A DNA stretch of 64,000 nucleotides, from contig NZ_JAMTCT010000017.1 of NCBI RefSeq assembly GCF_024171995.1, positions 1 through 64,000 of the forward strand. The letters run 5' to 3'. Under the pieces are notes generated by a model. It was not told where the DNA came from, ran no database searches, and worked only from the letters and a program-made list of their open reading frames with translations. A program made the translations under genes and the position numbers. Of the stretch, positions 1 to 64,000 are shown one piece after another. The DNA comes from Promicromonospora umidemergens. GTDB lineage: Bacteria; Actinomycetota; Actinomycetes; Actinomycetales; Cellulomonadaceae. Position 1 is the stretch's first letter. Every line of letters starts with the position of its first letter.

Positions 1-2
1 TG

Positions 3-1430
3 TTGCCGCGGATCGAGGCTGAGGGTTCGTGGCGGTCGGGTGGTACGGCGCGCACGTTCACGTCGTGGTTGCGGGTGCGTGAGGGCATCTCGGCGGCGGC
101 GGCGGGCAAGGACATGACGATGGCGCGTCGCCTGGCCACGGCGTTGCCGGTGACGCGGGAGCGCCTGGTCGCGGGGACCCTGGGTGCGGATCACGCGCGG
201 GTGATGACCGAGGTCGCCCCGACGAGCGAGACGCGTACGGACGCGTTGGCCTGGCTCATCGATACCCGCACGGGGGAGACGACCACCCCGGAGCAGTTCG
301 TGCAGACCGTGTCCGTGGACTTCCCGGATCCGGTGGACGACCCGGACGGGATTCGCACCCGTGAACAGGTCACCGCGGTGCTGGAGGGCGCGATCGCTGA
401 CGGGACGCTGGTGACCGGGGAGGGCCTGGTGTTGCGGGAGGCGAATGTGCTCAACGCGGACCAGTTCCGTGTGGTGGCGCGCCGGTTCGCCACCGTGACC
501 GATCCGGACACTGATGATGTGGAGGAGGACAAGGCCGCGCAGGGCGAGTTCCTGGACCTGTCCAAGACGTTTGGCGGGTATCACGTGGCGGGGTTCCTGA
601 CCGACGAGCACGGCCTGCTGGTCTCGACCGCGATCACCGCGGTGACGGGCGTGCCCGCGGCCGAGGACTCCCGGACGCCCGCGCAGCGTCGGGCGCAAGG
701 CCTGGCGGACGTGGCCCGTGTGGTGCTGGACACCAACCAGGCGTCCCCGGGGGCCGCGATCGCGCCGCACCTGAACGTCACCGTGTCCTGGACGGAGCTG
801 GTCACCCAGGTCACCCGCACCCGCGACGGCCTGTGCCTCACCTGCGGACAGGCCACGCCCGCACGCGGGAGCCGGGCACGCGCAGCTGGTGGCCCGGTGG
901 GTTCGGGTGTGGCGGGTGCGGCGTCGGTGTCCGGGTTGCTGTCAGCGGGTGGTCCCGTGTTCACCGAGACCGGCGGTCGTGCACCACGAGCACTGTTGCG
1001 TCGGTTGGCGTGTGACAGTGCGGTCACTCGGATCGTGTTCGGACCCGACGGTGCGGCACTGGACGTGGGTCGCGCGCAGCGGACCGTGACCGGGCAGATG
1101 CGTCGCGCGGTCATCGCCCGGGACGAGCATTGTGTCTATCCGGGGTGTGATCAGCCGCCCTCACGATGCGAGGTCCACCACGCGGTGACCCATTGGGCCG
1201 ACGGCGGAGAGACGTCGGTCGCGAACAGTGCGTTGCTGTGCTGGTTCCACCATCAGCTCGTCGACGCGCGTGGCATCGTCATGCACTGGACCGGCAAGCC
1301 CGCACAGGGCACCGGCGCCGTCGGCGTGCTGGTCGAGACCGGGTGGGCGTTCACCGACGCCCGCGGGCATCGCATCCACCTGCCCGAAGCCATCGAGGCC
1401 CTACCCTCGCCGGACGTCGAAGCCGCCTGA
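3..1430 (+). CDS. DUF222/HNH endonuclease-family protein, 5' end outside the window
   Basis: The visible 475 codons show the usual actinobacterial layout of this family: a long DUF222 (13E12-repeat) region over about residues 1-300 and a C-terminal HNH nuclease domain around residues 370-425, with CVYPGC, CEVHH and CWFHH motifs that supply the zinc-finger cysteines and the catalytic and metal-binding histidines. A low-complexity Gly/Ala/Arg stretch lies near residues 285-310. The reading frame is open to the window edge and the protein lacks the normal first part of DUF222, so the TTG at position 3 is probably not the true start. Members of this family occur in many copies per actinobacterial genome and are often linked to mobile DNA; their substrate is not known. 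Confidence in the family is high and in any function low. Confidence 0.85.
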   Translation: MPRIEAEGSWRSGGTARTFTSWLRVREGISAAAAGKDMTMARRLATALPVTRERLVAGTLGADHARVMTEVAPTSETRTDALAWLIDTRTGETTTPEQFVQTVSVDFPDPVDDPDGIRTREQVTAVLEGAIADGTLVTGEGLVLREANVLNADQFRVVARRFATVTDPDTDDVEEDKAAQGEFLDLSKTFGGYHVAGFLTDEHGLLVSTAITAVTGVPAAEDSRTPAQRRAQGLADVARVVLDTNQASPGAAIAPHLNVTVSWTELVTQVTRTRDGLCLTCGQATPARGSRARAAGGPVGSGVAGAASVSGLLSAGGPVFTETGGRAPRALLRRLACDSAVTRIVFGPDGAALDVGRAQRTVTGQMRRAVIARDEHCVYPGCDQPPSRCEVHHAVTHWADGGETSVANSALLCWFHHQLVDARGIVMHWTGKPAQGTGAVGVLVETGWAFTDARGHRIHLPEAIEALPSPDVEAA

Positions 1431-1450
1431 CCGGCAGGACCCGAACCGCG

Positions 1451-1841
1451 TCAGCGGGGCTCGATGAGCTGGTTGGTGATCCGTGCCGTGCAGATGCGGC
1501 GGCCCTGCTCGTCGGTGACGACGATCTCGTGCGACGTGATGGTCCGCCCCAGGTGCACGGGAGTCGCCGTGCCGGTCAGCAGCCCGTCCGTCGCGCCCCG
1601 GTGGTGCGTGATGTTCAGGTCCACGCCGGCGCACACCTTGTCCAGCGTGCTCGCGTGGATCAGTGCGCACCACGACCCCAGCGCCTCCGTGAACGCGGCG
1701 GTCGCACCGCCGTGCAAGCGACCGAGCGACTGGGTGTTCCCCGCCACCGGCATGGTGGCCACGACGCGCCGACTGCTCCAGGACCTGGATGCCCAGCTTC
1801 TCGTCCAGAGCACCCAGCGTGATCGTCCACGGCGTCGTCAT
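1451..1841 (-). pseudogene. Hotdog-fold PaaI/YdiI-like thioesterase, frameshifted
   Basis: Two overlapping minus-strand frames together make one complete hotdog thioesterase. The first starts at the ATG at 1841 (MTTPWTITLGALDEKLGIQV) and carries about 25 codons; the second carries the rest from about 1785 down to the TGA at 1451, including the LGRLHGGATAAFTEALGS core and NITHHRG. The join needs a shift near 1765-1785. The pattern ALGS...LNITHHR...LHLGR...DEQGRR is closest to YdiI/MenI-type acyl-CoA thioesterases (1,4-dihydroxy-2-naphthoyl-CoA hydrolase) and also resembles PaaI, which would fit the phenylacetate genes nearby, but the gene is 2.7 kb away. It is either a recent pseudogene or a one-base sequencing error. 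Without the shift it would be an ordinary protein of about 130 residues. Confidence 0.7.
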
Positions 1842-1858
1842 GCCGACACTGTAGGGCG

Positions 1859-2488
1859 CTACGGCATGCCGCCGGAGCCGGCCCGGCCGGCCAGCGGGAC
1901 CCGCCAGCGGTGGCGCAGGGACAGCCCTCGCGCGGCGAACACCAGCGCCGCGACGGCGCTCCCGGTGACGACGTTGAACCAGTCGAGGTTCCAGAGCAGC
2001 GACGTCAGCGCGGCACCGGCCACCGCGGGGATCGCGTAGAGACCCTGAGGCCGGAACACCTGGGGGATCTCGTTGGCGACGACGTCCCGCATGACGCCGC
2101 CGCCGACCGCGGTCGTGAGGCCCAGCAGCACGGACGTCACCGCGCCCATCCCGGACTCCAGCGCCGTGAGCGTGCCGGTGACGCAGAACAGCGCCAGGCC
2201 GCCGGCGTCGAACAGCAACAGCGTGCGGCGCAGCCGCCGTACTCCGAAGACGTGCAGGTAGACCGTCAGGGCGGCCAGGAGCGGCGGGACGACGTAGAGC
2301 GGCTGCTGGAAGGCGTTCGGCACGCCCTGGTTGATGACCAGGTCCCGGATGACGCCGCCGCCGAGGCCGACGAGCGAGGCCAGCATGACCGACCCGACGA
2401 TGTCGAAGTCACGGCGCGCGGCCAGGAGCGACCCCGACACGGCGAAGAAGAACACGCCGATCAGGTCGAGCACGAACATGACGTTCAC
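1859..2488 (-). CDS. TRIC-type (UPF0126/YicG) membrane protein
   Basis: This 209-residue protein is two repeats of a three-helix unit, each with the glycine-rich signature GLGGGVIRD / AVGGGVMRD followed by an aromatic-proline stretch, which is the signature of the UPF0126 family now grouped with trimeric intracellular cation channels. It is expected to sit in the cytoplasmic membrane with about seven helices and pass monovalent cations or small solutes; the physiological substrate in actinobacteria is unproven. I took the GTG at 2488 because AGGAG lies about ten bases upstream; an ATG three codons later is the alternative. It runs in the same direction as, and 72 bases after, the amidohydrolase. 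Confidence 0.85.
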   Translation of the reverse strand: MNVMFVLDLIGVFFFAVSGSLLAARRDFDIVGSVMLASLVGLGGGVIRDLVINQGVPNAFQQPLYVVPPLLAALTVYLHVFGVRRLRRTLLLFDAGGLALFCVTGTLTALESGMGAVTSVLLGLTTAVGGGVMRDVVANEIPQVFRPQGLYAIPAVAGAALTSLLWNLDWFNVVTGSAVAALVFAARGLSLRHRWRVPLAGRAGSGGMP

Positions 2489-2515
2489 GGCCGGCCGGCT
2501 CCTGTCGTCGGCGTC

Positions 2516-2559
2516 GGCGCCGGTATCGGCGTCGGTATTGGCGCCGGTATCGGCGTCGG
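2516..2559. repeat. 24-bp tandem repeat between amidohydrolase and TRIC gene
   Basis: A 20-base block (GGCGCCGGTATCGGCGTCGG) occurs perfectly at 2516-2535 and 2540-2559, separated by TATT. It fills most of the gap between the amidohydrolase stop and the start region of the next gene. Confidence 0.8.
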
Positions 2560-2560
2560 C

Positions 2561-3799
2561 TCAGGCATGGTGGCCGACGCGGGAGAGGATCGCCGTGAGC
2601 GCGGACCGGGTGCCGGTCGACAGCGTCGGTTCCAGGGCCGGGGCGAATCGCGGGGAGTGGTTGACCGGGACGGCGGCGGAACCCAGCGTCTCCGGGGTGA
2701 ACGCGCCGAAGAACCAGTAGACCGACGGCACCCCGATCGCCGTGGCGAGCAGGCCGAAGTCCTCCGACGCCATGACGGGGGAGCCCTCGACGAGGTCGTC
2801 GCCGAACTCCCCGCGCAGGGCCTCGCCGAGGGCGTCGGTGGCGGCGGGGTCGTTGTGGTTCGGCGGGAAGGTCGACAGCACCTCGATCTCGGGCTCCGGC
2901 GCACCCGAGGCCGCCGCCTCGGCCGAGATGATCCGGCGCAGGGCGCTCAGCACCTGCTCACGGACGGCCTCGTCGAACGTGCGCACGTTGAGCGTGAGCT
3001 CGGCACGGTCCGGGATGATGTTCTCCTTCAGCCCGCCGTGGAAGGTGCCGACGGTGACGACGGCGGCGCGGCGTGGGTCGACCTCGCGGGAGACGATCGT
3101 CTGGACGCGGGTGATGATCGCGGCCCCGAGCACTATCGGGTCGGTGGAGTCCTGCGGCTGTGAACCGTGCGCCTGCTTGCCGTGCAGGGTGACCTTCCAC
3201 GAGTCGGCCTGCGTCATCGGGTGGCCATGGGTGTAGGACACCGTGCCGGCCAGGCCGGGCAGCACGTGCTGCCCGTAGACCACCTCCGGTCTCGGGGCCT
3301 TGTTCCAGAGCCCGTCGTCGACCATGGCCGCGGCTCCCGCGGCAGTCTCCTCACCGGGCTGGAAGATGAGCACGACCGTGCCGGACCAGTCGTCGGTGGC
3401 GTCCGCGAGGATGCGGGCCGCGGTCAGCAGCGACGCGGCGTGCGCGTCGTGGCCGCAGCCGTGCATGACCGGCACGGCAGTGCCGTCCGGAAGCGTCCCG
3501 ACGGCCGTGCTCGCGTAGGGCAGGCCGGTGTCCTCGGCGATCGGCAGGCCGTCGATGTCCGCGCGGAACGCGACGGTCGGACCGTCGCCGTTGCGCAGGA
3601 CGCCGACGACGCCGGTACCTCCGCAGCGGATCGTCTCGATGCCGAAGGCCGCGAGGTCGGCGGCCACGAGGTCGGCCGTCCGGTGCTCCTGCATGGACAG
3701 CTCAGGGTGCTGGTGGAGCTGCCGGTAGGTCTTGTGGAGGTACTCGCGGTGGTCGTCGGTCAGCAGATCGGCTGCTGAGGCGTGCTGTCCATGTCTCAT
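2561..3799 (-). CDS. M20 family amidohydrolase (hippurate / IAA-amino-acid hydrolase type)
   Basis: The 412-residue product is a zinc-dependent aminoacylase-type peptidase of the M20D group. The family motifs are in order: RQLHQHPELSMQE near the N terminus, FRADIDGLPI, the metal-binding MHGCGHDAH (about residue 120), FQPGEE (about 150), a dimerisation (lid) domain around residues 190-310, and SEDFG near the C terminus. Such enzymes hydrolyse N-acyl or N-benzoyl amino acids in the cytoplasm; the substrate cannot be read from sequence. Release of phenylacetate from a conjugate would fit the adjacent paa genes, but this is only an inference from position. The start at 3799 is preceded by AGGGGG at proper distance, while the longer frame has no ribosome site. 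Confidence 0.88.
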   Translation of the reverse strand: MRHGQHASAADLLTDDHREYLHKTYRQLHQHPELSMQEHRTADLVAADLAAFGIETIRCGGTGVVGVLRNGDGPTVAFRADIDGLPIAEDTGLPYASTAVGTLPDGTAVPVMHGCGHDAHAASLLTAARILADATDDWSGTVVLIFQPGEETAAGAAAMVDDGLWNKAPRPEVVYGQHVLPGLAGTVSYTHGHPMTQADSWKVTLHGKQAHGSQPQDSTDPIVLGAAIITRVQTIVSREVDPRRAAVVTVGTFHGGLKENIIPDRAELTLNVRTFDEAVREQVLSALRRIISAEAAASGAPEPEIEVLSTFPPNHNDPAATDALGEALRGEFGDDLVEGSPVMASEDFGLLATAIGVPSVYWFFGAFTPETLGSAAVPVNHSPRFAPALEPTLSTGTRSALTAILSRVGHHA

Positions 3800-3848
3800 C
3801 GCAGAACCCCCTGCTACCGCCCGGAACCCGGTCCGCCCGGCCATCCGT

Positions 3849-4496
3849 TCACGCTAGCACCGGGCCGGTCGGCGAGGGTCGCAGGCCCTCGAAGAGCACG
3901 CTGGAGATCGTGGCGGCCAGCGCGTCCTCGCGTACCGGCCCGTCGGGCCGGTACCAGTCGGCCAGGGAGTTGACCATGCCGAAGATGAGCCGGCTGACGA
4001 TGTCTGGGTCGACGTCGCCCCGCAGGTCACCGTCCGCCGCCGCCTGGCGGACCAGGGCGGCCAGGCGTTCGTCGATGTGCCGGCGCCGCTCCATCGCCGC
4101 CCGCTCGACGTCGCTGTTGCCGCGAACCCGCAGCAGGAGCGTGACGGCGGGGAGATTGCCGGCAAGGATGCGGACCGCCGCCTCGACGGTGGTCCGCAGC
4201 CGTACGGAGCTGCGCTCGCCGTCGGTCGCGGTCGCCGCTGCCTCGACCGCCGAGCTCAGCCCTTCCAGCGCCTCGTCGAGCGCGGCCGACAGCAGCGCTT
4301 CCTTGCTGGCGAAGTGGTGGTAGACCGCCGACTTGGTGACGCCGAGCTCGGCGGCGAGGTCGCTGATCGACGTCGCGTCGAACCCGCGGCGGATGAAGAG
4401 GTCGATGGCCGTCCGCAGCACCGCCTCGCGGTCGTGGCCCGGACGTCCGCGCGGGCGGCGGCCGGGTGCGGCCGTCGAGGTGCCGAAAGTGCTCAT
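3849..4496 (-). CDS. paaR: TetR-family repressor of the phenylacetate genes (PaaR-like)
   Basis: A 215-residue TetR protein with the DNA-binding domain at about residues 25-70 (helix-turn-helix ITDLAAELGVTKSAVYHHFASKE-type pattern, beginning SISDLAAELGV) and a helical ligand-binding C-terminal part. It lies directly downstream of paaZ in the same direction, and the intergenic region upstream of paaZ contains a palindrome like that bound by actinobacterial PaaR. PaaR proteins repress paa genes and are released by phenylacetyl-CoA. The gene symbol rests on this context rather than on ligand residues. The long inverted repeat at 4526-4617 separates it from paaZ, so the two may be only partly co-transcribed. 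It starts at ATG 4496. Confidence 0.75.
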   Translation of the reverse strand: MSTFGTSTAAPGRRPRGRPGHDREAVLRTAIDLFIRRGFDATSISDLAAELGVTKSAVYHHFASKEALLSAALDEALEGLSSAVEAAATATDGERSSVRLRTTVEAAVRILAGNLPAVTLLLRVRGNSDVERAAMERRRHIDERLAALVRQAAADGDLRGDVDPDIVSRLIFGMVNSLADWYRPDGPVREDALAATISSVLFEGLRPSPTGPVLA

Positions 4497-4525
4497 CCGA
4501 ATATCGTCCCAGACGGGCAGGTCCA

Positions 4526-4617
4526 GGACCGCCGGTGAGTGGTCGGCAAGACGTCAGGTGTTCGGCAACTCGGGTTACCGAACACCTGACGTTCTACCGA
4601 CCACTCACCGGCGGTCC
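4526..4617 (-). terminator. 40-bp-arm inverted repeat overlapping the paaZ stop codon
   Basis: Left arm 4526-4565 and right arm 4578-4617 are reverse complements over 40 bases with three differences; the loop is the 12 bases 4566-4577. Read on the minus strand, the transcribed strand of paaZ, two of the differences become G-U pairs and only one C-A mismatch remains. The right arm contains the last three codons and the TGA of paaZ (4605). No T-run follows. The simplest reading is a strong terminator or 3'-stabilising hairpin between paaZ and paaR. Confidence 0.8.
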
Positions 4618-6638
4618 TTCGCGACCAGCGTCAGCACGTCGTAGGTGGCCACCTGCTCGTCGTCCTGGTTGGTGACCGTCGCGTCCCAGCGCACCTCGCC
4701 GTAGTCGGCCGAGCTGCGCGGCGTCAGCTGCTTGACGGTCAGGCTCACCCAGATGGTGTCGCCCGCCTTGACCGGGGTGAGGAACCGCAGGCGGTCGACG
4801 CCGAAGTTGGCGAGCACCGGGCCGGGGTCCGGGTCCACGAAGAGCCCGGCGGCCAGGGACACCACGAGGTAGCCGTGCGCGACGATGCCGCCGAAGAACG
4901 GGTTCGCCGCTGCGGCCTCCGGGTCGGTGTGCGCATAGAAGGTGTCGCCGGTGAACTCCGCGAAGTGGTCGATGTCGTCGAGCGTGACCGTCCGGGAGGC
5001 CGTCTCGATGGTGTCGCCGATCCGCAGCTCGGCCAGCGACTTGCGGAACGGGTGCACGCCGTCGAGCACCCGCCGGGACCCCGTCGTCCACCGGCCGGTG
5101 ATCGCCGTGAGCATGTCGGGCGAGCCCTGGACGGCTGTGCGCTGCATGTGGTGCAGCACCGCGCGGATGCCGCCCAGCTCCTCACCGCCGCCCGCTCGGC
5201 CGGGGCCGCCGTGCACGAGCATCGGCAGCGGGCTGCCATGGCCGGTCGACTCGGCGGCGTCGTCGCGGTCGAGGATCAGCAGCCGGCCGTGCCAGGGGGC
5301 GAGCCCGCGGGCCACCTCGCGGGCGACCTGCGGGTCGTGGGTGATCAGCGACGCCACCAGGCTGCCCTTTCCGCGAGCGGCCAGCTCGACCGCCTCGTGG
5401 ACCGACCCGTAGGTGAGCACGGTGGCGACCGGGCCGAACGGCTCCACCTCGTGGGGCTCGGCGGCGCCGGGGCGGGCCCGCAGCAGCACGGGGGAGAGGA
5501 ACGCGCCACGCTCGGCGTCGGCGCCCACGACGTCGACGCGCGCCGGGTCGCCGTAGACGATGTCGGCGGAGGTGCGCAGCGCCTCGATGGCCTTGCGCAC
5601 CTCGTCGCGCTGGCCGAGGCTGGCGAGCGCGCCCATCCGGACGCTCTGGTCGGCGGGGTCGCCGACGGTGATCCGGCCCAGGCGCGCGCTGATCGCGTCG
5701 ACCACGGCGTCGACGATCGGCTCCGGGACGATGACGCGCCGGATCGCCGTGCACTTCTGGCCGGCCTTGACGGTCATCTCGGTGACGACGCCCTTGACGA
5801 ACAGGTCGAGCTCCGGGTCCTCCACCGTCACGTCGGGGCCGAGGATCGAGCAGTTCAGCGAGTCGGCCTCGACCCCCAGCCGGACGCCGCGGTGCAGCAC
5901 CGCCGGGTGCTCGCGCAGGATCGCGGCGGTGTGCGCCGAGCCGGTGAACGCGACGGCGTCCTGCTCGCCGAGCTCGTCCAGCAGGGTGCCCGCGCTGCCG
6001 CAGACCAGCTGGAGGCTGCCGGCGGGCAGGATGCCGGAGGCGATGATCTGCCGGACCACCGCCTCGGTGAGGTACGCCGTCTGGCTGCCCGGCTTGACGA
6101 TGCTGGGCAGACCCGCGAGGAAGGCGGGCGCGAGCTTCTCCAGCATGCCCCACACGGGGAAGTTGAAGGCGTTGATCTGCACGGCGACGCCGGGGCGCGA
6201 GGTGTACAGGTGCTGGCCGACGAAGGCGCCGCCCTTGCCGAGCGGTTCGAGGGCGCCGTCGAGGTGCACGGTGTCGTCCGGGAGCTCGCGCTTGCCCTTG
6301 CTCGCGTAGCTGAACAGCGTGCCGATGCCGCCGTCGATGTCGACCTGCGAGTCACGCCGCGTGGCCCCCGTGCGCAGGGACACGGCGTAGAAGTCGTCCT
6401 TGCGGCCGCCCAGGTGCAGGGCCAGCTGTTTGAGCAGCGTCGCGCGCTCGTGGAACGTCAGGGCCTGGATCGCCGGGCCGCCGACCTGGCGCGCGTGCGC
6501 CACCAGCGCGGCGAAGTCGAGGCCGTGGCTCGAGACGCGGGTGACCTCGTCGCCGGTCACGGCGTCGAGGACGGGTTCGCCGCCGTCGGTCCCGCGGAAC
6601 CAGCTGCCCGCGACATAGCTCTCCAGCTGTGTGCTCAC
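4605..6638 (-). CDS. paaZ: PaaZ: oxepin-CoA hydrolase / 3-oxo-5,6-dehydrosuberyl-CoA semialdehyde dehydrogenase
   Basis: This bifunctional enzyme opens the ring oxepin-CoA and oxidises the resulting aldehyde to 3-oxo-5,6-dehydrosuberyl-CoA in aerobic phenylacetate breakdown. Residues 1 to about 520 form an aldehyde dehydrogenase domain, with NFPVWG and the catalytic cysteine in KAGQKCTAIRR (about residue 295) and the general-base glutamate in GVEADSLN. About residues 535-677 form a MaoC-like R-specific hydratase domain with FAEFTGDTFYAHTD and FFGGIVAHGY. Total length matches known PaaZ. The GTG at 6638 is preferred over the ATG at 6647, because GGAGGG touches that ATG but stands nine bases before the GTG. 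It is transcribed divergently from paaA across a putative PaaR site. Confidence 0.93.
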   Translation of the reverse strand: MSTQLESYVAGSWFRGTDGGEPVLDAVTGDEVTRVSSHGLDFAALVAHARQVGGPAIQALTFHERATLLKQLALHLGGRKDDFYAVSLRTGATRRDSQVDIDGGIGTLFSYASKGKRELPDDTVHLDGALEPLGKGGAFVGQHLYTSRPGVAVQINAFNFPVWGMLEKLAPAFLAGLPSIVKPGSQTAYLTEAVVRQIIASGILPAGSLQLVCGSAGTLLDELGEQDAVAFTGSAHTAAILREHPAVLHRGVRLGVEADSLNCSILGPDVTVEDPELDLFVKGVVTEMTVKAGQKCTAIRRVIVPEPIVDAVVDAISARLGRITVGDPADQSVRMGALASLGQRDEVRKAIEALRTSADIVYGDPARVDVVGADAERGAFLSPVLLRARPGAAEPHEVEPFGPVATVLTYGSVHEAVELAARGKGSLVASLITHDPQVAREVARGLAPWHGRLLILDRDDAAESTGHGSPLPMLVHGGPGRAGGGEELGGIRAVLHHMQRTAVQGSPDMLTAITGRWTTGSRRVLDGVHPFRKSLAELRIGDTIETASRTVTLDDIDHFAEFTGDTFYAHTDPEAAAANPFFGGIVAHGYLVVSLAAGLFVDPDPGPVLANFGVDRLRFLTPVKAGDTIWVSLTVKQLTPRSSADYGEVRWDATVTNQDDEQVATYDVLTLVAKDRR

Positions 6639-6702
6639 TGTGCGCATCCCTCCAGATCGGTCTGCCCGGGCCGTTGTGCTACCCGCTGTGCCTGTGTCAA
6701 TG

Positions 6703-6724
6703 TATTACAGAACGTTCGGTCGGT
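6703..6724. promoter_or_regulatory. Putative PaaR operator between paaZ and paaA
   Basis: The core ACAGAACGTTCGGT at 6707-6720 fits ACCGNNCGNNCGGT, the core I recall for the corynebacterial PaaR site, at all but one fixed position. It is a near-palindrome in the middle of the 118-base divergent control region, where one repressor could act on both directions. The minus strand also has TTGACA at 6695-6700 as a possible -35 element for paaZ. Confidence 0.6.
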
Positions 6725-6756
6725 AAATAGCAGCAGTCGCCCAGCGGAGGTCCCCC

Positions 6757-7791
6757 ATGTCGGTAGTCGCCGAGCCAGAGCCTGAGGCAGATCCTGAGGC
6801 AGATCCGAAGGCGGAGCCTGAGAGCGAGGCGCAGCTCGAGGCCCGCTTCCAGGCCGTGATCGCCCGCAAGGACCGCATCGAGCCGCGCGACTGGATGCCG
6901 GACGCCTACCGCAGGACGCTGGTGCGGCAGGTCGCCCAGCACGCCCACTCCGAGATCATCGGGATGCAGCCGGAGGGCAGCTGGATCAGCCGTGCGCCCT
7001 CGCTGCGGCGCAAGGCCATCCTGCTCGCCAAGGTCCAGGACGAGGCGGGGCACGGCCTCTACCTCTACTCGGCCGCGGAGACGCTCGGCGTCTCGCGCCA
7101 GGAGCTCACCGAGATGCTGATCAGCGGCAGGCAGAAGTACTCCTCGATCTTCAACTACCCCACGCTCTCGTACGCCGACATGGGCACCATCGGCTGGCTG
7201 GTCGACGGCGCGGCCATCTGCAACCAGGTGCCCCTGTGCCGCACCTCGTTCGGCCCCTACGGCCGGGCCATGATCCGCATCTGCAAGGAGGAGTCGTTCC
7301 ACCAGCGGCAGGGCTACGAGCTGCTGGCGACGATGATGCGCGGCACCGACGAGCAGCGCGCCATGGTCCAGGAGTCCGTCGACCGGTTCTGGTGGCCCTC
7401 GCTGATGATGTTCGGCCCGCCGGACGACGCGTCGCCCAACACCGCGCAGTCCATGGCGTGGGGCGTCAAGACCCACACCAACGACGAGCTGCGCCAGCGC
7501 TTCGTCGACATGACGGTGCCCCAGGCCGCCGCGCTCGGCGTGACCCTGCCGGACCCGGACCTGGTCTGGAACGCGGAGCGTGGCGCGCACGACTTCGGGC
7601 AGCCGGACTGGGACGAGCTCTGGGCCGTCGTCAAGGGGAACGGGCCGTGCAACACCCAGCGCGTGGCCCACCGCAAGCGGGCCTGGGACGAGGGCGCCTG
7701 GGTCCGGGAGGCGGCGCTCGCCTTCGCGAACGGCACCGGCACCGGCACCGACGACAACGACAACGACAACGACGGGACCGAACCGGCATGA
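6757..7791 (+). CDS. paaA: 1,2-phenylacetyl-CoA epoxidase, catalytic subunit PaaA
   Basis: PaaA is the di-iron oxygenase subunit that epoxidises the ring of phenylacetyl-CoA. The ferritin-like fold is marked by two ExxH iron-ligand motifs, DEAGHG at about residue 95 and EESFHQR at about residue 180, and by the family block [18 protein letters not shown]. At 344 residues it is slightly longer than usual because of an acidic N-terminal tail of alternating Pro, Glu, Ala and Asp (residues 6-28) and an Asp/Asn-rich C-terminal tail (DDNDNDND), neither of which is part of the enzyme core. The tails look like local codon-repeat expansion. The ATG at 6757 follows GGAGG. It is the first gene of a tightly overlapping operon. 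Confidence 0.95.
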
Positions 7792-8084
7792 GCGGCCAGA
7801 TCAGCGGCGAGTGGCCGCTCTACGAGGTGTTCGTCCGCGGCAAGCGCGGCCTCAACCACGTCCACGTCGGTTCGCTGCACGCGCCGGACGACCAGCTCGC
7901 GCTGCGCCACGCCCGCGACGTCTACACCCGCCGCAACGAGGGCGTGAGCATCTGGGTCGTGCGCTCGTCCGCGATCACCGCGTCCAGCCCGGACGAGAAG
8001 GACCCCCTGTTCGCGCCCAGCGGGGACAAGGTCTACCGGCACCCCACGTTCTACGACATCCCCGCCGACGTACCGCACATGTGA
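7788..8084 (+). CDS. paaB: 1,2-phenylacetyl-CoA epoxidase subunit PaaB
   Basis: The 98-residue product is the small structural subunit PaaB, thought to bridge PaaA-PaaC heterodimers into the full complex. Diagnostic blocks are [20 protein letters not shown] at the N terminus, [13 protein letters not shown] in the middle and [11 protein letters not shown] at the end. The ATG at 7788 overlaps the paaA stop as ATGA, so translation is probably coupled. Confidence 0.95.
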
Positions 8085-8113
8085 GCAGCGCCCACAGGGA
8101 GGAGGACCACCGC

Positions 8114-9049
8114 ATGCCCGACGTCCGGACCCACGAACCAGACGACCACGACAACGCCTACTCGGGGTTGCTCGTGGGCGACGCCCGCTGGGCGTTCGGC
8201 ACCGACTTCGAGGACCCGCTGGCCGGCGTGGACACCACGGTGCCCGACGGCGTCGACCCGGCGGCGCTGGCGACGTACTGTCTGATGCTCGGCGACGACG
8301 CCCTGGTGCTGTCCCAGCGCCTCGCCGAGTGGTGCAGCAACGCGCCCGACCTCGAGGAGGACATCGCGCTCTCGAACATCGCGCTCGACCTCCTCGGCCA
8401 GGCGCGCCTGCTGCTCGCGCGGGCGGCGGCCGCTGACGGCACGCAGGTCCCCACCCTTCCGGCGGGCTCACCGGTTCCCGACGAGGACCGGCTGGCGTTC
8501 TTCCGCGACGACCTGCGGTTCCGCAACGTGCGGCTGGTAGAGATCCCGGGCGGCGACTTCGCCGAGACCATCACCCGGATCCTGCTCTTCTCCACGTGGC
8601 GCCTCGCGCTCTTCGAGGAGCTCGCGCACAGCCGGGACGCCGTGCTCGCGGCGGTGGCCGCCAAGGCCGTCAAGGAGCTCACCTACCACCGGGACTTCGC
8701 CGGCCGCTGGTTCCTGACCCTGGCCCGCGGCACCGACGAGTCCCGGCGGCGGCTGCTCGCCGGGCTCGACACGCTCTGGCCGTACTGGACCGAGCTGTTC
8801 GAGACGCACGGCGTCGAGCGCGAGACGGCCGAGGCCGGTGTCGGGGTCGACCCGGCAGGCCTCGCCGCCGACGTCGACGTCGTCCTCGACCAGGTGCTGG
8901 CGGCGAGCGGCGTCGACCGGCCGGCCCTGCCGCCGCTCGCGGGGGTGCAGGGCCGCAAGGGCCGCGACGGGCGCCACACCGAGGTGCTGAGCAGGATGCT
9001 CGCCGAGATGCAGGTCGTCGCCCGCGCGCACCCCGGGGGGCACTGGTGA
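8114..9049 (+). CDS. paaC: 1,2-phenylacetyl-CoA epoxidase subunit PaaC
   Basis: PaaC is the non-catalytic ferritin-like partner of PaaA and forms the stable heterodimer with it. The family signature is the run LGDDALVLSQRLAEW, then EEDIALSNIALDLLGQARLL, ETITRILLFSTW and KELTYHRDF, ending with LAEMQVVARAHPGGHW. The 311 residues include an N-terminal tail rich in His and Asp. The start at 8114 has a strong GGGAGGAGG site. The stop overlaps the paaD start as GTGA. Confidence 0.95.
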   Translation: MPDVRTHEPDDHDNAYSGLLVGDARWAFGTDFEDPLAGVDTTVPDGVDPAALATYCLMLGDDALVLSQRLAEWCSNAPDLEEDIALSNIALDLLGQARLLLARAAAADGTQVPTLPAGSPVPDEDRLAFFRDDLRFRNVRLVEIPGGDFAETITRILLFSTWRLALFEELAHSRDAVLAAVAAKAVKELTYHRDFAGRWFLTLARGTDESRRRLLAGLDTLWPYWTELFETHGVERETAEAGVGVDPAGLAADVDVVLDQVLAASGVDRPALPPLAGVQGRKGRDGRHTEVLSRMLAEMQVVARAHPGGHW

Positions 9050-9609
9050 CCGCCGCGCTCCGCCGGGAGCCGACGCGGGAGCCGACGCGGGAGCAGGCTC
9101 TGGCCCGGGACCCGGTGCTCGCCCGGGCCTGGGACGCCGCGTCCGCCGTCGTCGACCCAGAGCTGCCGATGCTCACCCTCGTCGACCTCGGGGTCCTGCG
9201 CGACATCGCCATCGACGACGACGGAGCCGTCGTCGCCGCGATCACCCCCACCTACTCCGGCTGCCCAGCGATGGCGACCATGCGCGACGACCTCGTGCGG
9301 GAGCTGCGGGCCGCCGGCTTCGCCGACGCGCGGGTGCGGGTCGTCCTCGAACCAGCCTGGACCACGGACTGGATCACGCCGGCCGGGCGGGCGGCGCTCG
9401 CGGCTGCCGGGATCTCCCCACCCGGGCGGGCACCCGGGCGGGCCGGCCCGGTGCCGCTGCGGCTCGTGCCCACGCGCCGGGCCGTGCGCTGCCCGCGGTG
9501 CGGGTCCGACGACGCCGTGGTCGGCTCGGAGTTCGGCTCCACCGCCTGCAAGGCGCTGTACCGCTGCCTGGCCTGCCTCGAACCGTTCGAGCACGTGAAG
9601 GAGATCTGA
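9046..9609 (+). CDS. paaD: PaaD, Fe-S assembly-like factor for the epoxidase
   Basis: A 187-residue protein with a DUF59/MIP18-like domain at about residues 25-125 (VVDPELPMLTLVDLGVLRD, TPTYSGCPAMATM) and a C-terminal zinc-ribbon with CPRC and CLAC pairs. PaaD is needed for an active epoxidase, probably by maturing the cofactors of PaaE or PaaA. Two small duplications are visible, REPT at the N terminus and PGRA in the linker. It begins at a GTG overlapping the paaC stop and is followed one base later by paaE. Confidence 0.93.
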   Translation: MTAALRREPTREPTREQALARDPVLARAWDAASAVVDPELPMLTLVDLGVLRDIAIDDDGAVVAAITPTYSGCPAMATMRDDLVRELRAAGFADARVRVVLEPAWTTDWITPAGRAALAAAGISPPGRAPGRAGPVPLRLVPTRRAVRCPRCGSDDAVVGSEFGSTACKALYRCLACLEPFEHVKEI

Positions 9610-9610
9610 C

Positions 9611-10699
9611 GTGACCGCGACCCTGCCGGCCGGCGCCCGCGCCTCGCGCACGACGTTCCACACGCTTACCGTGACCGACGTCGAGCGGCTCACCGACGAC
9701 GCGGCCGCCGTGACGTTCGACCTGCCCGCCGACCTGGCTGACGTCTTCGACTTCGCCGCCGGCCAGTCGCTGACGCTGCGGCGCACCGTCGACGGCGTCG
9801 AGCACCGCCGGACGTACTCGATCTGCTCGCCCGCTGGCAGCGCCCCGCGGATCGGGGTGCGCGAGATCCCCGACGGCCTGTTCTCGTCCTGGCTGGTGCA
9901 CGAGGTGCGGCCCGGCGACCAGGTCGAGGTGCAGCCGCCGAGCGGCAGCTTCCGGGCCGACCCGGCCCGCGGCGGACGGCACCTGTGCATCGCGGCGGGC
10001 TCCGGCATCACGCCGATGCTCTCCATCGCGGCCACGGTGCTGGGCAACCCGGACGCGCGGGTAACCCTGCTCTACGGCAACCGCACCACCAGCTCGGTGA
10101 TGTTCGCCGAGGAGCTGGCTGACCTCAAGAACGTCCACCGCGAGCAGCTCGACCTGGTCCACGTCCTGTCCAGGGAGCCGCGCGACGTCGAGCTGTTCTC
10201 GGGCCGGCTCGACGGCGACCGGCTGCGCAAGCTGCTGACGCTCGTGGTCCCGGTCGGCGACATGGACCACGTCTGGCTCTGCGGGCCGTTCGGCATGCTG
10301 ACCGACGCCCGGGCGGTGCTGGACGAGCTCGGGGTCCCCGCAGAGCGGGTGCACGTGGAGCACTTCTACGTCGACGAGCCCCCGCCGGAGCTGCGGCACG
10401 CCGACCGGGTCGTCGAGGGGGCGACGAGCCAGGTGACGGTCGTCCTCGACGGCCGGTCGACGACCAGCGCGATGCCGCAGGACACCAGGCTCCTCGACGC
10501 CGCGCAGGAGGTCCGTGCCGACCTGCCCTTCGCCTGCAAGGGTGGCGTCTGCGGCACCTGCCGCGCGAAGGTGCGCGGCGGAGAGGTCGACATGGTGCGC
10601 AACTACGCCCTCGAACCCGAGGAGGTCGCCGCAGGCTTCGTCCTCACCTGCCAGACGTTCCCGGTCAGCGCGGCGGTAGTCGTGGACTACGACGCATGA
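9611..10699 (+). CDS. paaE: 1,2-phenylacetyl-CoA epoxidase reductase PaaE
   Basis: PaaE passes electrons from NADPH to PaaA. In order it has an FAD-binding domain (RRTYSICSP, about residues 60-70), an NAD(P)-binding domain (IAAGSGITPMLSI and WLCGPFGM) and a plant-type [2Fe-2S] ferredoxin domain at the C terminus with cysteines in ACKGGVCGTCRA and a fourth in LTCQ. The 362-residue length is typical. It starts at GTG 9611, one base after the paaD stop, and its own stop overlaps the next start as ATGA. Confidence 0.95.
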   Translation: MTATLPAGARASRTTFHTLTVTDVERLTDDAAAVTFDLPADLADVFDFAAGQSLTLRRTVDGVEHRRTYSICSPAGSAPRIGVREIPDGLFSSWLVHEVRPGDQVEVQPPSGSFRADPARGGRHLCIAAGSGITPMLSIAATVLGNPDARVTLLYGNRTTSSVMFAEELADLKNVHREQLDLVHVLSREPRDVELFSGRLDGDRLRKLLTLVVPVGDMDHVWLCGPFGMLTDARAVLDELGVPAERVHVEHFYVDEPPPELRHADRVVEGATSQVTVVLDGRSTTSAMPQDTRLLDAAQEVRADLPFACKGGVCGTCRAKVRGGEVDMVRNYALEPEEVAAGFVLTCQTFPVSAAVVVDYDA

Positions 10700-11439
10700 G
10701 CGCGCCGCTCGTGGTCGAGGAGCACGACGACCGGGTGGTCCTGCGGCTGAACCGGCCCGAGGTCCGCAACGCGATCGACCGCGCCATGGTCGAGGCGCTG
10801 CACGACGCGTGCGCCGCGCTCGAGGCCGCACCACGGGTGGCGCTCCTGATCGGCTCCGGCGGCACGTTCGCGGCGGGAGCGGACATCGCCCAGCTGCGCG
10901 AGCGGCGCAGGGAGGACGCGCTCGCGGGCATCAACTCCGGCGTGTTCGACCGGGTCCACCGGCTGCCGATGCCGACCGTCGCGCTCGTCGACGGGTACGC
11001 GCTGGGGGGCGGGGCGGAGCTCGCGTACGCGTGCGACTTCCGGATCGGCACCCCAGCCACCCGGATCGGCAACCCGGAGCCCGGACTCGGCATCCTCGCG
11101 GCGGCCGGCGCGGCCTGGCGGCTGAAGGAGCTCGTCGGCGAGCCCCTGGCCAAGGAGGTGCTCCTGGCCGGTCGGGTGCTCGACGCCCAGGAGGCCCTGG
11201 GGGTGCGCCTGCTCAACGAGGTCGTCGAGGCCGGCGACCTCGAGGCGGCCGGGCACCGGCTCGCCGACCGCATCACCGCCCAGGCACCGCTCGCGGTGCG
11301 GCTCACCAAGTCCGTCCTCGACGCACCGCGCGACGCGCACCCGCTGATCGACGACGTCGCGCAGGCGGTGCTGTTCGAGACGCAGGACAAGACCGACCGC
11401 ATGACGGCGTTCCTCGACCGACGGAAGGAGCGGCGATGA
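10696..11439 (+). CDS. paaF: Enoyl-CoA hydratase, PaaF-like
   Basis: A 247-residue crotonase-fold protein. The oxyanion-hole segments GGTFAAGADI and GYALGGGAELAYACDF and the glutamate in GNPEPGLGI are those of an active enoyl-CoA hydratase, which would hydrate 2,3-dehydroadipyl-CoA in the lower pathway. Two crotonase-family genes are in this operon; I assign this one as PaaF because its sequence looks like a plain hydratase with both glutamate positions plausible. PaaG and PaaF could be exchanged, so the symbol is less sure than the family. Confidence 0.8.
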   Translation: MSAPLVVEEHDDRVVLRLNRPEVRNAIDRAMVEALHDACAALEAAPRVALLIGSGGTFAAGADIAQLRERRREDALAGINSGVFDRVHRLPMPTVALVDGYALGGGAELAYACDFRIGTPATRIGNPEPGLGILAAAGAAWRLKELVGEPLAKEVLLAGRVLDAQEALGVRLLNEVVEAGDLEAAGHRLADRITAQAPLAVRLTKSVLDAPRDAHPLIDDVAQAVLFETQDKTDRMTAFLDRRKERR

Positions 11440-12326
11440 CCGCGGATACCTCCGGTACCCCGGGCGCGGCCAGCACCGCCGACGCCGTCCTGCGCACCGC
11501 GGACGCCGTACCGCGGGCCGTCGGCGTGTACGGCGGCGGCCGTATGGGCGGCGGGATCGCGCACGCCTTCACGCTCGTCGGAGCGGCCGTCACCGTGATC
11601 GAGAACGACGCGACGTCGGCCCGGGCGGCACGCGTGCGGATCGAGGCGAGCCTCGCCAGGGCGGCGGCCAAGGGCGTACGGGTCACCGGCACGTTCGAGG
11701 TGGTGACCGACGCCGCGGCCCTGGCCGACTGCTCGCTCGTCGTCGAGGCGGTGCCCGAGCTGGTCGAGGTCAAGCACGAGGTGCTGCGGGCGATCGCCGC
11801 CGCTGCCCCCACCGCCGTGATCGGTAGCAACACCAGCTCCCTGTCGATCGACCGGCTGGCAAGCGCCCTGCCGGACCCGTCCCGCCTGGTCGGCCTGCAC
11901 TTCTTCAACCCGGTCCCGGTCAGCGGGCTGGTCGAGGTGGTGGTCGGCCCACGGACCGCGCCCGGTCTGGTCGAGGACGCCAGGGCCTGGGTCGCAGGTC
12001 TGGGCAAGACGGCCATCACCGTCAAGGACTCGCCGGGTTTCGCGAGCAGCCGGCTCGGTGTGGCGACAGCGCTGGAGGCGATGCGCATGCTGGAGGACGG
12101 CGTGGCCGACGCCGCCGACATCGACACGGCGATGACGCTGGGCTACCGGCACCCGGTGGGTCCGCTGCGCACCACCGATATCGTCGGGCTCGACGTCCGG
12201 CTGCACATCGCCGAGCACCTCGAGCGCGAGCTGGGGCCACGGTTCGCGCCGCCGCGGCTCCTCCGGGACAAGGTCGCGGCCGGTGAGCTGGGCCGCAAGA
12301 CCGGACAGGGTTTCTACACGTGGTGA
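11436..12326 (+). CDS. paaH: 3-hydroxyacyl-CoA dehydrogenase PaaH
   Basis: The 296-residue product has an N-terminal Rossmann domain (GVYGGGRMGGGIAHAF) after a 25-residue Ala/Thr-rich tail, then SNTSSLSI and the HFFNPVPVSGLVEVV block with the catalytic histidine, and a C-terminal dimerisation domain ending GRKTGQGFYTW. It oxidises 3-hydroxyadipyl-CoA to 3-oxoadipyl-CoA. The ATG overlaps the preceding stop as ATGA. Only the short single-domain form is present, not the long fused form of some proteobacteria. Confidence 0.92.
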   Translation: MTADTSGTPGAASTADAVLRTADAVPRAVGVYGGGRMGGGIAHAFTLVGAAVTVIENDATSARAARVRIEASLARAAAKGVRVTGTFEVVTDAAALADCSLVVEAVPELVEVKHEVLRAIAAAAPTAVIGSNTSSLSIDRLASALPDPSRLVGLHFFNPVPVSGLVEVVVGPRTAPGLVEDARAWVAGLGKTAITVKDSPGFASSRLGVATALEAMRMLEDGVADAADIDTAMTLGYRHPVGPLRTTDIVGLDVRLHIAEHLERELGPRFAPPRLLRDKVAAGELGRKTGQGFYTW

Positions 12327-12385
12327 CGCAAAGACGTGGTGACGCAGAGCCGCTCGCTGGGGCGGCCCATACCTCAGGAGGACCA

Positions 12386-13177
12386 ATGACCGACAGCCCC
12401 GTCACCGTCGACCGCACGGCCGCGGTAGCGGCCATCACGCTGAACGACCCCGAGCACCGCAACGCACTGACCGCCGCGGCCAAGGAGGCGCTGCGGGACG
12501 CCGTGGCGGAGGTGGCCGGCGACGAGGGGGTGCGCGCCGTCGTCCTCACCGGGTCGGCCAGCGCGTTCTGCCTGGGCCAGGACCTCGGCGAGCACTCGAA
12601 GGCGCTGGCGGACGGGCCCGAGGCGGCGTTCGCCACGGTCCGCGAGCACTACACACCCATCGTGCGGGACCTGCTGACCATGCCCAAGCCGGTGATCGCC
12701 GCTGTGGGCGGTACCTGTGTCGGCGCGGGGCTCGGCCTCGCGCTGGCCTGCGACCACCGGGTCTTCGCGACCGGCGTCAAGCTGGCCACCGCGTTCGCCG
12801 GGATCGGGCTGACCTTCGACACCGGCCTGTCCGTCACATTGCCGCGCGCGGTCGGGGACGCACGGGCGAAGGAGCTCCTCCTGTTCGGCCGGACCTTCAC
12901 CGCGGAGGAAGCCATCGGCTGGGGCATCTCCGGCGAGACGGTCGCCGCCGAGGAGGTGCTGCCCCGGGCGACCGCCCTCGCCCGGCAGCTCGCCGACGGG
13001 CCGACCACCGCCTTCGCGCAGAGCAAGCGCCTGATCGAGCGGGCGCACGGCCTGAGCCTCGACGAGGCCCTCGAGGCCGAGGCGCTCGGACAGACCAGGT
13101 GCGGCTCGACCAGCGACCACACGGCGGCCGTCGCGGCGTTCCTGGACCGTCGGACGCCCGTCTTCACCGGTCGCTGA
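12386..13177 (+). CDS. paaG: Ring-epoxide isomerase PaaG (crotonase family)
   Basis: A 263-residue crotonase-fold protein with SAFCLGQDLGEHSKAL, GGTCVGAGLGLALACDHRV and FAGIGLTFDTG. The last segment has Asp where hydratases have Glu, as in PaaG, the isomerase that turns the phenylacetyl-CoA epoxide into oxepin-CoA. The ATG at 12386 lies behind CAGGAGG; the longer frame begins inside paaH and has no ribosome site. It is the last gene of the operon; a thiolase (paaJ) and the phenylacetate-CoA ligase (paaK) do not follow, so the pathway needs genes elsewhere. Confidence 0.88.
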   Translation: MTDSPVTVDRTAAVAAITLNDPEHRNALTAAAKEALRDAVAEVAGDEGVRAVVLTGSASAFCLGQDLGEHSKALADGPEAAFATVREHYTPIVRDLLTMPKPVIAAVGGTCVGAGLGLALACDHRVFATGVKLATAFAGIGLTFDTGLSVTLPRAVGDARAKELLLFGRTFTAEEAIGWGISGETVAAEEVLPRATALARQLADGPTTAFAQSKRLIERAHGLSLDEALEAEALGQTRCGSTSDHTAAVAAFLDRRTPVFTGR

Positions 13178-13722
13178 GCCCGCTGGGCCAGCTCACCCTG
13201 AGGAAGATCGGGTTGCTGTAGAACCACAGGTCGTCCCAGGGGTTGGCCTCGCCGGGGGACATCCTGCGCCGGCCCCGTCGGGTCGACGTCGGCGCCCAGG
13301 TAGCCGGGCCGGCTCCGCTTGCCGTCGGTGCCACGCACCCGGACGTAGCCGTCGTGCTCGGCGACGAACGTGGAGGTCAGCTCGACCGAGCCGGACCTCC
13401 CGGCGGTGTCCCAGGAGCGGACCACCCTCGTGCCCGGAGCGTAGAGCGTGTCCGGATCGTCGGCGGGGCCGGTGATCCTGCCGCGGATCAGGTCGACACG
13501 AGCCAGCTCGGGCAGGAGTCCCGCGCAGTTGACGCTTTCTGCCAGATCGACGGTGATGGTCAGCTGGACCTCCGTCCGACCCAGGTCTTGTTGTAGGCGC
13601 CGGGCGGGAACGAGCTGTACTCGGCGACGGGCCGCCCCGCTCCGACCGGCGGCGGGTAGACGCCGGTGGGCGGCGACTGGGTCAAGAACCCCGTCGACCC
13701 GCTCGACCAGACCGGTTACGAC
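13164..13722 (-). pseudogene. PHP-domain / CehA-McbA-type phosphoesterase, C-terminal relic with frameshifts
   Basis: Read on the minus strand, three adjoining frames give a recognisable C-terminal region: PPTGVY...RPVAEYSSFPPGAYNKTW, then LTITVDLAESVNCAG...LARVDLIRGRITGP...GTRVVRSWD...FVAEHDGYVRVRGTDG...GADVDPTGP, then NPWDDLWFYSNPIFLRVSW and a stop at 13164. This order is what I know from the C termini of secreted PHP-domain metallohydrolases of the CehA/McbA type. One shift lies in the G-run 13254-13258 and another near 13575-13583; the catalytic N-terminal part is missing. The last 14 bases overlap the end of paaG. It is a dead remnant, although each shift taken alone could be a sequencing error. 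Confidence 0.7.
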
Positions 13723-13791
13723 GCCATCCCGTTCAACGACGACGGCGACACCTGCCGGACGCCGGCGAGCCAGACATACCTGCCGCGATGA
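13660..13791 (+). pseudogene. 3' relic of an unidentified plus-strand gene
   Basis: After an in-frame TAG at 13657 the plus strand reads about 43 codons ending ...QTGYDAIPFNDDGDTCRTP...TYLPR and TGA at 13789. The composition and codon use look like the true end of a secreted protein, but no start or ribosome site is present and the 5' part overlaps the minus-strand relic. I do not recognise the family. From 13792 to 14085 I see no gene, only the presumed upstream region of the glucanase. Confidence 0.35.
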
Positions 13792-14085
13792 GGGCGGGAC
13801 CGGCAGAGCGACGGTCGTTCAAGGGTGCTCCTGTGGAGTTCGTAGCGAGACGCTCCCTGGTCGGCACGGGAGCGCGGCCCACCATCGCAACCACCCACCT
13901 CGTCGGCACCCCTTGACGTCGTCGTGCCCCTGCTCGTAACGTCCGTACAGAAGACTGCAAGAATCTGACAGAGCCAAAGCACAAAGCAGTGCGCACTCTG
14001 CAATTCACTCACCATGCCTCCGTGTGGCCAGCGTCTCCGACCTGCCGCCTCGGTGGCGTCGACCCGACCCAGAACGAGGACGTTC

Positions 14086-17000
14086 ATGAGAATCCCCTGG
14101 AAGCACACGGTCGTGGCGGGCGCGGCGGTGGCGCTCGTCGTGCCGCTCGGCGTGGTCGCCGTCGCGCATGCGGCGGACGCCACCAACCTCGCGCTCGGCA
14201 AGCCGATCGCCGCGTCGTCGGCGACGCAGGCGTACGTCGCCGGCAACGCGAACGACGGCAGCACGAGCTCGTACTGGGAGGGCGGGGGCGGCCAGTACCC
14301 GGCGCACCTCACGGTCGACCTCGGCGAGCAGGCCGACGTCGAGCGCGTCGTCGTCACGCTGCCGCCGCCGGCGGTGTGGGCGCCGCGCACGCAGACGTTC
14401 AGCGTGCTCGGCCGGTCCGACGGCGAGTCGTCGTTCCGCACCCTCGAGGCCTCGGCGGACTACGGCTTCGACCCCGCGAGCGGCAACCAGGTCGAGATCC
14501 CGCTGAACGCGGAGGCCGACGAGATCCGCCTCGCGTTCACCGCCAACACCGGTGCGGGCAACGGCCAGGTCTCCGAGCTGCAGGTCTGGGGTACCCCGAC
14601 GGGCGGCGGCGACCCGACCGACCCACCGACCGATCCGCCGACCGATCCGCCGACCGATCCGCCGACCGACCCGACCGGCACCAACTACGCGCAGGACCGG
14701 CCGGCGGCGGCGTCGTCGACCGAGTGGACGTACGGCGCGGCGAACGCCGTGGACGGGCGGACCGAGACGTACTGGGAGGGTGCGGGCGGGCAGTACCCGT
14801 CGACGATCGACGTCTCGCTGGCCGCGCCCACGCAGCTCAGCAGCGTGCGCGTGCGGCTGAACCCCGACGGCGCGTGGAGCCCGCGCACGCAGACGTTCTC
14901 CGTCTGGGGGCGGTCCGGCGGCGACCCGTGGCGAGAGCTCGAAGCCTCCGCGGCGCACGCGTTCGCGCCCGGGACCGGCAACCTGGTGGACGTCCCGGTG
15001 ACCGGGACGGTCACCGACGTGCGGCTGCGCTTCACGGCCAACACCGGCGCCGGCAACGGCCAGGTCGCCGAGCTCGAGGTCTACGGCGAACCGGCGCCGA
15101 ACCCGAACCTCACCGTCACCGCGGTGACGGCCACCCCGGAGTCACCCACGGCGACCACCCCCGTGACTCTCACGGCGACGGTCGAGAACACGGGCGACCG
15201 GGCGTCGTCGGACACGGCGCTCGACGCGCGGATCGGCGGCACCACCGTGGGCTCGGCGGACGTCGCGGCCCTCGAGCCCGGCGCGAGCGCCCAGGTGGAG
15301 GTCGAGGCGGGAACCCGCCCCGCGGGGGAGTACACGGTGGGCGCGCTCGTGGACCCGGCGGACACGGTGGCCGAGCAGGACGAGACCGACAACGCCTTCA
15401 CGGCGGAGACGAAGCTCGTCGTCGGCGAGGCGCCCGGGCCCGACCTCGAGGTCGTCTCCGTGTCCTCCGACCCGGCCAACCCGGCCGTCGACGCGGACGT
15501 CTCCTTCACGGTCCGGGTGCGCAACCGCGGGAACGAGCCGGCCCCGGCCGGTTCGGTGACGCGCGTCGTGGCCGGTCCGAGCACGCTGAACGGCACGACG
15601 CCGGCCGTACCCGCCGGCGAGACCGTCGACGTCACCCCGGACGGGTCGTGGACCGCGACGAACGGCGGGGTCACGGTGACGGCGACGGCCGACGCGACCG
15701 ACGTCGTCGACGAGACGAACGAGGACAACAACACCGGCAGGCTCGCGGTGACCGTGGGGCGCGGCGCCGCCGTCCCATACACGACCTACGAGGCGGAGGA
15801 CGGCCAGTACACCGGCGAGCTCCTGGAGACCGACCCGCTGCGCACGTTCGGGCACACCAACTTCGCGACCGAGTCGTCGGGCCGCGAGTCGGTGCGGCTG
15901 AACAGTACAGGCCAGCACGTCGAGCTCACGTCCACCAACCCGACCAACTCGATAGTGGTACGCAGCTCGATCCCCGACGCACCCGGCGGCGGCGGCCAGG
16001 AGAAGACGATCAGCCTGTACGCGGACGGCGAGCTCGTGCAGAAGCTGACGTTGTCGTCGAAGCACTCGTGGCTGTACGGGACCACCGACGACCCGGAGGG
16101 CCTCACCAACACCCCGGGCGGTGACGCCCGCCGGCTCTTCGACGAGTCGCACGCGCTCCTCGACCGGTCGTTCCCGGCGGGCACGGTGTTCCGGCTCCAG
16201 CGCGACGCCGGCGACGACGCGGAGTTCTACGTGATCGACATGGTCGAGCTCGAGCAGGTCGCACCGCCCGCGGCGAAGCCTGCCCGGTGCACGTCCATCA
16301 CCGAGTACGGCGCGGTGCCCGACGACGGCCAGGAGGACACGGAAGCGATCCAGGACGCCGTCACCGCCGACCAGAACGGCGACATCGACTGCGTGTGGAT
16401 CCCGGCGGGGCAGTGGCGCCAGGAGAAGAAGATCCTCACGGACGACCCGCTCGACCGCGGCACGCACAACCAGGTGGGCATCAGCGACGTCACGATCCGC
16501 GGCGCCGGCATGTGGCACTCTCAGCTCTACAGCCTCCTCAAGCCGCACCTCGCGCCTGGCGTCATCAACCACCCGCACGAGGGCAACTTCGGGTTCGACA
16601 TCGACGACAACGTCCAGATCTCCGACATCGCGATCTTCGGCTCCGGCGACATTCGCGGCAACAACGGTCAGCAGGAGGGCGGCGTCGGCCTCAACGGCCG
16701 GTTCGGCCAGGACACGAAGATCGACAACGTGTGGATCGAGCACGCGAACGTCGGGGTGTGGGTCGGCCGCGACTACTCGAACATCCCCGAGCTCTGGGGT
16801 CCGGCCGACGGGCTCCAGCTCAGCGGGATGCGCATCCGCAACACCTACGCGGACGGCGTCAACTTCAGCAACGGCACCCGCAACTCCACCGTGCTCAACT
16901 CGTCGCTGCGCAACACCGGCGACGACGCGCTCGCCGTCTGGGCCAACCCCTACGTCAAGGACCCGGCGGTCGACATCGGGCACGACAACACGTTCCGCAA

Positions 17001-17508
17001 CAACACGGTGCAGCTGCCGTGGCGCGCCAACGGCATCGCGATCTACGGCGGCTACGACAACAGCATCGAGAACAACCTGATCTCCGACACGATGAACTAC
17101 CCCGGCATCATGCTGGCGACCGATCACAGCCCCCTGCCGTTCTCGGGGACGACGCTCATCGCCAACAACGGCCTCTACCGCACCGGCGGTGCGTTCTGGA
17201 ACGAGGACCAGGAGTTCGGTGCCATCACGATCTTCCCGCAGACGCACGACATCGTCGGCGTCACCATCCGCGACACGGACATCGTCGACTCCACCTACGA
17301 TGGCATCCAGTTCAAGAACGGCGGCGGCAACATGCCCGACGTCCGGATCACCGACGTGCGGATCGACAGGTCCAACAACGGCTCCGGCATCCTCGCGATG
17401 GGCGGCGCTCGCGGCAACGCGATCCTGTCGGACGTGACGGTCACGAACTCGGGTGAGGGGGACATCGAGAAGGAGCCGGGCTCGCAGTTCGTGTTCACGG
17501 GCCAGTAG
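14086..17508 (+). CDS. Secreted multidomain GH87-type alpha-1,3-glucanase (mycodextranase)
   Basis: The 1140-residue product has a Sec signal peptide (about residues 1-32, ending AHAA), two discoidin-like carbohydrate-binding modules (about 35-165 and 190-330) joined by a PTDP repeat linker, two CARDB-like cell-adhesion modules (about 335-440 and 450-555), a CBM6/35-like module starting YEAEDGQY, and a C-terminal right-handed beta-helix catalytic domain from about 740. The catalytic part matches GH87: CTSITEYGAVPDDG, NHPHEGNFGFDID and the aspartates in NTYADGVNFSNG and NTGDDALAVW, where the family's acid residues lie. It should attack alpha-1,3- or alternating alpha-1,3/1,4-glucans of fungal walls or biofilms. 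ATG 14086 has AGGA upstream; the longer frame is not supported. Confidence 0.87.
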   Translation: MRIPWKHTVVAGAAVALVVPLGVVAVAHAADATNLALGKPIAASSATQAYVAGNANDGSTSSYWEGGGGQYPAHLTVDLGEQADVERVVVTLPPPAVWAPRTQTFSVLGRSDGESSFRTLEASADYGFDPASGNQVEIPLNAEADEIRLAFTANTGAGNGQVSELQVWGTPTGGGDPTDPPTDPPTDPPTDPPTDPTGTNYAQDRPAAASSTEWTYGAANAVDGRTETYWEGAGGQYPSTIDVSLAAPTQLSSVRVRLNPDGAWSPRTQTFSVWGRSGGDPWRELEASAAHAFAPGTGNLVDVPVTGTVTDVRLRFTANTGAGNGQVAELEVYGEPAPNPNLTVTAVTATPESPTATTPVTLTATVENTGDRASSDTALDARIGGTTVGSADVAALEPGASAQVEVEAGTRPAGEYTVGALVDPADTVAEQDETDNAFTAETKLVVGEAPGPDLEVVSVSSDPANPAVDADVSFTVRVRNRGNEPAPAGSVTRVVAGPSTLNGTTPAVPAGETVDVTPDGSWTATNGGVTVTATADATDVVDETNEDNNTGRLAVTVGRGAAVPYTTYEAEDGQYTGELLETDPLRTFGHTNFATESSGRESVRLNSTGQHVELTSTNPTNSIVVRSSIPDAPGGGGQEKTISLYADGELVQKLTLSSKHSWLYGTTDDPEGLTNTPGGDARRLFDESHALLDRSFPAGTVFRLQRDAGDDAEFYVIDMVELEQVAPPAAKPARCTSITEYGAVPDDGQEDTEAIQDAVTADQNGDIDCVWIPAGQWRQEKKILTDDPLDRGTHNQVGISDVTIRGAGMWHSQLYSLLKPHLAPGVINHPHEGNFGFDIDDNVQISDIAIFGSGDIRGNNGQQEGGVGLNGRFGQDTKIDNVWIEHANVGVWVGRDYSNIPELWGPADGLQLSGMRIRNTYADGVNFSNGTRNSTVLNSSLRNTGDDALAVWANPYVKDPAVDIGHDNTFRNNTVQLPWRANGIAIYGGYDNSIENNLISDTMNYPGIMLATDHSPLPFSGTTLIANNGLYRTGGAFWNEDQEFGAITIFPQTHDIVGVTIRDTDIVDSTYDGIQFKNGGGNMPDVRITDVRIDRSNNGSGILAMGGARGNAILSDVTVTNSGEGDIEKEPGSQFVFTGQ
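14621..14670 (+). repeat. 12-bp tandem repeat coding the PTDP linker
   Basis: The unit GATCCGCCGACC recurs about four times in frame and encodes the Pro-Thr-Asp-Pro linker between the two N-terminal binding modules of the glucanase. Confidence 0.85.
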
Positions 17509-17533
17509 GCGCGGTCCCCGACAAGGTTGACTT

Positions 17534-17589
17534 CGGTCGCTCGGGACGAGATCGGTCGCTTGATTGACCGATCTCATCCCAAGCGACCG
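17534..17589. terminator. 24-bp-arm inverted repeat between convergent genes
   Basis: Arms 17534-17557 and 17566-17589 are reverse complements with two differences, both G-U pairs on the minus strand; the loop is eight bases. A further direct copy of AGCGACCGATCTCATC follows at once (17582-17597). It lies between the glucanase stop and the LysR stop and probably ends transcription from one or both sides. Confidence 0.75.
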
Positions 17590-17618
17590 ATCTCATCGAG
17601 TCGAGCTCCCTGGCCGTG

Positions 17619-18491
17619 TCATCGAGCAAGGGACTCGCCCTGACTCAGGTGTTCGGCTGTCTCCACCAGCTCGGCGAGTGCCGCGGACCGGGCGCCGGCG
17701 GGCCAGGCGAGGATCGTCGTGGCCAACGGGGCGTCGTGGACGGGCACGGAGACGTGCTCCGGCCACTGCCAGGCACGGCTGGAGTACGGAATGACCAGCA
17801 GCGTCCGTCCGAGGGCAACGAGCTGTGCCAGCTGGGACTGGCTGTGGACCTCGGGCCCTGGTCCGGGCGGGTAGGTGCCGTCGTGGCGCGGCCACCGGGC
17901 GATCGGCAGGTCGGGGACGTCGCTCACCTCGGCCATCGTCAGGCTCGGGCGCCGCGCCAGCGGATGCGCCGCCGGCACGATGGCGACCTGGCCCTCCGTC
18001 ATGATCTGAGCGCTGTCCAGCCCGGTCATCACGTCGAACGGTGCGTGCATGATCGCCACGTCGGCGCGGCCGTTGCGCAGGAGCCGCGCCTGTCCACCGA
18101 TCTCGCACAGCAGCACCTCGACCTCGACGGCGCCGGGCCGGGCGGCGTAGGCGTCCAGAAGCGCCTTCAGCAGCTCGTGGGAGGCGCCTGCCTTCGTGGT
18201 GAGCACCAGGGCCGGCTGCGCCGCCGCCGCGCGACGGGTACGCCGTGCTACGGCTTCGACGGCGTCGAGCGCGAGCCGGGCCTCCACCAGCATCACCTCA
18301 CCTGCGGCGGTGAGCGAGACACCCCGACGGTCCCGGTCCAGGAGCACGACGCCGAGGCGGCGCTCCACCTGCTGGATGGCGCGGGACAGCGGCGGCTGGG
18401 CCATGTTCAGGCGCTCGGCGGCGCGGCCGAAGTGCAGCTCCTCCGCCACCGTGACGAAGTACCTCAGCTCGCGAGTCTCAAGTCCGTCCAC
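17619..18491 (-). CDS. LysR-family transcriptional regulator
   Basis: The 290-residue protein has the LysR winged helix-turn-helix at its N terminus (LRYFVTVAEELHFGRAAERL, then QPPLSRAIQQVERRLGV) and a substrate-binding-like effector domain from about residue 90. I chose the GTG at 18491, eight codons before the conserved RELRYF; the longer frame to 18614 runs through the promoter region and would add 41 unusual residues. It is divergent from the aldo/keto reductase 18617, and the palindrome at 18510-18524 between them is the likely binding site, so the two genes probably form a regulator-target pair. The ligand is unknown. Confidence 0.88.
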   Translation of the reverse strand: MDGLETRELRYFVTVAEELHFGRAAERLNMAQPPLSRAIQQVERRLGVVLLDRDRRGVSLTAAGEVMLVEARLALDAVEAVARRTRRAAAAQPALVLTTKAGASHELLKALLDAYAARPGAVEVEVLLCEIGGQARLLRNGRADVAIMHAPFDVMTGLDSAQIMTEGQVAIVPAAHPLARRPSLTMAEVSDVPDLPIARWPRHDGTYPPGPGPEVHSQSQLAQLVALGRTLLVIPYSSRAWQWPEHVSVPVHDAPLATTILAWPAGARSAALAELVETAEHLSQGESLAR

Positions 18492-18509
18492 GACCGCAGG
18501 GTATCCCTG

Positions 18510-18524
18510 ATACCCCTGGGGTAT
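18510..18524. promoter_or_regulatory. Palindromic LysR-type operator candidate
   Basis: ATACCCCTGGGGTAT is a perfect 15-base palindrome with a T-N11-A frame, 19 bases upstream of the regulator GTG and about 95 bases before the reductase start. A second GTATCCC half-site lies beside it (18501-18507). Position and symmetry fit autoregulation plus control of the divergent gene. Confidence 0.55.
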
Positions 18525-18616
18525 GAGTCCGGACCGGACCGGTCTTGGACGGCGTCGTCCTCGCGTACGCACCATGGGCCCAGGCGCACCCCCGCGTCCT
18601 GACGAAAGGCGCACCG

Positions 18617-19486
18617 TTGAGCAAGCCCTCTCCTTCCCTTCCCGGCGGCACCTGGTCCCTCGGCGACATGACGGTCACCCGGTTCGGCTACGGTGCCATG
18701 CAGCTCACCGGACCCGGTGTGCTGGGTCCGCCCGCCGACCGTGACGGAGCCCTTGCCGTCCTCCGAGAGGCCGTCGACCTCGGGATCACCAACATCGACA
18801 CCGCGGGTGCCTACGGCCCGCTCGTCACCAACGAGCTCATCCGAGAGGCCCTGCACCCGTACCCCGAGTCGCTGCACGTGATCACGAAGGCCGGAGCGAC
18901 CCGTGACGAGCACGGCGGATGGCCGGTGGCGCGTCAGCCCGACCAGCTGCGCGAACAGATCGAGTCCGACCGCAAGAGCCTCGGGCTCGACACCCTTGAC
19001 CTGGTCCAGCTACGTCTCGGCGCCGGTATGGACCGCGAGGCGGGCTCGCTCGCCGAACCGTTCGAGACGCTCGTCGAGCTGCAGCAGCAGGGCGTCATCC
19101 GACACCTCGGCCTGAGCAACGTGACACCGGAACAGGTCACGGAGGCTCAGTCGATCGCGCCGATCGTGAGCGTGCAGAACCTGTACAACCTGGCGCACCG
19201 GGACGACGACGAGCTCATCGACCGGCTCGCCGCCGAGAACATCGCCTACGTGCCGTACTCGCCGCTCGGCGGGTTCAGCCCGCTTCAGTCAGCGGCGCTC
19301 TCGGCGGTGGCGGCGCGTCGGGGCTCCACGCGGATGTCGGTGGCGCTGGCATGGCTGCTGCAGCGGTCGCCCAACATCCTGCTGATCCCGGGAACCTCGT
19401 CCGCGGCGCACCTGCGCGAGAACGTCATCGGCGCCGGTATCACCCTCGGTGCCGCGGACGTCGCAGAGCTGGAGGCGCCCAGCTGA
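18617..19486 (+). CDS. Aldo/keto reductase
   Basis: An AKR-fold oxidoreductase of about 289 residues. Visible family elements are RFGYGAMQLTGPG, ITNIDTAGAYG (the catalytic Asp; the Tyr follows in AYG), the lysine in VITKAGA, HLGLSNVTPEQV, VQNLYNL and the NADPH-binding IPGTSSAAHLREN. The histidine of the canonical tetrad is replaced (LVQLRLGAG in place of the usual L.Q.H), as in some bacterial AKRs, so the substrate class is open. The TTG at 18617 has GAAAGG at about seven bases; an upstream ATG at 18545 is in frame but lies within the regulatory region. It is probably controlled by the divergent LysR protein. Confidence 0.83.
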   Translation: MSKPSPSLPGGTWSLGDMTVTRFGYGAMQLTGPGVLGPPADRDGALAVLREAVDLGITNIDTAGAYGPLVTNELIREALHPYPESLHVITKAGATRDEHGGWPVARQPDQLREQIESDRKSLGLDTLDLVQLRLGAGMDREAGSLAEPFETLVELQQQGVIRHLGLSNVTPEQVTEAQSIAPIVSVQNLYNLAHRDDDELIDRLAAENIAYVPYSPLGGFSPLQSAALSAVAARRGSTRMSVALAWLLQRSPNILLIPGTSSAAHLRENVIGAGITLGAADVAELEAPS

Positions 19487-19495
19487 CCGAGCCGG

Positions 19496-20140
19496 TCACG
19501 GTGACGAGGTGACCCGGCGGCGCAGCTCGGCCGCGGCGGCCCGGGGGTCGTCGGCCTGGGTGATCGCACGGACGACGACGACGCGCCGTGCCCCGGCGTC
19601 GAGCACCTGATCGAGTCGGTTGGCGTCGACCCCGCCGATCGCGAACCAGGGGGTGGCCGGCTCGTGGGCGGCGACGTCGCGCAGCAGGTCCAGGCCGACG
19701 GCGGGGCGGCCCGGCTTGGTCGGGGTGGCCCACAGCGGCCCGACGCAGAAGTAGTCGACGCGCGGGTCGGCCTCGGCGGCCAGCGCCTGGTCCAGACCGT
19801 GGGTGGAGCGGCCGAGGACGGGTCCGTCGCCCAGCAGGGCCCGCACCGCGTGCGGCGGGAGGTCGCCCTGGCCCATGTGCACCGCCGGCGCACCGGTGAG
19901 CTGCGCGATGTCGGCCCGGTCGTTGACCGCCCAGAGCGCGCCGTGCTCGGCGGCCACACGGGCGACGAGAGCGTGCAGCTCGACCTCGCGGGCCGCGTCC
20001 AGGGACTTGTCCCGGAGCTGGACGACGTCGACACCGCCCTCCAGTGCCGAGTGCAGGAACGGTTCGAGGTCGTCCGTGTCCTGGCGAGCGTCCGTGCACA
20101 GGTACAGGTGGGCGTCGGCGAGTCGGGTTCGGGGGTCCAC
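19496..20140 (-). CDS. thiE: Thiamine-phosphate synthase
   Basis: ThiE joins the pyrimidine diphosphate and thiazole phosphate halves of thiamine. The 214-residue TIM barrel shows [53 protein letters not shown] and [12 protein letters not shown], the family's ligand loops in order. I chose the GTG at 20140: it begins just before the conserved barrel, lacks a ribosome site, and has a TAGACT -10-like hexamer seven bases upstream, which suggests a leaderless mRNA. The longer frame would read through a tandem repeat. It is divergent from the thiOSGF operon and convergent with, nine bases from, the aldo/keto reductase. Confidence 0.9.
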
Positions 20141-20154
20141 GAGCGCGAGTCTAG

Positions 20155-20190
20155 GCAGACGGCGGAGCAGACGGCGGAGCAGACGGCGGC
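20155..20190. repeat. Three 12-bp tandem repeats upstream of thiE
   Basis: GCAGACGGCGGA occurs at 20155-20166 and 20167-20178 and with one change at 20179-20190. The array lies in the divergent space between thiE and the TPP riboswitch, where the thiE -35 region would be. Confidence 0.8.
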
Positions 20191-20245
20191 CTCCGCTGGG
20201 GCCAACGCCCTTGTCGGGGCACCTCTCGGACGGGGATATGGTTGT

Positions 20246-20330
20246 CGGGTGCACGGGAGCCCCGCACGGGGCTGAGAGGGCGTGAGCGCCGACCGTCGAA
20301 CCTGATCTGGGTCATGCCAGCGAAGGGAGA
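20246..20330 (+). ncRNA. TPP (THI-box) riboswitch
   Basis: The thiamine pyrophosphate aptamer is recognised by its two conserved strands, GGGCTGAGAGGG at 20269-20280 and GAACCTGATCTGGGTCATGC at about 20298-20317, followed by CAGCGAAGGGAG. The thiO ribosome site (GGGAG) is in the last bases of the aptamer and the GTG start is five bases further, so ligand binding most likely hides the ribosome site directly. The 5' edge is approximate. Confidence 0.93.
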
Positions 20331-20334
20331 ACAC

Positions 20335-21563
20335 GTGAGCAGTCATGTGAGCAGTCGTGCGTGCGACGTCCTCGTCATCGGCGGGGGCATCATCGGCCTG
20401 ACCGCCGCCTGGCGTGCGCTGGAGGCCGGCGCGAGCGTCGTCGTCCTGGACCCGTCACCCGGCGACGGCGCCACCCACGCCGCCGCGGGCATGCTCGCGC
20501 CCGTCATGGAGGCGGGCTTCGGGGAAGCGGGGCAGGCCCGGCTGGGCACCGCCTCGCTCGCTCTCTGGCCGGCGTTCGCCGAGGCGCTCGAGCACGCGGC
20601 GGGGCTGGCGCCGGGCGCCGTCGGGCTGGAGACGACCGGCACGCTCGCCGTGGCCTACGACAGCGACGACCTGGTCGCGATGCGCCGGATGCTCGCCCTG
20701 CACCGCGAGTGGGGTCTCGGCTCGACGGAGATCTCGGCCGACGACGCGCGCCGCCGCGAGCCCGCGATCGGGCAGCGGTTGGCTGGCGCTGCGTGGGTAC
20801 CCCGCGACCACCGGGTCGATCCCCGCGCGGTGCACGGGGCGCTGCTCGCCGTCGTCGCCGCGCGCGGGACTCTCGTCCGCCGCGCCGCGGTGTTGCTGAC
20901 GTGGGCGGGGGGCGCGGTGGGGGACGGCATGGTGGCGGACGGTGCGGTGGTCGGCGCGGTCGACGAGGCGGGCGACGGGTACGCGGCCGGGACGGTGGTC
21001 CTGGCCGCCGGCCACGCGAGCGGGGCGCTGTTCGCGGGCGCGCCCACCCGGCCGGTGCCCGGCACGACGCTGCGCCTGGACGCCGCCGCCGACCGGGCGC
21101 CGGCGGTCGTGGTGCGGGGCACCGTGCAGGGGCGCCCCGTCTACGCGGTGCCCCGCGCGCCGCGGTCCGACGGGCGGCGCGAGGTTGTCGTGGGCGCGAC
21201 GTCGGACGAGCGCGAGGACGACCACCTGACGCGCGCCGGCGACGTCTTCGCCCTGCTGCGGGACGCCCGCGCGTTCCTGCCAGGGCTCGACGACGCCGTG
21301 CTCGTGGAGACCACCACCCGGTCCCGGCCCGGCAGCCCCGACAACGCGCCGTTGCTGGGCCGGGCGGCCGACGGCCTCTGCCTGGCCACCGGGCACCACC
21401 GCAACGGCATCCTGCTCACGCCCCTGACGGCCGCCGCCGTCGACCAGGTGCTGGGGGTGGCACCGGTCGGCTCGCAGGCCGAAGAGGCCGTCGAAGCCGC
21501 CGACCAGTTCGCGGACCCGCGCAGGTTCGCCGACACGTACAGCACGACTCGAGGAGGCACAGC

Positions 21564-21567
<4 letters not shown>
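20335..21567 (+). CDS. thiO: Glycine oxidase ThiO
   Basis: ThiO oxidises glycine to the dehydroglycine needed for the thiazole ring of thiamine. The 410-residue FAD protein of the DAO family begins with CDVLVIGGGIIGLTAAWRALE (Rossmann GxGxxG), has GATHAAAGMLAP for flavin and substrate binding, and ends with RPGSPDNAPLLG and TGHHRNGILLTPLTA. The GTG at 20335 stands directly behind the riboswitch. The stop overlaps thiS as ATGA. Confidence 0.92.
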
Positions 21568-23906
<2,339 letters not shown>

Positions 23907-23913
<7 letters not shown>

Positions 23914-24698
23914 CCCTGGGCGGCTGCCCACACCTCCGGGTTCGCGACGTGGCTCGAGTGCCCGGCAGCGAGCACTGTGCGGAGCTCGGCAAGGTGCTCG
24001 GTGCCCGGGGCGAGCCCCAGGTCGTCGAGGATCGTGAGGGCCGGACCGGGTTCGAGGTCACCGAAGTAGTCGTGGTAGCTCCGCAGGAGCCCGTGAAAGA
24101 CCGCCGGCCGGAGGGCCTCGATCGAGGACGCGGCCTCGTAGGCCCGCGCCTTCACGCCCCAGCGGACCGGACCCGAGGCCGTCAGCACCCGGGCCGCCCG
24201 ACGGAGGAACCCGTCGTCGGCCACGCCTCCTGCCACGCCGCCTCCCATGCCCCCTGCCACGCCGCCCGCCTCCAGCAGCTCGACGTCGTGGCCGAGCAGG
24301 GCCACGAACGCCTCCTCGGACGTGTCGGTGCACTCGAACCAGGTGTACCAGAGCGACTGGGTGACCTGTTCGCTGACCTGCGGCGCCTCCAGCCGGTCCC
24401 GGTATCCGTCCCACAGCTCCGCCGGAGGCTGCTCGCGTGAGCTCCCGCAGTACGGGAAGTGCATCTCCTGGGTGGTCCAGTACTCGTCGAGCAGGTCGAT
24501 CAGACCGAACGCGATGCGAAAGCGCAGCGCGACCTCCAGGTCAGCGTCGTCGAACACCCAGCTCGAGTAGTCGAGCGCGACGTCGTTGGCGCTCAGCTCC
24601 GACCCGAGATCGTCGTCGACCCACGTCAGGTCCCCGGTCTGGCGAACCTTCGCCCGCGCAAGCCACGATCGGGCGGTCTCGGCGTCAGCCGTGCTCAT
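23907..24698 (-). CDS. Conserved hypothetical protein with glycine-rich insert
   Basis: A 263-residue, acidic, probably cytoplasmic protein that I do not recognise. It is rich in Trp and Tyr (SLWYTWFECTDTSEEAF, EYWTTQEMHFPYCG) and has no signal peptide or membrane helix. Around residues 150-167 a repeat GGVAGGMGGGVAGG interrupts an otherwise normal helical sequence and looks like a 15-base repeat expansion. ATG 24698 has GGAGAGG upstream. Its stop overlaps the last seven bases of thiF on the other strand. The gene stands alone, and nothing in its context suggests a role. Confidence 0.7.
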
Positions 24699-24719
24699 CT
24701 TGGTACCTCTCCGCCGCAC

Positions 24720-25275
24720 CCTTGTGACCCGTGGCCGAGCCAGGGTTTCGCGTCGGTCGCCACAAGGAGTGGGATCTCGTCTTGCCGCATCCCCGGTGGG
24801 ATCGCGAAGGGGGAGCGGCGGTTCGCGGTCCCGATGGTATCCGACGGTGGAGCCCGGCGTCGTGAGGGGTACCGCCGCCGGTCGCGCGGTCCGGGCGGGG
24901 CCGGAAGCAGCGGCTCGCCGTGCGAGCCGTCTCCGTCCGGCCTACCGTGACCAGGAGAGACGTCTTCGGACGTCCCCGGCGTGGGCCTCAAGGAGCGGGA
25001 CTCTCGGGCGCCGAGCGGTGCGATGTCGGCCGCTCGAAGGGAGGTCGCCATGAGTGACAGCGCTGCTGACGAAGCGAAGTCCCGTCCGCGGTTCCACCGG
25101 CGTACTCCTTCGGGATCGTGACGGCCGGCCGGGTCCTTCCTGCTGTCGTGGATCGGCCAGTTCCGTGTTCTAGGCCATAGCGGTCCGGAAACGAGGCGAC
25201 CCAGCACGGAGCCAGGATCGACGCCCTCCTGGAGCTGTTCGTGCAGATGACAACAACACCGAATGGAGAAGCATC
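24720..25275. other. 556-bp region without a firm gene; one possible 23-codon ORF
   Basis: No convincing long gene is present. At 25050-25121 a short plus-strand frame (MSDSAADEAKSRPRFHRR...) has a fair GGGAGG ribosome site but ends after 23 codons; it could be a small protein or the stub of a decayed gene. Small GACGTC-based dyads occur near 24960-24980. The promoter of the DUF4383 gene should be in the last 100 bases. Confidence 0.4.
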
Positions 25276-25725
25276 ATGGCGCAACCCATGTCCTCGACAG
25301 GTACCCGGGCACCATTCCAGTGGCTCGCTCTCGTGATCGGCGCTGTCTATCTCCTGGTGGGCATCGCTGGATTCTTCGTGACCGGATTCGACGGCTTCAC
25401 CGAGCACGACCACGACCAGACGCTGCTCGGCTTCGCGATCAACCCCCTGCACAACATCGTGCACCTTCTGATCGGGATCCTCGGCCTCACCATGTGGTCC
25501 AGCCCTGGCCGGGCACGGACCTTCGGCTGGCTGCTCGTCGTCGGGTACGGTGCGGCGTTCATCTACGGCCTGTTCGCGGTCAACAACCCCGACATCAACT
25601 TCCTGAACATCAACGTGGCGGACAACTGGCTGCACATCTTGAGCGTCGCGGCCGGCCTGGCCATCGCGCTCTGGCCGCGCAAGCACGCCGACACCACGAC
25701 GCCCGGGGCGCAGCGGCAGTACTGA
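25276..25725 (+). CDS. DUF4383 membrane protein
   Basis: A 149-residue integral membrane protein with four predicted helices (about residues 15-35, 55-75, 85-105 and 120-137). The blocks FQWLALVIGAVYLLVGIAGF, GFAINPLHNIVHLLIGILG and NVADNWLHILSVAAGLAIAL are those of the DUF4383 family, common in actinobacteria and of unknown function. GGAGAAGCATC precedes the ATG. The gene is alone and ends at a strong bidirectional hairpin. Confidence 0.88.
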   Translation: MAQPMSSTGTRAPFQWLALVIGAVYLLVGIAGFFVTGFDGFTEHDHDQTLLGFAINPLHNIVHLLIGILGLTMWSSPGRARTFGWLLVVGYGAAFIYGLFAVNNPDINFLNINVADNWLHILSVAAGLAIALWPRKHADTTTPGAQRQY

Positions 25726-25737
25726 TCCGTCCCGTGC

Positions 25738-25800
25738 GCGTCTACCCAGGGATCGGGCCCGGACTCAGCGCGAGTCCGGGCCCGATCCCTGGGTAGACGC
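25738..25800. terminator. Perfect 29-bp inverted repeat, bidirectional terminator
   Basis: Arms 25738-25766 and 25772-25800 are perfect reverse complements around a five-base loop. The element lies between two converging genes. It is followed at 25801-25830 by two copies of ACACACCGGGTAGC. There is no T-run, as is common for actinobacterial hairpin terminators. Confidence 0.85.
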
Positions 25801-25844
25801 ACACACCGGGTAGCACACACCGGGTAGCACACACAGGGGCCCGG

Positions 25845-26702
25845 TCACGGGCCGACCGCGATGTCGGCCGCCGTCAGGCCGAGCAGGACCACACAGACCA
25901 CGGCGACCCCGAGGCTGAGGCCGAACGGGGCGCGGCTGCGCGGCCGGGCGACGGTGCTGATGCCCGCGGCAAGAGCCAGGCCGACGGCGATCGTGCCGCC
26001 GATCCAGGCCGCGCGGCCCGGAGCACCGGCCGGGCCGGTGACCACCACCGCGACAGCGGCCACGAGCAGGCTCGGGGCCAGCACGCCGGAGGCCCTGCGA
26101 CCGAGCCGGTGCGGTAGCCCTCGCACGCCCGTCGCCGCATCGTCCTCGAGGTCGGGCAGGGTGTTCGCGACATGTGCGCCGACACCCAGCAGCGCCGCGG
26201 CTGCCACCGCCCAGCCGGCCGGGACGCGCGGCCCGGGTGCCGCCAGCACGACGGCGACCGCCAGCAGCGCGAACGAGAGCGCATAGGGCAGCCACGACCA
26301 GACGGTCTGCTTGAGCCGGGCGTTGTACGCCCACGCGCCGGCCACTGCGACGAGGTGGGCGGCCCCGGCCGCGAGCCCCAGGGCCAGCGACGTGGCGACG
26401 CACACGGCGACCGCTACGAGCGCGGCGTCGCGCAGGGTGCCTGCGGTGAGGAGCCCTGCCACGACCGGCTTGTCGGTGCGGCCGACGGCGACGTCGCGCG
26501 CGGCGTCGATCCAGTCGTTGGACCACCCGACGGAGAGCTGGCCGGAGCCGACCGCCACGGTGATCAGGGCCACGGTGCCCCATCCGGAGCCCAGGGCCGC
26601 CGCGAGCGCGGCGGCCAGTCCCGTCACGACGACTGCCGGAGCGGCATGGCTCGCGCGCACGAGCCCGCTGACCAGCCTGCGGGCTTCCGTGCGGGGCGCC
26701 AT
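25845..26702 (-). CDS. UbiA-family prenyltransferase
   Basis: A 285-residue membrane enzyme with about eight helices. The two aspartate-rich motifs that bind prenyl diphosphate through magnesium are NDWIDAARD (about residue 64) and DLEDDAATG (about residue 170). It should attach an isoprenoid chain to an aromatic acceptor. The gene is divergent from, and 67 bases away from, the type III PKS, as in the Actinoplanes gene set for prenylated alkyl-methoxyhydroquinones, so its acceptor is probably the alkylresorcinol-derived ring rather than a menaquinone precursor. I prefer ATG 26702: TAAAGT ends seven bases before it and there is no ribosome site, which suggests a leaderless transcript; GTG 26711 is the alternative. 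Confidence 0.85.
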   Translation of the reverse strand: MAPRTEARRLVSGLVRASHAAPAVVVTGLAAALAAALGSGWGTVALITVAVGSGQLSVGWSNDWIDAARDVAVGRTDKPVVAGLLTAGTLRDAALVAVAVCVATSLALGLAAGAAHLVAVAGAWAYNARLKQTVWSWLPYALSFALLAVAVVLAAPGPRVPAGWAVAAAALLGVGAHVANTLPDLEDDAATGVRGLPHRLGRRASGVLAPSLLVAAVAVVVTGPAGAPGRAAWIGGTIAVGLALAAGISTVARPRSRAPFGLSLGVAVVCVVLLGLTAADIAVGP

Positions 26703-26769
26703 GGGCGGCACTTTAGTCGCGGCGCGTCCTCCCCGCGCGGGTGAGCGGGTCCTGGGTCAGGATGCATGA

Positions 26770-27873
26770 ATGTCGCGAGTCGTGGCGGTCGAGTCGGTCC
26801 TGCCGGGGCACGGGTACGCCCAGGAGGTGATCACGGAGGTCGTGGGGCCGCTGGTGGCGCCGGACCCGGCACGTACCGCGCTGCTGCGCCGCCTGCACGC
26901 GGGTGCCGGCGTGCGCCGCCGCCACCTGGTGCTGCCACTCGAGGAGTACGCGGGCCTGCACTCGCTGGGAGCCACCAACGCCGTCTTCGTGCGCGAGAGC
27001 GCCGTGCTGGCCGAGGAGGCGTCCCGGCGGGCGCTGGCCGCGGCCGGGCTGGAGCCGGGCGATGTCGACCACGTGTTCGCCACCTCGGTGACGGGGGTGG
27101 CTGCGCCGTCGCTGGACGTGCTGCTCTCGGAGCGGATCGGCCTGCGGAGCGGGGTCCGGCGCACGCCGTCGTTCGGCCTCGGCTGCGCGGGGGGTGCCGG
27201 AGGGCTGGCCCGCGTGCACGACCATCTGCGGGGCCGGCCCGGCGACGTGGCGCTCCTGGTGTCCGTCGAGCTGTGCTCCCTGACGCTCCAGCACGGCGAC
27301 GACTCCACGGCCAACATGGTGGCCTCCGGCCTGTTCGGTGACGGTGCGGCGGCCGTCGTCGTCGTCGGTGCGACGCATCCGCTGGCGCAGCCGCGGTCGG
27401 CGGACCTGGCGGCCGGCCGGCAGCGGCGCACGGCCCGGGTGGTCGACACCCGCTCGGTGCTGTACCCCGGCACCACTGCCGCGCTCGGCTGGGAGGTGCG
27501 CGACACCGGGTTCGCGATAGTGCTCTCCGCCGGGCTGCCGGACCTGCTGCGTGCGCACCTGCGCGCCGACGTGAAGGACCTGCTCGCCGAGCACGACGTC
27601 ACCCTGTCGGAGGTGCCCACCTGGGTGGTGCACGCGGGCGGGCCCCGGGTGATCGACGCCGTGCGGGACGCCCTCGGGCTGTCCGAGGACGCCGTCGGGG
27701 AGAGCAGGGCGAGTCTCGCCGACGCCGGCAACCTCTCGTCGGCGTCGGTGCTCGACGTCCTGGCCAGGACGCTCGCGCGCTCCGCAGCCCCACCGGGTTC
27801 GCTCGCGGTGCTCATGGCCTTCGGCCCTGGTGTGTCGTGCGAGCTGGTCCTGCTGCAGCTGGAGGGCCGCTGA
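26770..27873 (+). CDS. Type III polyketide synthase (alkylresorcinol/pyrone type)
   Basis: A 367-residue chalcone-synthase-fold enzyme. The catalytic cysteine is in SFGLGCAGGAGG (about residue 140), the histidine in WVVHAGGPRVIDAV (about 285) and the asparagine in AGNLSSASVLDVL (about 320), giving the full Cys-His-Asn triad. Bacterial relatives extend a fatty acyl starter with malonyl-CoA to alkylresorcinols or alkylpyrones. The two following genes overlap it or each other, and both encode tailoring enzymes that fit a phenolic lipid. ATG 26770 was taken; AGGA lies nine bases upstream. Confidence 0.92.
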   Translation: MSRVVAVESVLPGHGYAQEVITEVVGPLVAPDPARTALLRRLHAGAGVRRRHLVLPLEEYAGLHSLGATNAVFVRESAVLAEEASRRALAAAGLEPGDVDHVFATSVTGVAAPSLDVLLSERIGLRSGVRRTPSFGLGCAGGAGGLARVHDHLRGRPGDVALLVSVELCSLTLQHGDDSTANMVASGLFGDGAAAVVVVGATHPLAQPRSADLAAGRQRRTARVVDTRSVLYPGTTAALGWEVRDTGFAIVLSAGLPDLLRAHLRADVKDLLAEHDVTLSEVPTWVVHAGGPRVIDAVRDALGLSEDAVGESRASLADAGNLSSASVLDVLARTLARSAAPPGSLAVLMAFGPGVSCELVLLQLEGR

Positions 27874-28400
27874 TGCTCTGGTTCTATGTCGCACTCGTGG
27901 GTGCCACGGCGGTCGAGCGCCTCGCCGAGCTCGTCGTGTCGGCCCGCAACGCCCGGTGGTCGTTCGCCCGTGGCGGTGTCGAGACCGGGCGGGGACACTT
28001 CCCGGCGATGGTCGCCCTGCACAGCGGGCTCCTCGTGGCGTGCGTCGCCGAGGCGGTGCTCGCCGATCGGCCGTTCCTGCCGTGGCTCGGCTGGCCGATG
28101 CTCGTCCTCGTGCTGGCGAGCCAGGCGCTGCGGTGGTGGTGCGTGGCCACGCTCGGGCACCGCTGGAACACCCGCATCATCGTGGTCCCCGGCCTGCCGC
28201 TCGTGTCGGCCGGCCCGTACCGGTGGATGCGGCACCCCAACTACGTGGCCGTGGTGCTCGAGGGCGTAGCGCTGCCGCTGGTGCACACCTCCTGGGTCAC
28301 GGCCCTTGCGTTCACAGCGCTGAACCTGGTGCTGCTCGCCCGCTTCCGCATCCCGGCGGAGGACCGGGCGCTCCAGCCGGCCGCACGCGGGACGCGGTGA
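27873..28400 (+). CDS. ICMT-family membrane methyltransferase
   Basis: A 175-residue membrane protein of the isoprenylcysteine carboxyl methyltransferase family. The SAM-binding C-terminal signature is GPYRWMRHPNYVAVVLEG, with a conserved catalytic Glu. Relatives next to type III PKS genes O-methylate alkylresorcinols (SrsB type). The ATG shares its A with the PKS stop (TGATG), so the two are translationally coupled. Confidence 0.87.
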   Translation: MLWFYVALVGATAVERLAELVVSARNARWSFARGGVETGRGHFPAMVALHSGLLVACVAEAVLADRPFLPWLGWPMLVLVLASQALRWWCVATLGHRWNTRIIVVPGLPLVSAGPYRWMRHPNYVAVVLEGVALPLVHTSWVTALAFTALNLVLLARFRIPAEDRALQPAARGTR

Positions 28401-29578
28401 GCAGCGTGGCTGACGGCGGAGGCTCGCGAGACGCGGACGTCGTGGTGGTGGGCGCCGGGCCGGTCGGGCTCGCGGCGGCGGTGCACGCACGGGCCGCCGG
28501 GCTCGAGGTGCTGGTCGTGGACCGGAGGACGGGCACGTTGGACAAGGCCTGCGGCGAGGGTCTGCTTCCCGGTGCGCTGCGGGCCGTGCAGGCGCTCGGC
28601 GCCGACCCGCCGGGCCATCCGCTGACCGGGATCAGCTATCGGGCACCTGGTCGGCACGCCGACCACCGGTTCGCCGCAGGGCCCGGCCGAGGGGTCCGTC
28701 GCACAGCGCTGCACGAGGCACTGGGGGAGCGCGCAGCCGCCGTCGGCGCGCAGCTCGTGCACGGCAGGGTCACGGCCCTGCGGCAGGACGCGGCGGGCGT
28801 CGAGGTCGACGTGGTGCCCGGATCGCGGACCGGCGAGATCGGCGAGATCAGTGAGGTGCGGGCTCCCGTCACGCTGCGCGCCGGCTGGGTGCTCGGGTGC
28901 GACGGCCTGCACTCCATGGTCCGGCGGCTCGCGGGTCTCGACGCCGGCACCGGCCAGCGCACCGGACAGCGCACCGGACAGCCCACCGGCCAGCGCACCG
29001 GACAGCGCGGCGGCCGGCCGGTGCGGAACCGGTACGGGCTGCGCAGGCACTTCGAGGTCGCACCCTGGAGCGACCTCGTCGAGGTGCACTGGTCGCCGCA
29101 CGCGGAGGCCTATGTGACACCGGTCGCCGCCGGCGTGGTCGGTGTCGCACTGCTCGGGTCTCGTACGGTGTCCGGCGTGGGCTTCGACGCGCTGCTGCGT
29201 ACGCAGTTCCCCGAGCTCAGCGCACGGCTCGCGACCGCGACGAGCGCCGGGCGGCTGCTCGGGGCCGGTCCGCTGCGCCGTCGGTCGCGGCGGCGCTCCG
29301 TGGGGCGCGTGCGGCTCGTCGGCGACGCGTCCGGCTACGTCGACGCGCTGACCGGTGAAGGCGTCCGCGTGGGCCTCGCCCAGGCGGACGCCGCGGTCCG
29401 CCACCTCGGTGACGCCGACGCGTACGAGCGGGCGTGGCGGACGGTGACCCGGGACTACCGCGCCCTCACCACGGGGCTGCTCGCCTGGGCCTCCAGCCCT
29501 GCCCGCAGGGCCATCGTGCCGGCGGCAGCGCGGGCGCCGTGGCTCTACGGCGCCGTGGTGGAGCGGCTGGCCCGCTGA
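28397..29578 (+). CDS. FAD-dependent aromatic hydroxylase (SrsC-like)
   Basis: A 393-residue group A flavoprotein monooxygenase: DVVVVGAGPVGLAAAVHARAA at the N terminus, WVLGCDGLHSMVRR in the middle (DG motif) and RVRLVGDASGYVDALTGEG for flavin binding near residue 310. In phenolic-lipid clusters such an enzyme hydroxylates the methylated ring to a hydroquinone that oxidises to a quinone. About residues 185-205 contain TGQRTGQRTGQPTGQR, a 12-base repeat expansion in what should be a surface loop. The GTG at 28397 overlaps the methyltransferase stop; GTG 28406 is possible. Confidence 0.87.
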   Translation: MSSVADGGGSRDADVVVVGAGPVGLAAAVHARAAGLEVLVVDRRTGTLDKACGEGLLPGALRAVQALGADPPGHPLTGISYRAPGRHADHRFAAGPGRGVRRTALHEALGERAAAVGAQLVHGRVTALRQDAAGVEVDVVPGSRTGEIGEISEVRAPVTLRAGWVLGCDGLHSMVRRLAGLDAGTGQRTGQRTGQPTGQRTGQRGGRPVRNRYGLRRHFEVAPWSDLVEVHWSPHAEAYVTPVAAGVVGVALLGSRTVSGVGFDALLRTQFPELSARLATATSAGRLLGAGPLRRRSRRRSVGRVRLVGDASGYVDALTGEGVRVGLAQADAAVRHLGDADAYERAWRTVTRDYRALTTGLLAWASSPARRAIVPAAARAPWLYGAVVERLAR

Positions 29579-29668
29579 TCCCCGACGGACCGCTCCAGCC
29601 TGCATGCCTGGCGGACGCCGTTCATGCCCGAAGATAGCCAGGCTGGCTCAATCGACGGAGGAGGACGG

Positions 29669-30205
29669 ATGACGACGGAAAGAGTCGTCCTGCTGGACGA
29701 GGACCGCACACCGATCGGCTCGGAGCTCAAGCACCTCGTGCACTCCGAGAGCACGCCGCTGCACCTGGCGTTCTCGTGCCACGTGCTGAACGCCGCAGGG
29801 CAGGTGCTGGTCACACGGCGTGCCCTGAGCAAGCGCACCTGGCCAGGCGTCTGGACCAACTCCTTCTGCGGCCATCCGCAGCCGGGAGAGCCGATCGAGG
29901 ACGCCGTCGTCCGCCGCGGCCAGGACGAGCTGGGCCTGTCCGTGCGCGGCGTCCGCGTCGCGCTGGCCGAGTTCCGGTATCGCGCCACCGACGCCACGGG
30001 AATCGTGGAGAACGAGGTGTGCCCCGTCTACCTGGCGGTCACCGACGAGGAGCCACGGCCGAACCCGGACGAGGTCATGGAGGCCCGGTGGACCGATCCG
30101 GGTCCGCTGGGCGACGCGCTCCGCGCGGCACCCTGGGCGTTCTCCCCGTGGTTCGTGAGCCAGGCACCGGAGCTGGCGCTCTACACGGCCTCCGGCACTC
30201 CGTAG
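29669..30205 (+). CDS. idi: Isopentenyl-diphosphate delta-isomerase type I
   Basis: Idi interconverts IPP and DMAPP. This 178-residue Nudix-fold enzyme has the active cysteine in TNSFCGHPQPGE and the active glutamate in ENEVCPVYLA, plus RRALSKRTWPGVW and the C-terminal WAFSPWF. The ATG at 29669 has GGAGGAGG upstream. It lies 90 bases after the hydroxylase in the same direction and could supply prenyl units for the UbiA enzyme, although idi is also found alone. Confidence 0.93.
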   Translation: MTTERVVLLDEDRTPIGSELKHLVHSESTPLHLAFSCHVLNAAGQVLVTRRALSKRTWPGVWTNSFCGHPQPGEPIEDAVVRRGQDELGLSVRGVRVALAEFRYRATDATGIVENEVCPVYLAVTDEEPRPNPDEVMEARWTDPGPLGDALRAAPWAFSPWFVSQAPELALYTASGTP

Positions 30206-30208
30206 GTG

Positions 30209-30253
30209 GATCAGCAGGTGGGCCAGCAGGTGGGGCCAGCAGGTGGGATCAGT
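30209..30253. repeat. Imperfect tandem repeat CAGCAGGTGGG
   Basis: Four degenerate copies of an 11-14 base unit around CAGCAGGTGGG fill the space right after the idi stop. No function is evident. Confidence 0.7.
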
Positions 30254-30266
30254 AGATGAGAGCAGT

Positions 30267-30278
30267 CGAAAAGTTTCG
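30267..30278. promoter_or_regulatory. LacI-type operator candidate 1
   Basis: CGAAAAGTTTCG is symmetric apart from its two central bases and lies 30 bases before the -35 box of the lacI-type gene. It resembles the sites at 31475 and 32491. Confidence 0.45.
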
Positions 30279-30307
30279 GTCCCGCTCAGGCCCGTCCTCG
30301 CCGGCCC

Positions 30308-30336
30308 TTGTGATTTTCGGGGATTCGCGATAGAAA
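30308..30336 (+). promoter_or_regulatory. Promoter of the LacI-family regulator
   Basis: TTGTGA at 30308-30313 and TAGAAA at 30331-30336 are separated by 17 bases, a good vegetative promoter spacing, and lead to a short leader before the GAGGAGG ribosome site at about 30348-30354. Confidence 0.5.
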
Positions 30337-30359
30337 ACTGTCGGAACGAGGAGGCAGCC

Positions 30360-31415
30360 TTGACGAAGAAGACCGGGACGGTGCGCCCCAAGCTCTCCGC
30401 CGTGGCCGCCCAGGCGGGCGTGTCGACGGCCACCGCGTCCAAGGTCGTCAACGGCCGGCCGGACGTCGCCGAGGGGACGCGCGAACGGGTCGAGACCGCG
30501 ATCACCGAGCTCGGCTACCGGGGGCCGTCGCGTGCCGGCGCAGCGCGCACGGTCGAGCTCATGGTCGACATCCTCGACACCGCCTATGCGACGCAGATCC
30601 TGCGTGGTGTCGTGCTCGCGGCGGAGGAGCTGGGCATCGATGTGGTCGTCGGGCGGGTGCGGCGCAGGTCCGCGCGCGGGGTGATGGAGTCGAGCGCGGC
30701 CTGGGCGCAGCGCCTCGCCGCCGCCGAGCACGTCGGGGCCATCGTGCTGACCTCAGGCCTGGGTCCGGACGTCTACGGGAGCCTGGCGCGTGCGCGCATC
30801 CCGCTCGTGGTGATCGACCCGCTGGACGTCGCTCAGACGGGCGTGGTGTCCGTCGGTTCGACGAACTGGCTCGGTGGACGGAGCGCCGCCGAGCATCTGG
30901 TCGGGCTCGGGCACCAGCACATCGGAGTCATCGCAGGCCCCGCGGAGTCCATCAGCGCGATGGCCCGTCTGGACGGGTTCCTCAGCTACTGCCGGCAGAA
31001 GGGCGTGGAGGTCGAGCCGGACCTCGTCCGCCCGATCCGCTTCGACCACGACCAGGCGGTGCAGGTCGCGGAGGACTGGTTCCGCAGGCCCGGTCCGCCG
31101 ACGGCGATCTTCGCGGGCAGCGACGCACAGGCGATGGGGGTGCTCGAGGCGGCTCGCCGGACGGGTCTGCTGGTGCCGGAAGACGTCAGCCTCGTGGCGT
31201 ACGACGACACGCCGATCGCGTCCTGGGCGAACCCGCCGCTGACCGCCGTCCGCCAGCCCTTGGAGGAGATCGGCCGGCGGGCGCTGCTGACGGTCCGGCA
31301 GCTGCACGTCGGAAACCCTGTCGACTCCCACCACATCGAGATCGCCACCACGCTCGTCGTCCGGGACTCCACGGCGCCGCCCCGGACCGGCCTGGTGAGA
31401 AGGACCCGGTCCTAG
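30360..31415 (+). CDS. LacI-family transcriptional regulator
   Basis: The 351-residue protein has the LacI helix-turn-helix and hinge at residues 8-60 (LSAVAAQAGVSTATASKVVNG) and a periplasmic-binding-protein-like effector domain (GAIVLTS, HLVGLGHQHIGVIAGP, PTAIFAGSDAQAMGVLEAAR, PEDVSLVAYDD, PPLTAVRQP). I chose the TTG at 30360 because GAGGAGG stands five bases upstream and it begins just before the HTH; the longer frame would cross the predicted promoter. It heads a same-direction sugar operon, and similar operator-like palindromes occur before it, before the isomerase and before the kinase. Confidence 0.9.
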   Translation: MTKKTGTVRPKLSAVAAQAGVSTATASKVVNGRPDVAEGTRERVETAITELGYRGPSRAGAARTVELMVDILDTAYATQILRGVVLAAEELGIDVVVGRVRRRSARGVMESSAAWAQRLAAAEHVGAIVLTSGLGPDVYGSLARARIPLVVIDPLDVAQTGVVSVGSTNWLGGRSAAEHLVGLGHQHIGVIAGPAESISAMARLDGFLSYCRQKGVEVEPDLVRPIRFDHDQAVQVAEDWFRRPGPPTAIFAGSDAQAMGVLEAARRTGLLVPEDVSLVAYDDTPIASWANPPLTAVRQPLEEIGRRALLTVRQLHVGNPVDSHHIEIATTLVVRDSTAPPRTGLVRRTRS

Positions 31416-31474
31416 GCTCCCGCCGGGCCGGCGGTCAGGGGGAGGAAGCGGCGACGCGACCCCTGCTCGGCGGC

Positions 31475-31486
31475 AGAAAACGTTCT
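31475..31486. promoter_or_regulatory. LacI-type operator candidate 2
   Basis: AGAAAACGTTCT has the centred AACGTT typical of LacI-family sites. It is in the 131-base gap before the TIM-barrel gene, 60 bases from the start codon. Confidence 0.5.
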
Positions 31487-31546
31487 ACACGAACCACCGA
31501 ACGACAACCGAGATGCCACCCGGCATCCCAGATCGACGGAGATCAC

Positions 31547-32476
31547 ATGCGCACAGCCGACAGCTGGCCCATCGCGGCCAACATGCTTTCCTTCGGGTCG
31601 ACGACCGCGGACGGCACCCCCAACGTCGACGCGCCGGCCGAGTCCTGGCGTTCCCAGCTGCAGCAGGTCGCCGACCTGGGCTTCACCGAGGTGGACCCGA
31701 CCGATGCGTGGCTGTCGATCGGAGAGCTGAGCGATGCCCGTTTCGGCGAGCTGTGCACGGTACTGAAGGAGGCGGGGCTGTCCGTCCCGTCGGTGTCGAC
31801 CACGCGCAGGAGCGTGATCGACGCGCGGTACGGGGACGACTACCTGCGGTTCGGCCACACGATCATCGATCGTGCGCCGGAGCTCGGTGCGGAGGTCGTC
31901 AACTTCGGTTTCATGCAGGCGCTCACGCCCGCCCAGCAGCGGGCGTTGTGGTTCTGGCTGGCCGACGGGCACCACGACGATCTCTCCGACACCGCGACGT
32001 CCGAGGTGGCGGTCCGTCGCATCCGTGAGCTCGCCGACCACGCCGGGGAGCTCGGTGTGCAGGTCAGCCTGGAGATGTACGAGGACACGTACATCGGGAC
32101 GCCCGACCTCGCGGTCCGGTTCCTGCAGGACGTCGACCGGGAGAACGTCGGTCTCAACCCCGACCTGGGCAACCTGGTGCGGCTGCACCGGCCGATCGAG
32201 GACATCCCGACGATGTTCGAGAAGGTCCTGCCGCTGACGAACTTCTGGCACATCAAGAACTACACGCGGGACGAGGACCCGGCGACGGGCTCGTACGCCA
32301 CCCACCCGACCCCGCTCGTCCAGGGCGTCGTGAACTACCGCTCCGTGATCCGCCGGGCGTTGGAGCTCGGGTTCGAGGGGGTCTTCGTGTGCGAGCACTA
32401 CGGCTCCGACAGCCTGGGCGTCGCCGCCATCAACCGCGACTACATCCGGGGCGTGCTCCGCGGCGCCGGTCGCTGA
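31547..32476 (+). CDS. Sugar phosphate isomerase/epimerase (xylose-isomerase-like TIM barrel)
   Basis: A 309-residue AP-endonuclease-2/xylose-isomerase-like barrel (PF01261 type). Metal and substrate residues of this fold are expected in SLEMYEDTY, LNPDLGNLVRLH, WHIKNYTRD and VCEHYGSD. Next to a DhaK-type kinase and RpiB it resembles the LerI component of tetritol catabolism, which converts L-erythrulose 1-phosphate to D-erythrulose 4-phosphate. That assignment depends on neighbours; the barrel alone could also be a generic epimerase. The start ATG 31547 has GGAG at 31540. Confidence 0.8.
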   Translation: MRTADSWPIAANMLSFGSTTADGTPNVDAPAESWRSQLQQVADLGFTEVDPTDAWLSIGELSDARFGELCTVLKEAGLSVPSVSTTRRSVIDARYGDDYLRFGHTIIDRAPELGAEVVNFGFMQALTPAQQRALWFWLADGHHDDLSDTATSEVAVRRIRELADHAGELGVQVSLEMYEDTYIGTPDLAVRFLQDVDRENVGLNPDLGNLVRLHRPIEDIPTMFEKVLPLTNFWHIKNYTRDEDPATGSYATHPTPLVQGVVNYRSVIRRALELGFEGVFVCEHYGSDSLGVAAINRDYIRGVLRGAGR

Positions 32477-32490
32477 ATCGCTGAGTCGCT

Positions 32491-32502
32491 GAATCGTTTT
32501 CG
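32491..32502. promoter_or_regulatory. LacI-type operator candidate 3
   Basis: GAATCGTTTTCG (reverse CGAAAACGATTC) shares GAAAACG with candidate 2. It is between the isomerase and kinase genes, beside a short TCGCTGA repeat (32470-32494) that includes the isomerase stop. Confidence 0.35.
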
Positions 32503-32529
32503 GTCCACACAAGCAAAGGTGCAGGTGAG

Positions 32530-34272
32530 ATGACCTACGTTCACAACCGTCCGGAAGACTTCGTGGCCGAGGCCCTGCGTGGTCTCGTCAAGGCCCACCC
32601 AGGCAGGCTCCGCTCGGTCCCCGGCGGCATCGCCCGTGCGGAGGGCACCCGGCCCGGCAAGGTCGCCGTCGTCGTCGGCGGTGGTTCCGGGCACTACCCG
32701 GCCTTCGCGGGGCTGGTCGGCGACGGCCTCGCCGACGCGGCCGTCTGCGGCGACATCTTCACGTCCCCGTCCACGCGCCAGGTCATCGACGTCTGCCGAG
32801 CGGCGGACGCCGGCGCCGGCGTGTTCGTGACCTTCGGCAACTACGCGGGCGACGTGCTCAACTTCGGCGCGGCGGTGAGCCGGCTCCGGGCGCAGGGGAC
32901 CGACGTCACCATCCTCCTGGTGACCGACGACGTCGCGTCCGCGCCCGCCGAGCGAGCGGGGGAGCGGCGCGGCGTCGCCGGCGACCTGGTGGTGTTCAAG
33001 CTCGCCGGCGCGGCGGCCGAGGAGGGCGCCGACCTGGCCGAGGTGAACCGGACCGCCACCCGGGCCAACGAGCGCACGCAGTCGTTCGGCGTCGCGTTCG
33101 GCGGGTGCACGCTGCCGGGCCACGACCACCCGCTGTTCAGCCTCCGGCCCGGCGAGGTCGGGTGGGGGCTCGGCATCCACGGCGAGCCCGGCATCGGCGA
33201 GGAGCCGCTGCCGACGGCCGCCGCGCTGGCCGCGGAGCTGGTCGACCGCGTGCTCGCCGAGCGCCCGGCCGACGCCGACGGCCGTGCCGCCGTGCTGCTC
33301 AACGGCCTCGGCAACGTCAAGTACGAGGAGCTCTTCGTCCTCTGGGACAGCGTGCACGACCTCCTGCTCGAACGCGGGGTGCGGCTCGTGGCCCCCCTTG
33401 TCGGCGAGTACGTGACGAGCCTCGACATGGCCGGCTGCTCGCTGACCGTCACGTGGCTCGACGACGAGCTGGAACGGTTGTGGCTCGCGCCCGCCGACAC
33501 ACCCGGCTTCCGGCACGGTGGCTGGCGGCCCGCGCCGGAGTCCGTGCCTGCCGAGATCGCGTCCGACGCGGAGACCGAGCTCGCGCCGGCCGCAACGGCG
33601 GAGGGCGCAGCCGCCGCCAAGACCGTGACCCGCCTCCTGCGCCGCGCCCAGGTCGTGCTGCACGACGCCGAGCAGATGCTCGGCGACCTCGACGCGGTAG
33701 CGGCCGACGGCGACCACGGCCGGGGCATGCGCCGCGGGATCGACGCGGCGGTCGACGCCGCCGACGCCGCGGTGGAAGCCGGAGGCGACGCGCCGTCCGT
33801 GCTGCGCCGCGCGGCCGACGCCTGGGCCGACCGGGCCGGCGGGACGTCGGGGGCGTTGTGGGGCGTGGGCCTGCTGGCGCTGGCCGACGCGCTCCCTGCG
33901 GACGCCCCGGTCACGCTCGACCACCTCGTGGCGGGCATCACCGCGGCACGCGACCAGATCCAGGCGGTCGGCGGCGCGCGGGTCGGCGACAAGACGCTCG
34001 TCGACGCGCTGCACCCGGCGGTCGAGGCGCTCGCCGCATCCGCCGCCCGGGGCGCCGCACCCGCAGAGGCGTGGCAGAACACCGTGCTCGCGGCCCACGC
34101 GGGTGCGGCGTCGACCGAGAACATCGCGGCGCGCCGTGGTCGCGCACGCGTGCTCGGTGACAAGAGCCTGGGGGTCCCGGACCCCGGGGCCACCTCGCTC
34201 GTCCTGCTCCTGGGCGAGGCGGGTGCCGAGCTCGGCATCCCCGCGCCCGTCGACCCGAAGGTGGAATCGTGA
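32530..34272 (+). CDS. DhaK-DhaL fused ketose kinase (dihydroxyacetone/erythrulose kinase)
   Basis: A 580-residue ATP-dependent kinase. The DhaK domain (about 1-330) has [32 protein letters not shown] and [11 protein letters not shown], whose histidine binds the ketose covalently. A Pro/Ala/Glu-rich linker follows, then a DhaL domain (about 365-575) with [14 protein letters not shown] (magnesium-binding aspartates), GGTSGALWG and [12 protein letters not shown]. This arrangement is common to bacterial dihydroxyacetone kinases and to the L- and D-erythrulose kinases (LerK/DerK). With a LerI-like and an RpiB-like gene beside it, erythrulose is the better guess. The start is close behind AAAGGTGCAGGTGAG. 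Confidence 0.88.
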
Positions 34273-34775
34273 TGACGGACGGTCTACGGCTCGTGATCGG
34301 CTCGGACGACGCCGGGTACGAGTACAAGGAGGCTCTGAAGAGAGACCTGGAGGCGGACGAGCGGGTCGCCTCGGTCGTCGACGTCGGTGTGGCGAGCGAC
34401 GAGCACACCGCGTATCCCCATGTCGGGGCCTCGGCGGCGCGTCTGGTCGCGGCAGGGGACGCGGACCGCGCCCTGCTCGTCTGCGGCACCGGGCTTGGCG
34501 TGGCGATCGCCGCGAACAAGGTGCCGGGCATCCGGGCCGTGACCGCGCACGACTCGTTCTCGGTCGAGCGCTCGGTGCTGTCCAACGACGCCCAGGTGCT
34601 CTGCTTCGGTCAGCGCGTCGTCGGCCTCGAGCTGGCCCGCAGGCTGGCCCGCGAGTGGCTCGGCTACACGTTCGACCCTGGCTCGGCGTCCGCGCCGAAG
34701 GTCGCCGCGATCGGGGAGATCGAGGCCGGCGCCGCGGGCGGCGGCCCGGCGCAGGCAGCGGCGTCCTGCGGCTGA
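34272..34775 (+). CDS. RpiB/LacAB-family sugar phosphate isomerase (DerI-like)
   Basis: A 167-residue RpiB-fold isomerase. It has [15 protein letters not shown] (phosphate and substrate binding), [20 protein letters not shown] with the active cysteine and [22 protein letters not shown]. RpiB proteins next to erythrulose kinases act on D-erythrulose 4-phosphate and make D-erythrose 4-phosphate; ribose 5-phosphate isomerase is the alternative. The ATG overlaps the kinase stop (TGATG), and AAGGTGG lies seven bases before it; a GTG one codon earlier is possible. Confidence 0.87.
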
Positions 34776-34818
34776 TCCTTCCGCCCACTCATCAAGCACA
34801 CCTGTCAGAGAGGACATC

Positions 34819-35778
34819 ATGGTCACGACCATCAGCTCCGTCGCCGTCGTGGGGACCGGATACATGGGCGGCGGCATCGCGCAGTCGTTCGCGCTCGCCG
34901 GCCTGCCGGTGACGATCGCCGACGTCTCCACCGAGGCGACGGAGGCCGCCTACGCGCGGCTGCTCGCCGAAGCGCGGCAGTTCGAGGACGACGGGCTCTA
35001 CGACGCCGGTGCCACCGAGACGATCCGGGCCAACCTGCGGACCGCCGGATCGATCGAGGAGGCCGTGGCGGACGTCGACTTCGTCGAGGAGGCGGTGTTC
35101 GAGTCGATCGAGGTCAAGCACGACGTCCTCGGCCGGATCTCGGCAGCGGCGCGCGCGGACTCGATCATCGGGAGCAACACCTCCACGATCCCCGCGCGCG
35201 TGCTGGTCACGGCGGTGACCAACCCTGAGCGGTTCCTCACCGTGCACTTTTCCAACCCGGCCCCGTTCATCCCGGGGGTCGAGCTCGTCCTGAGCGAGCG
35301 GACCGACCCGGAGGTCGTGCCGGTGGTGCGGGAGCTGCTGGCCCGGGCCGGCCGGCAGGGCGCGCTCGTCGCCGACGTACCGGGGTTCGTCCTCAACCGC
35401 CTCCAGTACGTGCTCCTGAAGGAGGCGATGTCGATCGCGGAGGAGGGCATCGCGTCACCGGAGGACATCGACACCGTCGTGCGCACGACGTTCGGTTTCC
35501 GGCTGGGCTTCTTCGGTCCGTTCGCGATCGCGGACCAGGCGGGGCTCGACGTGTACGCCGGCGGGTTCCGGACGTTCGAGGAGAACTTCGGTGAGCGCCT
35601 CGCGACGCCGAACCTCATCAAGGAGGCCGTGGACGGCGACCGCAAGGGCGTGAAGAACGGCAGGGGCCTCACCCGGGACTACACGCCGGAGCAGGTCAAG
35701 GCGCTGGTGGACTACCGCAACAAGGCCTACAGCGAGATGGGGAGGCTGCTGCGAGCCATGGGGCCGGCCCCGGAGTAG
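34819..35778 (+). CDS. 3-hydroxyacyl-CoA-dehydrogenase-family oxidoreductase
   Basis: A 319-residue protein with an N-terminal Rossmann domain (VAVVGTGYMGGGIAQSFALAG), SNTSTIPA and the catalytic HFSNPAPFIPGVELV, and a C-terminal 3HCDH domain (VPGFVLNRLQYVLLKEA). No other acyl-CoA enzyme is in the operon, so it more likely oxidises a sugar acid, polyol or hydroxy acid, as L-gulonate 3-dehydrogenase and L-carnitine dehydrogenase of the same superfamily do. It lies 43 bases after the isomerase with GAGAGGACATC as ribosome site and ends at a perfect hairpin. The substrate is unknown. Confidence 0.83.
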   Translation: MVTTISSVAVVGTGYMGGGIAQSFALAGLPVTIADVSTEATEAAYARLLAEARQFEDDGLYDAGATETIRANLRTAGSIEEAVADVDFVEEAVFESIEVKHDVLGRISAAARADSIIGSNTSTIPARVLVTAVTNPERFLTVHFSNPAPFIPGVELVLSERTDPEVVPVVRELLARAGRQGALVADVPGFVLNRLQYVLLKEAMSIAEEGIASPEDIDTVVRTTFGFRLGFFGPFAIADQAGLDVYAGGFRTFEENFGERLATPNLIKEAVDGDRKGVKNGRGLTRDYTPEQVKALVDYRNKAYSEMGRLLRAMGPAPE

Positions 35779-35793
35779 GCGTCCCCCGACGCG

Positions 35794-35831
35794 CCGGACG
35801 CTCAGGTCAGCCGGGTGACCTGAGCGTCCGG
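35794..35831. terminator. Perfect 16-bp inverted repeat after the sugar operon
   Basis: Arms 35794-35809 and 35816-35831 pair perfectly around the six-base loop GCCGGG, 16 bases after the dehydrogenase stop and 41 bases before the next start. It should end the LacI-controlled operon. Confidence 0.82.
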
Positions 35832-35872
35832 AGACCAGGCGCCGTGGTCCGCGGCGACCTACCGTTGACGGC

Positions 35873-36682
35873 ATGACGAATGGTTGCGGGAGTGGGCGTT
35901 TCGCGGAAAAAGTTGTCTTCATCACCGGTGCGAGCAGTGGGGTCGGGCGAGCGACCGCGGTGGCGTTCGCGGCCGAGGGTGCCGATGTGGTGGTCACCGG
36001 CATCGACGAGGAGGGCAATGCGGAGACCGAGCAGCTGGCGGCGGTGCACGGGGGTCGTGTGCTCTCCCTGTTCTGCGACGTGACCAGCGGGGAGGACGTC
36101 GCCTCCGCTCTGGGGAAGACGATCGAGACGTTCGGGCGCCTCGACATCGCGTTCAACAACGCCAACATCGAGCAGCAGCCCGCGCCCCTTGCCGAGATCA
36201 ACGACGCCGACTGGGACCGCCTCCTGGACGTCGACCTGCGCGGCGTGTTCCTGTGCATGAAGCACGAGATCCCGTTCCTGCGTGCGAGCGGCGGGGGCGC
36301 GATCGTCAACACCGCGTCGGGGGCAGTGGGTACAGGTCTTCGGGGTCAGGCCGCCTACGCGGCGGCGAAGCATGCGGTCATCGGGCTGACGAGGTCGGCA
36401 GCGCTCGACTACGCGGGGCAGGGGATCCGGGTCAACGCGGTCTGTCCGGGCATCGTCGAGACGCCGATGTCGGTCCGGTCCTCCGGTGGCACGGCGGAGG
36501 GAAGCGAGCGGGTGACCGTGCAGGAGCCGGTCGGGCGGTCGGTCCGTCCCGAGGAGATCGCCTCGGCCGTGCTGTGGCTGTGCTCCGACCTGGGATCGGT
36601 CACGACGGGTCACGCCATGGTCGTCGACGGCAGCCAGACCGTCGGTCGTGACACCTCGCCGACGTCGCGGCTCAGCGGGTGA
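35873..36682 (+). CDS. Short-chain dehydrogenase/reductase
   Basis: A 269-residue classical SDR with TGASSGVGRATA (cofactor), the NNAN element in the form FNNANIEQ, the catalytic YAAAKHA after NTASGAVG, and VNAVCPGIVETPM. An acidic residue after the second strand (TGIDEEGN) suggests NAD preference. It follows the sugar operon but behind a terminator, so it may be an independent gene; a polyol dehydrogenase role (for example D-threitol to D-erythrulose, as with DthD) is possible by position only. Confidence 0.88.
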   Translation: MTNGCGSGRFAEKVVFITGASSGVGRATAVAFAAEGADVVVTGIDEEGNAETEQLAAVHGGRVLSLFCDVTSGEDVASALGKTIETFGRLDIAFNNANIEQQPAPLAEINDADWDRLLDVDLRGVFLCMKHEIPFLRASGGGAIVNTASGAVGTGLRGQAAYAAAKHAVIGLTRSAALDYAGQGIRVNAVCPGIVETPMSVRSSGGTAEGSERVTVQEPVGRSVRPEEIASAVLWLCSDLGSVTTGHAMVVDGSQTVGRDTSPTSRLSG

Positions 36683-36706
36683 GCCGGTGAGCAGAGGTGC
36701 CCGGTC

Positions 36707-36765
36707 CCGACCCCTACGGGGTGCACGTCGCCGTCGGCGTGTCGCGTGCAGCCCGTAGGGGTCGG
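36707..36765. terminator. 21-bp inverted repeat between convergent genes
   Basis: Arms 36707-36727 and 36745-36765 are reverse complements with one mismatch. The 17-base loop itself contains a small GCC/GGC dyad. It stands between the SDR stop and the rhamnosidase stop. Confidence 0.8.
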
Positions 36766-36823
36766 CCGGCTCCTGTCGGCTCCTGTCGGCCCGTGTCGGC
36801 CTCGGAGCCGTCCGGTCCGGTCG

Positions 36824-39800
36824 CTACGCGACGAAGGCGTACCGACCCGACCCGATCCGCACCAGGACCGCGCCGTCCTCGACCGACACGCCCGTGACGC
36901 CCTCCGCGTCCGCGAGCGGGCGACCCCGCTCCGTGACGGCGGCGGGGTCGCCGGTGGGCAGGCGCACCGTCGCCGTCGCCCCGACGGGGACGGTCACGGT
37001 GAGCCTCAGCCGGCCGCCCGTGCGCCGCCAGTCGCTCGCGACCGTGCCGTACGGCGTCCGGATCGAGGCCTTGGCCCGGTCCAGGTGCTCGGTGACCGCA
37101 GGGGCGATCGTGATGTCCCGGTAGCCGGTGTCGGCCGACGCCTGGATACCGGCGACGTGCTGGTAGAACCAGTCGTCCACGGTGCCGAGGAAGTAGTGCC
37201 CGTAGGACCGTGCCTCCAGCGACCAGTGCTCCCACATGGAGGTGGCACCGTTCTCGATCATGTAGCCCCAGCTCGGGTAGGCCGTCTGCACGGCGAGCTC
37301 GTAGGCGACGTCGGCGTGCCCGTGCTGGGTCAGCACCGGCAGCAGCCACTTGGTGCCGAGCACGCCCGTGTTGAGCGTGGTGCCCTTGGCGCGCACGTCG
37401 GCGACGATGCTCCCGACCACCCGCTGCGTCGTCGCGGTGTCCGGCACGAGCCCGAAGGCCACGGCCAGCACGTTGTGCGTCTGCCGGTACCCCCGGTCCC
37501 CGTCGCCGCGGTAGTGGCCGGCGCCGAGGTCGAGAAAGGTCTCGTTGAACGCGGCCTTGATCGTGGCCGCGTTCCGGGCGAAGTGCTCGACGTCGGCCGC
37601 CTTGCCGAGGAACCCGGCGCTGCGCCGCATGGAGGTGGTCATGGCGTAGAGGAAGGCGGTGGCGGAGACGCGGAGGTCCTCGGGCGCGTTGCCGCCCGCG
37701 GGGCTAGCCTCGGGGCTGACCCAGTCACCGAGCCGCGCGTCGGGGACGATGCCGCCCTTGGACCGGTCGAACTCGAGGTCGACGTACGTCTTCATCCCGT
37801 CGTAGCACTCGGCCAGCACGCGCTTGTCGCCGCCGTACTGGTAGAGCCACCAGGGGATCATCACGTAGGCCGCGTGCCACGGTGGGCACACGCCCCACTC
37901 GCCCCAGTCGCCGGAGCTGGGCGCGATGACCAGCGGCCGGCCCTGGGCGTCCCGCGTCTCGTGCACGTCGCGCAGCCACTTGGCGAACAGCTCGTGCACG
38001 TCGAGGTTCGTCAGGAACATCTCGGCGCCGACGGCGGCGTCGCCGGTCCAGCCGTTCTTCTCGAACATCGGCGTGTCGGTCGGGATGCCGTGGATGTTGT
38101 TCTTCAGCGTGTCGACCACGGCGCGGTGGGTCCGGTTCATGATCTCGCTGGAGCTGTCGAACGCCCCGGTCTCCTCGGCGGCCGTGTGCACCACCTTCGC
38201 GGTGAACGCCGACAGCGGCGGCGGGCCGTCCTGCGGCCACCCGGTGACCTCGATGTACTGGAAGCCCTTGTAGGAGAAGGCCGGTTCCCACGTCTCCGGC
38301 TCGGACGTCCCGGCCAGCGTGAAGCGGTCGGTCTGGAACCCGGCCTGGAACCCGCCGTTGTTGCTCATGTTCACGCGACCGCCGGCGGTGAGCTTCTCGC
38401 CGTGAGCGGCCCGGATCGTCGCCCCGGCCGGACCGGTCGCGGTGTACCGCACCCAGCCCGCGAGCACCCGGGGGAACTTCACCACGTAGACGCCCGGCTC
38501 CGGCTCCGTGACCCCGACGGCGGGCAGCGAGTCCATCAGCTTGATCGGCTGCTGGCGCTGGTTGACCAGGACGCCCTGCGGGCCGGACGCCACTGAGGCG
38601 GCCGCCCACCCGCCGTCGTCGAACCCGACAGTGTCCCAGCCGGGCACGGTCCGGCGCGCGTCGTACGCCTCGCCGCCGTAGAGGTCGTCGAACACGGTGG
38701 GGCCGTCGTGGATCCGCCAGGTCGCGTCCGTGACCACCTGCTCGACGCCGCCCCCGGCGTACTCCAGGTGCAGCACCGCACGCACGACGGGCTCGTCGTG
38801 CCACGGCGGCGCCTGCCACCGCCACACGTTGCCGCCGGTCATCCCGTAGAAGCCGCGGCCCAGCTCGATGCCCAGCGCGTTGCGGCCCCGCCGCAGCCTC
38901 CGCGTCAGGTCGACAGCGGTGTACTGGACGGTGTCGTCGTAGTCGGCGAACCCTGGCGAGAGCACGTGGTCGTCAGCAGGCCTGCCGTTCAGCGACACGT
39001 TCGCGTACCCGCCGGCGGCCAGGTAGAGCGTGGCGCGCTCGAGACGCGGCCCGACCGCCAGCTCCTTCCGGAGCAGCGGCGCCGGCAGGGGCTCCTGCGT
39101 CGGCAGCCGTACCCCTCGGCCCCACGGGCCTGAGCCGTAGGGTGCGATCTCGACGGCCTGGTCCCAGCCGGAGTCGTCGAGGTCCGGCCGCGCGAAGTCC
39201 GCGGGGAACTGGGTCGCGGCCTTCCAGGCGCTCCCGGTCGCGGCGGTCGACGTCGTCCCGTCCGACCAGGTCACGCGCACGACGGCGAGCACAGCGCCCG
39301 CGCTGACCGCGTCGTTCGTGCCGCGCACGGCGACGACCGTCGTGTCCCCGGACACGTCTGCCTCGTAGAAGCGTGCGCCCTGCCAGCCGTTCTCGACGGG
39401 CTCGGTCCCGCCGGCCTCGGCGCCGTCGACCCAGAGCGTGAACGAGTCGTCGGCGGTGACCAGGACCTCGGCTTGCACAGCAGACGCACCGTCCGGGGCG
39501 GCCAGCGTGAGCCGGAACGCCCGGTCCTGGTCCGGCAGCCGGCCCTCCGCCAGCCAGATCCAGGAGGCACCGTCGAACCTCAGGTCGGTGACCTCGTCCG
39601 AGCGGCGCTCGTTGCCGATCCACTCGGCGCCGGCCCAGTCGCTCTCGTCGTACAGCCCGGTGCGGAAGTCCGACGTCGTCGTGCTCGTCCCGTGCGTCGT
39701 CGCGACGTCCACCCGCCAGGTGTGGTCCGTGGCTGCGCGCAGGGCAGGGCCCTCGTACTCGACGTTCGCCGACTCGCGGGACGGCACGACGCCGCTGTCC

Positions 39801-40084
39801 CACACCTCACGGGGGCGCGGTCCACGGGTGCTGACCCGCACCCGGTAGGACTCCTGCTCGACACCGCGCCGGTTCGACTCGACGGTCCAGGAGAACCGGG
39901 GACGGTCGACGTCGAGCCCGAGCGGGCTGGTCTTCTTCTCGACGAGCGGGTCGTTCAGCCGCACGGCGCCGGCGCCGCCGTGCCGGGTCTCGTCCGCCGC
40001 GGCGGCGACGGCGCCGAGGGGCAGGGCAGCGGCGGTGGACGCGACGCCGGCGGTCTTCAGGAACAGTCTGCGGTCCAGGGTCAT
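36824..40084 (-). CDS. Tat-exported alpha-L-rhamnosidase (GH78)
   Basis: A 1086-residue secreted glycosidase that should release L-rhamnose from plant glycosides, pectin or flavonoid glycosides. The N terminus is a twin-arginine signal (LDRRLFLKTAGVASTAAALP). After it come an Ig-like N-terminal module, carbohydrate-binding regions around residues 140-300, the rhamnosidase beta-sandwich domains (GFADYDDTVQY, NALGIELGRGFYG) and the (alpha/alpha)6 catalytic domain from about residue 640 (NNIHGIPTDTPMFEKNGWTGDA, with the general-acid Glu in EKNGW), followed by a C-terminal sandwich. ATG 40084 has TGGAGG upstream. The length is usual for the family. It may cooperate with the sugar operon, but no rhamnose genes are adjacent. 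Confidence 0.92.
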   Translation of the reverse strand: MTLDRRLFLKTAGVASTAAALPLGAVAAAADETRHGGAGAVRLNDPLVEKKTSPLGLDVDRPRFSWTVESNRRGVEQESYRVRVSTRGPRPREVWDSGVVPSRESANVEYEGPALRAATDHTWRVDVATTHGTSTTTSDFRTGLYDESDWAGAEWIGNERRSDEVTDLRFDGASWIWLAEGRLPDQDRAFRLTLAAPDGASAVQAEVLVTADDSFTLWVDGAEAGGTEPVENGWQGARFYEADVSGDTTVVAVRGTNDAVSAGAVLAVVRVTWSDGTTSTAATGSAWKAATQFPADFARPDLDDSGWDQAVEIAPYGSGPWGRGVRLPTQEPLPAPLLRKELAVGPRLERATLYLAAGGYANVSLNGRPADDHVLSPGFADYDDTVQYTAVDLTRRLRRGRNALGIELGRGFYGMTGGNVWRWQAPPWHDEPVVRAVLHLEYAGGGVEQVVTDATWRIHDGPTVFDDLYGGEAYDARRTVPGWDTVGFDDGGWAAASVASGPQGVLVNQRQQPIKLMDSLPAVGVTEPEPGVYVVKFPRVLAGWVRYTATGPAGATIRAAHGEKLTAGGRVNMSNNGGFQAGFQTDRFTLAGTSEPETWEPAFSYKGFQYIEVTGWPQDGPPPLSAFTAKVVHTAAEETGAFDSSSEIMNRTHRAVVDTLKNNIHGIPTDTPMFEKNGWTGDAAVGAEMFLTNLDVHELFAKWLRDVHETRDAQGRPLVIAPSSGDWGEWGVCPPWHAAYVMIPWWLYQYGGDKRVLAECYDGMKTYVDLEFDRSKGGIVPDARLGDWVSPEASPAGGNAPEDLRVSATAFLYAMTTSMRRSAGFLGKAADVEHFARNAATIKAAFNETFLDLGAGHYRGDGDRGYRQTHNVLAVAFGLVPDTATTQRVVGSIVADVRAKGTTLNTGVLGTKWLLPVLTQHGHADVAYELAVQTAYPSWGYMIENGATSMWEHWSLEARSYGHYFLGTVDDWFYQHVAGIQASADTGYRDITIAPAVTEHLDRAKASIRTPYGTVASDWRRTGGRLRLTVTVPVGATATVRLPTGDPAAVTERGRPLADAEGVTGVSVEDGAVLVRIGSGRYAFVA

Positions 40085-40228
40085 GGCGCCTCCAGGCGTA
40101 TGCGATCGTCGTCGATCGTCCGGGTTGAGAAGGTCATGCTCCATTGCATCGTTTCAACCAGCCGTCGTCAGTGTAGGGGGACGATGCGCTCCCGACCAGG
40201 CCCACGCAGAGGTACCGCGAGGTACCGC

Positions 40229-40831
40229 TCAGATCCAGCCGCGTTCCTCCGCGAGGAGCACCGCCTGCTGCCGGGTGCCGACCGAGAGCTTCCCCAGCAC
40301 GGCCGAGACATGGTTGCGCACCGTGCCAGGCGCGAGCGACAGGGTGCGGGCGATCTGGCGGGTCGTCTCGCCGTGCCGGCCCGCGCGCAGCACATCGAGC
40401 TCACGGTCGGTCAGTGGTGAGCGTTCGTCGCTCAGCGCGTCGGCCGCGAGCTCCGGATCGATGTACCGCCCGCCCGCCGCGACGCGGCGGATGACGGAAG
40501 CGACCTCGTCGGCACCGCGGGACTTGGGCAGGAACCCGGCGGCTCCCGAAGCCAGTGCGCGCCGCAGGACGCCGGGCCGGGCATGGCGGGTGACGATCAC
40601 GCACCGGGTGGCGACCGTGCGGTTCAGCCTCTCGGTGACCTGCACGCCGTCGAGCTGCGGCATCTCGAGGTCCAGCAGGCAGACATCCGGCCTGAGGCGC
40701 TCGGCGGCGGCGACGGCCTCCGCGCCGTCGGCGCACTCCGCCACGATCTCGATATCCGCTTCCAGGCGCAGCAGCGCGGCCAGAGCGGACCGGATCATCC
40801 CCTCGTCGTCGGCGAGCAGCACACGGATCAT
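40229..40831 (-). CDS. NarL/LuxR-family response regulator
   Basis: A 200-residue regulator: receiver domain at residues 1-115 (VLLADDEGMIRSALAALL, with the phosphoacceptor Asp in CLLDLEMP and the conserved Lys in GFLPKS) and a LuxR helix-turn-helix at the C terminus (LTDRELDVLRAGRHGETTRQIARTL, NHVSAVLGKL). Its start overlaps the kinase stop by four bases. Target genes are unknown. Confidence 0.93.
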   Translation of the reverse strand: MIRVLLADDEGMIRSALAALLRLEADIEIVAECADGAEAVAAAERLRPDVCLLDLEMPQLDGVQVTERLNRTVATRCVIVTRHARPGVLRRALASGAAGFLPKSRGADEVASVIRRVAAGGRYIDPELAADALSDERSPLTDRELDVLRAGRHGETTRQIARTLSLAPGTVRNHVSAVLGKLSVGTRQQAVLLAEERGWI

Positions 40832-42057
40832 CCGAGTTCCTCTTCTCCGGCGGGCACCGTCTCTCCAGCAGGCACCGTGACGACCACGGCGAACGTACCG
40901 CCCTCGTGGCGCACCTCGAGGTCCCCGCCCGCCTCCGCCGCCCGCCGTGCGACGCCCGCCAGGCCCGAACCGCCAGCGCTGTCCGGGACGTCGGTGCCGG
41001 CGTCGTTGGCGATCTCGTAGCGCCACGACCGGTCCGAGCGGGTGAGGGAGAGGCGTGCCCACCCGCCGCTGCCGTGGCGCAGCACGTTCGTCGTCGTCTC
41101 GCGGATGACCGGCCCCAGTGCGGAGGCCGGCGCCTGCGACGCCTCCGGGTCCACCGCGGCCTCGGCCGTCATGCCCCCGGCGCGCAACAGGTCGACCGCG
41201 TTGGCGAGCTCGTCGCGCAGCGGGACGGAGCGGAAGCGGGTGGCCAGGTCGCGGGTGCCCTGCCGCGCGTCGTCCACGCTGGCGCGTGCGGCATGCAGCT
41301 GCTCCATGCCCGCCTGGGGGTCCGCGGGCATGAGCCGCTCGGCGAGCTCCAGCTGGAGGGCGATGACCTGGAGGTGGTGGCCCTGCAGGTCGTGCACGTC
41401 CGTCGCGAGCCGCAGCCGTTCCTGGGTCGCCGCGAGCTTCGCCTCCGAGGTGCGGGCCCGGTCGAGCGCGACGAGCACGTCCCACCACCACAGCGAGGAG
41501 ACGGTCATGCCGGGAAGGGCGACGGCGAAGAAGACCAGCTGGTACCAGCTCGTGCCGCCGTTCATCCCGATGGTCGAGTGGATGTCGACCACCGACAGGG
41601 CGACGAGCAGGGCGGTAGCGGCCAGCACCACGCGCAGGCGCACGCCCGGCGGCCAGTTCAGCAGCATGACCACCTGGATCACGGGCAGGACCGCCAGCAA
41701 CCAGGTCCCGGTGGCGACCCCGGCCGCGAGCCCGTAGGCCGCGCCGATCAGCAGCGGCACCAGATGGCGTCGCCAGACCAGCAACGGCGCGGCGTCCGTC
41801 CGGTGCCGGTAGTCGGCCAGGGGGAGCAGGGTCGCGGCCCACCACAGCAGCCCGCAGACCCCGACGACGACCGCGACGCCGCTGGGGCCGCCTTCGGCGA
41901 GGGCGCTCACCGCGAAGAGAACTACGGTCAGCTCGAAGACCACGACCGCCACGGCCACATACCACCAGGTCGCACTGATGCCCCGGGTGAGCCGCAGTGC
42001 ACTGTGGGCTTCCGCCGCAGCGGACGCGGCGGCGGCACGCTCGGCCTGGCTCCTCAT
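40828..42057 (-). CDS. HisKA_3-type sensor histidine kinase
   Basis: A 409-residue membrane kinase. About six predicted helices occupy residues 28-215; there is no large extracellular sensor, so it probably senses the membrane or a small ligand within it. The phosphoacceptor His is in LATDVHDLQGHHLQ (about residue 240), and the ATPase domain has ETTTNVLRHG and GSGLAGVARRA. The pair resembles DesK/LiaS-like systems. The divergent neighbour is a transport-family protein 157 bases away, a possible target. Confidence 0.92.
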   Translation of the reverse strand: MRSQAERAAAASAAAEAHSALRLTRGISATWWYVAVAVVVFELTVVLFAVSALAEGGPSGVAVVVGVCGLLWWAATLLPLADYRHRTDAAPLLVWRRHLVPLLIGAAYGLAAGVATGTWLLAVLPVIQVVMLLNWPPGVRLRVVLAATALLVALSVVDIHSTIGMNGGTSWYQLVFFAVALPGMTVSSLWWWDVLVALDRARTSEAKLAATQERLRLATDVHDLQGHHLQVIALQLELAERLMPADPQAGMEQLHAARASVDDARQGTRDLATRFRSVPLRDELANAVDLLRAGGMTAEAAVDPEASQAPASALGPVIRETTTNVLRHGSGGWARLSLTRSDRSWRYEIANDAGTDVPDSAGGSGLAGVARRAAEAGGDLEVRHEGGTFAVVVTVPAGETVPAGEEELG

Positions 42058-42213
42058 CCGCCCAGGCTACGGGCATGACACATGTCATGGACGCGGCGTG
42101 CGAAGGGCCCGGGGAGCAGTGACATGAGGGCACTTCTGCGCAGGCCGCCCGACCTGTGGACTGGGGTCAGCACCGGGGGCTCACCCCGGCACCCACGACC
42201 ACAGGAGCACACC

Positions 42214-42780
42214 ATGGACCTCGTCGACACCCTCCAGGACCTCGTCGGGCAGGTGCCCGAGCTCGTGCAGCCGCTGATCGTCGCGGCAGCGGGGGCGATC
42301 CCGTTCATCGAGGGCGAGGGCGGCGCGGCGATCGGCATCCTCGGCGGCATCCACCCGGTCGTCGCCGCGATCGCCGCGATGGCCGGCAACTTCCTCGTCG
42401 TGGCCGCGCTCGTGCTGCTCGGCTCCGGTGCGCACGACGCCGTCGTGACCCGGCACCGCGCGAAGGTCCGGGCACGGGACGGCGTGCCGGTCGGCGGGCC
42501 CGCACCGGGGGCGGCGCCGGACGACGGCCTCGACGACAACCTCGATGGCGGTCGCAGCTCCGTGCGCAGGGCGAAGTTCCAGCGCGCCTACGAGCGCTAC
42601 GGAGTACCGGGCGTGAGCTTGCTCGGCCCGCTGCTGCTGCCCACGCACTTCACCGCCACGATGCTCGCTGCCTCCGGCGTGGGCAAGGCCCGCATCCTGA
42701 TCTGGCAGGCGCTCGCGATCATCGGCTGGACGACGGTCACCGCGGTCGTCATCGGCGGCGTCGTCAACGCCGTCGGCTGA
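42214..42780 (+). CDS. Small multidrug export-family membrane protein
   Basis: A 188-residue membrane protein of the Sm_multidrug_ex type (PF06695). It has an N-terminal helix pair with AAAGAIPFIEGEGGAAIGILGG, a helix at about residues 55-75, a cytoplasmic Gly/Pro/Asp-rich loop (about 85-115) and YGVPGVSLLGPLLLPTHFTATMLAASG followed by a last helix. Transport function in this family is inferred from annotation rather than proven. ATG 42214 has AGGAG upstream. It is divergent from the two-component genes. Confidence 0.82.
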   Translation: MDLVDTLQDLVGQVPELVQPLIVAAAGAIPFIEGEGGAAIGILGGIHPVVAAIAAMAGNFLVVAALVLLGSGAHDAVVTRHRAKVRARDGVPVGGPAPGAAPDDGLDDNLDGGRSSVRRAKFQRAYERYGVPGVSLLGPLLLPTHFTATMLAASGVGKARILIWQALAIIGWTTVTAVVIGGVVNAVG

Positions 42781-42906
42781 CCTGGAGCGTCGCCGGGCGA
42801 ACCGGCGCCACGGAGATCGAGGCGGAGAGCGAGGGGACGAGGGGGGGCCGGCAGCGGGGTGGTAGGTGACCAGGGTCGCGGTCGCACGGGGATAGTCACG
42901 GAGATA

Positions 42907-42925
42907 GTTGAGAACCGTTCTCAAC
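42907..42925. promoter_or_regulatory. Zur-box-like palindrome 1
   Basis: GTTGAGAACCGTTCTCAAC has perfect nine-base arms around one base. Its inner 15 bases match the actinobacterial Zur consensus TGAAAATGATTTTCA at 10 of 15 positions. Confidence 0.5.
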
Positions 42926-42948
42926 TCTGCTTCACTGTACCCGATTAG

Positions 42949-42963
42949 CGGGAATGATTATCA
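42949..42963. promoter_or_regulatory. Zur-box-like site 2
   Basis: CGGGAATGATTATCA keeps the AATGATT centre of Zur sites and matches the same consensus at about 11 of 15 positions. It is 52 bases before the first start codon of the metal-uptake locus, where a repressor would block the promoter. Confidence 0.55.
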
Positions 42964-43014
42964 ATCTCCCCAGTTGTCCGACCCTAGATGATTCGCCCCC
43001 AGAAAGGATCCCTA

Positions 43015-45897
43015 GTGGTGAGAGTCACCGCCCTTCGCCGCCCTCCAGCGGCGATACCTCGTGCAGGCACAGCGCTCGTCGGCATGACCGCGCTCCTCGC
43101 GGCGTTCGTCGTCCCCGCGGTCAGCACTGCCGAGGCGATACCCGTCCGCACTGCCGTCGCGGACCGCGAGCACGTCCTGGACCGCGGCCACGTCGACGGG
43201 TTCGAGACCACCTACGACGCCGACGCCGGCAAGCTCGTGCTGTCGGTCCGGGACGACACCCGCATCTACGACAGCGAGCCCGTCTTCCGAGCGCCCGAGT
43301 CGACGACGTTCGCCTACGAGGACCCCCAGAGCCGGGTCACGCTCCCCGCGGCCGAGGGCAGCTGGGGGTTCCTCGGTGAGCACGGCGGATCCACGGTCTG
43401 GCTCGGTTCGCAGACGGGCGGCGACCAGGAGCATGCCCCCTGGGTCGGCTGGAGCACCGAGCGGCTGCTGGACTCGCTGGCCGGGACCGGCATCACACCC
43501 GCATCGGGTCAGCCCGTGTCGCTCGACGTCGTGGTCGACGGGCCGGGTGACGTCCTCACCTTCCAGAACGACGCCTTCGGGCAGCCGGTCAACCGGTACC
43601 TCGACACGACGACGTCCGACGGCGGGACCATCCCCGTGGCGGCCAACGCGCACGTGCACACCAACTGGATCTTCACAGCGGAGGGCGACTACACGCTGAC
43701 CGTGCGCCCGTCCCTCGCGACGGCCGACGGCGGCACGGTGACAGGGGATCCCGCGACCTACCACGTCCGGGTGGGTGAGCGACCCGTCACGACGGCGCTC
43801 ACCGTCACGGCCGACCGGGCCGAGCACACCGAGGGCGACACCGCCGTGCTGACCGCCACCCAGGACCCGCCGACCGGGCTGTCGGTCCACCGGTGGGAGG
43901 TCGCGCCAGCGGGCGGCGGCCAGTTCGCACCGGTCGACGGCCAGGAGGCCGCCACCTACGAGCGCAGCCTCACGACGGCGGACGACGGCGCACGCGTGCG
44001 TGCGGTCCTGCTCGACGGCGACCGCACGGCGGGGACCTCCGAGCCGGTGACCCTCTCGGTCGAGGCGCGGCCGGCTCCGACGCCGACGCCCACGCCGACG
44101 CCGACTCCGGAGCCGACTCCGGAGCCGACTCCAGAACCGACGCCCACGCCGACCCCGGACCCCACGCCAACGGACCCGGGAGCCGAGGAACCCGACGGTG
44201 ACGACGCCGACCGCGAGTACGTGCTGGACCACGGGCACGTCGACGCGTTCGAGACCAGCTACGACGCCGAGGCGGAGCACCTGACACTGTCGGTCAAGGA
44301 CGACAGCCGCATCCATGCGGACCGCACGGTCTACCGGTCGCCGGAGGACGTGACGCTGGCCTACGAGGACGCCCGCGGCGAGGTCCGGCTGCCCGAAGCG
44401 ACCGGCGCGTGGGCCTTCCTCGGCGAGCACGGTGGCCAGGCCGCCTGGCTCGGTTCTCAGACAGGCAGTGACCAGGAGTACCTGCCGTGGGCGGGCTGGA
44501 GCACCGAGCGGCTGCTGTCGTCGCTGGCCGGGACGGGGATCACGCCGGCTTCCGGCAGCCCGGTGTCGCTCGTGGTGCGGGTCGACGGCCCGGGCGACGT
44601 GTTCACGTTCCAGAACGACTCGTTCGGTCAGCCGGTCAACCGGTACCTCGACACGACGTCGTCGGACGGCGGGACCATCCCGATCGCGGCGAACGCGCAC
44701 GTGCACACCAACTGGGTCTTCACCGCAGAGGGTGACTACCACCTTGAGGTGACCCCGCGCTTGCGCACGGCCGACGGTCGCACGATCACCGGGCCGCCCG
44801 CCGACTATCACTTCCGGGCGGGAGGCCAGCAGACGGACGGCCCCGGCAAGGGCCCTGACACGGACCCGGGCACGGACCCCGGCAAGGACCCGGGCACGAC
44901 GCCGGACGGCGAACCCGGCAACGAACCCGGTAGCGAGCCCGGCAACGGTCCCGATAACGCTCCCGGCAGCGATGCGAGCGGTGACCCGGCGACCGGCGGG
45001 ACCGGCCCGGGCGTCCAGCCCGAGCAGTGCATCGCGGAGCAGGTCGAGCGGGAGGTCAGCACGCCCGAGGCGGGCACGCCCGGGTCGGGCGCGTCCGAGG
45101 CGGACGGCATCAGCTCCGGCCACTTCGACTTCGGCTCGATGGTGCAGGACGGCGAGCTCGTCGCCCGGGTGAAGGACGACCGCGAGCAGCCCTCGTCCTG
45201 GGTCGACCCGGCGTCGCTCACCTTCCGGCTGGGCGAGGCCGCGGAGCACGAGGTGCCGACGGGCAGCGAGTTCGCGTTCCTCGGCACGCCCGGTTCGACG
45301 ATCTGGTCGGTCGGTCAGGTCCAGGAGCCGGGCGTTCCGTGGATCGGCTGGAACACGCAGCATCCCAGCCTGATCGAGGCAGCGGACGGTCCGGTCACCT
45401 TCACGCTCGACGGCGTCGAGGGCCCCGGGGAGCTGGGTGTGTACGCCACCGGCACGTTCGGGGGCGTGGGGGCCAAGAGCTTCGGCACCATGTCCGGGTT
45501 CCCGAAGTCCCTGTCCGTGCCGCTCAACCAGCACGTGCACGCCAACTGGGCGTTCACAGAGCCGGGCGCCTACTCCGTGACGGTGACGCAGTCGGTCCCC
45601 CTGAAGAGCGGCGGCACGGCCTCGGCCGCGGCCACGCTGAAGTTCTCGGTGGGTGACACGTCGGGAACCACGTCCGAGCCCACGTCCGAGCCCACGTCGG
45701 AGCCCACGACGGGAACCACGACGCAGACCAGCTTCGTGGGACGTACGGCGTCGGGCGGGGAGTGTGACCTGAGCGCCGCTCAGCGTGCCGCGCTGGCGAG
45801 CACGGGCGCGAGCGTGTTCCAGCCGCTCGCCCTGGCAGGTCTCCTCGTGCTGATGGGCGCGGTGCTCGTCGTCGTCGCCCGTCGTCGTCGGGCATGA
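43015..45897 (+). CDS. LAxTG wall-anchored surface protein with three HxHxNW (choice-of-anchor M) domains
   Basis: A secreted 960-residue protein. After a Sec signal (hydrophobic stretch ending near VSTAEA) come three copies of the actinobacterial surface-anchored domain, at about residues 50-260, 405-610 and 690-880. Each begins with GHVD or GHFD, has WVGWSTE or WIGWNTQ, and ends with HVHTNWIFTAEGDY or HVHANWAFTEPGAY. Linkers are Ig-like (copies 1-2), TPTPEP repeats and GTDPGKDP repeats. The C terminus is LASTG, a helix and RRRRA, a class E sortase signal. Repeated His pairs suggest metal binding. GTG 43015 or 43018 follows AAAGGA; ATG 42988 has no ribosome site. It leads a coupled metal-ABC operon. 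Confidence 0.88.
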   Translation: MVRVTALRRPPAAIPRAGTALVGMTALLAAFVVPAVSTAEAIPVRTAVADREHVLDRGHVDGFETTYDADAGKLVLSVRDDTRIYDSEPVFRAPESTTFAYEDPQSRVTLPAAEGSWGFLGEHGGSTVWLGSQTGGDQEHAPWVGWSTERLLDSLAGTGITPASGQPVSLDVVVDGPGDVLTFQNDAFGQPVNRYLDTTTSDGGTIPVAANAHVHTNWIFTAEGDYTLTVRPSLATADGGTVTGDPATYHVRVGERPVTTALTVTADRAEHTEGDTAVLTATQDPPTGLSVHRWEVAPAGGGQFAPVDGQEAATYERSLTTADDGARVRAVLLDGDRTAGTSEPVTLSVEARPAPTPTPTPTPTPEPTPEPTPEPTPTPTPDPTPTDPGAEEPDGDDADREYVLDHGHVDAFETSYDAEAEHLTLSVKDDSRIHADRTVYRSPEDVTLAYEDARGEVRLPEATGAWAFLGEHGGQAAWLGSQTGSDQEYLPWAGWSTERLLSSLAGTGITPASGSPVSLVVRVDGPGDVFTFQNDSFGQPVNRYLDTTSSDGGTIPIAANAHVHTNWVFTAEGDYHLEVTPRLRTADGRTITGPPADYHFRAGGQQTDGPGKGPDTDPGTDPGKDPGTTPDGEPGNEPGSEPGNGPDNAPGSDASGDPATGGTGPGVQPEQCIAEQVEREVSTPEAGTPGSGASEADGISSGHFDFGSMVQDGELVARVKDDREQPSSWVDPASLTFRLGEAAEHEVPTGSEFAFLGTPGSTIWSVGQVQEPGVPWIGWNTQHPSLIEAADGPVTFTLDGVEGPGELGVYATGTFGGVGAKSFGTMSGFPKSLSVPLNQHVHANWAFTEPGAYSVTVTQSVPLKSGGTASAAATLKFSVGDTSGTTSEPTSEPTSEPTTGTTTQTSFVGRTASGGECDLSAAQRAALASTGASVFQPLALAGLLVLMGAVLVVVARRRRA

Positions 45898-47531
45898 CCA
45901 CGACCCCACCATGGCGGCCCGCCGCGGTCAGCATGATCGCGGCGGGCTCGCTGGTCCTCGCCGGCTGCGCCGGCGGCAGCGGTGCGGCGGACGACGACCG
46001 GCTCCGCGTGGTCACGACCACCGGCGTCCTGGCCGACCTGGTGCGCAACGTGGCCGGTGACGACGTCGAGGTGACGTCGATCGTGCCGCCGACAGGCGAC
46101 CCGCACTCCTACGACCCGACCCTGCGTGACGTACGCGACGTGGTCTACGCCGACGTGGCCTTCAGCAACTACCTGCTGCTGGAGGACCACTCGGTGGTCA
46201 CCACCCTTGACGCGAACCTGCCCGACGGAGCCCCGAACATCTCGCTGGCCGAGTCGGCCACGAAGTACGCCGCCGAGGTGATCCCGCTGGTCGAGAACGT
46301 CAACCTGGACACCATCTGGCTCGGGCTCCGTGTGAGCGGCACCGGCGAGGAGCTCGGCGCGACGCGGGCGTCGGAGGCCCGGCTCAGGGTGACGGACGTG
46401 GACGGGCCGGGCCGCCTGGCCGGATACCTGACCGAGACCTTCGGGCAGCCGCGGGTCTACTTCGACTCTGGCGACGGGTTCGACGCCACCGACGGGTACG
46501 CCCGCGACACCGCGACGCTGCCAACGGACGCACACACCCACATGAGCTGGGCATTCACCGAACCAGGCATCTACAAGGTAGCGATGGAGTCGGACCTGGT
46601 GGTCGAGCCCGGCGAGGACCCGCGGCCGCTGGGGGAGACGTCGGTGACCTTCGCCGTCGGTGTGGATCCGCACTCCGTGCCCGGCATGGCGGACGCCCGG
46701 GTGCTCGACAGCGGGCACGCGGACGTCACCGTGGACCTCGACGACGGAGCGATCGTGCTGCAGGCCGACACACCGGCGGGGGAGAGCCCGGACCAGGACG
46801 CGGACGAGTCTCAGAGTCCCCAGTCCCAGAGTCCCCACGGCGCCGCCACGCACACGCACGCGGAGACGCTCGACCCCGCGTCGACCGTCGTCTCGGTGCC
46901 GAACAAGGCGCTCGCCTCCGTGCCCAACCAGCCGGGCTTCGGATTCCTCGGCAGACCAGGGGACCAGGTGTACCTGCTGCCCCAGGCCGTGCTGGGCAAG
47001 CACGTCCACGGCGAGATCGACCCCCACCTGTGGCAGGACGTCCGCAACGCCCAGGCGTACGTGGAGGTCATCCGCGACACCCTGGTCGCGGCCGCGCCGG
47101 ACCAGGCGGACCAGTTCCGGGCCAACGCAGAGGCTTATCTGGCCCAGCTGCGTCGCACGGACGCCTACGTCGAACGGACGATCGCCCAGATCCCCCGCTC
47201 CCGCAGGCACCTGGTCACCACGCACGACGCGTTCGCCTACCTCGGCAAGGCGTACGACGTCGACATCGCCGGCTTCGTGACGCCCAACCCTGCCGCCGAG
47301 CCCAGCGTGGCCGACCGGATCAAGCTCACCCGGACCGTCCAGGCGCTCGACGTGCCTGCCGTGTTCCTCGAACCCAACCTCGCCGCGCGGTCCACCGTGC
47401 TCACCGAGGTGGCGCACGAGAACGACCTGCGGGTCTGCGAGATCTACTCCGACGCGTTCGACGACCGCGTCACCACCTACGTCGACCTGATGCGCGCCAA
47501 CGCCGACAGCCTCCGCCGGTGCCTGACATGA
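45894..47531 (+). CDS. Metal ABC transporter substrate-binding lipoprotein with an inserted HxHxNW domain
   Basis: A 545-residue lipoprotein with lipobox LVLAGC near residue 24. The cluster A-I metal-binding fold (ZnuA/TroA type) is split. The first lobe is at about 38-135 (VTTTGVLADLVRNVAGDDVEV, PPTGDPHSYDP with a His ligand); an inserted surface-anchored domain at about 140-275 has DAHTHMSWAFTEPGIY; a Ser/Gln/His-rich hinge (ATHTHAET) follows; the second lobe resumes near 355 (HGEIDPHLWQDVRNA, VTTHDAFAYLGKAY, FVTPNPAAEPS, FLEPN). Zinc or manganese is the expected cargo. The ATG overlaps the preceding stop as ATGA. Confidence 0.9.
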   Translation: MTTTPPWRPAAVSMIAAGSLVLAGCAGGSGAADDDRLRVVTTTGVLADLVRNVAGDDVEVTSIVPPTGDPHSYDPTLRDVRDVVYADVAFSNYLLLEDHSVVTTLDANLPDGAPNISLAESATKYAAEVIPLVENVNLDTIWLGLRVSGTGEELGATRASEARLRVTDVDGPGRLAGYLTETFGQPRVYFDSGDGFDATDGYARDTATLPTDAHTHMSWAFTEPGIYKVAMESDLVVEPGEDPRPLGETSVTFAVGVDPHSVPGMADARVLDSGHADVTVDLDDGAIVLQADTPAGESPDQDADESQSPQSQSPHGAATHTHAETLDPASTVVSVPNKALASVPNQPGFGFLGRPGDQVYLLPQAVLGKHVHGEIDPHLWQDVRNAQAYVEVIRDTLVAAAPDQADQFRANAEAYLAQLRRTDAYVERTIAQIPRSRRHLVTTHDAFAYLGKAYDVDIAGFVTPNPAAEPSVADRIKLTRTVQALDVPAVFLEPNLAARSTVLTEVAHENDLRVCEIYSDAFDDRVTTYVDLMRANADSLRRCLT

Positions 47532-47542
47532 AGGAGTACCCC

Positions 47543-48574
47543 ATGACATCGCCGACCACGCGGAGCCGCACGGCGGCCGCGTGCATGGCCGTGCTGCTCG
47601 CCGGCCTCGCGATCGGTGCCGCACCGGCCGCCCTGGCCGGCACCGAGGACGACGCCGGGCTGGAGCAGACGGTCGAAGCAGGCGAAGAGGTCGTGACAGA
47701 GGACGCCGTCGTGACCGACGGCCACGTCGACGTCGGCCCCCGCTTCCTCGACGACGAGTGGACGATGCTCGCGCGCGACGACCGCGAGGTCCCGTCCGTC
47801 TGGCGCGACCCCGCGCGGACCGTCCTGCACCTCGGCGACGCGGCGGTGCTGCCAGCACCGGACGGCCCGGACTACGAGTTCCTCGGCGTCGAGCCGGGCA
47901 CCCCGCTGCACGTCGTCCCGCAGACACAGACACCCGACGTCGTCTGGCTGGGCTGGAACACGCAGGACCCCCGCGTCGTGGACTCGGTCGAGCAGGGAGC
48001 GACGCTCCGGCTCGACGGGCTGGACGGCCCCGGAGAGCTGTTCGTGTTCCTGCAGGAGGGCGTGACCGGGCCGCCCAACGTGCTGTGGGACTCGGGCGAA
48101 CCCCTGCCGCAGGAGCTGTGGATGGAGGTCAACACCCACGTCCACGCCAACTGGGTGTTCACAGAGCCGGGCATCTACCGGCTGGACGTGACCACGCTCG
48201 CCGACCTGGCCGACGGGACCCAGGCCGAGGACGAGAGCACCCTCGTGTTCGCCGTCGGCCAGGACACCGATCCGGCGCAGGCGCTCGCGGCGGTGGCCGC
48301 CGACACGACGTCCGACACGGCGTCCGACACGGCGGACGAGCAGACGGCGGACGGCGCCGCCTCGTCGGACGCCTCGCCGGCTGCGGACCCGGCCACGGAG
48401 GTGACGGACGCACCCGAGGCGGGCGCGCCGTCGTCGGACAGCGGCGGCTCCGCAATGCTGGTCTGGGGTGCCGCGCTGGCCGCGGTGGTCCTGCTCCTGG
48501 TCGTGGTCGGTCGCGTCCTGCGTGCCCGCCGGGCGCGGGACGCGGCCGATCAGGCCACCGGGGACGCGTCGTGA
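47543..48574 (+). CDS. Membrane-anchored surface protein with one HxHxNW domain
   Basis: A 343-residue exported protein: Sec signal (ACMAVLLAGLAIGAAPAALA), one surface-anchored domain at about 50-240 (TDGHVDVGPRF, WLGWNTQDPRV, NTHVHANWVFTEPGIY), an Ala/Asp/Thr-rich spacer with TSDTASDTAD repeats, and a C-terminal helix followed by basic residues. No LAxTG motif is visible before the helix, so it is probably held in the membrane rather than bound to the wall. AAGGAG stands six bases before ATG 47543. Confidence 0.87.
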   Translation: MTSPTTRSRTAAACMAVLLAGLAIGAAPAALAGTEDDAGLEQTVEAGEEVVTEDAVVTDGHVDVGPRFLDDEWTMLARDDREVPSVWRDPARTVLHLGDAAVLPAPDGPDYEFLGVEPGTPLHVVPQTQTPDVVWLGWNTQDPRVVDSVEQGATLRLDGLDGPGELFVFLQEGVTGPPNVLWDSGEPLPQELWMEVNTHVHANWVFTEPGIYRLDVTTLADLADGTQAEDESTLVFAVGQDTDPAQALAAVAADTTSDTASDTADEQTADGAASSDASPAADPATEVTDAPEAGAPSSDSGGSAMLVWGAALAAVVLLLVVVGRVLRARRARDAADQATGDAS

Positions 48575-49434
48575 CGGCGACGGTCGCGGTCGACGCGAGC
48601 GCCGCGGCCCGACCGGGACCCGCACCCGTGCTGCAGGTGCGGGACCTTGCCGTCGCGCTCGGCGGGCGGCCCGTGCTGGACGACGTCCGGCTCGAGGTCG
48701 CCGAGGGCGAGCTGCTGGGCCTGGTCGGCCCGAACGGCGCGGGCAAGACGACGCTGCTGCGCGCCGTGCTTGGCCTGGTGCCGTCGTCCGGCCGGATCAC
48801 CATCGAGGGACAGGACGCGCGCTCGGGCCGCGCGCGCACGAGGTCGGCACGCGCGACGCGCTCGATCGGCTACGTGCCGCAGCGCCACGAGTTCGCCTGG
48901 GACTTCCCCGTCACCGTGGAGGAGGCGGTGCTCACCGGGCGCGTGGCCCGGATCGGCTGGTTGCGCGGTGCCCGGACGGAGGATTACCGAGCGGTACGCC
49001 GGGCGCTGGACCGCGTGGAGATGACCCACCTGCGGGCCCGGCCCGTCGGCGAGCTCTCCGGCGGCCAGCGCCAGCGGGTCCTGGTAGCCAGGGCACTGGC
49101 CCTCGACCCGCGGATCCTTCTGCTGGACGAGCCGTTCACCGGCCTGGACGTACCCACCCAGGAACACCTGACCGAGCTGTTCCGCGAGCTGGCGGACGAG
49201 GAACGAGCCGTGATCATGACGAACCACGACCTGGTGGGTGCGGTCCACGCGTGCGACCGGCTGTGCCTGCTGAACCGGACCGTCGTCGCGTCCGGCACGC
49301 CCGCGGAGCTGGCCGGTCCGGAACCCTGGATGACGGCGTTCGGTGTCTCCGCCGGCTCGCCGCTGCTGACGGCGATCGCTCAGGTCGCCAAGGCACGGAC
49401 GACCGGCTCGCCGGACGGGGGCGGCAGCGCATGA
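48571..49434 (+). CDS. Metal ABC transporter ATP-binding protein
   Basis: A 287-residue ATPase of the ZnuC/MntB type: Walker A GPNGAGKTT (about residue 50), Q-loop YVPQRHEFAWDFP, signature LSGGQRQRV, Walker B ILLLDEPF and the switch His in MTNHD. It begins with a GTG overlapping the preceding stop. The motif FDWDFP-like after the Q-loop is usual for zinc and manganese importers. Confidence 0.93.
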   Translation: MTATVAVDASAAARPGPAPVLQVRDLAVALGGRPVLDDVRLEVAEGELLGLVGPNGAGKTTLLRAVLGLVPSSGRITIEGQDARSGRARTRSARATRSIGYVPQRHEFAWDFPVTVEEAVLTGRVARIGWLRGARTEDYRAVRRALDRVEMTHLRARPVGELSGGQRQRVLVARALALDPRILLLDEPFTGLDVPTQEHLTELFRELADEERAVIMTNHDLVGAVHACDRLCLLNRTVVASGTPAELAGPEPWMTAFGVSAGSPLLTAIAQVAKARTTGSPDGGGSA

Positions 49435-50327
49435 TCTCGCCCATCGACTTCGTCCACGACCTGCTCAATCCCGACCTCGCCTTCCTGCCCAAGGCGCTGC
49501 TCATGGCGGTGCTCTCCAGCGTGGTGTGCGGCGTGGTCGGCACCCACGTGGTGCTGCGCGGCATGGCCTTCATCGGCGACGCCGTGGCGCACGCAGTCTT
49601 CCCCGGGCTCGCGGTGGCGTTCGTGCTGCAGGGCTCGCTCGTGCTGGGCGGGGCCATCGCCGGGATCACCACGGCGCTGCTGGTCGCGCTGTTCGCGCAG
49701 AACCGCCGGCTGCGCGAGGACTCGGTGATCGGCGTCTTCTTCGTCGCCGCGTTCGCGCTCGGGATCGTGATCATCTCGGGCGCGCCCGGGTACGCGGGGT
49801 CGTTGCAGGACTTCCTGTTCGGGTCCATCGTCGGCATCCCTGACGAGGACGTGCTGATCGCGGTCGTGGTCGGGCTGGTCCTGATGGCCGTGCTGTTCAT
49901 GTTCCACAAGGAGCTGGTCGCCGTCAGCCTGGACCGGGAGAGCGCGCGCGCTCTCGGGCTGCCCGTCCTGCGGCTCGACCTGCTGCTCTACGTGGTGGTC
50001 GCGGCCGCGATCGTGATCTCGGTGCAGACCATCGGCAACGTGCTCGTCCTCGCGCTCCTGGTCACCCCGGCTGCCGCCGCCCGGCTGCTGACCGACCGGC
50101 TCGCGCCGATGATGCTGCTCGGCCCGACCATCGGCGGGGGATCGGCGCTCGTGGGCCTGTACCTGTCGTGGAGCCTGGACCTCCCGGTCGGCGGCACGAT
50201 CGTGCTCGTCGCCACTGCCGTGTTCCTACTGGCCTGGCTGCTCGCGCCCCGGCACGGCGTGCTGGCCGGCGCCGTGCTGCGGCGTGGGCGTCAGGCGAGG
50301 CGCGTGGCCCGGACGGGCGCCTCCTGA
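49431..50327 (+). CDS. Metal ABC transporter permease
   Basis: A 298-residue ABC-3 family permease with about eight helices. Family motifs are VVGTHVVLRGMAFIGDAVAHAVFPG, VGVFFVAAFALGIVII-type helix 4, the cytoplasmic loop ARALGLPVLRLDLLLY and IGNVLVLALLVTPAAAARLL. A short basic tail follows. The ATG overlaps the ATPase stop as ATGA, so the two are made together. Confidence 0.93.
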   Translation: MISPIDFVHDLLNPDLAFLPKALLMAVLSSVVCGVVGTHVVLRGMAFIGDAVAHAVFPGLAVAFVLQGSLVLGGAIAGITTALLVALFAQNRRLREDSVIGVFFVAAFALGIVIISGAPGYAGSLQDFLFGSIVGIPDEDVLIAVVVGLVLMAVLFMFHKELVAVSLDRESARALGLPVLRLDLLLYVVVAAAIVISVQTIGNVLVLALLVTPAAAARLLTDRLAPMMLLGPTIGGGSALVGLYLSWSLDLPVGGTIVLVATAVFLLAWLLAPRHGVLAGAVLRRGRQARRVARTGAS

Positions 50328-50397
50328 GCGTTGTTCGTGATTCCCGCGGGCAGCACCTCGTCGCTCGCGGCCCTACGCATGGAATGAGAGGTTCATC

Positions 50398-53382
50398 GTG
50401 AGAGCGATGCGCTCGAACGAACGAGCAGACCGATCGTCTGCCCGGCGACCGCTGGGGGTGCTGGTCACCTCGGCGCTCGTCGCTGCGGCGGCGCTCGGCA
50501 CGGCGAGCCCGGCGCTGGCCGACGACGGCCCGGCACCGGACCCGGTCGAGTACCAGGTGCTGGAGAAGGTGCACACGGATGCGGTCTCCACGTTCCTGGA
50601 CGAGGGGACGTTCACCCTGGGTACGAGGGCCGACCTGCCGGAGGGCAACGGCACACGCCTGGATCCCGCCGAGACCCTGTTCCACGTCGACGACGCGTCG
50701 CGCCAGAGCGTCCCGGCGGGCTACGAGTTCGTGGCGCCGGCCGGCGGGTCGGTCTGGATCGCGCCGGAGTCGAACCCGGCCGGCGGTGACGGCTACACCC
50801 AGCTGTGGCCGGGGTTCTCGACCGAGTCGGTACCGGTCGGGGCCGTCGACGGGAACTCGACGAAGTTCCGCCTCGTGTCGATGGACGGCCCGGTGGGTGG
50901 GGACCTCGAGGTCTGGCGGGGGTCGGGCTCCGGCCTGACGCGGATGTGGTCGTCGGACGAGGGGATCGACAGCTTCGCCGTCGGCCGCACCCACATGCAC
51001 GCCAACTGGGCCTTCACCAAGGCGGGAACCTACCGGCTGACCGTCGAGGGGGCGGCGGCGATCGGTGGCGAGCCGGTCACCGGCACGGCCGTGTACACGT
51101 TCGTCGTCGGCGGCCTGCCGGAGATCGTCGGGACGACGACGACGCTGGAGGCCTCGGCGACCGAGGTCGTCGAGGGCAGCCCCGTGACCTTCTCCGCGGC
51201 CGTCGCCCCTGCGGGCGTCGAGGGCCATGTCGAGCTCCGCGACGGCTCGGCGGTGCTGGGCCACTCCGAGGTGTCCGACAGCGGTGCGGCGGAGCTGGAG
51301 GTGTCCGGCCTGGGGGTCGGCACTCGTTCGATCACCGCGGTGTTCGTGCCGTCGGTCGCCAACTTCACGACCGGGTCGACCTCCGACCCGGTCGCTGTCA
51401 CCGTCGTCGACGGTTCGGGTATGGAGTTCGGTGTCGTGGGCGTCGCGGACGCGTACGAGCCGGGCGACACGCTGACCGCTACCGCCGTCGGGGCGACGCT
51501 GAAGGAGAACCAGGTCTTCCGCTGGCTCCTGCGCACCCAGGGCTATTCCTCCACCGTCGTCGCACAGTCCGGCGCCGGCGCGACGTACTCCCGGGAGCTC
51601 GACGCGCTGGCGGACGGCATCGAGATCAGCGTGGCCGTCTACGACTCGGCCACCCGCACGACGCTGGCCGAGAGCCCCTGGGTACCGATCGCCGTCGTCG
51701 GGCAGGGTGCACAGCCTGTGATCACGGCGACCGAGGGCTTCCACGACCCGCTGCTGCCGGGGGACGTCATCGAGTTCACGGTGAGCGGGCGCGAGCTGGC
51801 CGAAGGCGAGTCGATCACGTGGGGCTTCGTGCCCTACGGCGGGTACTTCGGCGCGATCATCCCGGAGTACGAATGGGACGCCACCTACACCGACGACGCC
51901 CGGACCACGGTGCGCCTGAGGTCCAAGGTCAACGCGCCGGAGACTCGGCCGTACTCCGGGCCCCTGACCGCGAGCGTCGTCAAGGACGGCGTGACGATCG
52001 CCCGTTCGGACTTCCACACGATCACTACCGGGCACCGCGAGCTGAACGTCACCGGGCACCGCAACCTCTACCGCGAGGGCGGGACCGTGACGATGGACGC
52101 GAGCGTCTACCCGGTACGGGAGGGCGACGAGCTCGCCTACACCTGGAACTTCACGAAGGGCGACGTGAGCGAGGTCTGGGGTGCCGAGCAGCAGGCCACG
52201 GCCGCGCTGACCGGACCGGAGCTCTCGCTGGCCGAGCACGACGGCGGAACACTGCGGCTGGACGTCTACAGCGACGGCCTGCTCGCGCAGCAGTCGCCGA
52301 GCTACCCGGTCAACGTGACCGCCGACCTGACGTCCCAGATCCTCGAGATCGGGACCCTCGCCGGCCACTACCACCAGGGTGACGCGCTCGACCTCACGCT
52401 GACGGTGGACCCGGAACCCCTGGACGGCGACGTGCTGGAGTGGCAGTGGAAGTGGCCGGGCTCCGAGGACTGGAAGGCCATGACCGGTGTCGAGGACAAC
52501 GTCTTCGCGACGGCCGCCGAGCAGGCGCTCGACGGGGTGGAGATCCGCGCCGTCCTGACGTACGCCGACCCGGAGACCGCGTCGGCGGTCACCGAGACCC
52601 GGACCGTCCACGTGGACGACCACGGCGCCCCCGCCCGGCAGCAGGTCGCCGTGGTCGGTGAGGCGGCGTACCAGGAGGGCGAGACCGTCACGCTGTCCGC
52701 CGAGGTCACGCCCGGCACGGTGCTCACGGCGTACCAGTGGGAGCGGAAGGCCGCTCCTGCCGACGAGTTCTCGGTGGTCGAGGGTGAGAGCGGAGCGACC
52801 CTCACGTTCACGGCGGCCGCCGGCGATCACGGTACCGAGTACCGCGTCACCGCGATGACGCCTAGCGGCCTGGTCGGGTACGGGCCTTCTCCGGCGACCG
52901 CTCTGACGGTGACCGAGGCCGACGACGAGCCGGGTACGGATGAGCCGGGTACGGATGAGCCAGGTACGGATGAGCCGGGCACGGATGAGCCAGGTACGGA
53001 TGAGCCGGGCACGGACGAGCCAGGTACGGATGAGCCGGGCACGGACGAGCCGGGCACGGACGAGCCGGACACGGACGAGCCAGGCACGGACGAGCCGGGT
53101 ACGGACCAGCCGGGTACGGATGAGCCAGGCACGGATGAGCCGGGTACGGACCAGCCAGGCACGGATGAGCCGGGTACGGACCAGCCAGGCGGTGAAGAGT
53201 CGGAGCCGTCCGTTCCGCGGGGACGGCCGACCGACGAGCAGGGATCGCCGAGCCCGGAGGGCGTGCTCGCGGCCACCGGCTCCGCCGGTGTTCCGCTCCT
53301 CGTCGGGGGAGCGCTCCTGCTGACCCTCGGCGGAGCACTCCTGATCGCGGTGCGCGGACGAGCTCAGCGTCGGGCCGCCTGA
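50398..53382 (+). CDS. LAxTG wall-anchored surface protein with HxHxNW domain and EPGTD stalk
   Basis: A 994-residue secreted protein. After a Sec signal (ending SPALADDG, about residue 42) one surface-anchored domain covers about 50-240 (RTHMHANWAFTKAGTY). Several Ig-like beta domains follow: a bacterial Ig-like 3 domain (TTTTLEASATEVVEGSPVTF) and three or more that begin like VTATEGFHDPLLPGDVIEF. A stalk of 17 EPGTD-type repeats (about 843-930) then leads to LAATG, a helix and RGRAQRRAA, a class E sortase signal. It starts at GTG 50398 behind GAGAGG, 70 bases after the permease. It is probably the outermost part of the metal-uptake apparatus; adhesion is another possible role. Confidence 0.85.
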   Translation: MRAMRSNERADRSSARRPLGVLVTSALVAAAALGTASPALADDGPAPDPVEYQVLEKVHTDAVSTFLDEGTFTLGTRADLPEGNGTRLDPAETLFHVDDASRQSVPAGYEFVAPAGGSVWIAPESNPAGGDGYTQLWPGFSTESVPVGAVDGNSTKFRLVSMDGPVGGDLEVWRGSGSGLTRMWSSDEGIDSFAVGRTHMHANWAFTKAGTYRLTVEGAAAIGGEPVTGTAVYTFVVGGLPEIVGTTTTLEASATEVVEGSPVTFSAAVAPAGVEGHVELRDGSAVLGHSEVSDSGAAELEVSGLGVGTRSITAVFVPSVANFTTGSTSDPVAVTVVDGSGMEFGVVGVADAYEPGDTLTATAVGATLKENQVFRWLLRTQGYSSTVVAQSGAGATYSRELDALADGIEISVAVYDSATRTTLAESPWVPIAVVGQGAQPVITATEGFHDPLLPGDVIEFTVSGRELAEGESITWGFVPYGGYFGAIIPEYEWDATYTDDARTTVRLRSKVNAPETRPYSGPLTASVVKDGVTIARSDFHTITTGHRELNVTGHRNLYREGGTVTMDASVYPVREGDELAYTWNFTKGDVSEVWGAEQQATAALTGPELSLAEHDGGTLRLDVYSDGLLAQQSPSYPVNVTADLTSQILEIGTLAGHYHQGDALDLTLTVDPEPLDGDVLEWQWKWPGSEDWKAMTGVEDNVFATAAEQALDGVEIRAVLTYADPETASAVTETRTVHVDDHGAPARQQVAVVGEAAYQEGETVTLSAEVTPGTVLTAYQWERKAAPADEFSVVEGESGATLTFTAAAGDHGTEYRVTAMTPSGLVGYGPSPATALTVTEADDEPGTDEPGTDEPGTDEPGTDEPGTDEPGTDEPGTDEPGTDEPGTDEPDTDEPGTDEPGTDQPGTDEPGTDEPGTDQPGTDEPGTDQPGGEESEPSVPRGRPTDEQGSPSPEGVLAATGSAGVPLLVGGALLLTLGGALLIAVRGRAQRRAA
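52927..53196 (+). repeat. 15-bp tandem array encoding the EPGTD stalk
   Basis: About 17 full in-frame copies of a 15-base unit (GAGCCGGGTACGGAT and close variants) plus a partial one. Wobble-position differences (GGC/GGT, GAC/GAT, CCA/CCG) show that copies have diverged at synonymous sites. Substitutions to EPDTD and QPGTD occur toward the end. Confidence 0.93.
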
Positions 53383-53396
53383 GCCAGCGGCCCGAG

Positions 53397-53453
53397 CCGG
53401 CCCCGCCGACGGGCCCACGCAGGCAGCGTGAGTGGTCTGGCCGGCGGGGACGG
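53397..53453. terminator. Weak inverted repeat after the metal locus
   Basis: Arms around CCGGCCCCGCCGAC (53397-53410) and its imperfect reverse complement at 53440-53453 with a long loop, 15 bases after the last surface-protein stop. The rest of the gap up to 53575 shows no gene. Confidence 0.4.
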
Positions 53454-53575
53454 TCGGCCCGCAAGCGGCGAACAGCGCCGGTTGAGCCGGGAACAGCCTG
53501 GGCAGAAGGTCCCGCGGCGTGCGTGCAGCCCATAGGGTCGAGTCGTACCGACGCTTGACGAGCGGAGTGGACGGG

Positions 53576-54193
53576 ATGGCCGAGACGATGTTCGTGGTCG
53601 AACGGGGCGATGTGCTCGGCGAGGCATACCGGCGCCGGATCACCGAGGTCTACGTGCGCAGCTTCGCGGAGGACTTCGCCGCGTTCTCGCGCGACCCCGA
53701 CAGGCTGACCGACGCGTTCGAGCACATGCTGCTGCTCGATCGCTTCTACATCGTGCTCGCAGACGGGGAGCCAGCAGGCCTCGCCTCGTTCACCGAGGGC
53801 GACCAGGTGCTGTTCGCGCCGCGCAGGCGGGAGATCCTTCGCCACCTCGGGCCGGCGCGCGGGCTGCTCGGCTACGGAGTGATCCGGAGCTGGTTCATGG
53901 GTGCCTCCGACGGCGCGCGGCCCGGGCTCGCCGAGATCGGGTTCGTCGCCACGGAGCCGGCGTACCAGGGCCGCGGCGTCGCGACAGCGCTGCTGCGTCA
54001 CCTGCTGGCGCTGCCCGGGTACCGCGAGTACGTGCTCGAGGACATCAAGGACACCAACGTGCCCGCCCTCGGCCTCTACGCGAAGCTCGGCTTCACCGTG
54101 TACAAGCGTCGGAAGGTGCGCTTCGCCCGACGCGTCGGATTCACCGAGCTCGTGTCGATGAAGCTCGTCCAGGACGCCGAACCAACCGTCTGA
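53576..54193 (+). CDS. GNAT-family N-acetyltransferase
   Basis: A 205-residue acetyltransferase. The acetyl-CoA-binding motif A is IGFVATEPAYQGRGVATALLRHLLAL (Q/RxxGxG/A as QGRGVA, about residue 130), followed by VLEDIKDTNVPALGLYAKLGFTVYKRRKV. The N-terminal half (FAAFSRDP, YIVLADGEPAG) is family-variable, and the acceptor is unknown. ATG 53576 was chosen for the GGAG eight bases upstream; GTG 53567 is in frame. Confidence 0.85.
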   Translation: MAETMFVVERGDVLGEAYRRRITEVYVRSFAEDFAAFSRDPDRLTDAFEHMLLLDRFYIVLADGEPAGLASFTEGDQVLFAPRRREILRHLGPARGLLGYGVIRSWFMGASDGARPGLAEIGFVATEPAYQGRGVATALLRHLLALPGYREYVLEDIKDTNVPALGLYAKLGFTVYKRRKVRFARRVGFTELVSMKLVQDAEPTV

Positions 54194-54238
54194 CTGGCTC
54201 GCCGGACGGAAGCCCTGCGCGGGGTGCTCGACGGGCGC

Positions 54239-54880
54239 TCAGTGCTGCCTGCGCATCACGAACCCTGCGTGGTGCAGCGTTCCGTCCAGCAGCTCACCGA
54301 ACGCCCAGAACCCTGAGTCGTCCAGGTAGGTGATCCGGCCGTCGCGGACCCAGTACTGCCCCGTGTAGGCGTTCGGCCGGCCGCCCCGGGTCTCGGCGTA
54401 GCGTCCGTCGGCTCCCAGGTGCTGCTGCAGCCCGCGACCCGGATCTTCCCAGGTCCCGACCCAGTCGTCCCGCACGGCAGGTTCCGTCAGGTCCGCTCCC
54501 GCGGGCCGGGTCGCTCGTCCGTCGCGTACCTCCAGGCGGCCGGACACGTACACCGCGGCGAGGTCGTCGGGGTCGACGACGAGCATGCGACGGACCTGGG
54601 ACTCGCCGACCGGGCGGCGGACTAGTGCGAAGGTGGCGGAGTTTCCCGGCACCAGGTCGTACGCCCCGTGCTGTGACTCGGGCCGTTGTGCCACGGCGCT
54701 GTCCACCATGAGCGGGACCGCGTAGGCGTCGGGGGCCGCGAGCACGGTGGCGCCTCGATCCGAGAGCTCGGGTACGAAGACGGCACCCGATACGAGCAGG
54801 TCGCGCGAGACCAGGGTCCCGGGCGTCTCCATCACGTTCGCGCCCCTGAGGACGAACGGCCCATCGGTCAGCTCGCTCAT
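54239..54880 (-). CDS. Atu4866-domain protein
   Basis: A 213-residue protein without signal peptide. The C-terminal third (WVGTWEDPGRGLQQHL, RYAETRGGRPNAYTGQYWVRD, YLDDSGFWAFGEL, LHHAGFVMRR) matches the small lipocalin-like Atu4866 domain, of unknown function. The first 130 residues (DGPFVLRGANVMETPGTL, VSGRLEVRDGR) resemble a beta-rich cap often fused to it. GAGGAG stands before ATG 54880. It is convergent with the acetyltransferase and preceded by a perfect-length 23-bp duplication. Confidence 0.75.
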   Translation of the reverse strand: MSELTDGPFVLRGANVMETPGTLVSRDLLVSGAVFVPELSDRGATVLAAPDAYAVPLMVDSAVAQRPESQHGAYDLVPGNSATFALVRRPVGESQVRRMLVVDPDDLAAVYVSGRLEVRDGRATRPAGADLTEPAVRDDWVGTWEDPGRGLQQHLGADGRYAETRGGRPNAYTGQYWVRDGRITYLDDSGFWAFGELLDGTLHHAGFVMRRQH

Positions 54881-54892
54881 CGGTTGCTCCTC

Positions 54893-54938
54893 TTCATCTT
54901 CATCGGTCCCGCCCGTTCATCTTCATCCGTCCCGCCCG
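54893..54938. repeat. 23-bp direct tandem duplication upstream of the Atu4866 gene
   Basis: Copies at 54893-54915 and 54916-54938 differ at one base (TTCATCTTCATC[G/C]GTCCCGCCCG). They cover the leader and probable promoter of the gene starting at 54880. Confidence 0.9.
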
Positions 54939-55127
54939 GCGACGTGGGTGGTCGCCATGGCCACCACCCTCGCTGACGGGTGCCTACCGAAGAAGGTTCT
55001 GTCGCACCTGGGCGTGGCGCACCCTGGCACGACGTCCCTGTGGCGGGACGCGAACGGGCCGGCGGCACCACGACAGGGTCTCCCCGTCGGGTACCGCCGG
55101 CCCGGGCCGGCGTCGCTCGGTCTCGGG

Positions 55128-56966
55128 TCAGCCGGTGACCTCGAACGTCAGCGTGTCCGTGAACTCACGCCCGTGCACGTCGGTGGCCGTGACCTCCGTC
55201 GTGTGCGTGCCGACGGCGAGGTCCGCCGGCAGCTCGAGGCGCCACAGGTGCATGGAGCGCTCGGCGACGCTGCCGCCGTGCACCAGCTGCTGCTGCGCCG
55301 CGACCGGGTCGGACCACTCGGCGCCGACCTTCTGCGCCTCGCCCCGCATCGGCTGGGTGCGCACGGCGTCCAGCGCCACGCCGTCGTCGAGCGCCGCCGT
55401 GACGGTCGAGCCAGTGCTCCCCATCCAGAAGTTGGTGGTCAGCCAGGTGGTGCCCGCCAGGTCGGCCTGCGAGACGACGAGCGGGTCGGTGTACTCCGGC
55501 GCCGAGCCGACGTCGGACCGGTTCGCCGCGAACCACTCGCGGTAACGGGGCGTGTTCACGCCCAGAGCCATCTGGTGCGAGTCGTCCTCACCGCGGACGG
55601 TGAACCGCTCCTTGACCCGGGTCCCGGTGATGTCGAGCGTCAGGACCCCGGGCTGACCGCCGTCGCGCTGCAGCGCGGCCGGGTAGCCGGCGGGCAGCAC
55701 CGTGCCGGAGTACCAGTCGCCGGAGATCGCGCCCGCCGTGATGTGGGTGAACGGCAGCTCGCCGACGCCGAGGACGTCGGACCAGCCCTGCAGGCTGTCG
55801 CCCGCGCGCAGGTTCTCGATGCTGTGCGTGTGACCGCCCAGGGCGACCGCCTCGCGGCCCTCCAGCAGCTCGTAGATCTCCTTGACCTGAGCGACCTGGT
55901 GCCTGCTGCTGCCCTCGTCGGCGTAGTCGAGGAGCGGGATGTGCGCCGCGATGACGATCAGGCGGTCCTGCGGCACCTGCGCGAGGTCGTTGCGCAGCCA
56001 CTCGAGCTGACGCTCGTCCAGGGAGCCGGTGTACGAGCTGCCCGCCGCGTACTCGACCGTGTTCAGCGCGACCACGTGCGCCTTGCCCACGTCGTAGGAG
56101 TAGTACTCCGGGCCGAGCGCGGCCCGGAAGGTGTCGAACGTGTGCTCGCTGCTCGCGGCGTCGAAGTCGAGGTCGTGGTTGCCGGGCAGGAACCGCGCCG
56201 GGCCGTTGAGCGCGCTCACGAGCTCACGCGTCTGCGGGTACAGCGACAGGTCGTCGCCCACGACGTCGCCGATGAAGAGCGCGCCGCAGCCGGTGTAGTC
56301 GGTCCGGGCGGCGAGGTCCGCGAACGCCCCGTTGCGGGCGTACTCCACCTCGTCGAGGTCGTACGTCTGGATGTCGCCGCCGATGAGGCAGTGCTGCTTC
56401 GCCGAACCGGTGATCTTGCTGGTGGCGAGCGGGAAGTTCACCTCGTCCGGGAGCTGGCCGGTCGGCTCGAGGCCGCCGTAGCGCAGCTCCGGCGAGCCCT
56501 CGGGCAGGTGGTGGTAGAAGAACTGGGCGACGTTGTCGTCGTCGACCGGCACCTGGTACCCGCGCGGCTGGGTGACGGAGACCGTCATGTTGTCGAACGC
56601 CGGGAGCTCGTAGCGGCCCCGGCGGTCCGTCGTCGTGACGTCGCGGCCGTTCGTGACGGTGACGCCCCGCAGGCCCCGCTCGTGGCGGTCCTGCTCAGAG
56701 TCCTGGTCGCGGTCGACGAAGACGACGCCGTCGAGGGTCTGCTGGTCCCCGTCGGGTCCGCGGACCACGTCGACGGCGCCGCGGTAGGCCGACTCGGCCC
56801 ATGAACCGGTGCCGTGGCCGGTGTCATGGCCGGTGTCATGGCCAGTGCCGGGGGCCGCAGCGGCGGACGGCAGCAGCGCGCCGGCGAGGACGAGCGCGAG
56901 GCCACCTCCGGTCAGGCCGAGCCTCCGGTGCGAGCGAGTGGTCGATCGGTTGGCAGTCGAGGTCAC
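55128..56966 (-). CDS. Secreted calcineurin-like metallophosphoesterase
   Basis: A 612-residue exported phosphoesterase. After a Sec signal (about 1-38, GLALVLAGALLPSAAAA) comes a His-rich GTGHDTGHDTGHGTG tract, then a MetallophosN-type beta domain (GVVFVDRDQDSEQDRHERGLRGV), the catalytic domain at about 185-420 (GGDIQTYD, FIGDVVGDDLS, LPGNHDLDFD, VIAAHIPLL, LGGHTHSIEN, which supply the two-metal ligands) and a C-terminal MetallophosC domain. Its substrate, possibly phosphate esters or wall polymers, is unknown. The GTG at 56966 has AGGAG eight bases upstream. The His tract is coded by a 12-base repeat at 56808-56843. Confidence 0.9.
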   Translation of the reverse strand: MTSTANRSTTRSHRRLGLTGGGLALVLAGALLPSAAAAPGTGHDTGHDTGHGTGSWAESAYRGAVDVVRGPDGDQQTLDGVVFVDRDQDSEQDRHERGLRGVTVTNGRDVTTTDRRGRYELPAFDNMTVSVTQPRGYQVPVDDDNVAQFFYHHLPEGSPELRYGGLEPTGQLPDEVNFPLATSKITGSAKQHCLIGGDIQTYDLDEVEYARNGAFADLAARTDYTGCGALFIGDVVGDDLSLYPQTRELVSALNGPARFLPGNHDLDFDAASSEHTFDTFRAALGPEYYSYDVGKAHVVALNTVEYAAGSSYTGSLDERQLEWLRNDLAQVPQDRLIVIAAHIPLLDYADEGSSRHQVAQVKEIYELLEGREAVALGGHTHSIENLRAGDSLQGWSDVLGVGELPFTHITAGAISGDWYSGTVLPAGYPAALQRDGGQPGVLTLDITGTRVKERFTVRGEDDSHQMALGVNTPRYREWFAANRSDVGSAPEYTDPLVVSQADLAGTTWLTTNFWMGSTGSTVTAALDDGVALDAVRTQPMRGEAQKVGAEWSDPVAAQQQLVHGGSVAERSMHLWRLELPADLAVGTHTTEVTATDVHGREFTDTLTFEVTG

Positions 56967-57172
56967 AGAGTTCTCCTGTCGTGATCGCGAACCGGCCCTC
57001 CGGCCGGCCCGCCATCACGCTGCCGCCCTGTCATGAACCAGGGCTGTCCTTTTCCCCACGGCACGGCGAACCTCACCCGACGCCCGGTGGCCGCAGCGAG
57101 CGGGTCGTCCGATCGCGACTCGGCGGCGGCGGTGTGAGCCTGGACGCTCGGCAGTGCCACGGGGAGGTCACA

Positions 57173-57952
57173 GTGGGAACGATGGCGTATCGCGGTCCGT
57201 ACGAGCTGCTTCTCGGACCGCACGATGTACCGACCGGACCGTTCGGCGGCGCGGGTACCGGACCCGTGCGAGGGGCGCCTGGCGCCGCTCGTGCCGCAGG
57301 GGCAGCGCTCGGCGCCGCCACGGCGGTGGTGCGGCGGTGGCGTCGGCGGCCGCTGCACCCGGCCGGCTCGGTGTTCACGGGGACGCTGCACCTCGAGGCC
57401 GCAGCGGCGCCGGGCGCCGAGGCCTTGGGAGCACCCGTCACCCACTCCGTGGCCGTACGCGTCTCGCGCGCGGCCGGCCTGCCTGCTCCGCTCCCGGACG
57501 TCTTCGGGCTGGCGCTGCACTGGACAGCCGGCGGTCGGTCCCAGGACCTCCTGCTGGCGGCGACCGGTCTGGGCCGGGTCACCCGCTTCCTGCTGGCACC
57601 CCGTGCCCGACCCCTCGAAGGAGGTTTCGGCACGCTCATGCCGTTCCAGGACCTCGACGGTCGGCCTGTGCTGCTCGCCGCCGCCGTCGCAGACGGTCGG
57701 CGCCGCCGCGGCGCCACGACCACATCGCTCGCCGGGACGGAGCTGGTCCTGCTCTCCGCCCGCCCCGGAGGGCCGTGGCGCCGGCTCGGCCTGCTGCGCT
57801 GCGGCCGGCCTACCGGGGTCGAGACACCACGCCTTGACCCGGTCCAGAATCCGCCGGGTGCGCTCAGCACCTACCCCTGGGCCGCAGCCCTGCGGGCTCC
57901 CGCCTATCGAGCGGCCCGCACGGGCCGGCGCCGGACCGACGACAGCCGATGA
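57173..57952 (+). CDS. Conserved actinobacterial protein of unknown function
   Basis: A 259-residue protein with a Gly/Ala-rich N terminus and a core LHPAGSVFTGTLHLEA, HSVAVRVSRAAGLPAPLPDVFGLAL, DLLLAATGLGRVTRFLLAPR and FGTLMPFQDLDGRP. This pattern recurs in actinobacteria, sometimes annotated as phosphodiesterase; the order of FxGTL, VRxSxxxGxPxxxxDVxGLAL and LLLA faintly recalls the catalase heme fold, but no heme ligand is evident. GGGGAGG precedes the GTG at 57173. It is convergent with the MBL hydrolase. Confidence 0.65.
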   Translation: MGTMAYRGPYELLLGPHDVPTGPFGGAGTGPVRGAPGAARAAGAALGAATAVVRRWRRRPLHPAGSVFTGTLHLEAAAAPGAEALGAPVTHSVAVRVSRAAGLPAPLPDVFGLALHWTAGGRSQDLLLAATGLGRVTRFLLAPRARPLEGGFGTLMPFQDLDGRPVLLAAAVADGRRRRGATTTSLAGTELVLLSARPGGPWRRLGLLRCGRPTGVETPRLDPVQNPPGALSTYPWAAALRAPAYRAARTGRRRTDDSR

Positions 57953-57987
57953 GCGCCAGGTCGGGTCGCGGCGAGGGCACCGCTACG

Positions 57988-58737
57988 TCAGTGGGCGCCC
58001 ACCGTGCGCGCTCGTTCGACGGCGTCCGCGACACCACCGGTCCACGGCTCCCCATGACCGGGCAGCAGCGTCGTGCTGCCCGAGTCGTACGGGACCAGGC
58101 GGTCGAGCGACACGAGAGCCAGTGAGCTGTCGGCCGTGGCGGCGCCGGCGATGATCTGCGGGCCGCGTCTGCCGGTGTACGGATCGAGCGTCACGAGCGC
58201 GTCCCCGGTGAGCAGGACGTCGCGGTCAGGCAGGTGCAGAGCGCAGTGCCCGAAGGTGTGGCCCGGCGTGAAGATCACGTGGGGGGCGCCGGGAACGGGG
58301 AGCGTCCCGCCAGGCTCCACGTGACGCAGCCCCTTGACCCCGCGTACCCGCAGCGCGCCGGCGGAGACCATCGACGCGAGGATGCGCAGCGACGCCGGGT
58401 ACCGCAACGGGTACATCGCCCGCACGTTCTCGTGGGCGTAGCGGTACGGGTGGGCCGCGATCGTGGTGTCCTCGTCGTGCAGCCAGATCGGCACTCCCAG
58501 GCGCGACTGGAGTGCGGCGGCCGAGCCGGTGTGGTCGAAGTGGGCGTGGGTCAGCACGACCGCTGCGATGTCCGAGGGACGGCGCCCGAGGTCGCGCAGC
58601 GCCTGGCCCAGCAGGTCCCAGGTAGCGGGCAGGCCGGTGTCGACCACCAGCACGCGACCGTCGTCGTCCGTGACGAGGTAGACGTTGACGTAGGCGTGCT
58701 CGATCCGGTGCACCCGGTCGGCGACCTCGCTCAGCAT
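57988..58737 (-). CDS. MBL-fold metallo-hydrolase
   Basis: A 249-residue metallo-beta-lactamase-fold enzyme with the full metal set: LTHAHFDHTGS, TPGHTFGHCALH, LLTGDALV and LLPGHGEPW. It starts VADRVHRIEHAYVNVYLV and is of the glyoxalase II/lactonase-like type; the substrate is unknown. Its ATG at 58737 follows GGAGG. Upstream to 59017 there is no clear gene; 58971-58998 holds two perfect 14-bp copies of CACCAGCCGCACCT. Confidence 0.88.
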   Translation of the reverse strand: MLSEVADRVHRIEHAYVNVYLVTDDDGRVLVVDTGLPATWDLLGQALRDLGRRPSDIAAVVLTHAHFDHTGSAAALQSRLGVPIWLHDEDTTIAAHPYRYAHENVRAMYPLRYPASLRILASMVSAGALRVRGVKGLRHVEPGGTLPVPGAPHVIFTPGHTFGHCALHLPDRDVLLTGDALVTLDPYTGRRGPQIIAGAATADSSLALVSLDRLVPYDSGSTTLLPGHGEPWTGGVADAVERARTVGAH

Positions 58738-59017
58738 GATGCGACCTCCTCAGCGTCCGTTCGGGTCGGGCCCCTCGTGCGACCGTAGCCCCGGTGCGTC
58801 CCGCTCGACATTCCGCAGGGTTCTGCCGAGCCGGGAGCGGCCCGTGCCTCGGCGGCGTTTTCCTATCCCTCCGTGAAGACGGCAAGATCAGGGTGCACGA
58901 CGTACTCCGGTGACGTGCCACAGGCCTACGATCCTCATGGCCAGGACCCGGTCACCGTCCCCGCGTACATCACCAGCCGCACCTCACCAGCCGCACCTCA
59001 CCAACAACGGAGCCGCA

Positions 59018-59092
59018 ATGCTCGGAGAAGGCCGACGCCACCTCCTCGCGACGATCGGGCACCACCCGAGCACGGACGGACCGAGCCGTTGA
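59018..59092 (+). CDS. Possible 24-codon leader ORF overlapping lnt
   Basis: ATG 59018 has ACGGAG five bases upstream and reads 24 codons (MLGEGRRHLLATIG...) to a TGA that overlaps the lnt TTG as TTGA. The arrangement fits a small leader peptide that couples translation into lnt. There is no other evidence that it is made. Confidence 0.35.
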   Translation: MLGEGRRHLLATIGHHPSTDGPSR

Positions 59093-60756
59093 GGCGGACC
59101 CTGCGCCCAGCGGCCCGGCCCGCCGACGCCGCCGTCGGGCTGCGACGACGGCGGCCCGGCCCGGCCACCCACCCCGCGGTGGACACCGGACGCCCGCTCG
59201 TGCCGTTGCCGGCGGCGCTCGCCGCGGCAGTGGTCGGCGGGGTGGCGCTCGACGCGTCGTTCCCCGCACTCGGCTGGTGGCCTCTCGCGTTCGTCGCCGT
59301 CACGCTCGCGCTGGTCTCCCTCATCGGACGGTCCGTGTGGGGCGGAGTGCTCGTCGGCGCGGCCTTCGGTGCGGCGTTCTACTTCCCGCACCTGTCGTGG
59401 GCCGCACAGTTCCTCGGCGACAACCCCCTCGGCTGGGTGCCGTGGGTGGCGCTGGCGTCCGCCGAGACCCTTGTCCTCGCGGCACTCTCACCCCTCGTCG
59501 TGCTCGCCTACCGGTGGCTGCCGCGTTGGCGCGACACCCGGGCCGTGCGCCTCGGGGTGCTCCCGGTACTGGTGGCCGGGGCGTGGATGGCGCGAGAGCT
59601 CGTCCTGGGTTCCTGGCCGTATGGCGGTTTTCCCTGGGGACGACTGGGGATGAGCCAGTCGGAGAGCCCGATCGCCCCCGTCGCGTCCTGGCTGGGTGTG
59701 TCCGGGCTCGGGTTCCTGATGGTCGTGCTGTGTGCCGGGGCCGTCGAAGTCGTCCGGTGGGCTGCTCGCGAGCGGGCGCCGCAGGCCGGGGACAGCAGTG
59801 CTCGTCCGCGGCTCTCCGGCGGTCTGTCGCGGGCGATCCCCGTGGGATCGCTCGCCGTGGTCCTGCTGATCGTTCCCCAGTTCCCGACCGATGACGCCGG
59901 CACGATCCGGGTCGGCGCCGTGCAGGGCAACGGGCCCGCCGCCTACGCGGACGAGCGCGCAGCGCACGACGTGCTCTACTCCCAGCTGGCAGCCTCGGCG
60001 CCCCTGGAGAGCGAGCCGGTGGACGTGGTGCTGTGGCCGGAAGGCGGCGTCGACAGCGACCCGGCCGCCGAACCCGGCACCGCACGGGTCCTGAGCGCGG
60101 CAGCGGCCTCCTACGGCGCCCCGGTCCTCGTCAACGCCGCGTCCGGTGTCGGAGACCTCTTCTACAACACCTCGTTCCTCTGGACGGAGGCCGGCGCGGA
60201 GGCGACGCATGCGAAGCGGCACCCCGTCCCCTTCGGCGAGTACGTGCCGGACCGGGACGTGTACGGCGCGATCGTGCCCGGCCTCGTCGGCCTCCTCCAG
60301 CGCGAGTACACCCCGGGTGACGACTCGCCGGTCTTCCACCTCGACCAGGCGAGGGTAGGGCTGGCGATCTGCTTCGACGTGGCCTTCGACGACGTCATCG
60401 AGGAGGGCATGCACGACGGCGCACAGGTCTTCATGTTCCAGACGAACAACGCCGACTTCCGCGGCACCGACGAGAACCTGCAGCAGGTCGCCATCGCACG
60501 CATGCGTGCGATCGAGACCGGGCGCAGCGTTGTCAACGTGTCCACGACGGGCACCAGCCAGATCTTCGCGCCCGACGGGAGCACGGTCCAGGCGCTCGCG
60601 AGCGACGAGGCGGGGCTCATGGTCGAGGAGATCGAGCTTCGCGACGGCCTCACCGCCGGCATCGCGCTCGGTCCGTGGGTCCAGGGGGTCCTCTTGTGGG
60701 GCACCGTCCTGAGCCTCGCGGTCCTTGCTGTCCGCGTCCGGCGGTCTACGCACTGA
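59089..60756 (+). CDS. lnt: Apolipoprotein N-acyltransferase
   Basis: Lnt adds the third acyl chain to lipoproteins. The 555-residue protein has six to seven membrane helices in the first 240 residues (VVGGVALDASFPALGWW, SWPYGGFPWGRLG) and a nitrilase-like domain from about 275, with the catalytic Glu in LWPEGGVD, Lys in HAKRHPVPFGEYVP and Cys in GLAICFDVAFDD. A final helix anchors the C terminus. The TTG at 59089 is the best start because of the TTGA overlap with a small ORF; GTG 59179 is the fallback, and frames further upstream run through repeats. Its substrates would include the metal-binding lipoprotein in this window. Confidence 0.88.
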   Translation: MRRTLRPAARPADAAVGLRRRRPGPATHPAVDTGRPLVPLPAALAAAVVGGVALDASFPALGWWPLAFVAVTLALVSLIGRSVWGGVLVGAAFGAAFYFPHLSWAAQFLGDNPLGWVPWVALASAETLVLAALSPLVVLAYRWLPRWRDTRAVRLGVLPVLVAGAWMARELVLGSWPYGGFPWGRLGMSQSESPIAPVASWLGVSGLGFLMVVLCAGAVEVVRWAARERAPQAGDSSARPRLSGGLSRAIPVGSLAVVLLIVPQFPTDDAGTIRVGAVQGNGPAAYADERAAHDVLYSQLAASAPLESEPVDVVLWPEGGVDSDPAAEPGTARVLSAAAASYGAPVLVNAASGVGDLFYNTSFLWTEAGAEATHAKRHPVPFGEYVPDRDVYGAIVPGLVGLLQREYTPGDDSPVFHLDQARVGLAICFDVAFDDVIEEGMHDGAQVFMFQTNNADFRGTDENLQQVAIARMRAIETGRSVVNVSTTGTSQIFAPDGSTVQALASDEAGLMVEEIELRDGLTAGIALGPWVQGVLLWGTVLSLAVLAVRVRRSTH

Positions 60757-60829
60757 TCGCGGGCCCCGGCGAATCCTCATGACCGGTGGCGAGCCGGCCG
60801 CGTGACGCGCCGTCGTCCGCCTCGCTGAG

Positions 60830-61435
60830 TCACACCGAGCCGGTGGGCGCTCCCATGGCGCGGTCCAGGATCGTCGAGAGCGGTTGCGGCTGAGCGCTGG
60901 CGGTCCATGCGGTCAGCGCCGCCTCGACACACCCAAGGGCCGCTGCGATCACGGCGTGCGTACGCGGGTCGGAGTCGTCGGCCGGATCGGCGCCGATGCG
61001 ACGTGCGATCTCCGGGCGGAGCAGCTCCTGCCATCGAGCGTTCTTCTCCCGGTGCCGAGCGGCCAGCGCAGGCGTGCGCACGATCAGACGAGTGAGCCGC
61101 CGGGTGCGCTCGTCGTGGCCCTCGTACTCCTCGATGAGCGCGTCGAGCGCGCGCCGCATGGCTACCCAGGGGGTTTCGCTCGGTGGCCGGGCGGCGAGGG
61201 CGTCCCGTAGGTGCTCACCGGCGTCGGCCGTCTCGCCGAAGAGCGCGTCTTCCTTCGAGGGGAAGTATCGGAAGAACGTGCTGCGCGAGATCTCGGTGGT
61301 CGCGCAGATGTCGTCAACGGTCGTCTCGTCGTAGCCGCGTTCGAGGACCAGGTCCTGGACAGCCGCAGCCACTTCAGCGCGCATGGCCTGACGCGCTCGC
61401 GCTCGCACGCCGGTCACCACCTCTTTCGGACTCAT
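60830..61435 (-). CDS. TetR-family regulator
   Basis: A 201-residue TetR protein with the DNA-binding domain at about residues 15-65 (YDETTVDDICATTEISRSTFFRYFPSKED) and a C-terminal domain of the MftR type (YEGHDERTRRLTRLIVRTPALAARH). ATG 61435 has no ribosome site but TACCAT lies six bases upstream, suggesting a leaderless start. It is divergent from the SDR gene 78 bases away, its likely target. Confidence 0.9.
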   Translation of the reverse strand: MSPKEVVTGVRARARQAMRAEVAAAVQDLVLERGYDETTVDDICATTEISRSTFFRYFPSKEDALFGETADAGEHLRDALAARPPSETPWVAMRRALDALIEEYEGHDERTRRLTRLIVRTPALAARHREKNARWQELLRPEIARRIGADPADDSDPRTHAVIAAALGCVEAALTAWTASAQPQPLSTILDRAMGAPTGSV

Positions 61436-61441
61436 CGCTCG

Positions 61442-61468
61442 ATGGTACTACTCGCCACTACTGGTACC
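61442..61468. promoter_or_regulatory. TetR promoter and operator candidate
   Basis: GGTAC at 61444-61448 and GTACC at 61464-61468 are inverted half-sites, with direct ACTACT copies between them. The region overlaps the TACCAT -10-like box of the regulator and lies 46 bases before the SDR start, so one protein bound here could control both genes. Confidence 0.4.
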
Positions 61469-61513
61469 GTGTCTCATGTTTGGAAGTCGGTTCCTCAAAG
61501 AGTGGAGAGTCAC

Positions 61514-62374
61514 ATGAGTCACAGCAAGGTGATCGTCATCACCGGCGCGAGCGACGGCATCGGGGCGGCGGCCGCGCGGCGGCTGCACGCGGCCGGCCAC
61601 ACCGTCGTCGTCGTGGGCCGATCGGCCGAGAAGACCCGCGCCGTCGCCAACGACCTCAAGGTCGACAGCCATGTCGCGGACTTCACCCGCCTCGACGACG
61701 TCGAGCGACTCGCCGGTGAGCTCCGTGCTGCCTACCCGCGGATCGACGTGCTCGCCAACAACGCCGGCGGCGTGTTCGGTACGCGGTCCAAGACGGTGGA
61801 CGGCTTCGAGAAGACGTTCCAGGTCAACCACCTCGCGCCCTTCCTGCTCACGCGGCGGCTCCTGGACACGCTCGTCGCGTCGCGGGCTTCGGTGCTGCAG
61901 ACGTCCAGCACCGTGCGGTTCGCCAAGGAGATCCACCTGGACGACCTCGATCACGACCGCGACTACGACCCGGTACAGGCCTACCAGGCGGCGAAGCTGG
62001 AGAACATCCTCTTCACGACGGAGCTGCACCGGCGCTACCAGGCCGACGGCCTCTCCGCGGCGTCCTTCTACCCGGGCAACGTCGCTACGAACTTCGCGTC
62101 CGACACGACCAGCCCGGTCATGCGGATCATGCGACGCCTCGGCCACTTCCCGGCCCTCGGGCGGTTGCTGCTGACCACGCCCGACCAGGGCGCCGACCAG
62201 ATCGTCTGGCTCGCCGAGGGAACCCCGGGGACCGACTGGCAGTCGGGGTCCTACTACTACAAGCGCGAGGCCGGCACGCCGCGCAACCCGCAGGCCGTGG
62301 ACGCCGGTCTCGCTCGCAGGCTGTGGGAACGCTCCGAAGAGCTGCTCGCCGGCCGGTTGAAGACTTCGCCCTGA
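61514..62374 (+). CDS. Short-chain dehydrogenase/reductase (retinol-dehydrogenase-like)
   Basis: A 286-residue SDR with ITGASDGIGAAAARRL, NNAGGVFGTR, the catalytic YQAAKLEN and an extended C-terminal region typical of the retinol dehydrogenase/WWOX-like group (FYPGNVATNFASD). The substrate is unknown. The ATG follows GGAGAG and the gene is divergent from the TetR gene. It probably belongs to that regulator. Confidence 0.88.
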   Translation: MSHSKVIVITGASDGIGAAAARRLHAAGHTVVVVGRSAEKTRAVANDLKVDSHVADFTRLDDVERLAGELRAAYPRIDVLANNAGGVFGTRSKTVDGFEKTFQVNHLAPFLLTRRLLDTLVASRASVLQTSSTVRFAKEIHLDDLDHDRDYDPVQAYQAAKLENILFTTELHRRYQADGLSAASFYPGNVATNFASDTTSPVMRIMRRLGHFPALGRLLLTTPDQGADQIVWLAEGTPGTDWQSGSYYYKREAGTPRNPQAVDAGLARRLWERSEELLAGRLKTSP

Positions 62375-62512
62375 CGTCGACCAGCCGCCCCGACCGCACT
62401 CGAGACGACTCGCGGAACCGAGCGTGGTGAAAAGTGCATCCATACGCGGCTTTTGTCGCTATCGTTCCTGCTGTGTCAGAGGTCCTGGCCGGGCTGATCA
62501 TGGAAGAGAACG

Positions 62513-63823
62513 ATGACCAACTCGACTGCCCCTGCGATGGACCCCGGCTTGACGTTGGCCGGGTCGGGCTTCGGTCGGTCGCCGATGCGCCTGCACGACC
62601 CTGCGGACCTCCCGCTGCTCGCCGACGTCCTGGCGGCACGCGACGTCGATGCCGCCTGGTCCGGGCTGCGGGAACGTTGGGGTGACGTCGCCCCGGTCGA
62701 TCTGGGGTCGGGCGCACGCGCCTGGCTGGTGACCGGATATCAGACCATCGTCATGCTCGCCCGCGAGTCCGGCATGGTCACGACCGAGACGAGCGCCTGG
62801 AACGGTGGGCCGGAGCGGTCCTTGCCCGCACCCCTGCGGTCATTGTTCCGGCCCTGGGCCGGGCAGACCGTCGAGACGGTCTCCGGGCCTGTGCATGCCC
62901 GGCTGCGCGTCCCGCTGGACGAGGTGCTCGCTCTGGTCGACGGGGCGGAGATCGGCAGAGTTACGCGAGACGTGTGCGACGAGATCGTCGCCCGGTGGGG
63001 CGACCTGGCCCGCAACGACCCGGCGCACGAGGTCGACCTGATGCGCGAGTACGTGGCACCGGTGACCCATCTCGTCTTCGGCACGGTCCTGGGTCTTGAT
63101 ACCGCGACCGGCCGCCAGGTGTTCGAGCTCGCCGATGCCCTCGCGGCCGGGCAGGGGGACGCCTCGAGCGTCGATGAGCTGAGCTTTCTGCTCGGCGGGC
63201 AGGTGATGGGCCGCGACGCGAGCGGCGGCCTCACACCGGCCGGCCTGCTGGCGCAACATCCGACCTATGAGGGCGCCGACGAGGCGGTGCTGGGCATGCT
63301 GTCCCTGGCGACCGGCGCGAGCCGCGGCCTGCAGGCGTGGCTGGGACAGACGCTGCTCCTCGCCCTGAGCGACGAAGGATTCCTCAGGAGGCTGGCCGGC
63401 GGGAGGCTCGGTACCGACGAGGCGCTGGACGAGGTTCTCTGGAACGCGTCGCCGGTGACCGCCCTTGCGCCGCGGTTCGCCGTCAAGGACGGCCACCTGT
63501 TCGGTGAGTCCGCGTACGTCGAGCGCGGGGACGCTGTGCTCCTGGCGGTCGGGGCGGCCGCCTCGGACCCGAAGATCCGTGGTGAAGGCACCTGGGACGA
63601 GCTCGGCAACCGGGCCCATCTGGCGTGGGGGGCGGGTTCGCACAGGTGCCCCGCACCGGGGCAGGCGCGCCTGATCGTCCGGACCGCGGTCGAGATGCTG
63701 CTTCGCCAGGTGGAACCCGTGCTGGCGACCGGCGTCGAGGAGATCCGCTGGGTGCCCGACTTCCGCTTCCGCCGTCCACAGTCGCTGCCGGTGACCTTCC
63801 GCCCCACCGGCGCCGGCGGCTGA
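62513..63823 (+). CDS. Cytochrome P450 with degenerate ExxR and I-helix motifs
   Basis: A 436-residue P450-fold protein. The heme-binding loop is HLAWGAGSHRCPAPGQARLI, with the thiolate Cys at about residue 381. At the K helix the expected ExxR reads EVLW, so the arginine of this nearly invariant pair is missing. The I-helix oxygen-activation motif reads LATGASRG instead of AGxxT. Streptomyces CYP157 enzymes of conservons also lack ExxR, and this may be a relative, but no conservon genes are next to it. ATG 62513 follows GGAAGAG. Fold confidence is high; whether it is an active oxygenase is open. Confidence 0.85.
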   Translation: MTNSTAPAMDPGLTLAGSGFGRSPMRLHDPADLPLLADVLAARDVDAAWSGLRERWGDVAPVDLGSGARAWLVTGYQTIVMLARESGMVTTETSAWNGGPERSLPAPLRSLFRPWAGQTVETVSGPVHARLRVPLDEVLALVDGAEIGRVTRDVCDEIVARWGDLARNDPAHEVDLMREYVAPVTHLVFGTVLGLDTATGRQVFELADALAAGQGDASSVDELSFLLGGQVMGRDASGGLTPAGLLAQHPTYEGADEAVLGMLSLATGASRGLQAWLGQTLLLALSDEGFLRRLAGGRLGTDEALDEVLWNASPVTALAPRFAVKDGHLFGESAYVERGDAVLLAVGAAASDPKIRGEGTWDELGNRAHLAWGAGSHRCPAPGQARLIVRTAVEMLLRQVEPVLATGVEEIRWVPDFRFRRPQSLPVTFRPTGAGG

Positions 63824-63891
63824 CCGTCGCTCTTCCGCGCTGCTGAGCGCGGCTGTCGCAGTATCACGTCGATGAGATCCCAGGAGAACTT

Positions 63892-64000
63892 GTGAGTCGC
63901 ACCCCCCGCACGACACGTGTGCTGAACACCGTGCTCGCCCCCGTCGTCAAGGGATATCAGGACCCTGCCCGGTCCTGGGCCAAGGCAGTCGCGCAGGTCG
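63892..64000 (+). CDS. Unidentified protein, 3' end outside the window
   Basis: GTG 63892 with CAGGAG upstream opens a frame that is still open after 36 codons at the window end (MSRTPRTTRVLNTVLAPVVK...). It follows the P450 by 68 bases in the same direction and may be its operon partner. Too little is visible for identification. Confidence 0.55.
   Translation, partial: MSRTPRTTRVLNTVLAPVVKGYQDPARSWAKAVAQV

Follow-up and report, generated by a model that had tools for sequence, protein, structure and literature searches.

The window, a stretch of 64,000 nucleotides of the Promicromonospora umidemergens genome, contains six open reading frames, all on the + strand, which span 42988-53382 and overlap by four bases at four of the five junctions, the fifth and last junction being a 70-base gap. 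This is the gene order, with four-base overlaps at most junctions, that a preliminary description of the same DNA had given, and the overlaps suggest that the six genes are co-expressed. The coding sequences are as follows:

42988-45897, + strand: surface protein 1; 969 aa, three units, LASTG sorting signal; TIGR03773, 430.6 bits (cut-off 190.3)
45894-47531, + strand: ZnuA-type substrate-binding lipoprotein (SBP) with nested domain; 545 aa, lipobox LAGC; TIGR03772, 753.1 bits (cut-off 350.45); PF01297, 8.1e-66
47528-48574, + strand: ZnuE-like protein; 348 aa, one unit, C-terminal hydrophobic stretch; TIGR03773
48571-49434, + strand: ABC ATPase; 287 aa, GTG start; TIGR03771, 339.8 bits (cut-off 268.8)
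49431-50327, + strand: ABC-3 permease; 298 aa; TIGR03770, 444.9 bits (cut-off 296.8); PF00950
50398-53382, + strand: surface protein 3; 994 aa, GTG start, one unit, LAATG sorting signal

The results showed that five of the six proteins passed the curated cut-off of one of the TIGR03770-03773 families, including the whole transporter core (SBP by TIGR03772, ATPase by TIGR03771, permease by TIGR03770), and that the ZnuE-like protein reached 190.8 bits for TIGR03773 against a cut-off of 190.3, a margin of 0.5 bit. Surface protein 3, which also holds an Ig-like part and a GTDEP repeat, scored 88.3 bits for TIGR03773, under the 190.3 cut-off, and 127.3 bits for NF038134, over the cut-off of 55, and it also passed TIGR03769. 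The parts match the NCBIfam models TIGR03770-TIGR03773, TIGR03769 and NF038134 (anchored repeat ABC transporter; choice-of-anchor M), whose names give the parts without a mechanism. The system is of an already known kind, its C. diphtheriae counterpart, znuAECB-znuFG, having been published (PMC12445094, PMC6711530). All three proteins that had been called surface proteins carry the repeated domain, and in surface proteins 1 and 3 the LASTG or LAATG motif is followed by a hydrophobic stretch and then a basic tail; in the ZnuE-like protein (47528-48574), however, inspection by eye revealed no LPxTG/LAxTG sorting motif, so that this protein is probably membrane-anchored.

The HxHxxW motif was counted six times in the operon, three times in surface protein 1 and once each in the lipoprotein, the ZnuE-like protein and surface protein 3, and each of the six places scored above the curated cut-off of TIGR03769; the sixfold recurrence of the domain claimed earlier thus stands, and it is beyond chance. 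The HxHxNW ending by which the domain had been defined is present, but it makes up the last part of NF038134, a domain of 184 positions that has a second motif, HxD, at its start, and the earlier definition missed this HxD half as well as the permutation in the lipoprotein described below. Five units with their halves in A-B order, each with HxD and HxH, lie in three proteins encoded together with the transporter:

43174-43773, + strand: surface protein 1, unit 1; NF038134 1-184, 1.0e-36; A-B order, HxD ... HVHTNW
44221-44814, + strand: surface protein 1, unit 2; NF038134 1-182, 3.3e-36
45109-45651, + strand: surface protein 1, unit 3; NF038134 2-184, 4.6e-47
47708-48256, + strand: ZnuE-like protein unit; NF038134 1-184, 3.4e-55
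50557-51108, + strand: surface protein 3 unit; NF038134 1-184, 1.2e-37

No solved structure related to the domain was found by sequence search at E < 0.05; three matches (E of 0.087, 0.17 and 0.73) were taken as chance. The sixth copy, nested in the lipoprotein, was matched in two parts:

46284-46595, + strand: half B (HTHMSW), placed first in the lipoprotein; NF038134 71-164, 3.8e-15
46701-46988, + strand: half A (GHAD), placed second in the lipoprotein; NF038134 1-73, 1.2e-5

Judged from these matches, the lipoprotein domain is circularly permuted, its halves standing in B-A order against the contiguous A-B order of the canonical domain. Its half A contains a His/acidic variable loop, and our own half-A model matched only the later part (model 29-73, 3e-10). 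A survey with half-models (at most 300 seed rows per half, plus the five window units) gave the B-A order in all 91 SBP ORFs, to which 7 further SBPs can be added, a single A-B in 227 non-SBP ORFs and other half patterns in 35 ORFs; the SBP of locus L018 is absent from the SBP sequences used. Four SBPs in which NF038134 matched as a single stretch (G177, G216, G424 and G433, from position 42, 30, 30 and 58, respectively) were considered as unpermuted forms and rejected, the half-models giving B-A for these four and for two other SBPs (6 of 6). The idea that the surface arrays are themselves B-A repeats with misplaced borders was likewise rejected, because 227 non-SBP ORFs carry a single A-B and because the A-to-B gaps are short (median 2 residues, range -11 to 23, for 386 gaps under 60) and the B-to-A linkers between units long (at least 40 residues, median 66, n = 109).

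Based on comparison with solved SBP structures and side-by-side reading of sequences, the permuted domain sits where zinc SBPs carry their His-rich loop; the ZnuA and AztC of the same genome could be aligned with the lipoprotein in the region after the insert, and not in the N-terminal lobe. A nested, permuted domain at this place appears, as far as we found, to be new; the reverse order of HxD and HxH in the C. diphtheriae SBP is stated in PMC12445094, the main text of which contains neither "permut" nor "insertion" and describes the reversed order as neither. A single origin of the permuted copy was only partly supported by the trees. With 30 labelled SBPs, leaving aside that of locus L016, one clade was obtained for half A (support 0.88) and for half B (0.95); with the L016 SBP added (31 SBPs), half B was a pure clade (0.81), and the smallest half-A clade of all 31 included 5 non-SBP units (0.84). 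We propose tentatively, with somewhat less than even confidence, that the nested copy replaces the His-rich docking loop; donor and receiver would then be of the same fold, and B-A excision from a tandem array could be the origin of the copy.

Among 382 surface units (identical units, A-B matches at least 60 residues apart and B matches short of model position 60 being left out), HxD and HxH were both present in 340, both absent in 39 and discordant in 3. Two of the discordant units (L088 and L087) have an H.D near, not clearly at, the aligned place, and the other (L101) looks like a wrong-frame stretch and is still counted as discordant. W-x-F was retained in 37 of the 39 units without both His motifs, and for this reason the histidines look like ligands. 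On the tree of units, six losses of HxH were obtained by parsimony and 7 changes for HxD alone, and the units without His motifs fell in several separate groups. Of 224 units, 110 were left after a 4-mer redundancy filter, and one sequence set was made up of 86 of these along with 5 window units. The joint absence of HxD and HxH, together with the published growth phenotypes of His-to-Ala substitutions, lends support to the earlier view that the His pairs are ligands, with the caveat that zinc binding could not be assigned to the motif by the published thermal-shift assay (PMC12445094); we infer that the motifs bind zinc in Promicromonospora umidemergens.

Of 394 genomes from the class, 28 contain the domain, and 27 of these 28, and no others, contain the SBP. 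At least one other domain ORF lay near the SBP in all 80 named loci, and the order SBP, one-unit protein, ATPase, permease was found in 76 of them; the fetched loci held 2 to 11 units (median 6), some loci being cut by contig ends. The lipoprotein fits a zinc-type cluster A-I SBP (ZnuA/AztC/TroA) by its PF01297 match and by the His at its third ligand position, which is occupied by Glu in the solved structure of Bacillus MntA (5hx7). The metal ligands of the lipoprotein we take, by family, to be H33, H340, H406 and probably D482 (residue numbers as in the analysis), and among 57 SBP sequences (55 non-redundant of 91 SBPs, redundancy being judged by shared 4-mers, plus the window SBP and that of L016) H340 and H406 are invariant and H33 is kept in at least 90%. 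Two candidate regulatory sites precede the first gene:

42909-42923, unstranded: Zur-type operator candidate TGAGAACCGTTCTCA, a perfect 7-1-7 palindrome
42949-42963, unstranded: second, degenerate Zur-like site CGGGAATGATTATCA, 40 bases past the first, 12/15 to the typed 15-mer

The layout of TGAGAACCGTTCTCA is that of the mycobacterial Zur-box consensus as given in an extract of PMC7174638, and exact-match palindrome pairs 39-40 bases apart were found in loci L039, L040 and L042. The pattern TGANAAYSRTTNTCA, for which the 42909 box was one of the sequences used in writing it, occurs at 7 places in the 6.6-Mb genome, one of them 42909, and the reversed pattern at 1 place; the other six places are all beside zinc-linked gene families:

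one place: upstream of an SBP-ATPase-permease-FUR operon
one place: upstream of an AztD gene
one place: upstream of a CobW-type GTPase gene
two places: upstream of an MRF-like CobW protein gene
one place: in the promoter region that separates a FUR-AztD-AztC-like run from two surface proteins carrying the domain

A looser palindrome gave any match in only 26 of the 80 named loci, and a match at the expected position in 11. The 42909 palindrome is a putative binding site for Zur, and an operator-like palindrome common to zinc-linked genes supports zinc as the metal. The reading of the locus as a metal importer, already made in the preliminary description, is supported, and zinc is the most likely metal on the basis of the Zur-type palindrome, the third-place His and the published C. 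diphtheriae zinc work.

The C. diphtheriae system, znuAECB-znuF-znuG (dip0438-dip0443), whose operons are repressed by Zur (PMC12445094, PMC6711530), resembles the present one in its SBP, ZnuE-like one-unit membrane protein, ATPase, permease, wall proteins and HxD/HxH motif; it differs in that its wall genes (ZnuF with two units, ZnuG with one) lie downstream of the transporter genes under a promoter of their own, whereas here the first gene encodes a wall protein of three units and overlaps the SBP gene. Growth on low zinc requires ZnuE and is affected by loss of its His residues, the zinc response of the triple His-to-Ala protein persists in the thermal-shift assay at lower stability, and deletion of znuA has a modest effect only; deletion of znuF or znuG does not lower growth while the transporter is present, and without the transporter the wall proteins reduce growth, as if sequestering zinc (PMC12445094). 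The earlier remark that the working of the wall parts is not established is partly out of date, as this 2025 paper addresses them; its genetics are mixed with regard to the relay from wall to lipoprotein to permease that had been put forward.

ZnuABC with ZinT and AztABC with AztD are similar in having a cluster A-I zinc SBP, an ABC-3 permease and a separate extracytoplasmic zinc protein; according to an extract of PMC6689063, the SBP receives zinc from this protein, or is believed to do so (ZnuA from ZinT, AztC from AztD), the handover is linked to the loops of these two SBPs, and AztD is a beta-propeller. Streptococcal Pht proteins carry repeated His motifs (HxxHxH) on the surface, beside the zinc SBP AdcA/AdcAII (PMC12445094), and the AdcA-type two-domain zinc lipoprotein is described in an extract of PMC7858048. 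The present system is unlike AztABCD in that the domain of the presumed donors is also nested in the SBP; the AztD model matched none of the six operon proteins, and the two AztD proteins of this genome, encoded elsewhere, matched that model and not NF038134. It is also unlike AdcA, whose second domain is a C-terminal ZinT-like fusion; in the present lipoprotein the surface domain recurs in nested and permuted form.

We regard it as quite probable that the system as a whole is a Zur-repressed zinc importer in which zinc passes from the surface units to the nested domain, then to the SBP site and the permease. The operon would be expressed upon zinc starvation, and surface proteins 1 and 3 on the wall and the ZnuE-like protein on the membrane would display five units, each forming one zinc site from the HxD at the domain start and the HxH near its end. 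Zinc would be handed from these units to the sixth, permuted copy nested in the lipoprotein, which may serve as a built-in receiver at the place of the ZnuA-type flexible His-rich loop, and from there to the lipoprotein's own site (H33, H340, H406 and probably D482), the ABC-3 permease and the cell; we infer every one of these transfer steps.

The wall units might instead keep zinc as a reserve or away from competitors, the importer taking free zinc without any handover. ZnuF and ZnuG are dispensable with the transporter and growth-limiting without it, effects which sequestration or storage fits as well as a relay and for which the authors name storage as possible (PMC12445094), and the number of units per locus is variable (2 to 11, median 6). 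We nevertheless consider storage without handover rather unlikely, since the SBP itself contains the same domain, 76 of 80 loci have the gene of the one-unit ZnuE-like protein placed between those of SBP and ATPase, and C. diphtheriae requires ZnuE for growth on low zinc. Because repeated domains often self-associate, the nested domain could also simply pair homotypically with the surface units, the His forming structural zinc sites with no handover, and the ZnuE triple mutant, which responds to zinc and is less stable, agrees with this (PMC12445094); however, the motif-less units stand in several separate tree groups and keep W-x-F (37 of 39), so that the fold seems to survive without ligands, and such docking is improbable in our assessment. 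As for the metal, good matches of the SBP were also obtained with models and solved structures of SBPs that bind Mn or Fe, but the palindrome is common to zinc-linked families, the third-place residue is His and not Glu, and the published data concern zinc, which makes manganese or iron as main substrate very improbable indeed.

To our knowledge, the passage of zinc across the Gram-positive wall to a membrane lipoprotein is poorly understood. With the same domain occurring in wall proteins, in a membrane protein and, in nested form, within the lipoprotein, the stepwise handover proposed here may be tested with single purified units, for which the natural units without His motifs provide ready-made negative controls, and loss of H176, H178, H237 and D239 (the nested set, in the numbering of the analysis) should separate capture from import. 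If the nested copy does replace the docking loop, the system would be a self-similar metal relay, leading from the wall units by way of the nested unit to the site of the SBP.

The ORF reading bore out the six genes of the preliminary description in order, strand and overlaps, with four-base overlaps at four of the operon's five gene junctions and 70 bases between the permease stop and the start of the last gene, and the genes form a real, apparently co-transcribed system. The features are as follows.

42909-42923, candidate Zur-type palindrome TGAGAACCGTTCTCA, ending 64 bases ahead of the first start codon
42988-45897, + strand, surface protein 1 ORF
45894-47531, + strand, SBP lipoprotein ORF
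47528-48574, + strand, third (ZnuE-like) protein ORF
48571-49434, + strand, ATPase ORF
49431-50327, + strand, permease ORF
50398-53382, + strand, last surface protein ORF

The operon is a further example of an already named system, and NCBIfam families TIGR03770-03773 were matched: above cut-off, the lipoprotein is TIGR03772, the ATPase TIGR03771, the permease TIGR03770, and the first and third proteins TIGR03773, which the third exceeds by 0.5 bit only. The last surface protein is under the TIGR03773 cut-off and over those of NF038134 and TIGR03769. The repeated domain is NF038134 (choice-of-anchor M, 184 positions), whose end including the HxH motif corresponds to TIGR03769 (41 positions), and the six HxHxxW occurrences over four proteins were counted again. 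Ten NF038134 places were found in the whole genome, three on contig C21 and seven in the operon (five whole units and two lipoprotein pieces). Pfam families for SBP, ATPase and permease were found in the three transporter proteins, and Ig-like, PKD and extensin-like parts in the last surface protein, while Pfam at E 0.001 gave no match for the first or third protein. The genome has four sortase genes. A long GTDEP-type repeat, perhaps a wall-spanning stalk, lies ahead of the sorting signal of the last surface protein (52900-53200); upstream of the operon are a same-strand ORF for an apparent small membrane protein (42082-42780) and, between the two, the palindrome at 42909-42923.

The added point is the order of the domain within the lipoprotein. 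The domain had been described there as a copy of the surface one; it is present with its HxH motif, but with its halves reversed. The five window units were cut at W-x-G-W/F, giving an HxD-bearing half A and an HxH-bearing half B, and the half profiles were extended solely with non-SBP-like proteins. Each half had 305 seed rows, and a check of these showed no SBP. The search gave B-A order in all 91 SBP ORFs, which came from 80 named loci (the best 80 of 260), 10 loci of other relatives and the window (its gene is also locus L017), as well as in six additional divergent SBPs. The non-SBP ORFs gave 227 AB, 51 ABAB, 13 ABABAB and 35 other patterns; the last comprise one ABABABAB, 33 with a half missing, single or fragmentary, and the SBP of locus L016, the single further B-A ORF outside the 91, which the word pattern used to recognise SBPs missed. 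NF038134 itself, independent of the half profiles, matches the window lipoprotein with its positions 71-164 ahead of its positions 1-73. A full-length model based on an alignment of 91 surface units was also run on these units and on 57 SBP inserts (55 non-redundant SBPs, the window and L016), native and with halves exchanged. A native insert was split into about two matches (the best with a median of 72.3 bits over 56% of the model) in comparison to one match (median 123.6 bits, 95%) after exchange, whereas exchange lowered the surface units from 238.4 to 125.6 bits and from 98% to 55% coverage. The A-to-B gap within surface units has a median of 2 residues and linkers between units have at least 40, in comparison to a B-to-A gap of median 12 residues (8-47) in the SBP. 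A single origin of the permuted copy is likely from the half trees, though not clean, because the 31 sampled SBPs form one clade in the half-B tree (support 0.81), while their smallest clade in the half-A tree includes 5 non-SBP units too (support 0.84). The motif of Corynebacterium diphtheriae ZnuA is reported to be reversed in order, its parts separated by 45 residues (PMC12445094); neither 'permut' nor 'insertion' occurs in the main text of that paper. No prior description of the permutation was found in a literature search on circular permutation and the system names that covered few subscription papers.

Solved SBPs match the SBP profile twice, first N-terminally (2-65 in the best match, 5hx7, MntA) and then from about 311-319 onward. 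The matching pieces are separated by 38 residues in 5hx7 and by about 250 in the window lipoprotein; the insert therefore sits just before DPHLW. The ZnuA-like SBP of the same genome similarly has a His/Glu-rich loop directly ahead of its DPHFW. Such a loop has a proposed role in handover from ZinT in ZnuA, and is required for handover from AztD in AztC (PMC6689063).

Among the 57 SBPs, the insert residues H176, H178, H237 and D239 (lipoprotein numbering) are invariant, as are H340 and H406 of the SBP's own ligands, while H33 and D482 are at least 90% conserved; place 406 is His in the SBPs in comparison to Glu in 5hx7. For 382 distinct A-B surface units from the 80 loci (best 80 of 260), both HxD and HxH were present in 340, neither in 39, and 3 were discordant. 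On a unit tree with the His columns masked, HxH changed 6 times and HxD 7 times. The 39 units with neither motif reflect few events, because the 41 HxH-less units form six groups (34, 3 and four single units), in five of which HxD is also absent save one H.D scored in locus L088. W-x-F was kept in 37 of the 39 units with neither motif and 336 of the 340 with both. Because of this joint presence and absence, and of W-x-F being kept without the motifs, the three His act together as one functional set and are apparently dispensable for the fold, a pattern that does not point to a particular metal. The 34-unit group, all but one also without HxD, occurs in loci such as L068, L073, L061 and L074 (Actinoplanes and relatives), and may represent docking units that carry no metal site.

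By SBP, Promicromonospora and Myceligenerans were the nearest named relatives. The distribution is patchy, since of 59 related genomes, counting the own one, 12 had the SBP over cut-off, among them 4 of the 13 in the own genus. Sampling 394 genomes across the class gave the SBP (E up to 1e-60) in 27 and the domain (E up to 1e-12) in 28, these including all 27, each with at least 4 domain matches; one genome (G208) had a domain match without the SBP. Among the best 80 of 260 places in the named-genome scan, every locus includes one or more domain ORFs in addition to the SBP and 76 have the order SBP, one-unit protein, ATPase, permease, while the remaining surface genes differ in number and place. 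A TIGR03769 match under cut-off was seen outside actinobacteria, in the control genome of Deinobacterium chartae.

The palindrome at 42909 has the same layout as the mycobacterial Zur-box consensus (PMC7174638), and a second, weaker site lies 40 bases downstream. The genome contains seven matches to TGANAAYSRTTNTCA in comparison to one for the reversed pattern. The set looks like a candidate Zur regulon, because other sites (loci L131, L132 and L133) precede an AztD gene (461.2 bits against a cut-off of 400), a CobW-type GTPase (PF02492 118.3 bits, over cut-off, and under every NCBIfam equivalog cut-off) and an MRF-like CobW protein (two of the six other sites; 129.8 bits, under the cut-off of 375). 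ZnuABC and CobW-like proteins are listed as Zur-regulated (PMC7174638). Another neighbour is an SBP-ATPase-permease-FUR operon, in which the site coincides with the beginning of the SBP ORF as called. Locus L122 (C21:50000-69000, 7046-13611) is a second zinc-linked locus, in which AztD (471.9 bits) lies with a FUR gene and an AztC-like SBP (165.6, under 350), with two domain-bearing surface proteins divergent from them; the promoter between carries a TGANAAYSRTTNTCA match and further similar palindromes. One unit of its 857-aa surface protein keeps HxD and HxH and a later unit lost both, and a 213-aa secreted protein has a weak domain match. The genome has three FUR-family genes; no Zur model was over cut-off, hence any Zur among them is putative. 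Across 1.23 Mb, the palindrome TGANAANNNTTNTCA occurred 37 times, in 26 of the 80 named loci (best 80 of 260), in comparison to three control words with 1, 0 and 0 occurrences, and 18 of the 37, at 11 loci, lie within 700 bases upstream of the first domain codon. The 54 loci without an exact match possibly have variant boxes or other regulators.

The C. diphtheriae znuAECB-znuF-znuG genes are reported to be Zur-repressed, with znuE required for low-zinc growth and the HxD/HxH His residues required both in ZnuE and for the effect of ZnuG; these residues are close together in AlphaFold Database models of ZnuE and ZnuG, and zinc-dependent thermal shifts were seen for ZnuE, ZnuF and ZnuG and persist in ZnuE with three His replaced (PMC12445094). 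Zinc and Zur repression in this species is also described in PMC6711530. We read the window operon as a zinc importer in which surface units would collect zinc and the lipoprotein would contain a receiving unit. The sequence itself shows how the parts are built, that the ligand motifs go together and that an operator-like site is present; zinc capture by the surface units is likely, and handover from them to the lipoprotein is our proposal. ZnuF and ZnuG are dispensable with the transporter and growth-limiting without it (PMC12445094), and this dispensability argues that the wall proteins would be auxiliary; the ZnuE-like protein adjoining the transporter is a better candidate donor. The part worth following is the circularly permuted copy nested at the position of the docking loop.
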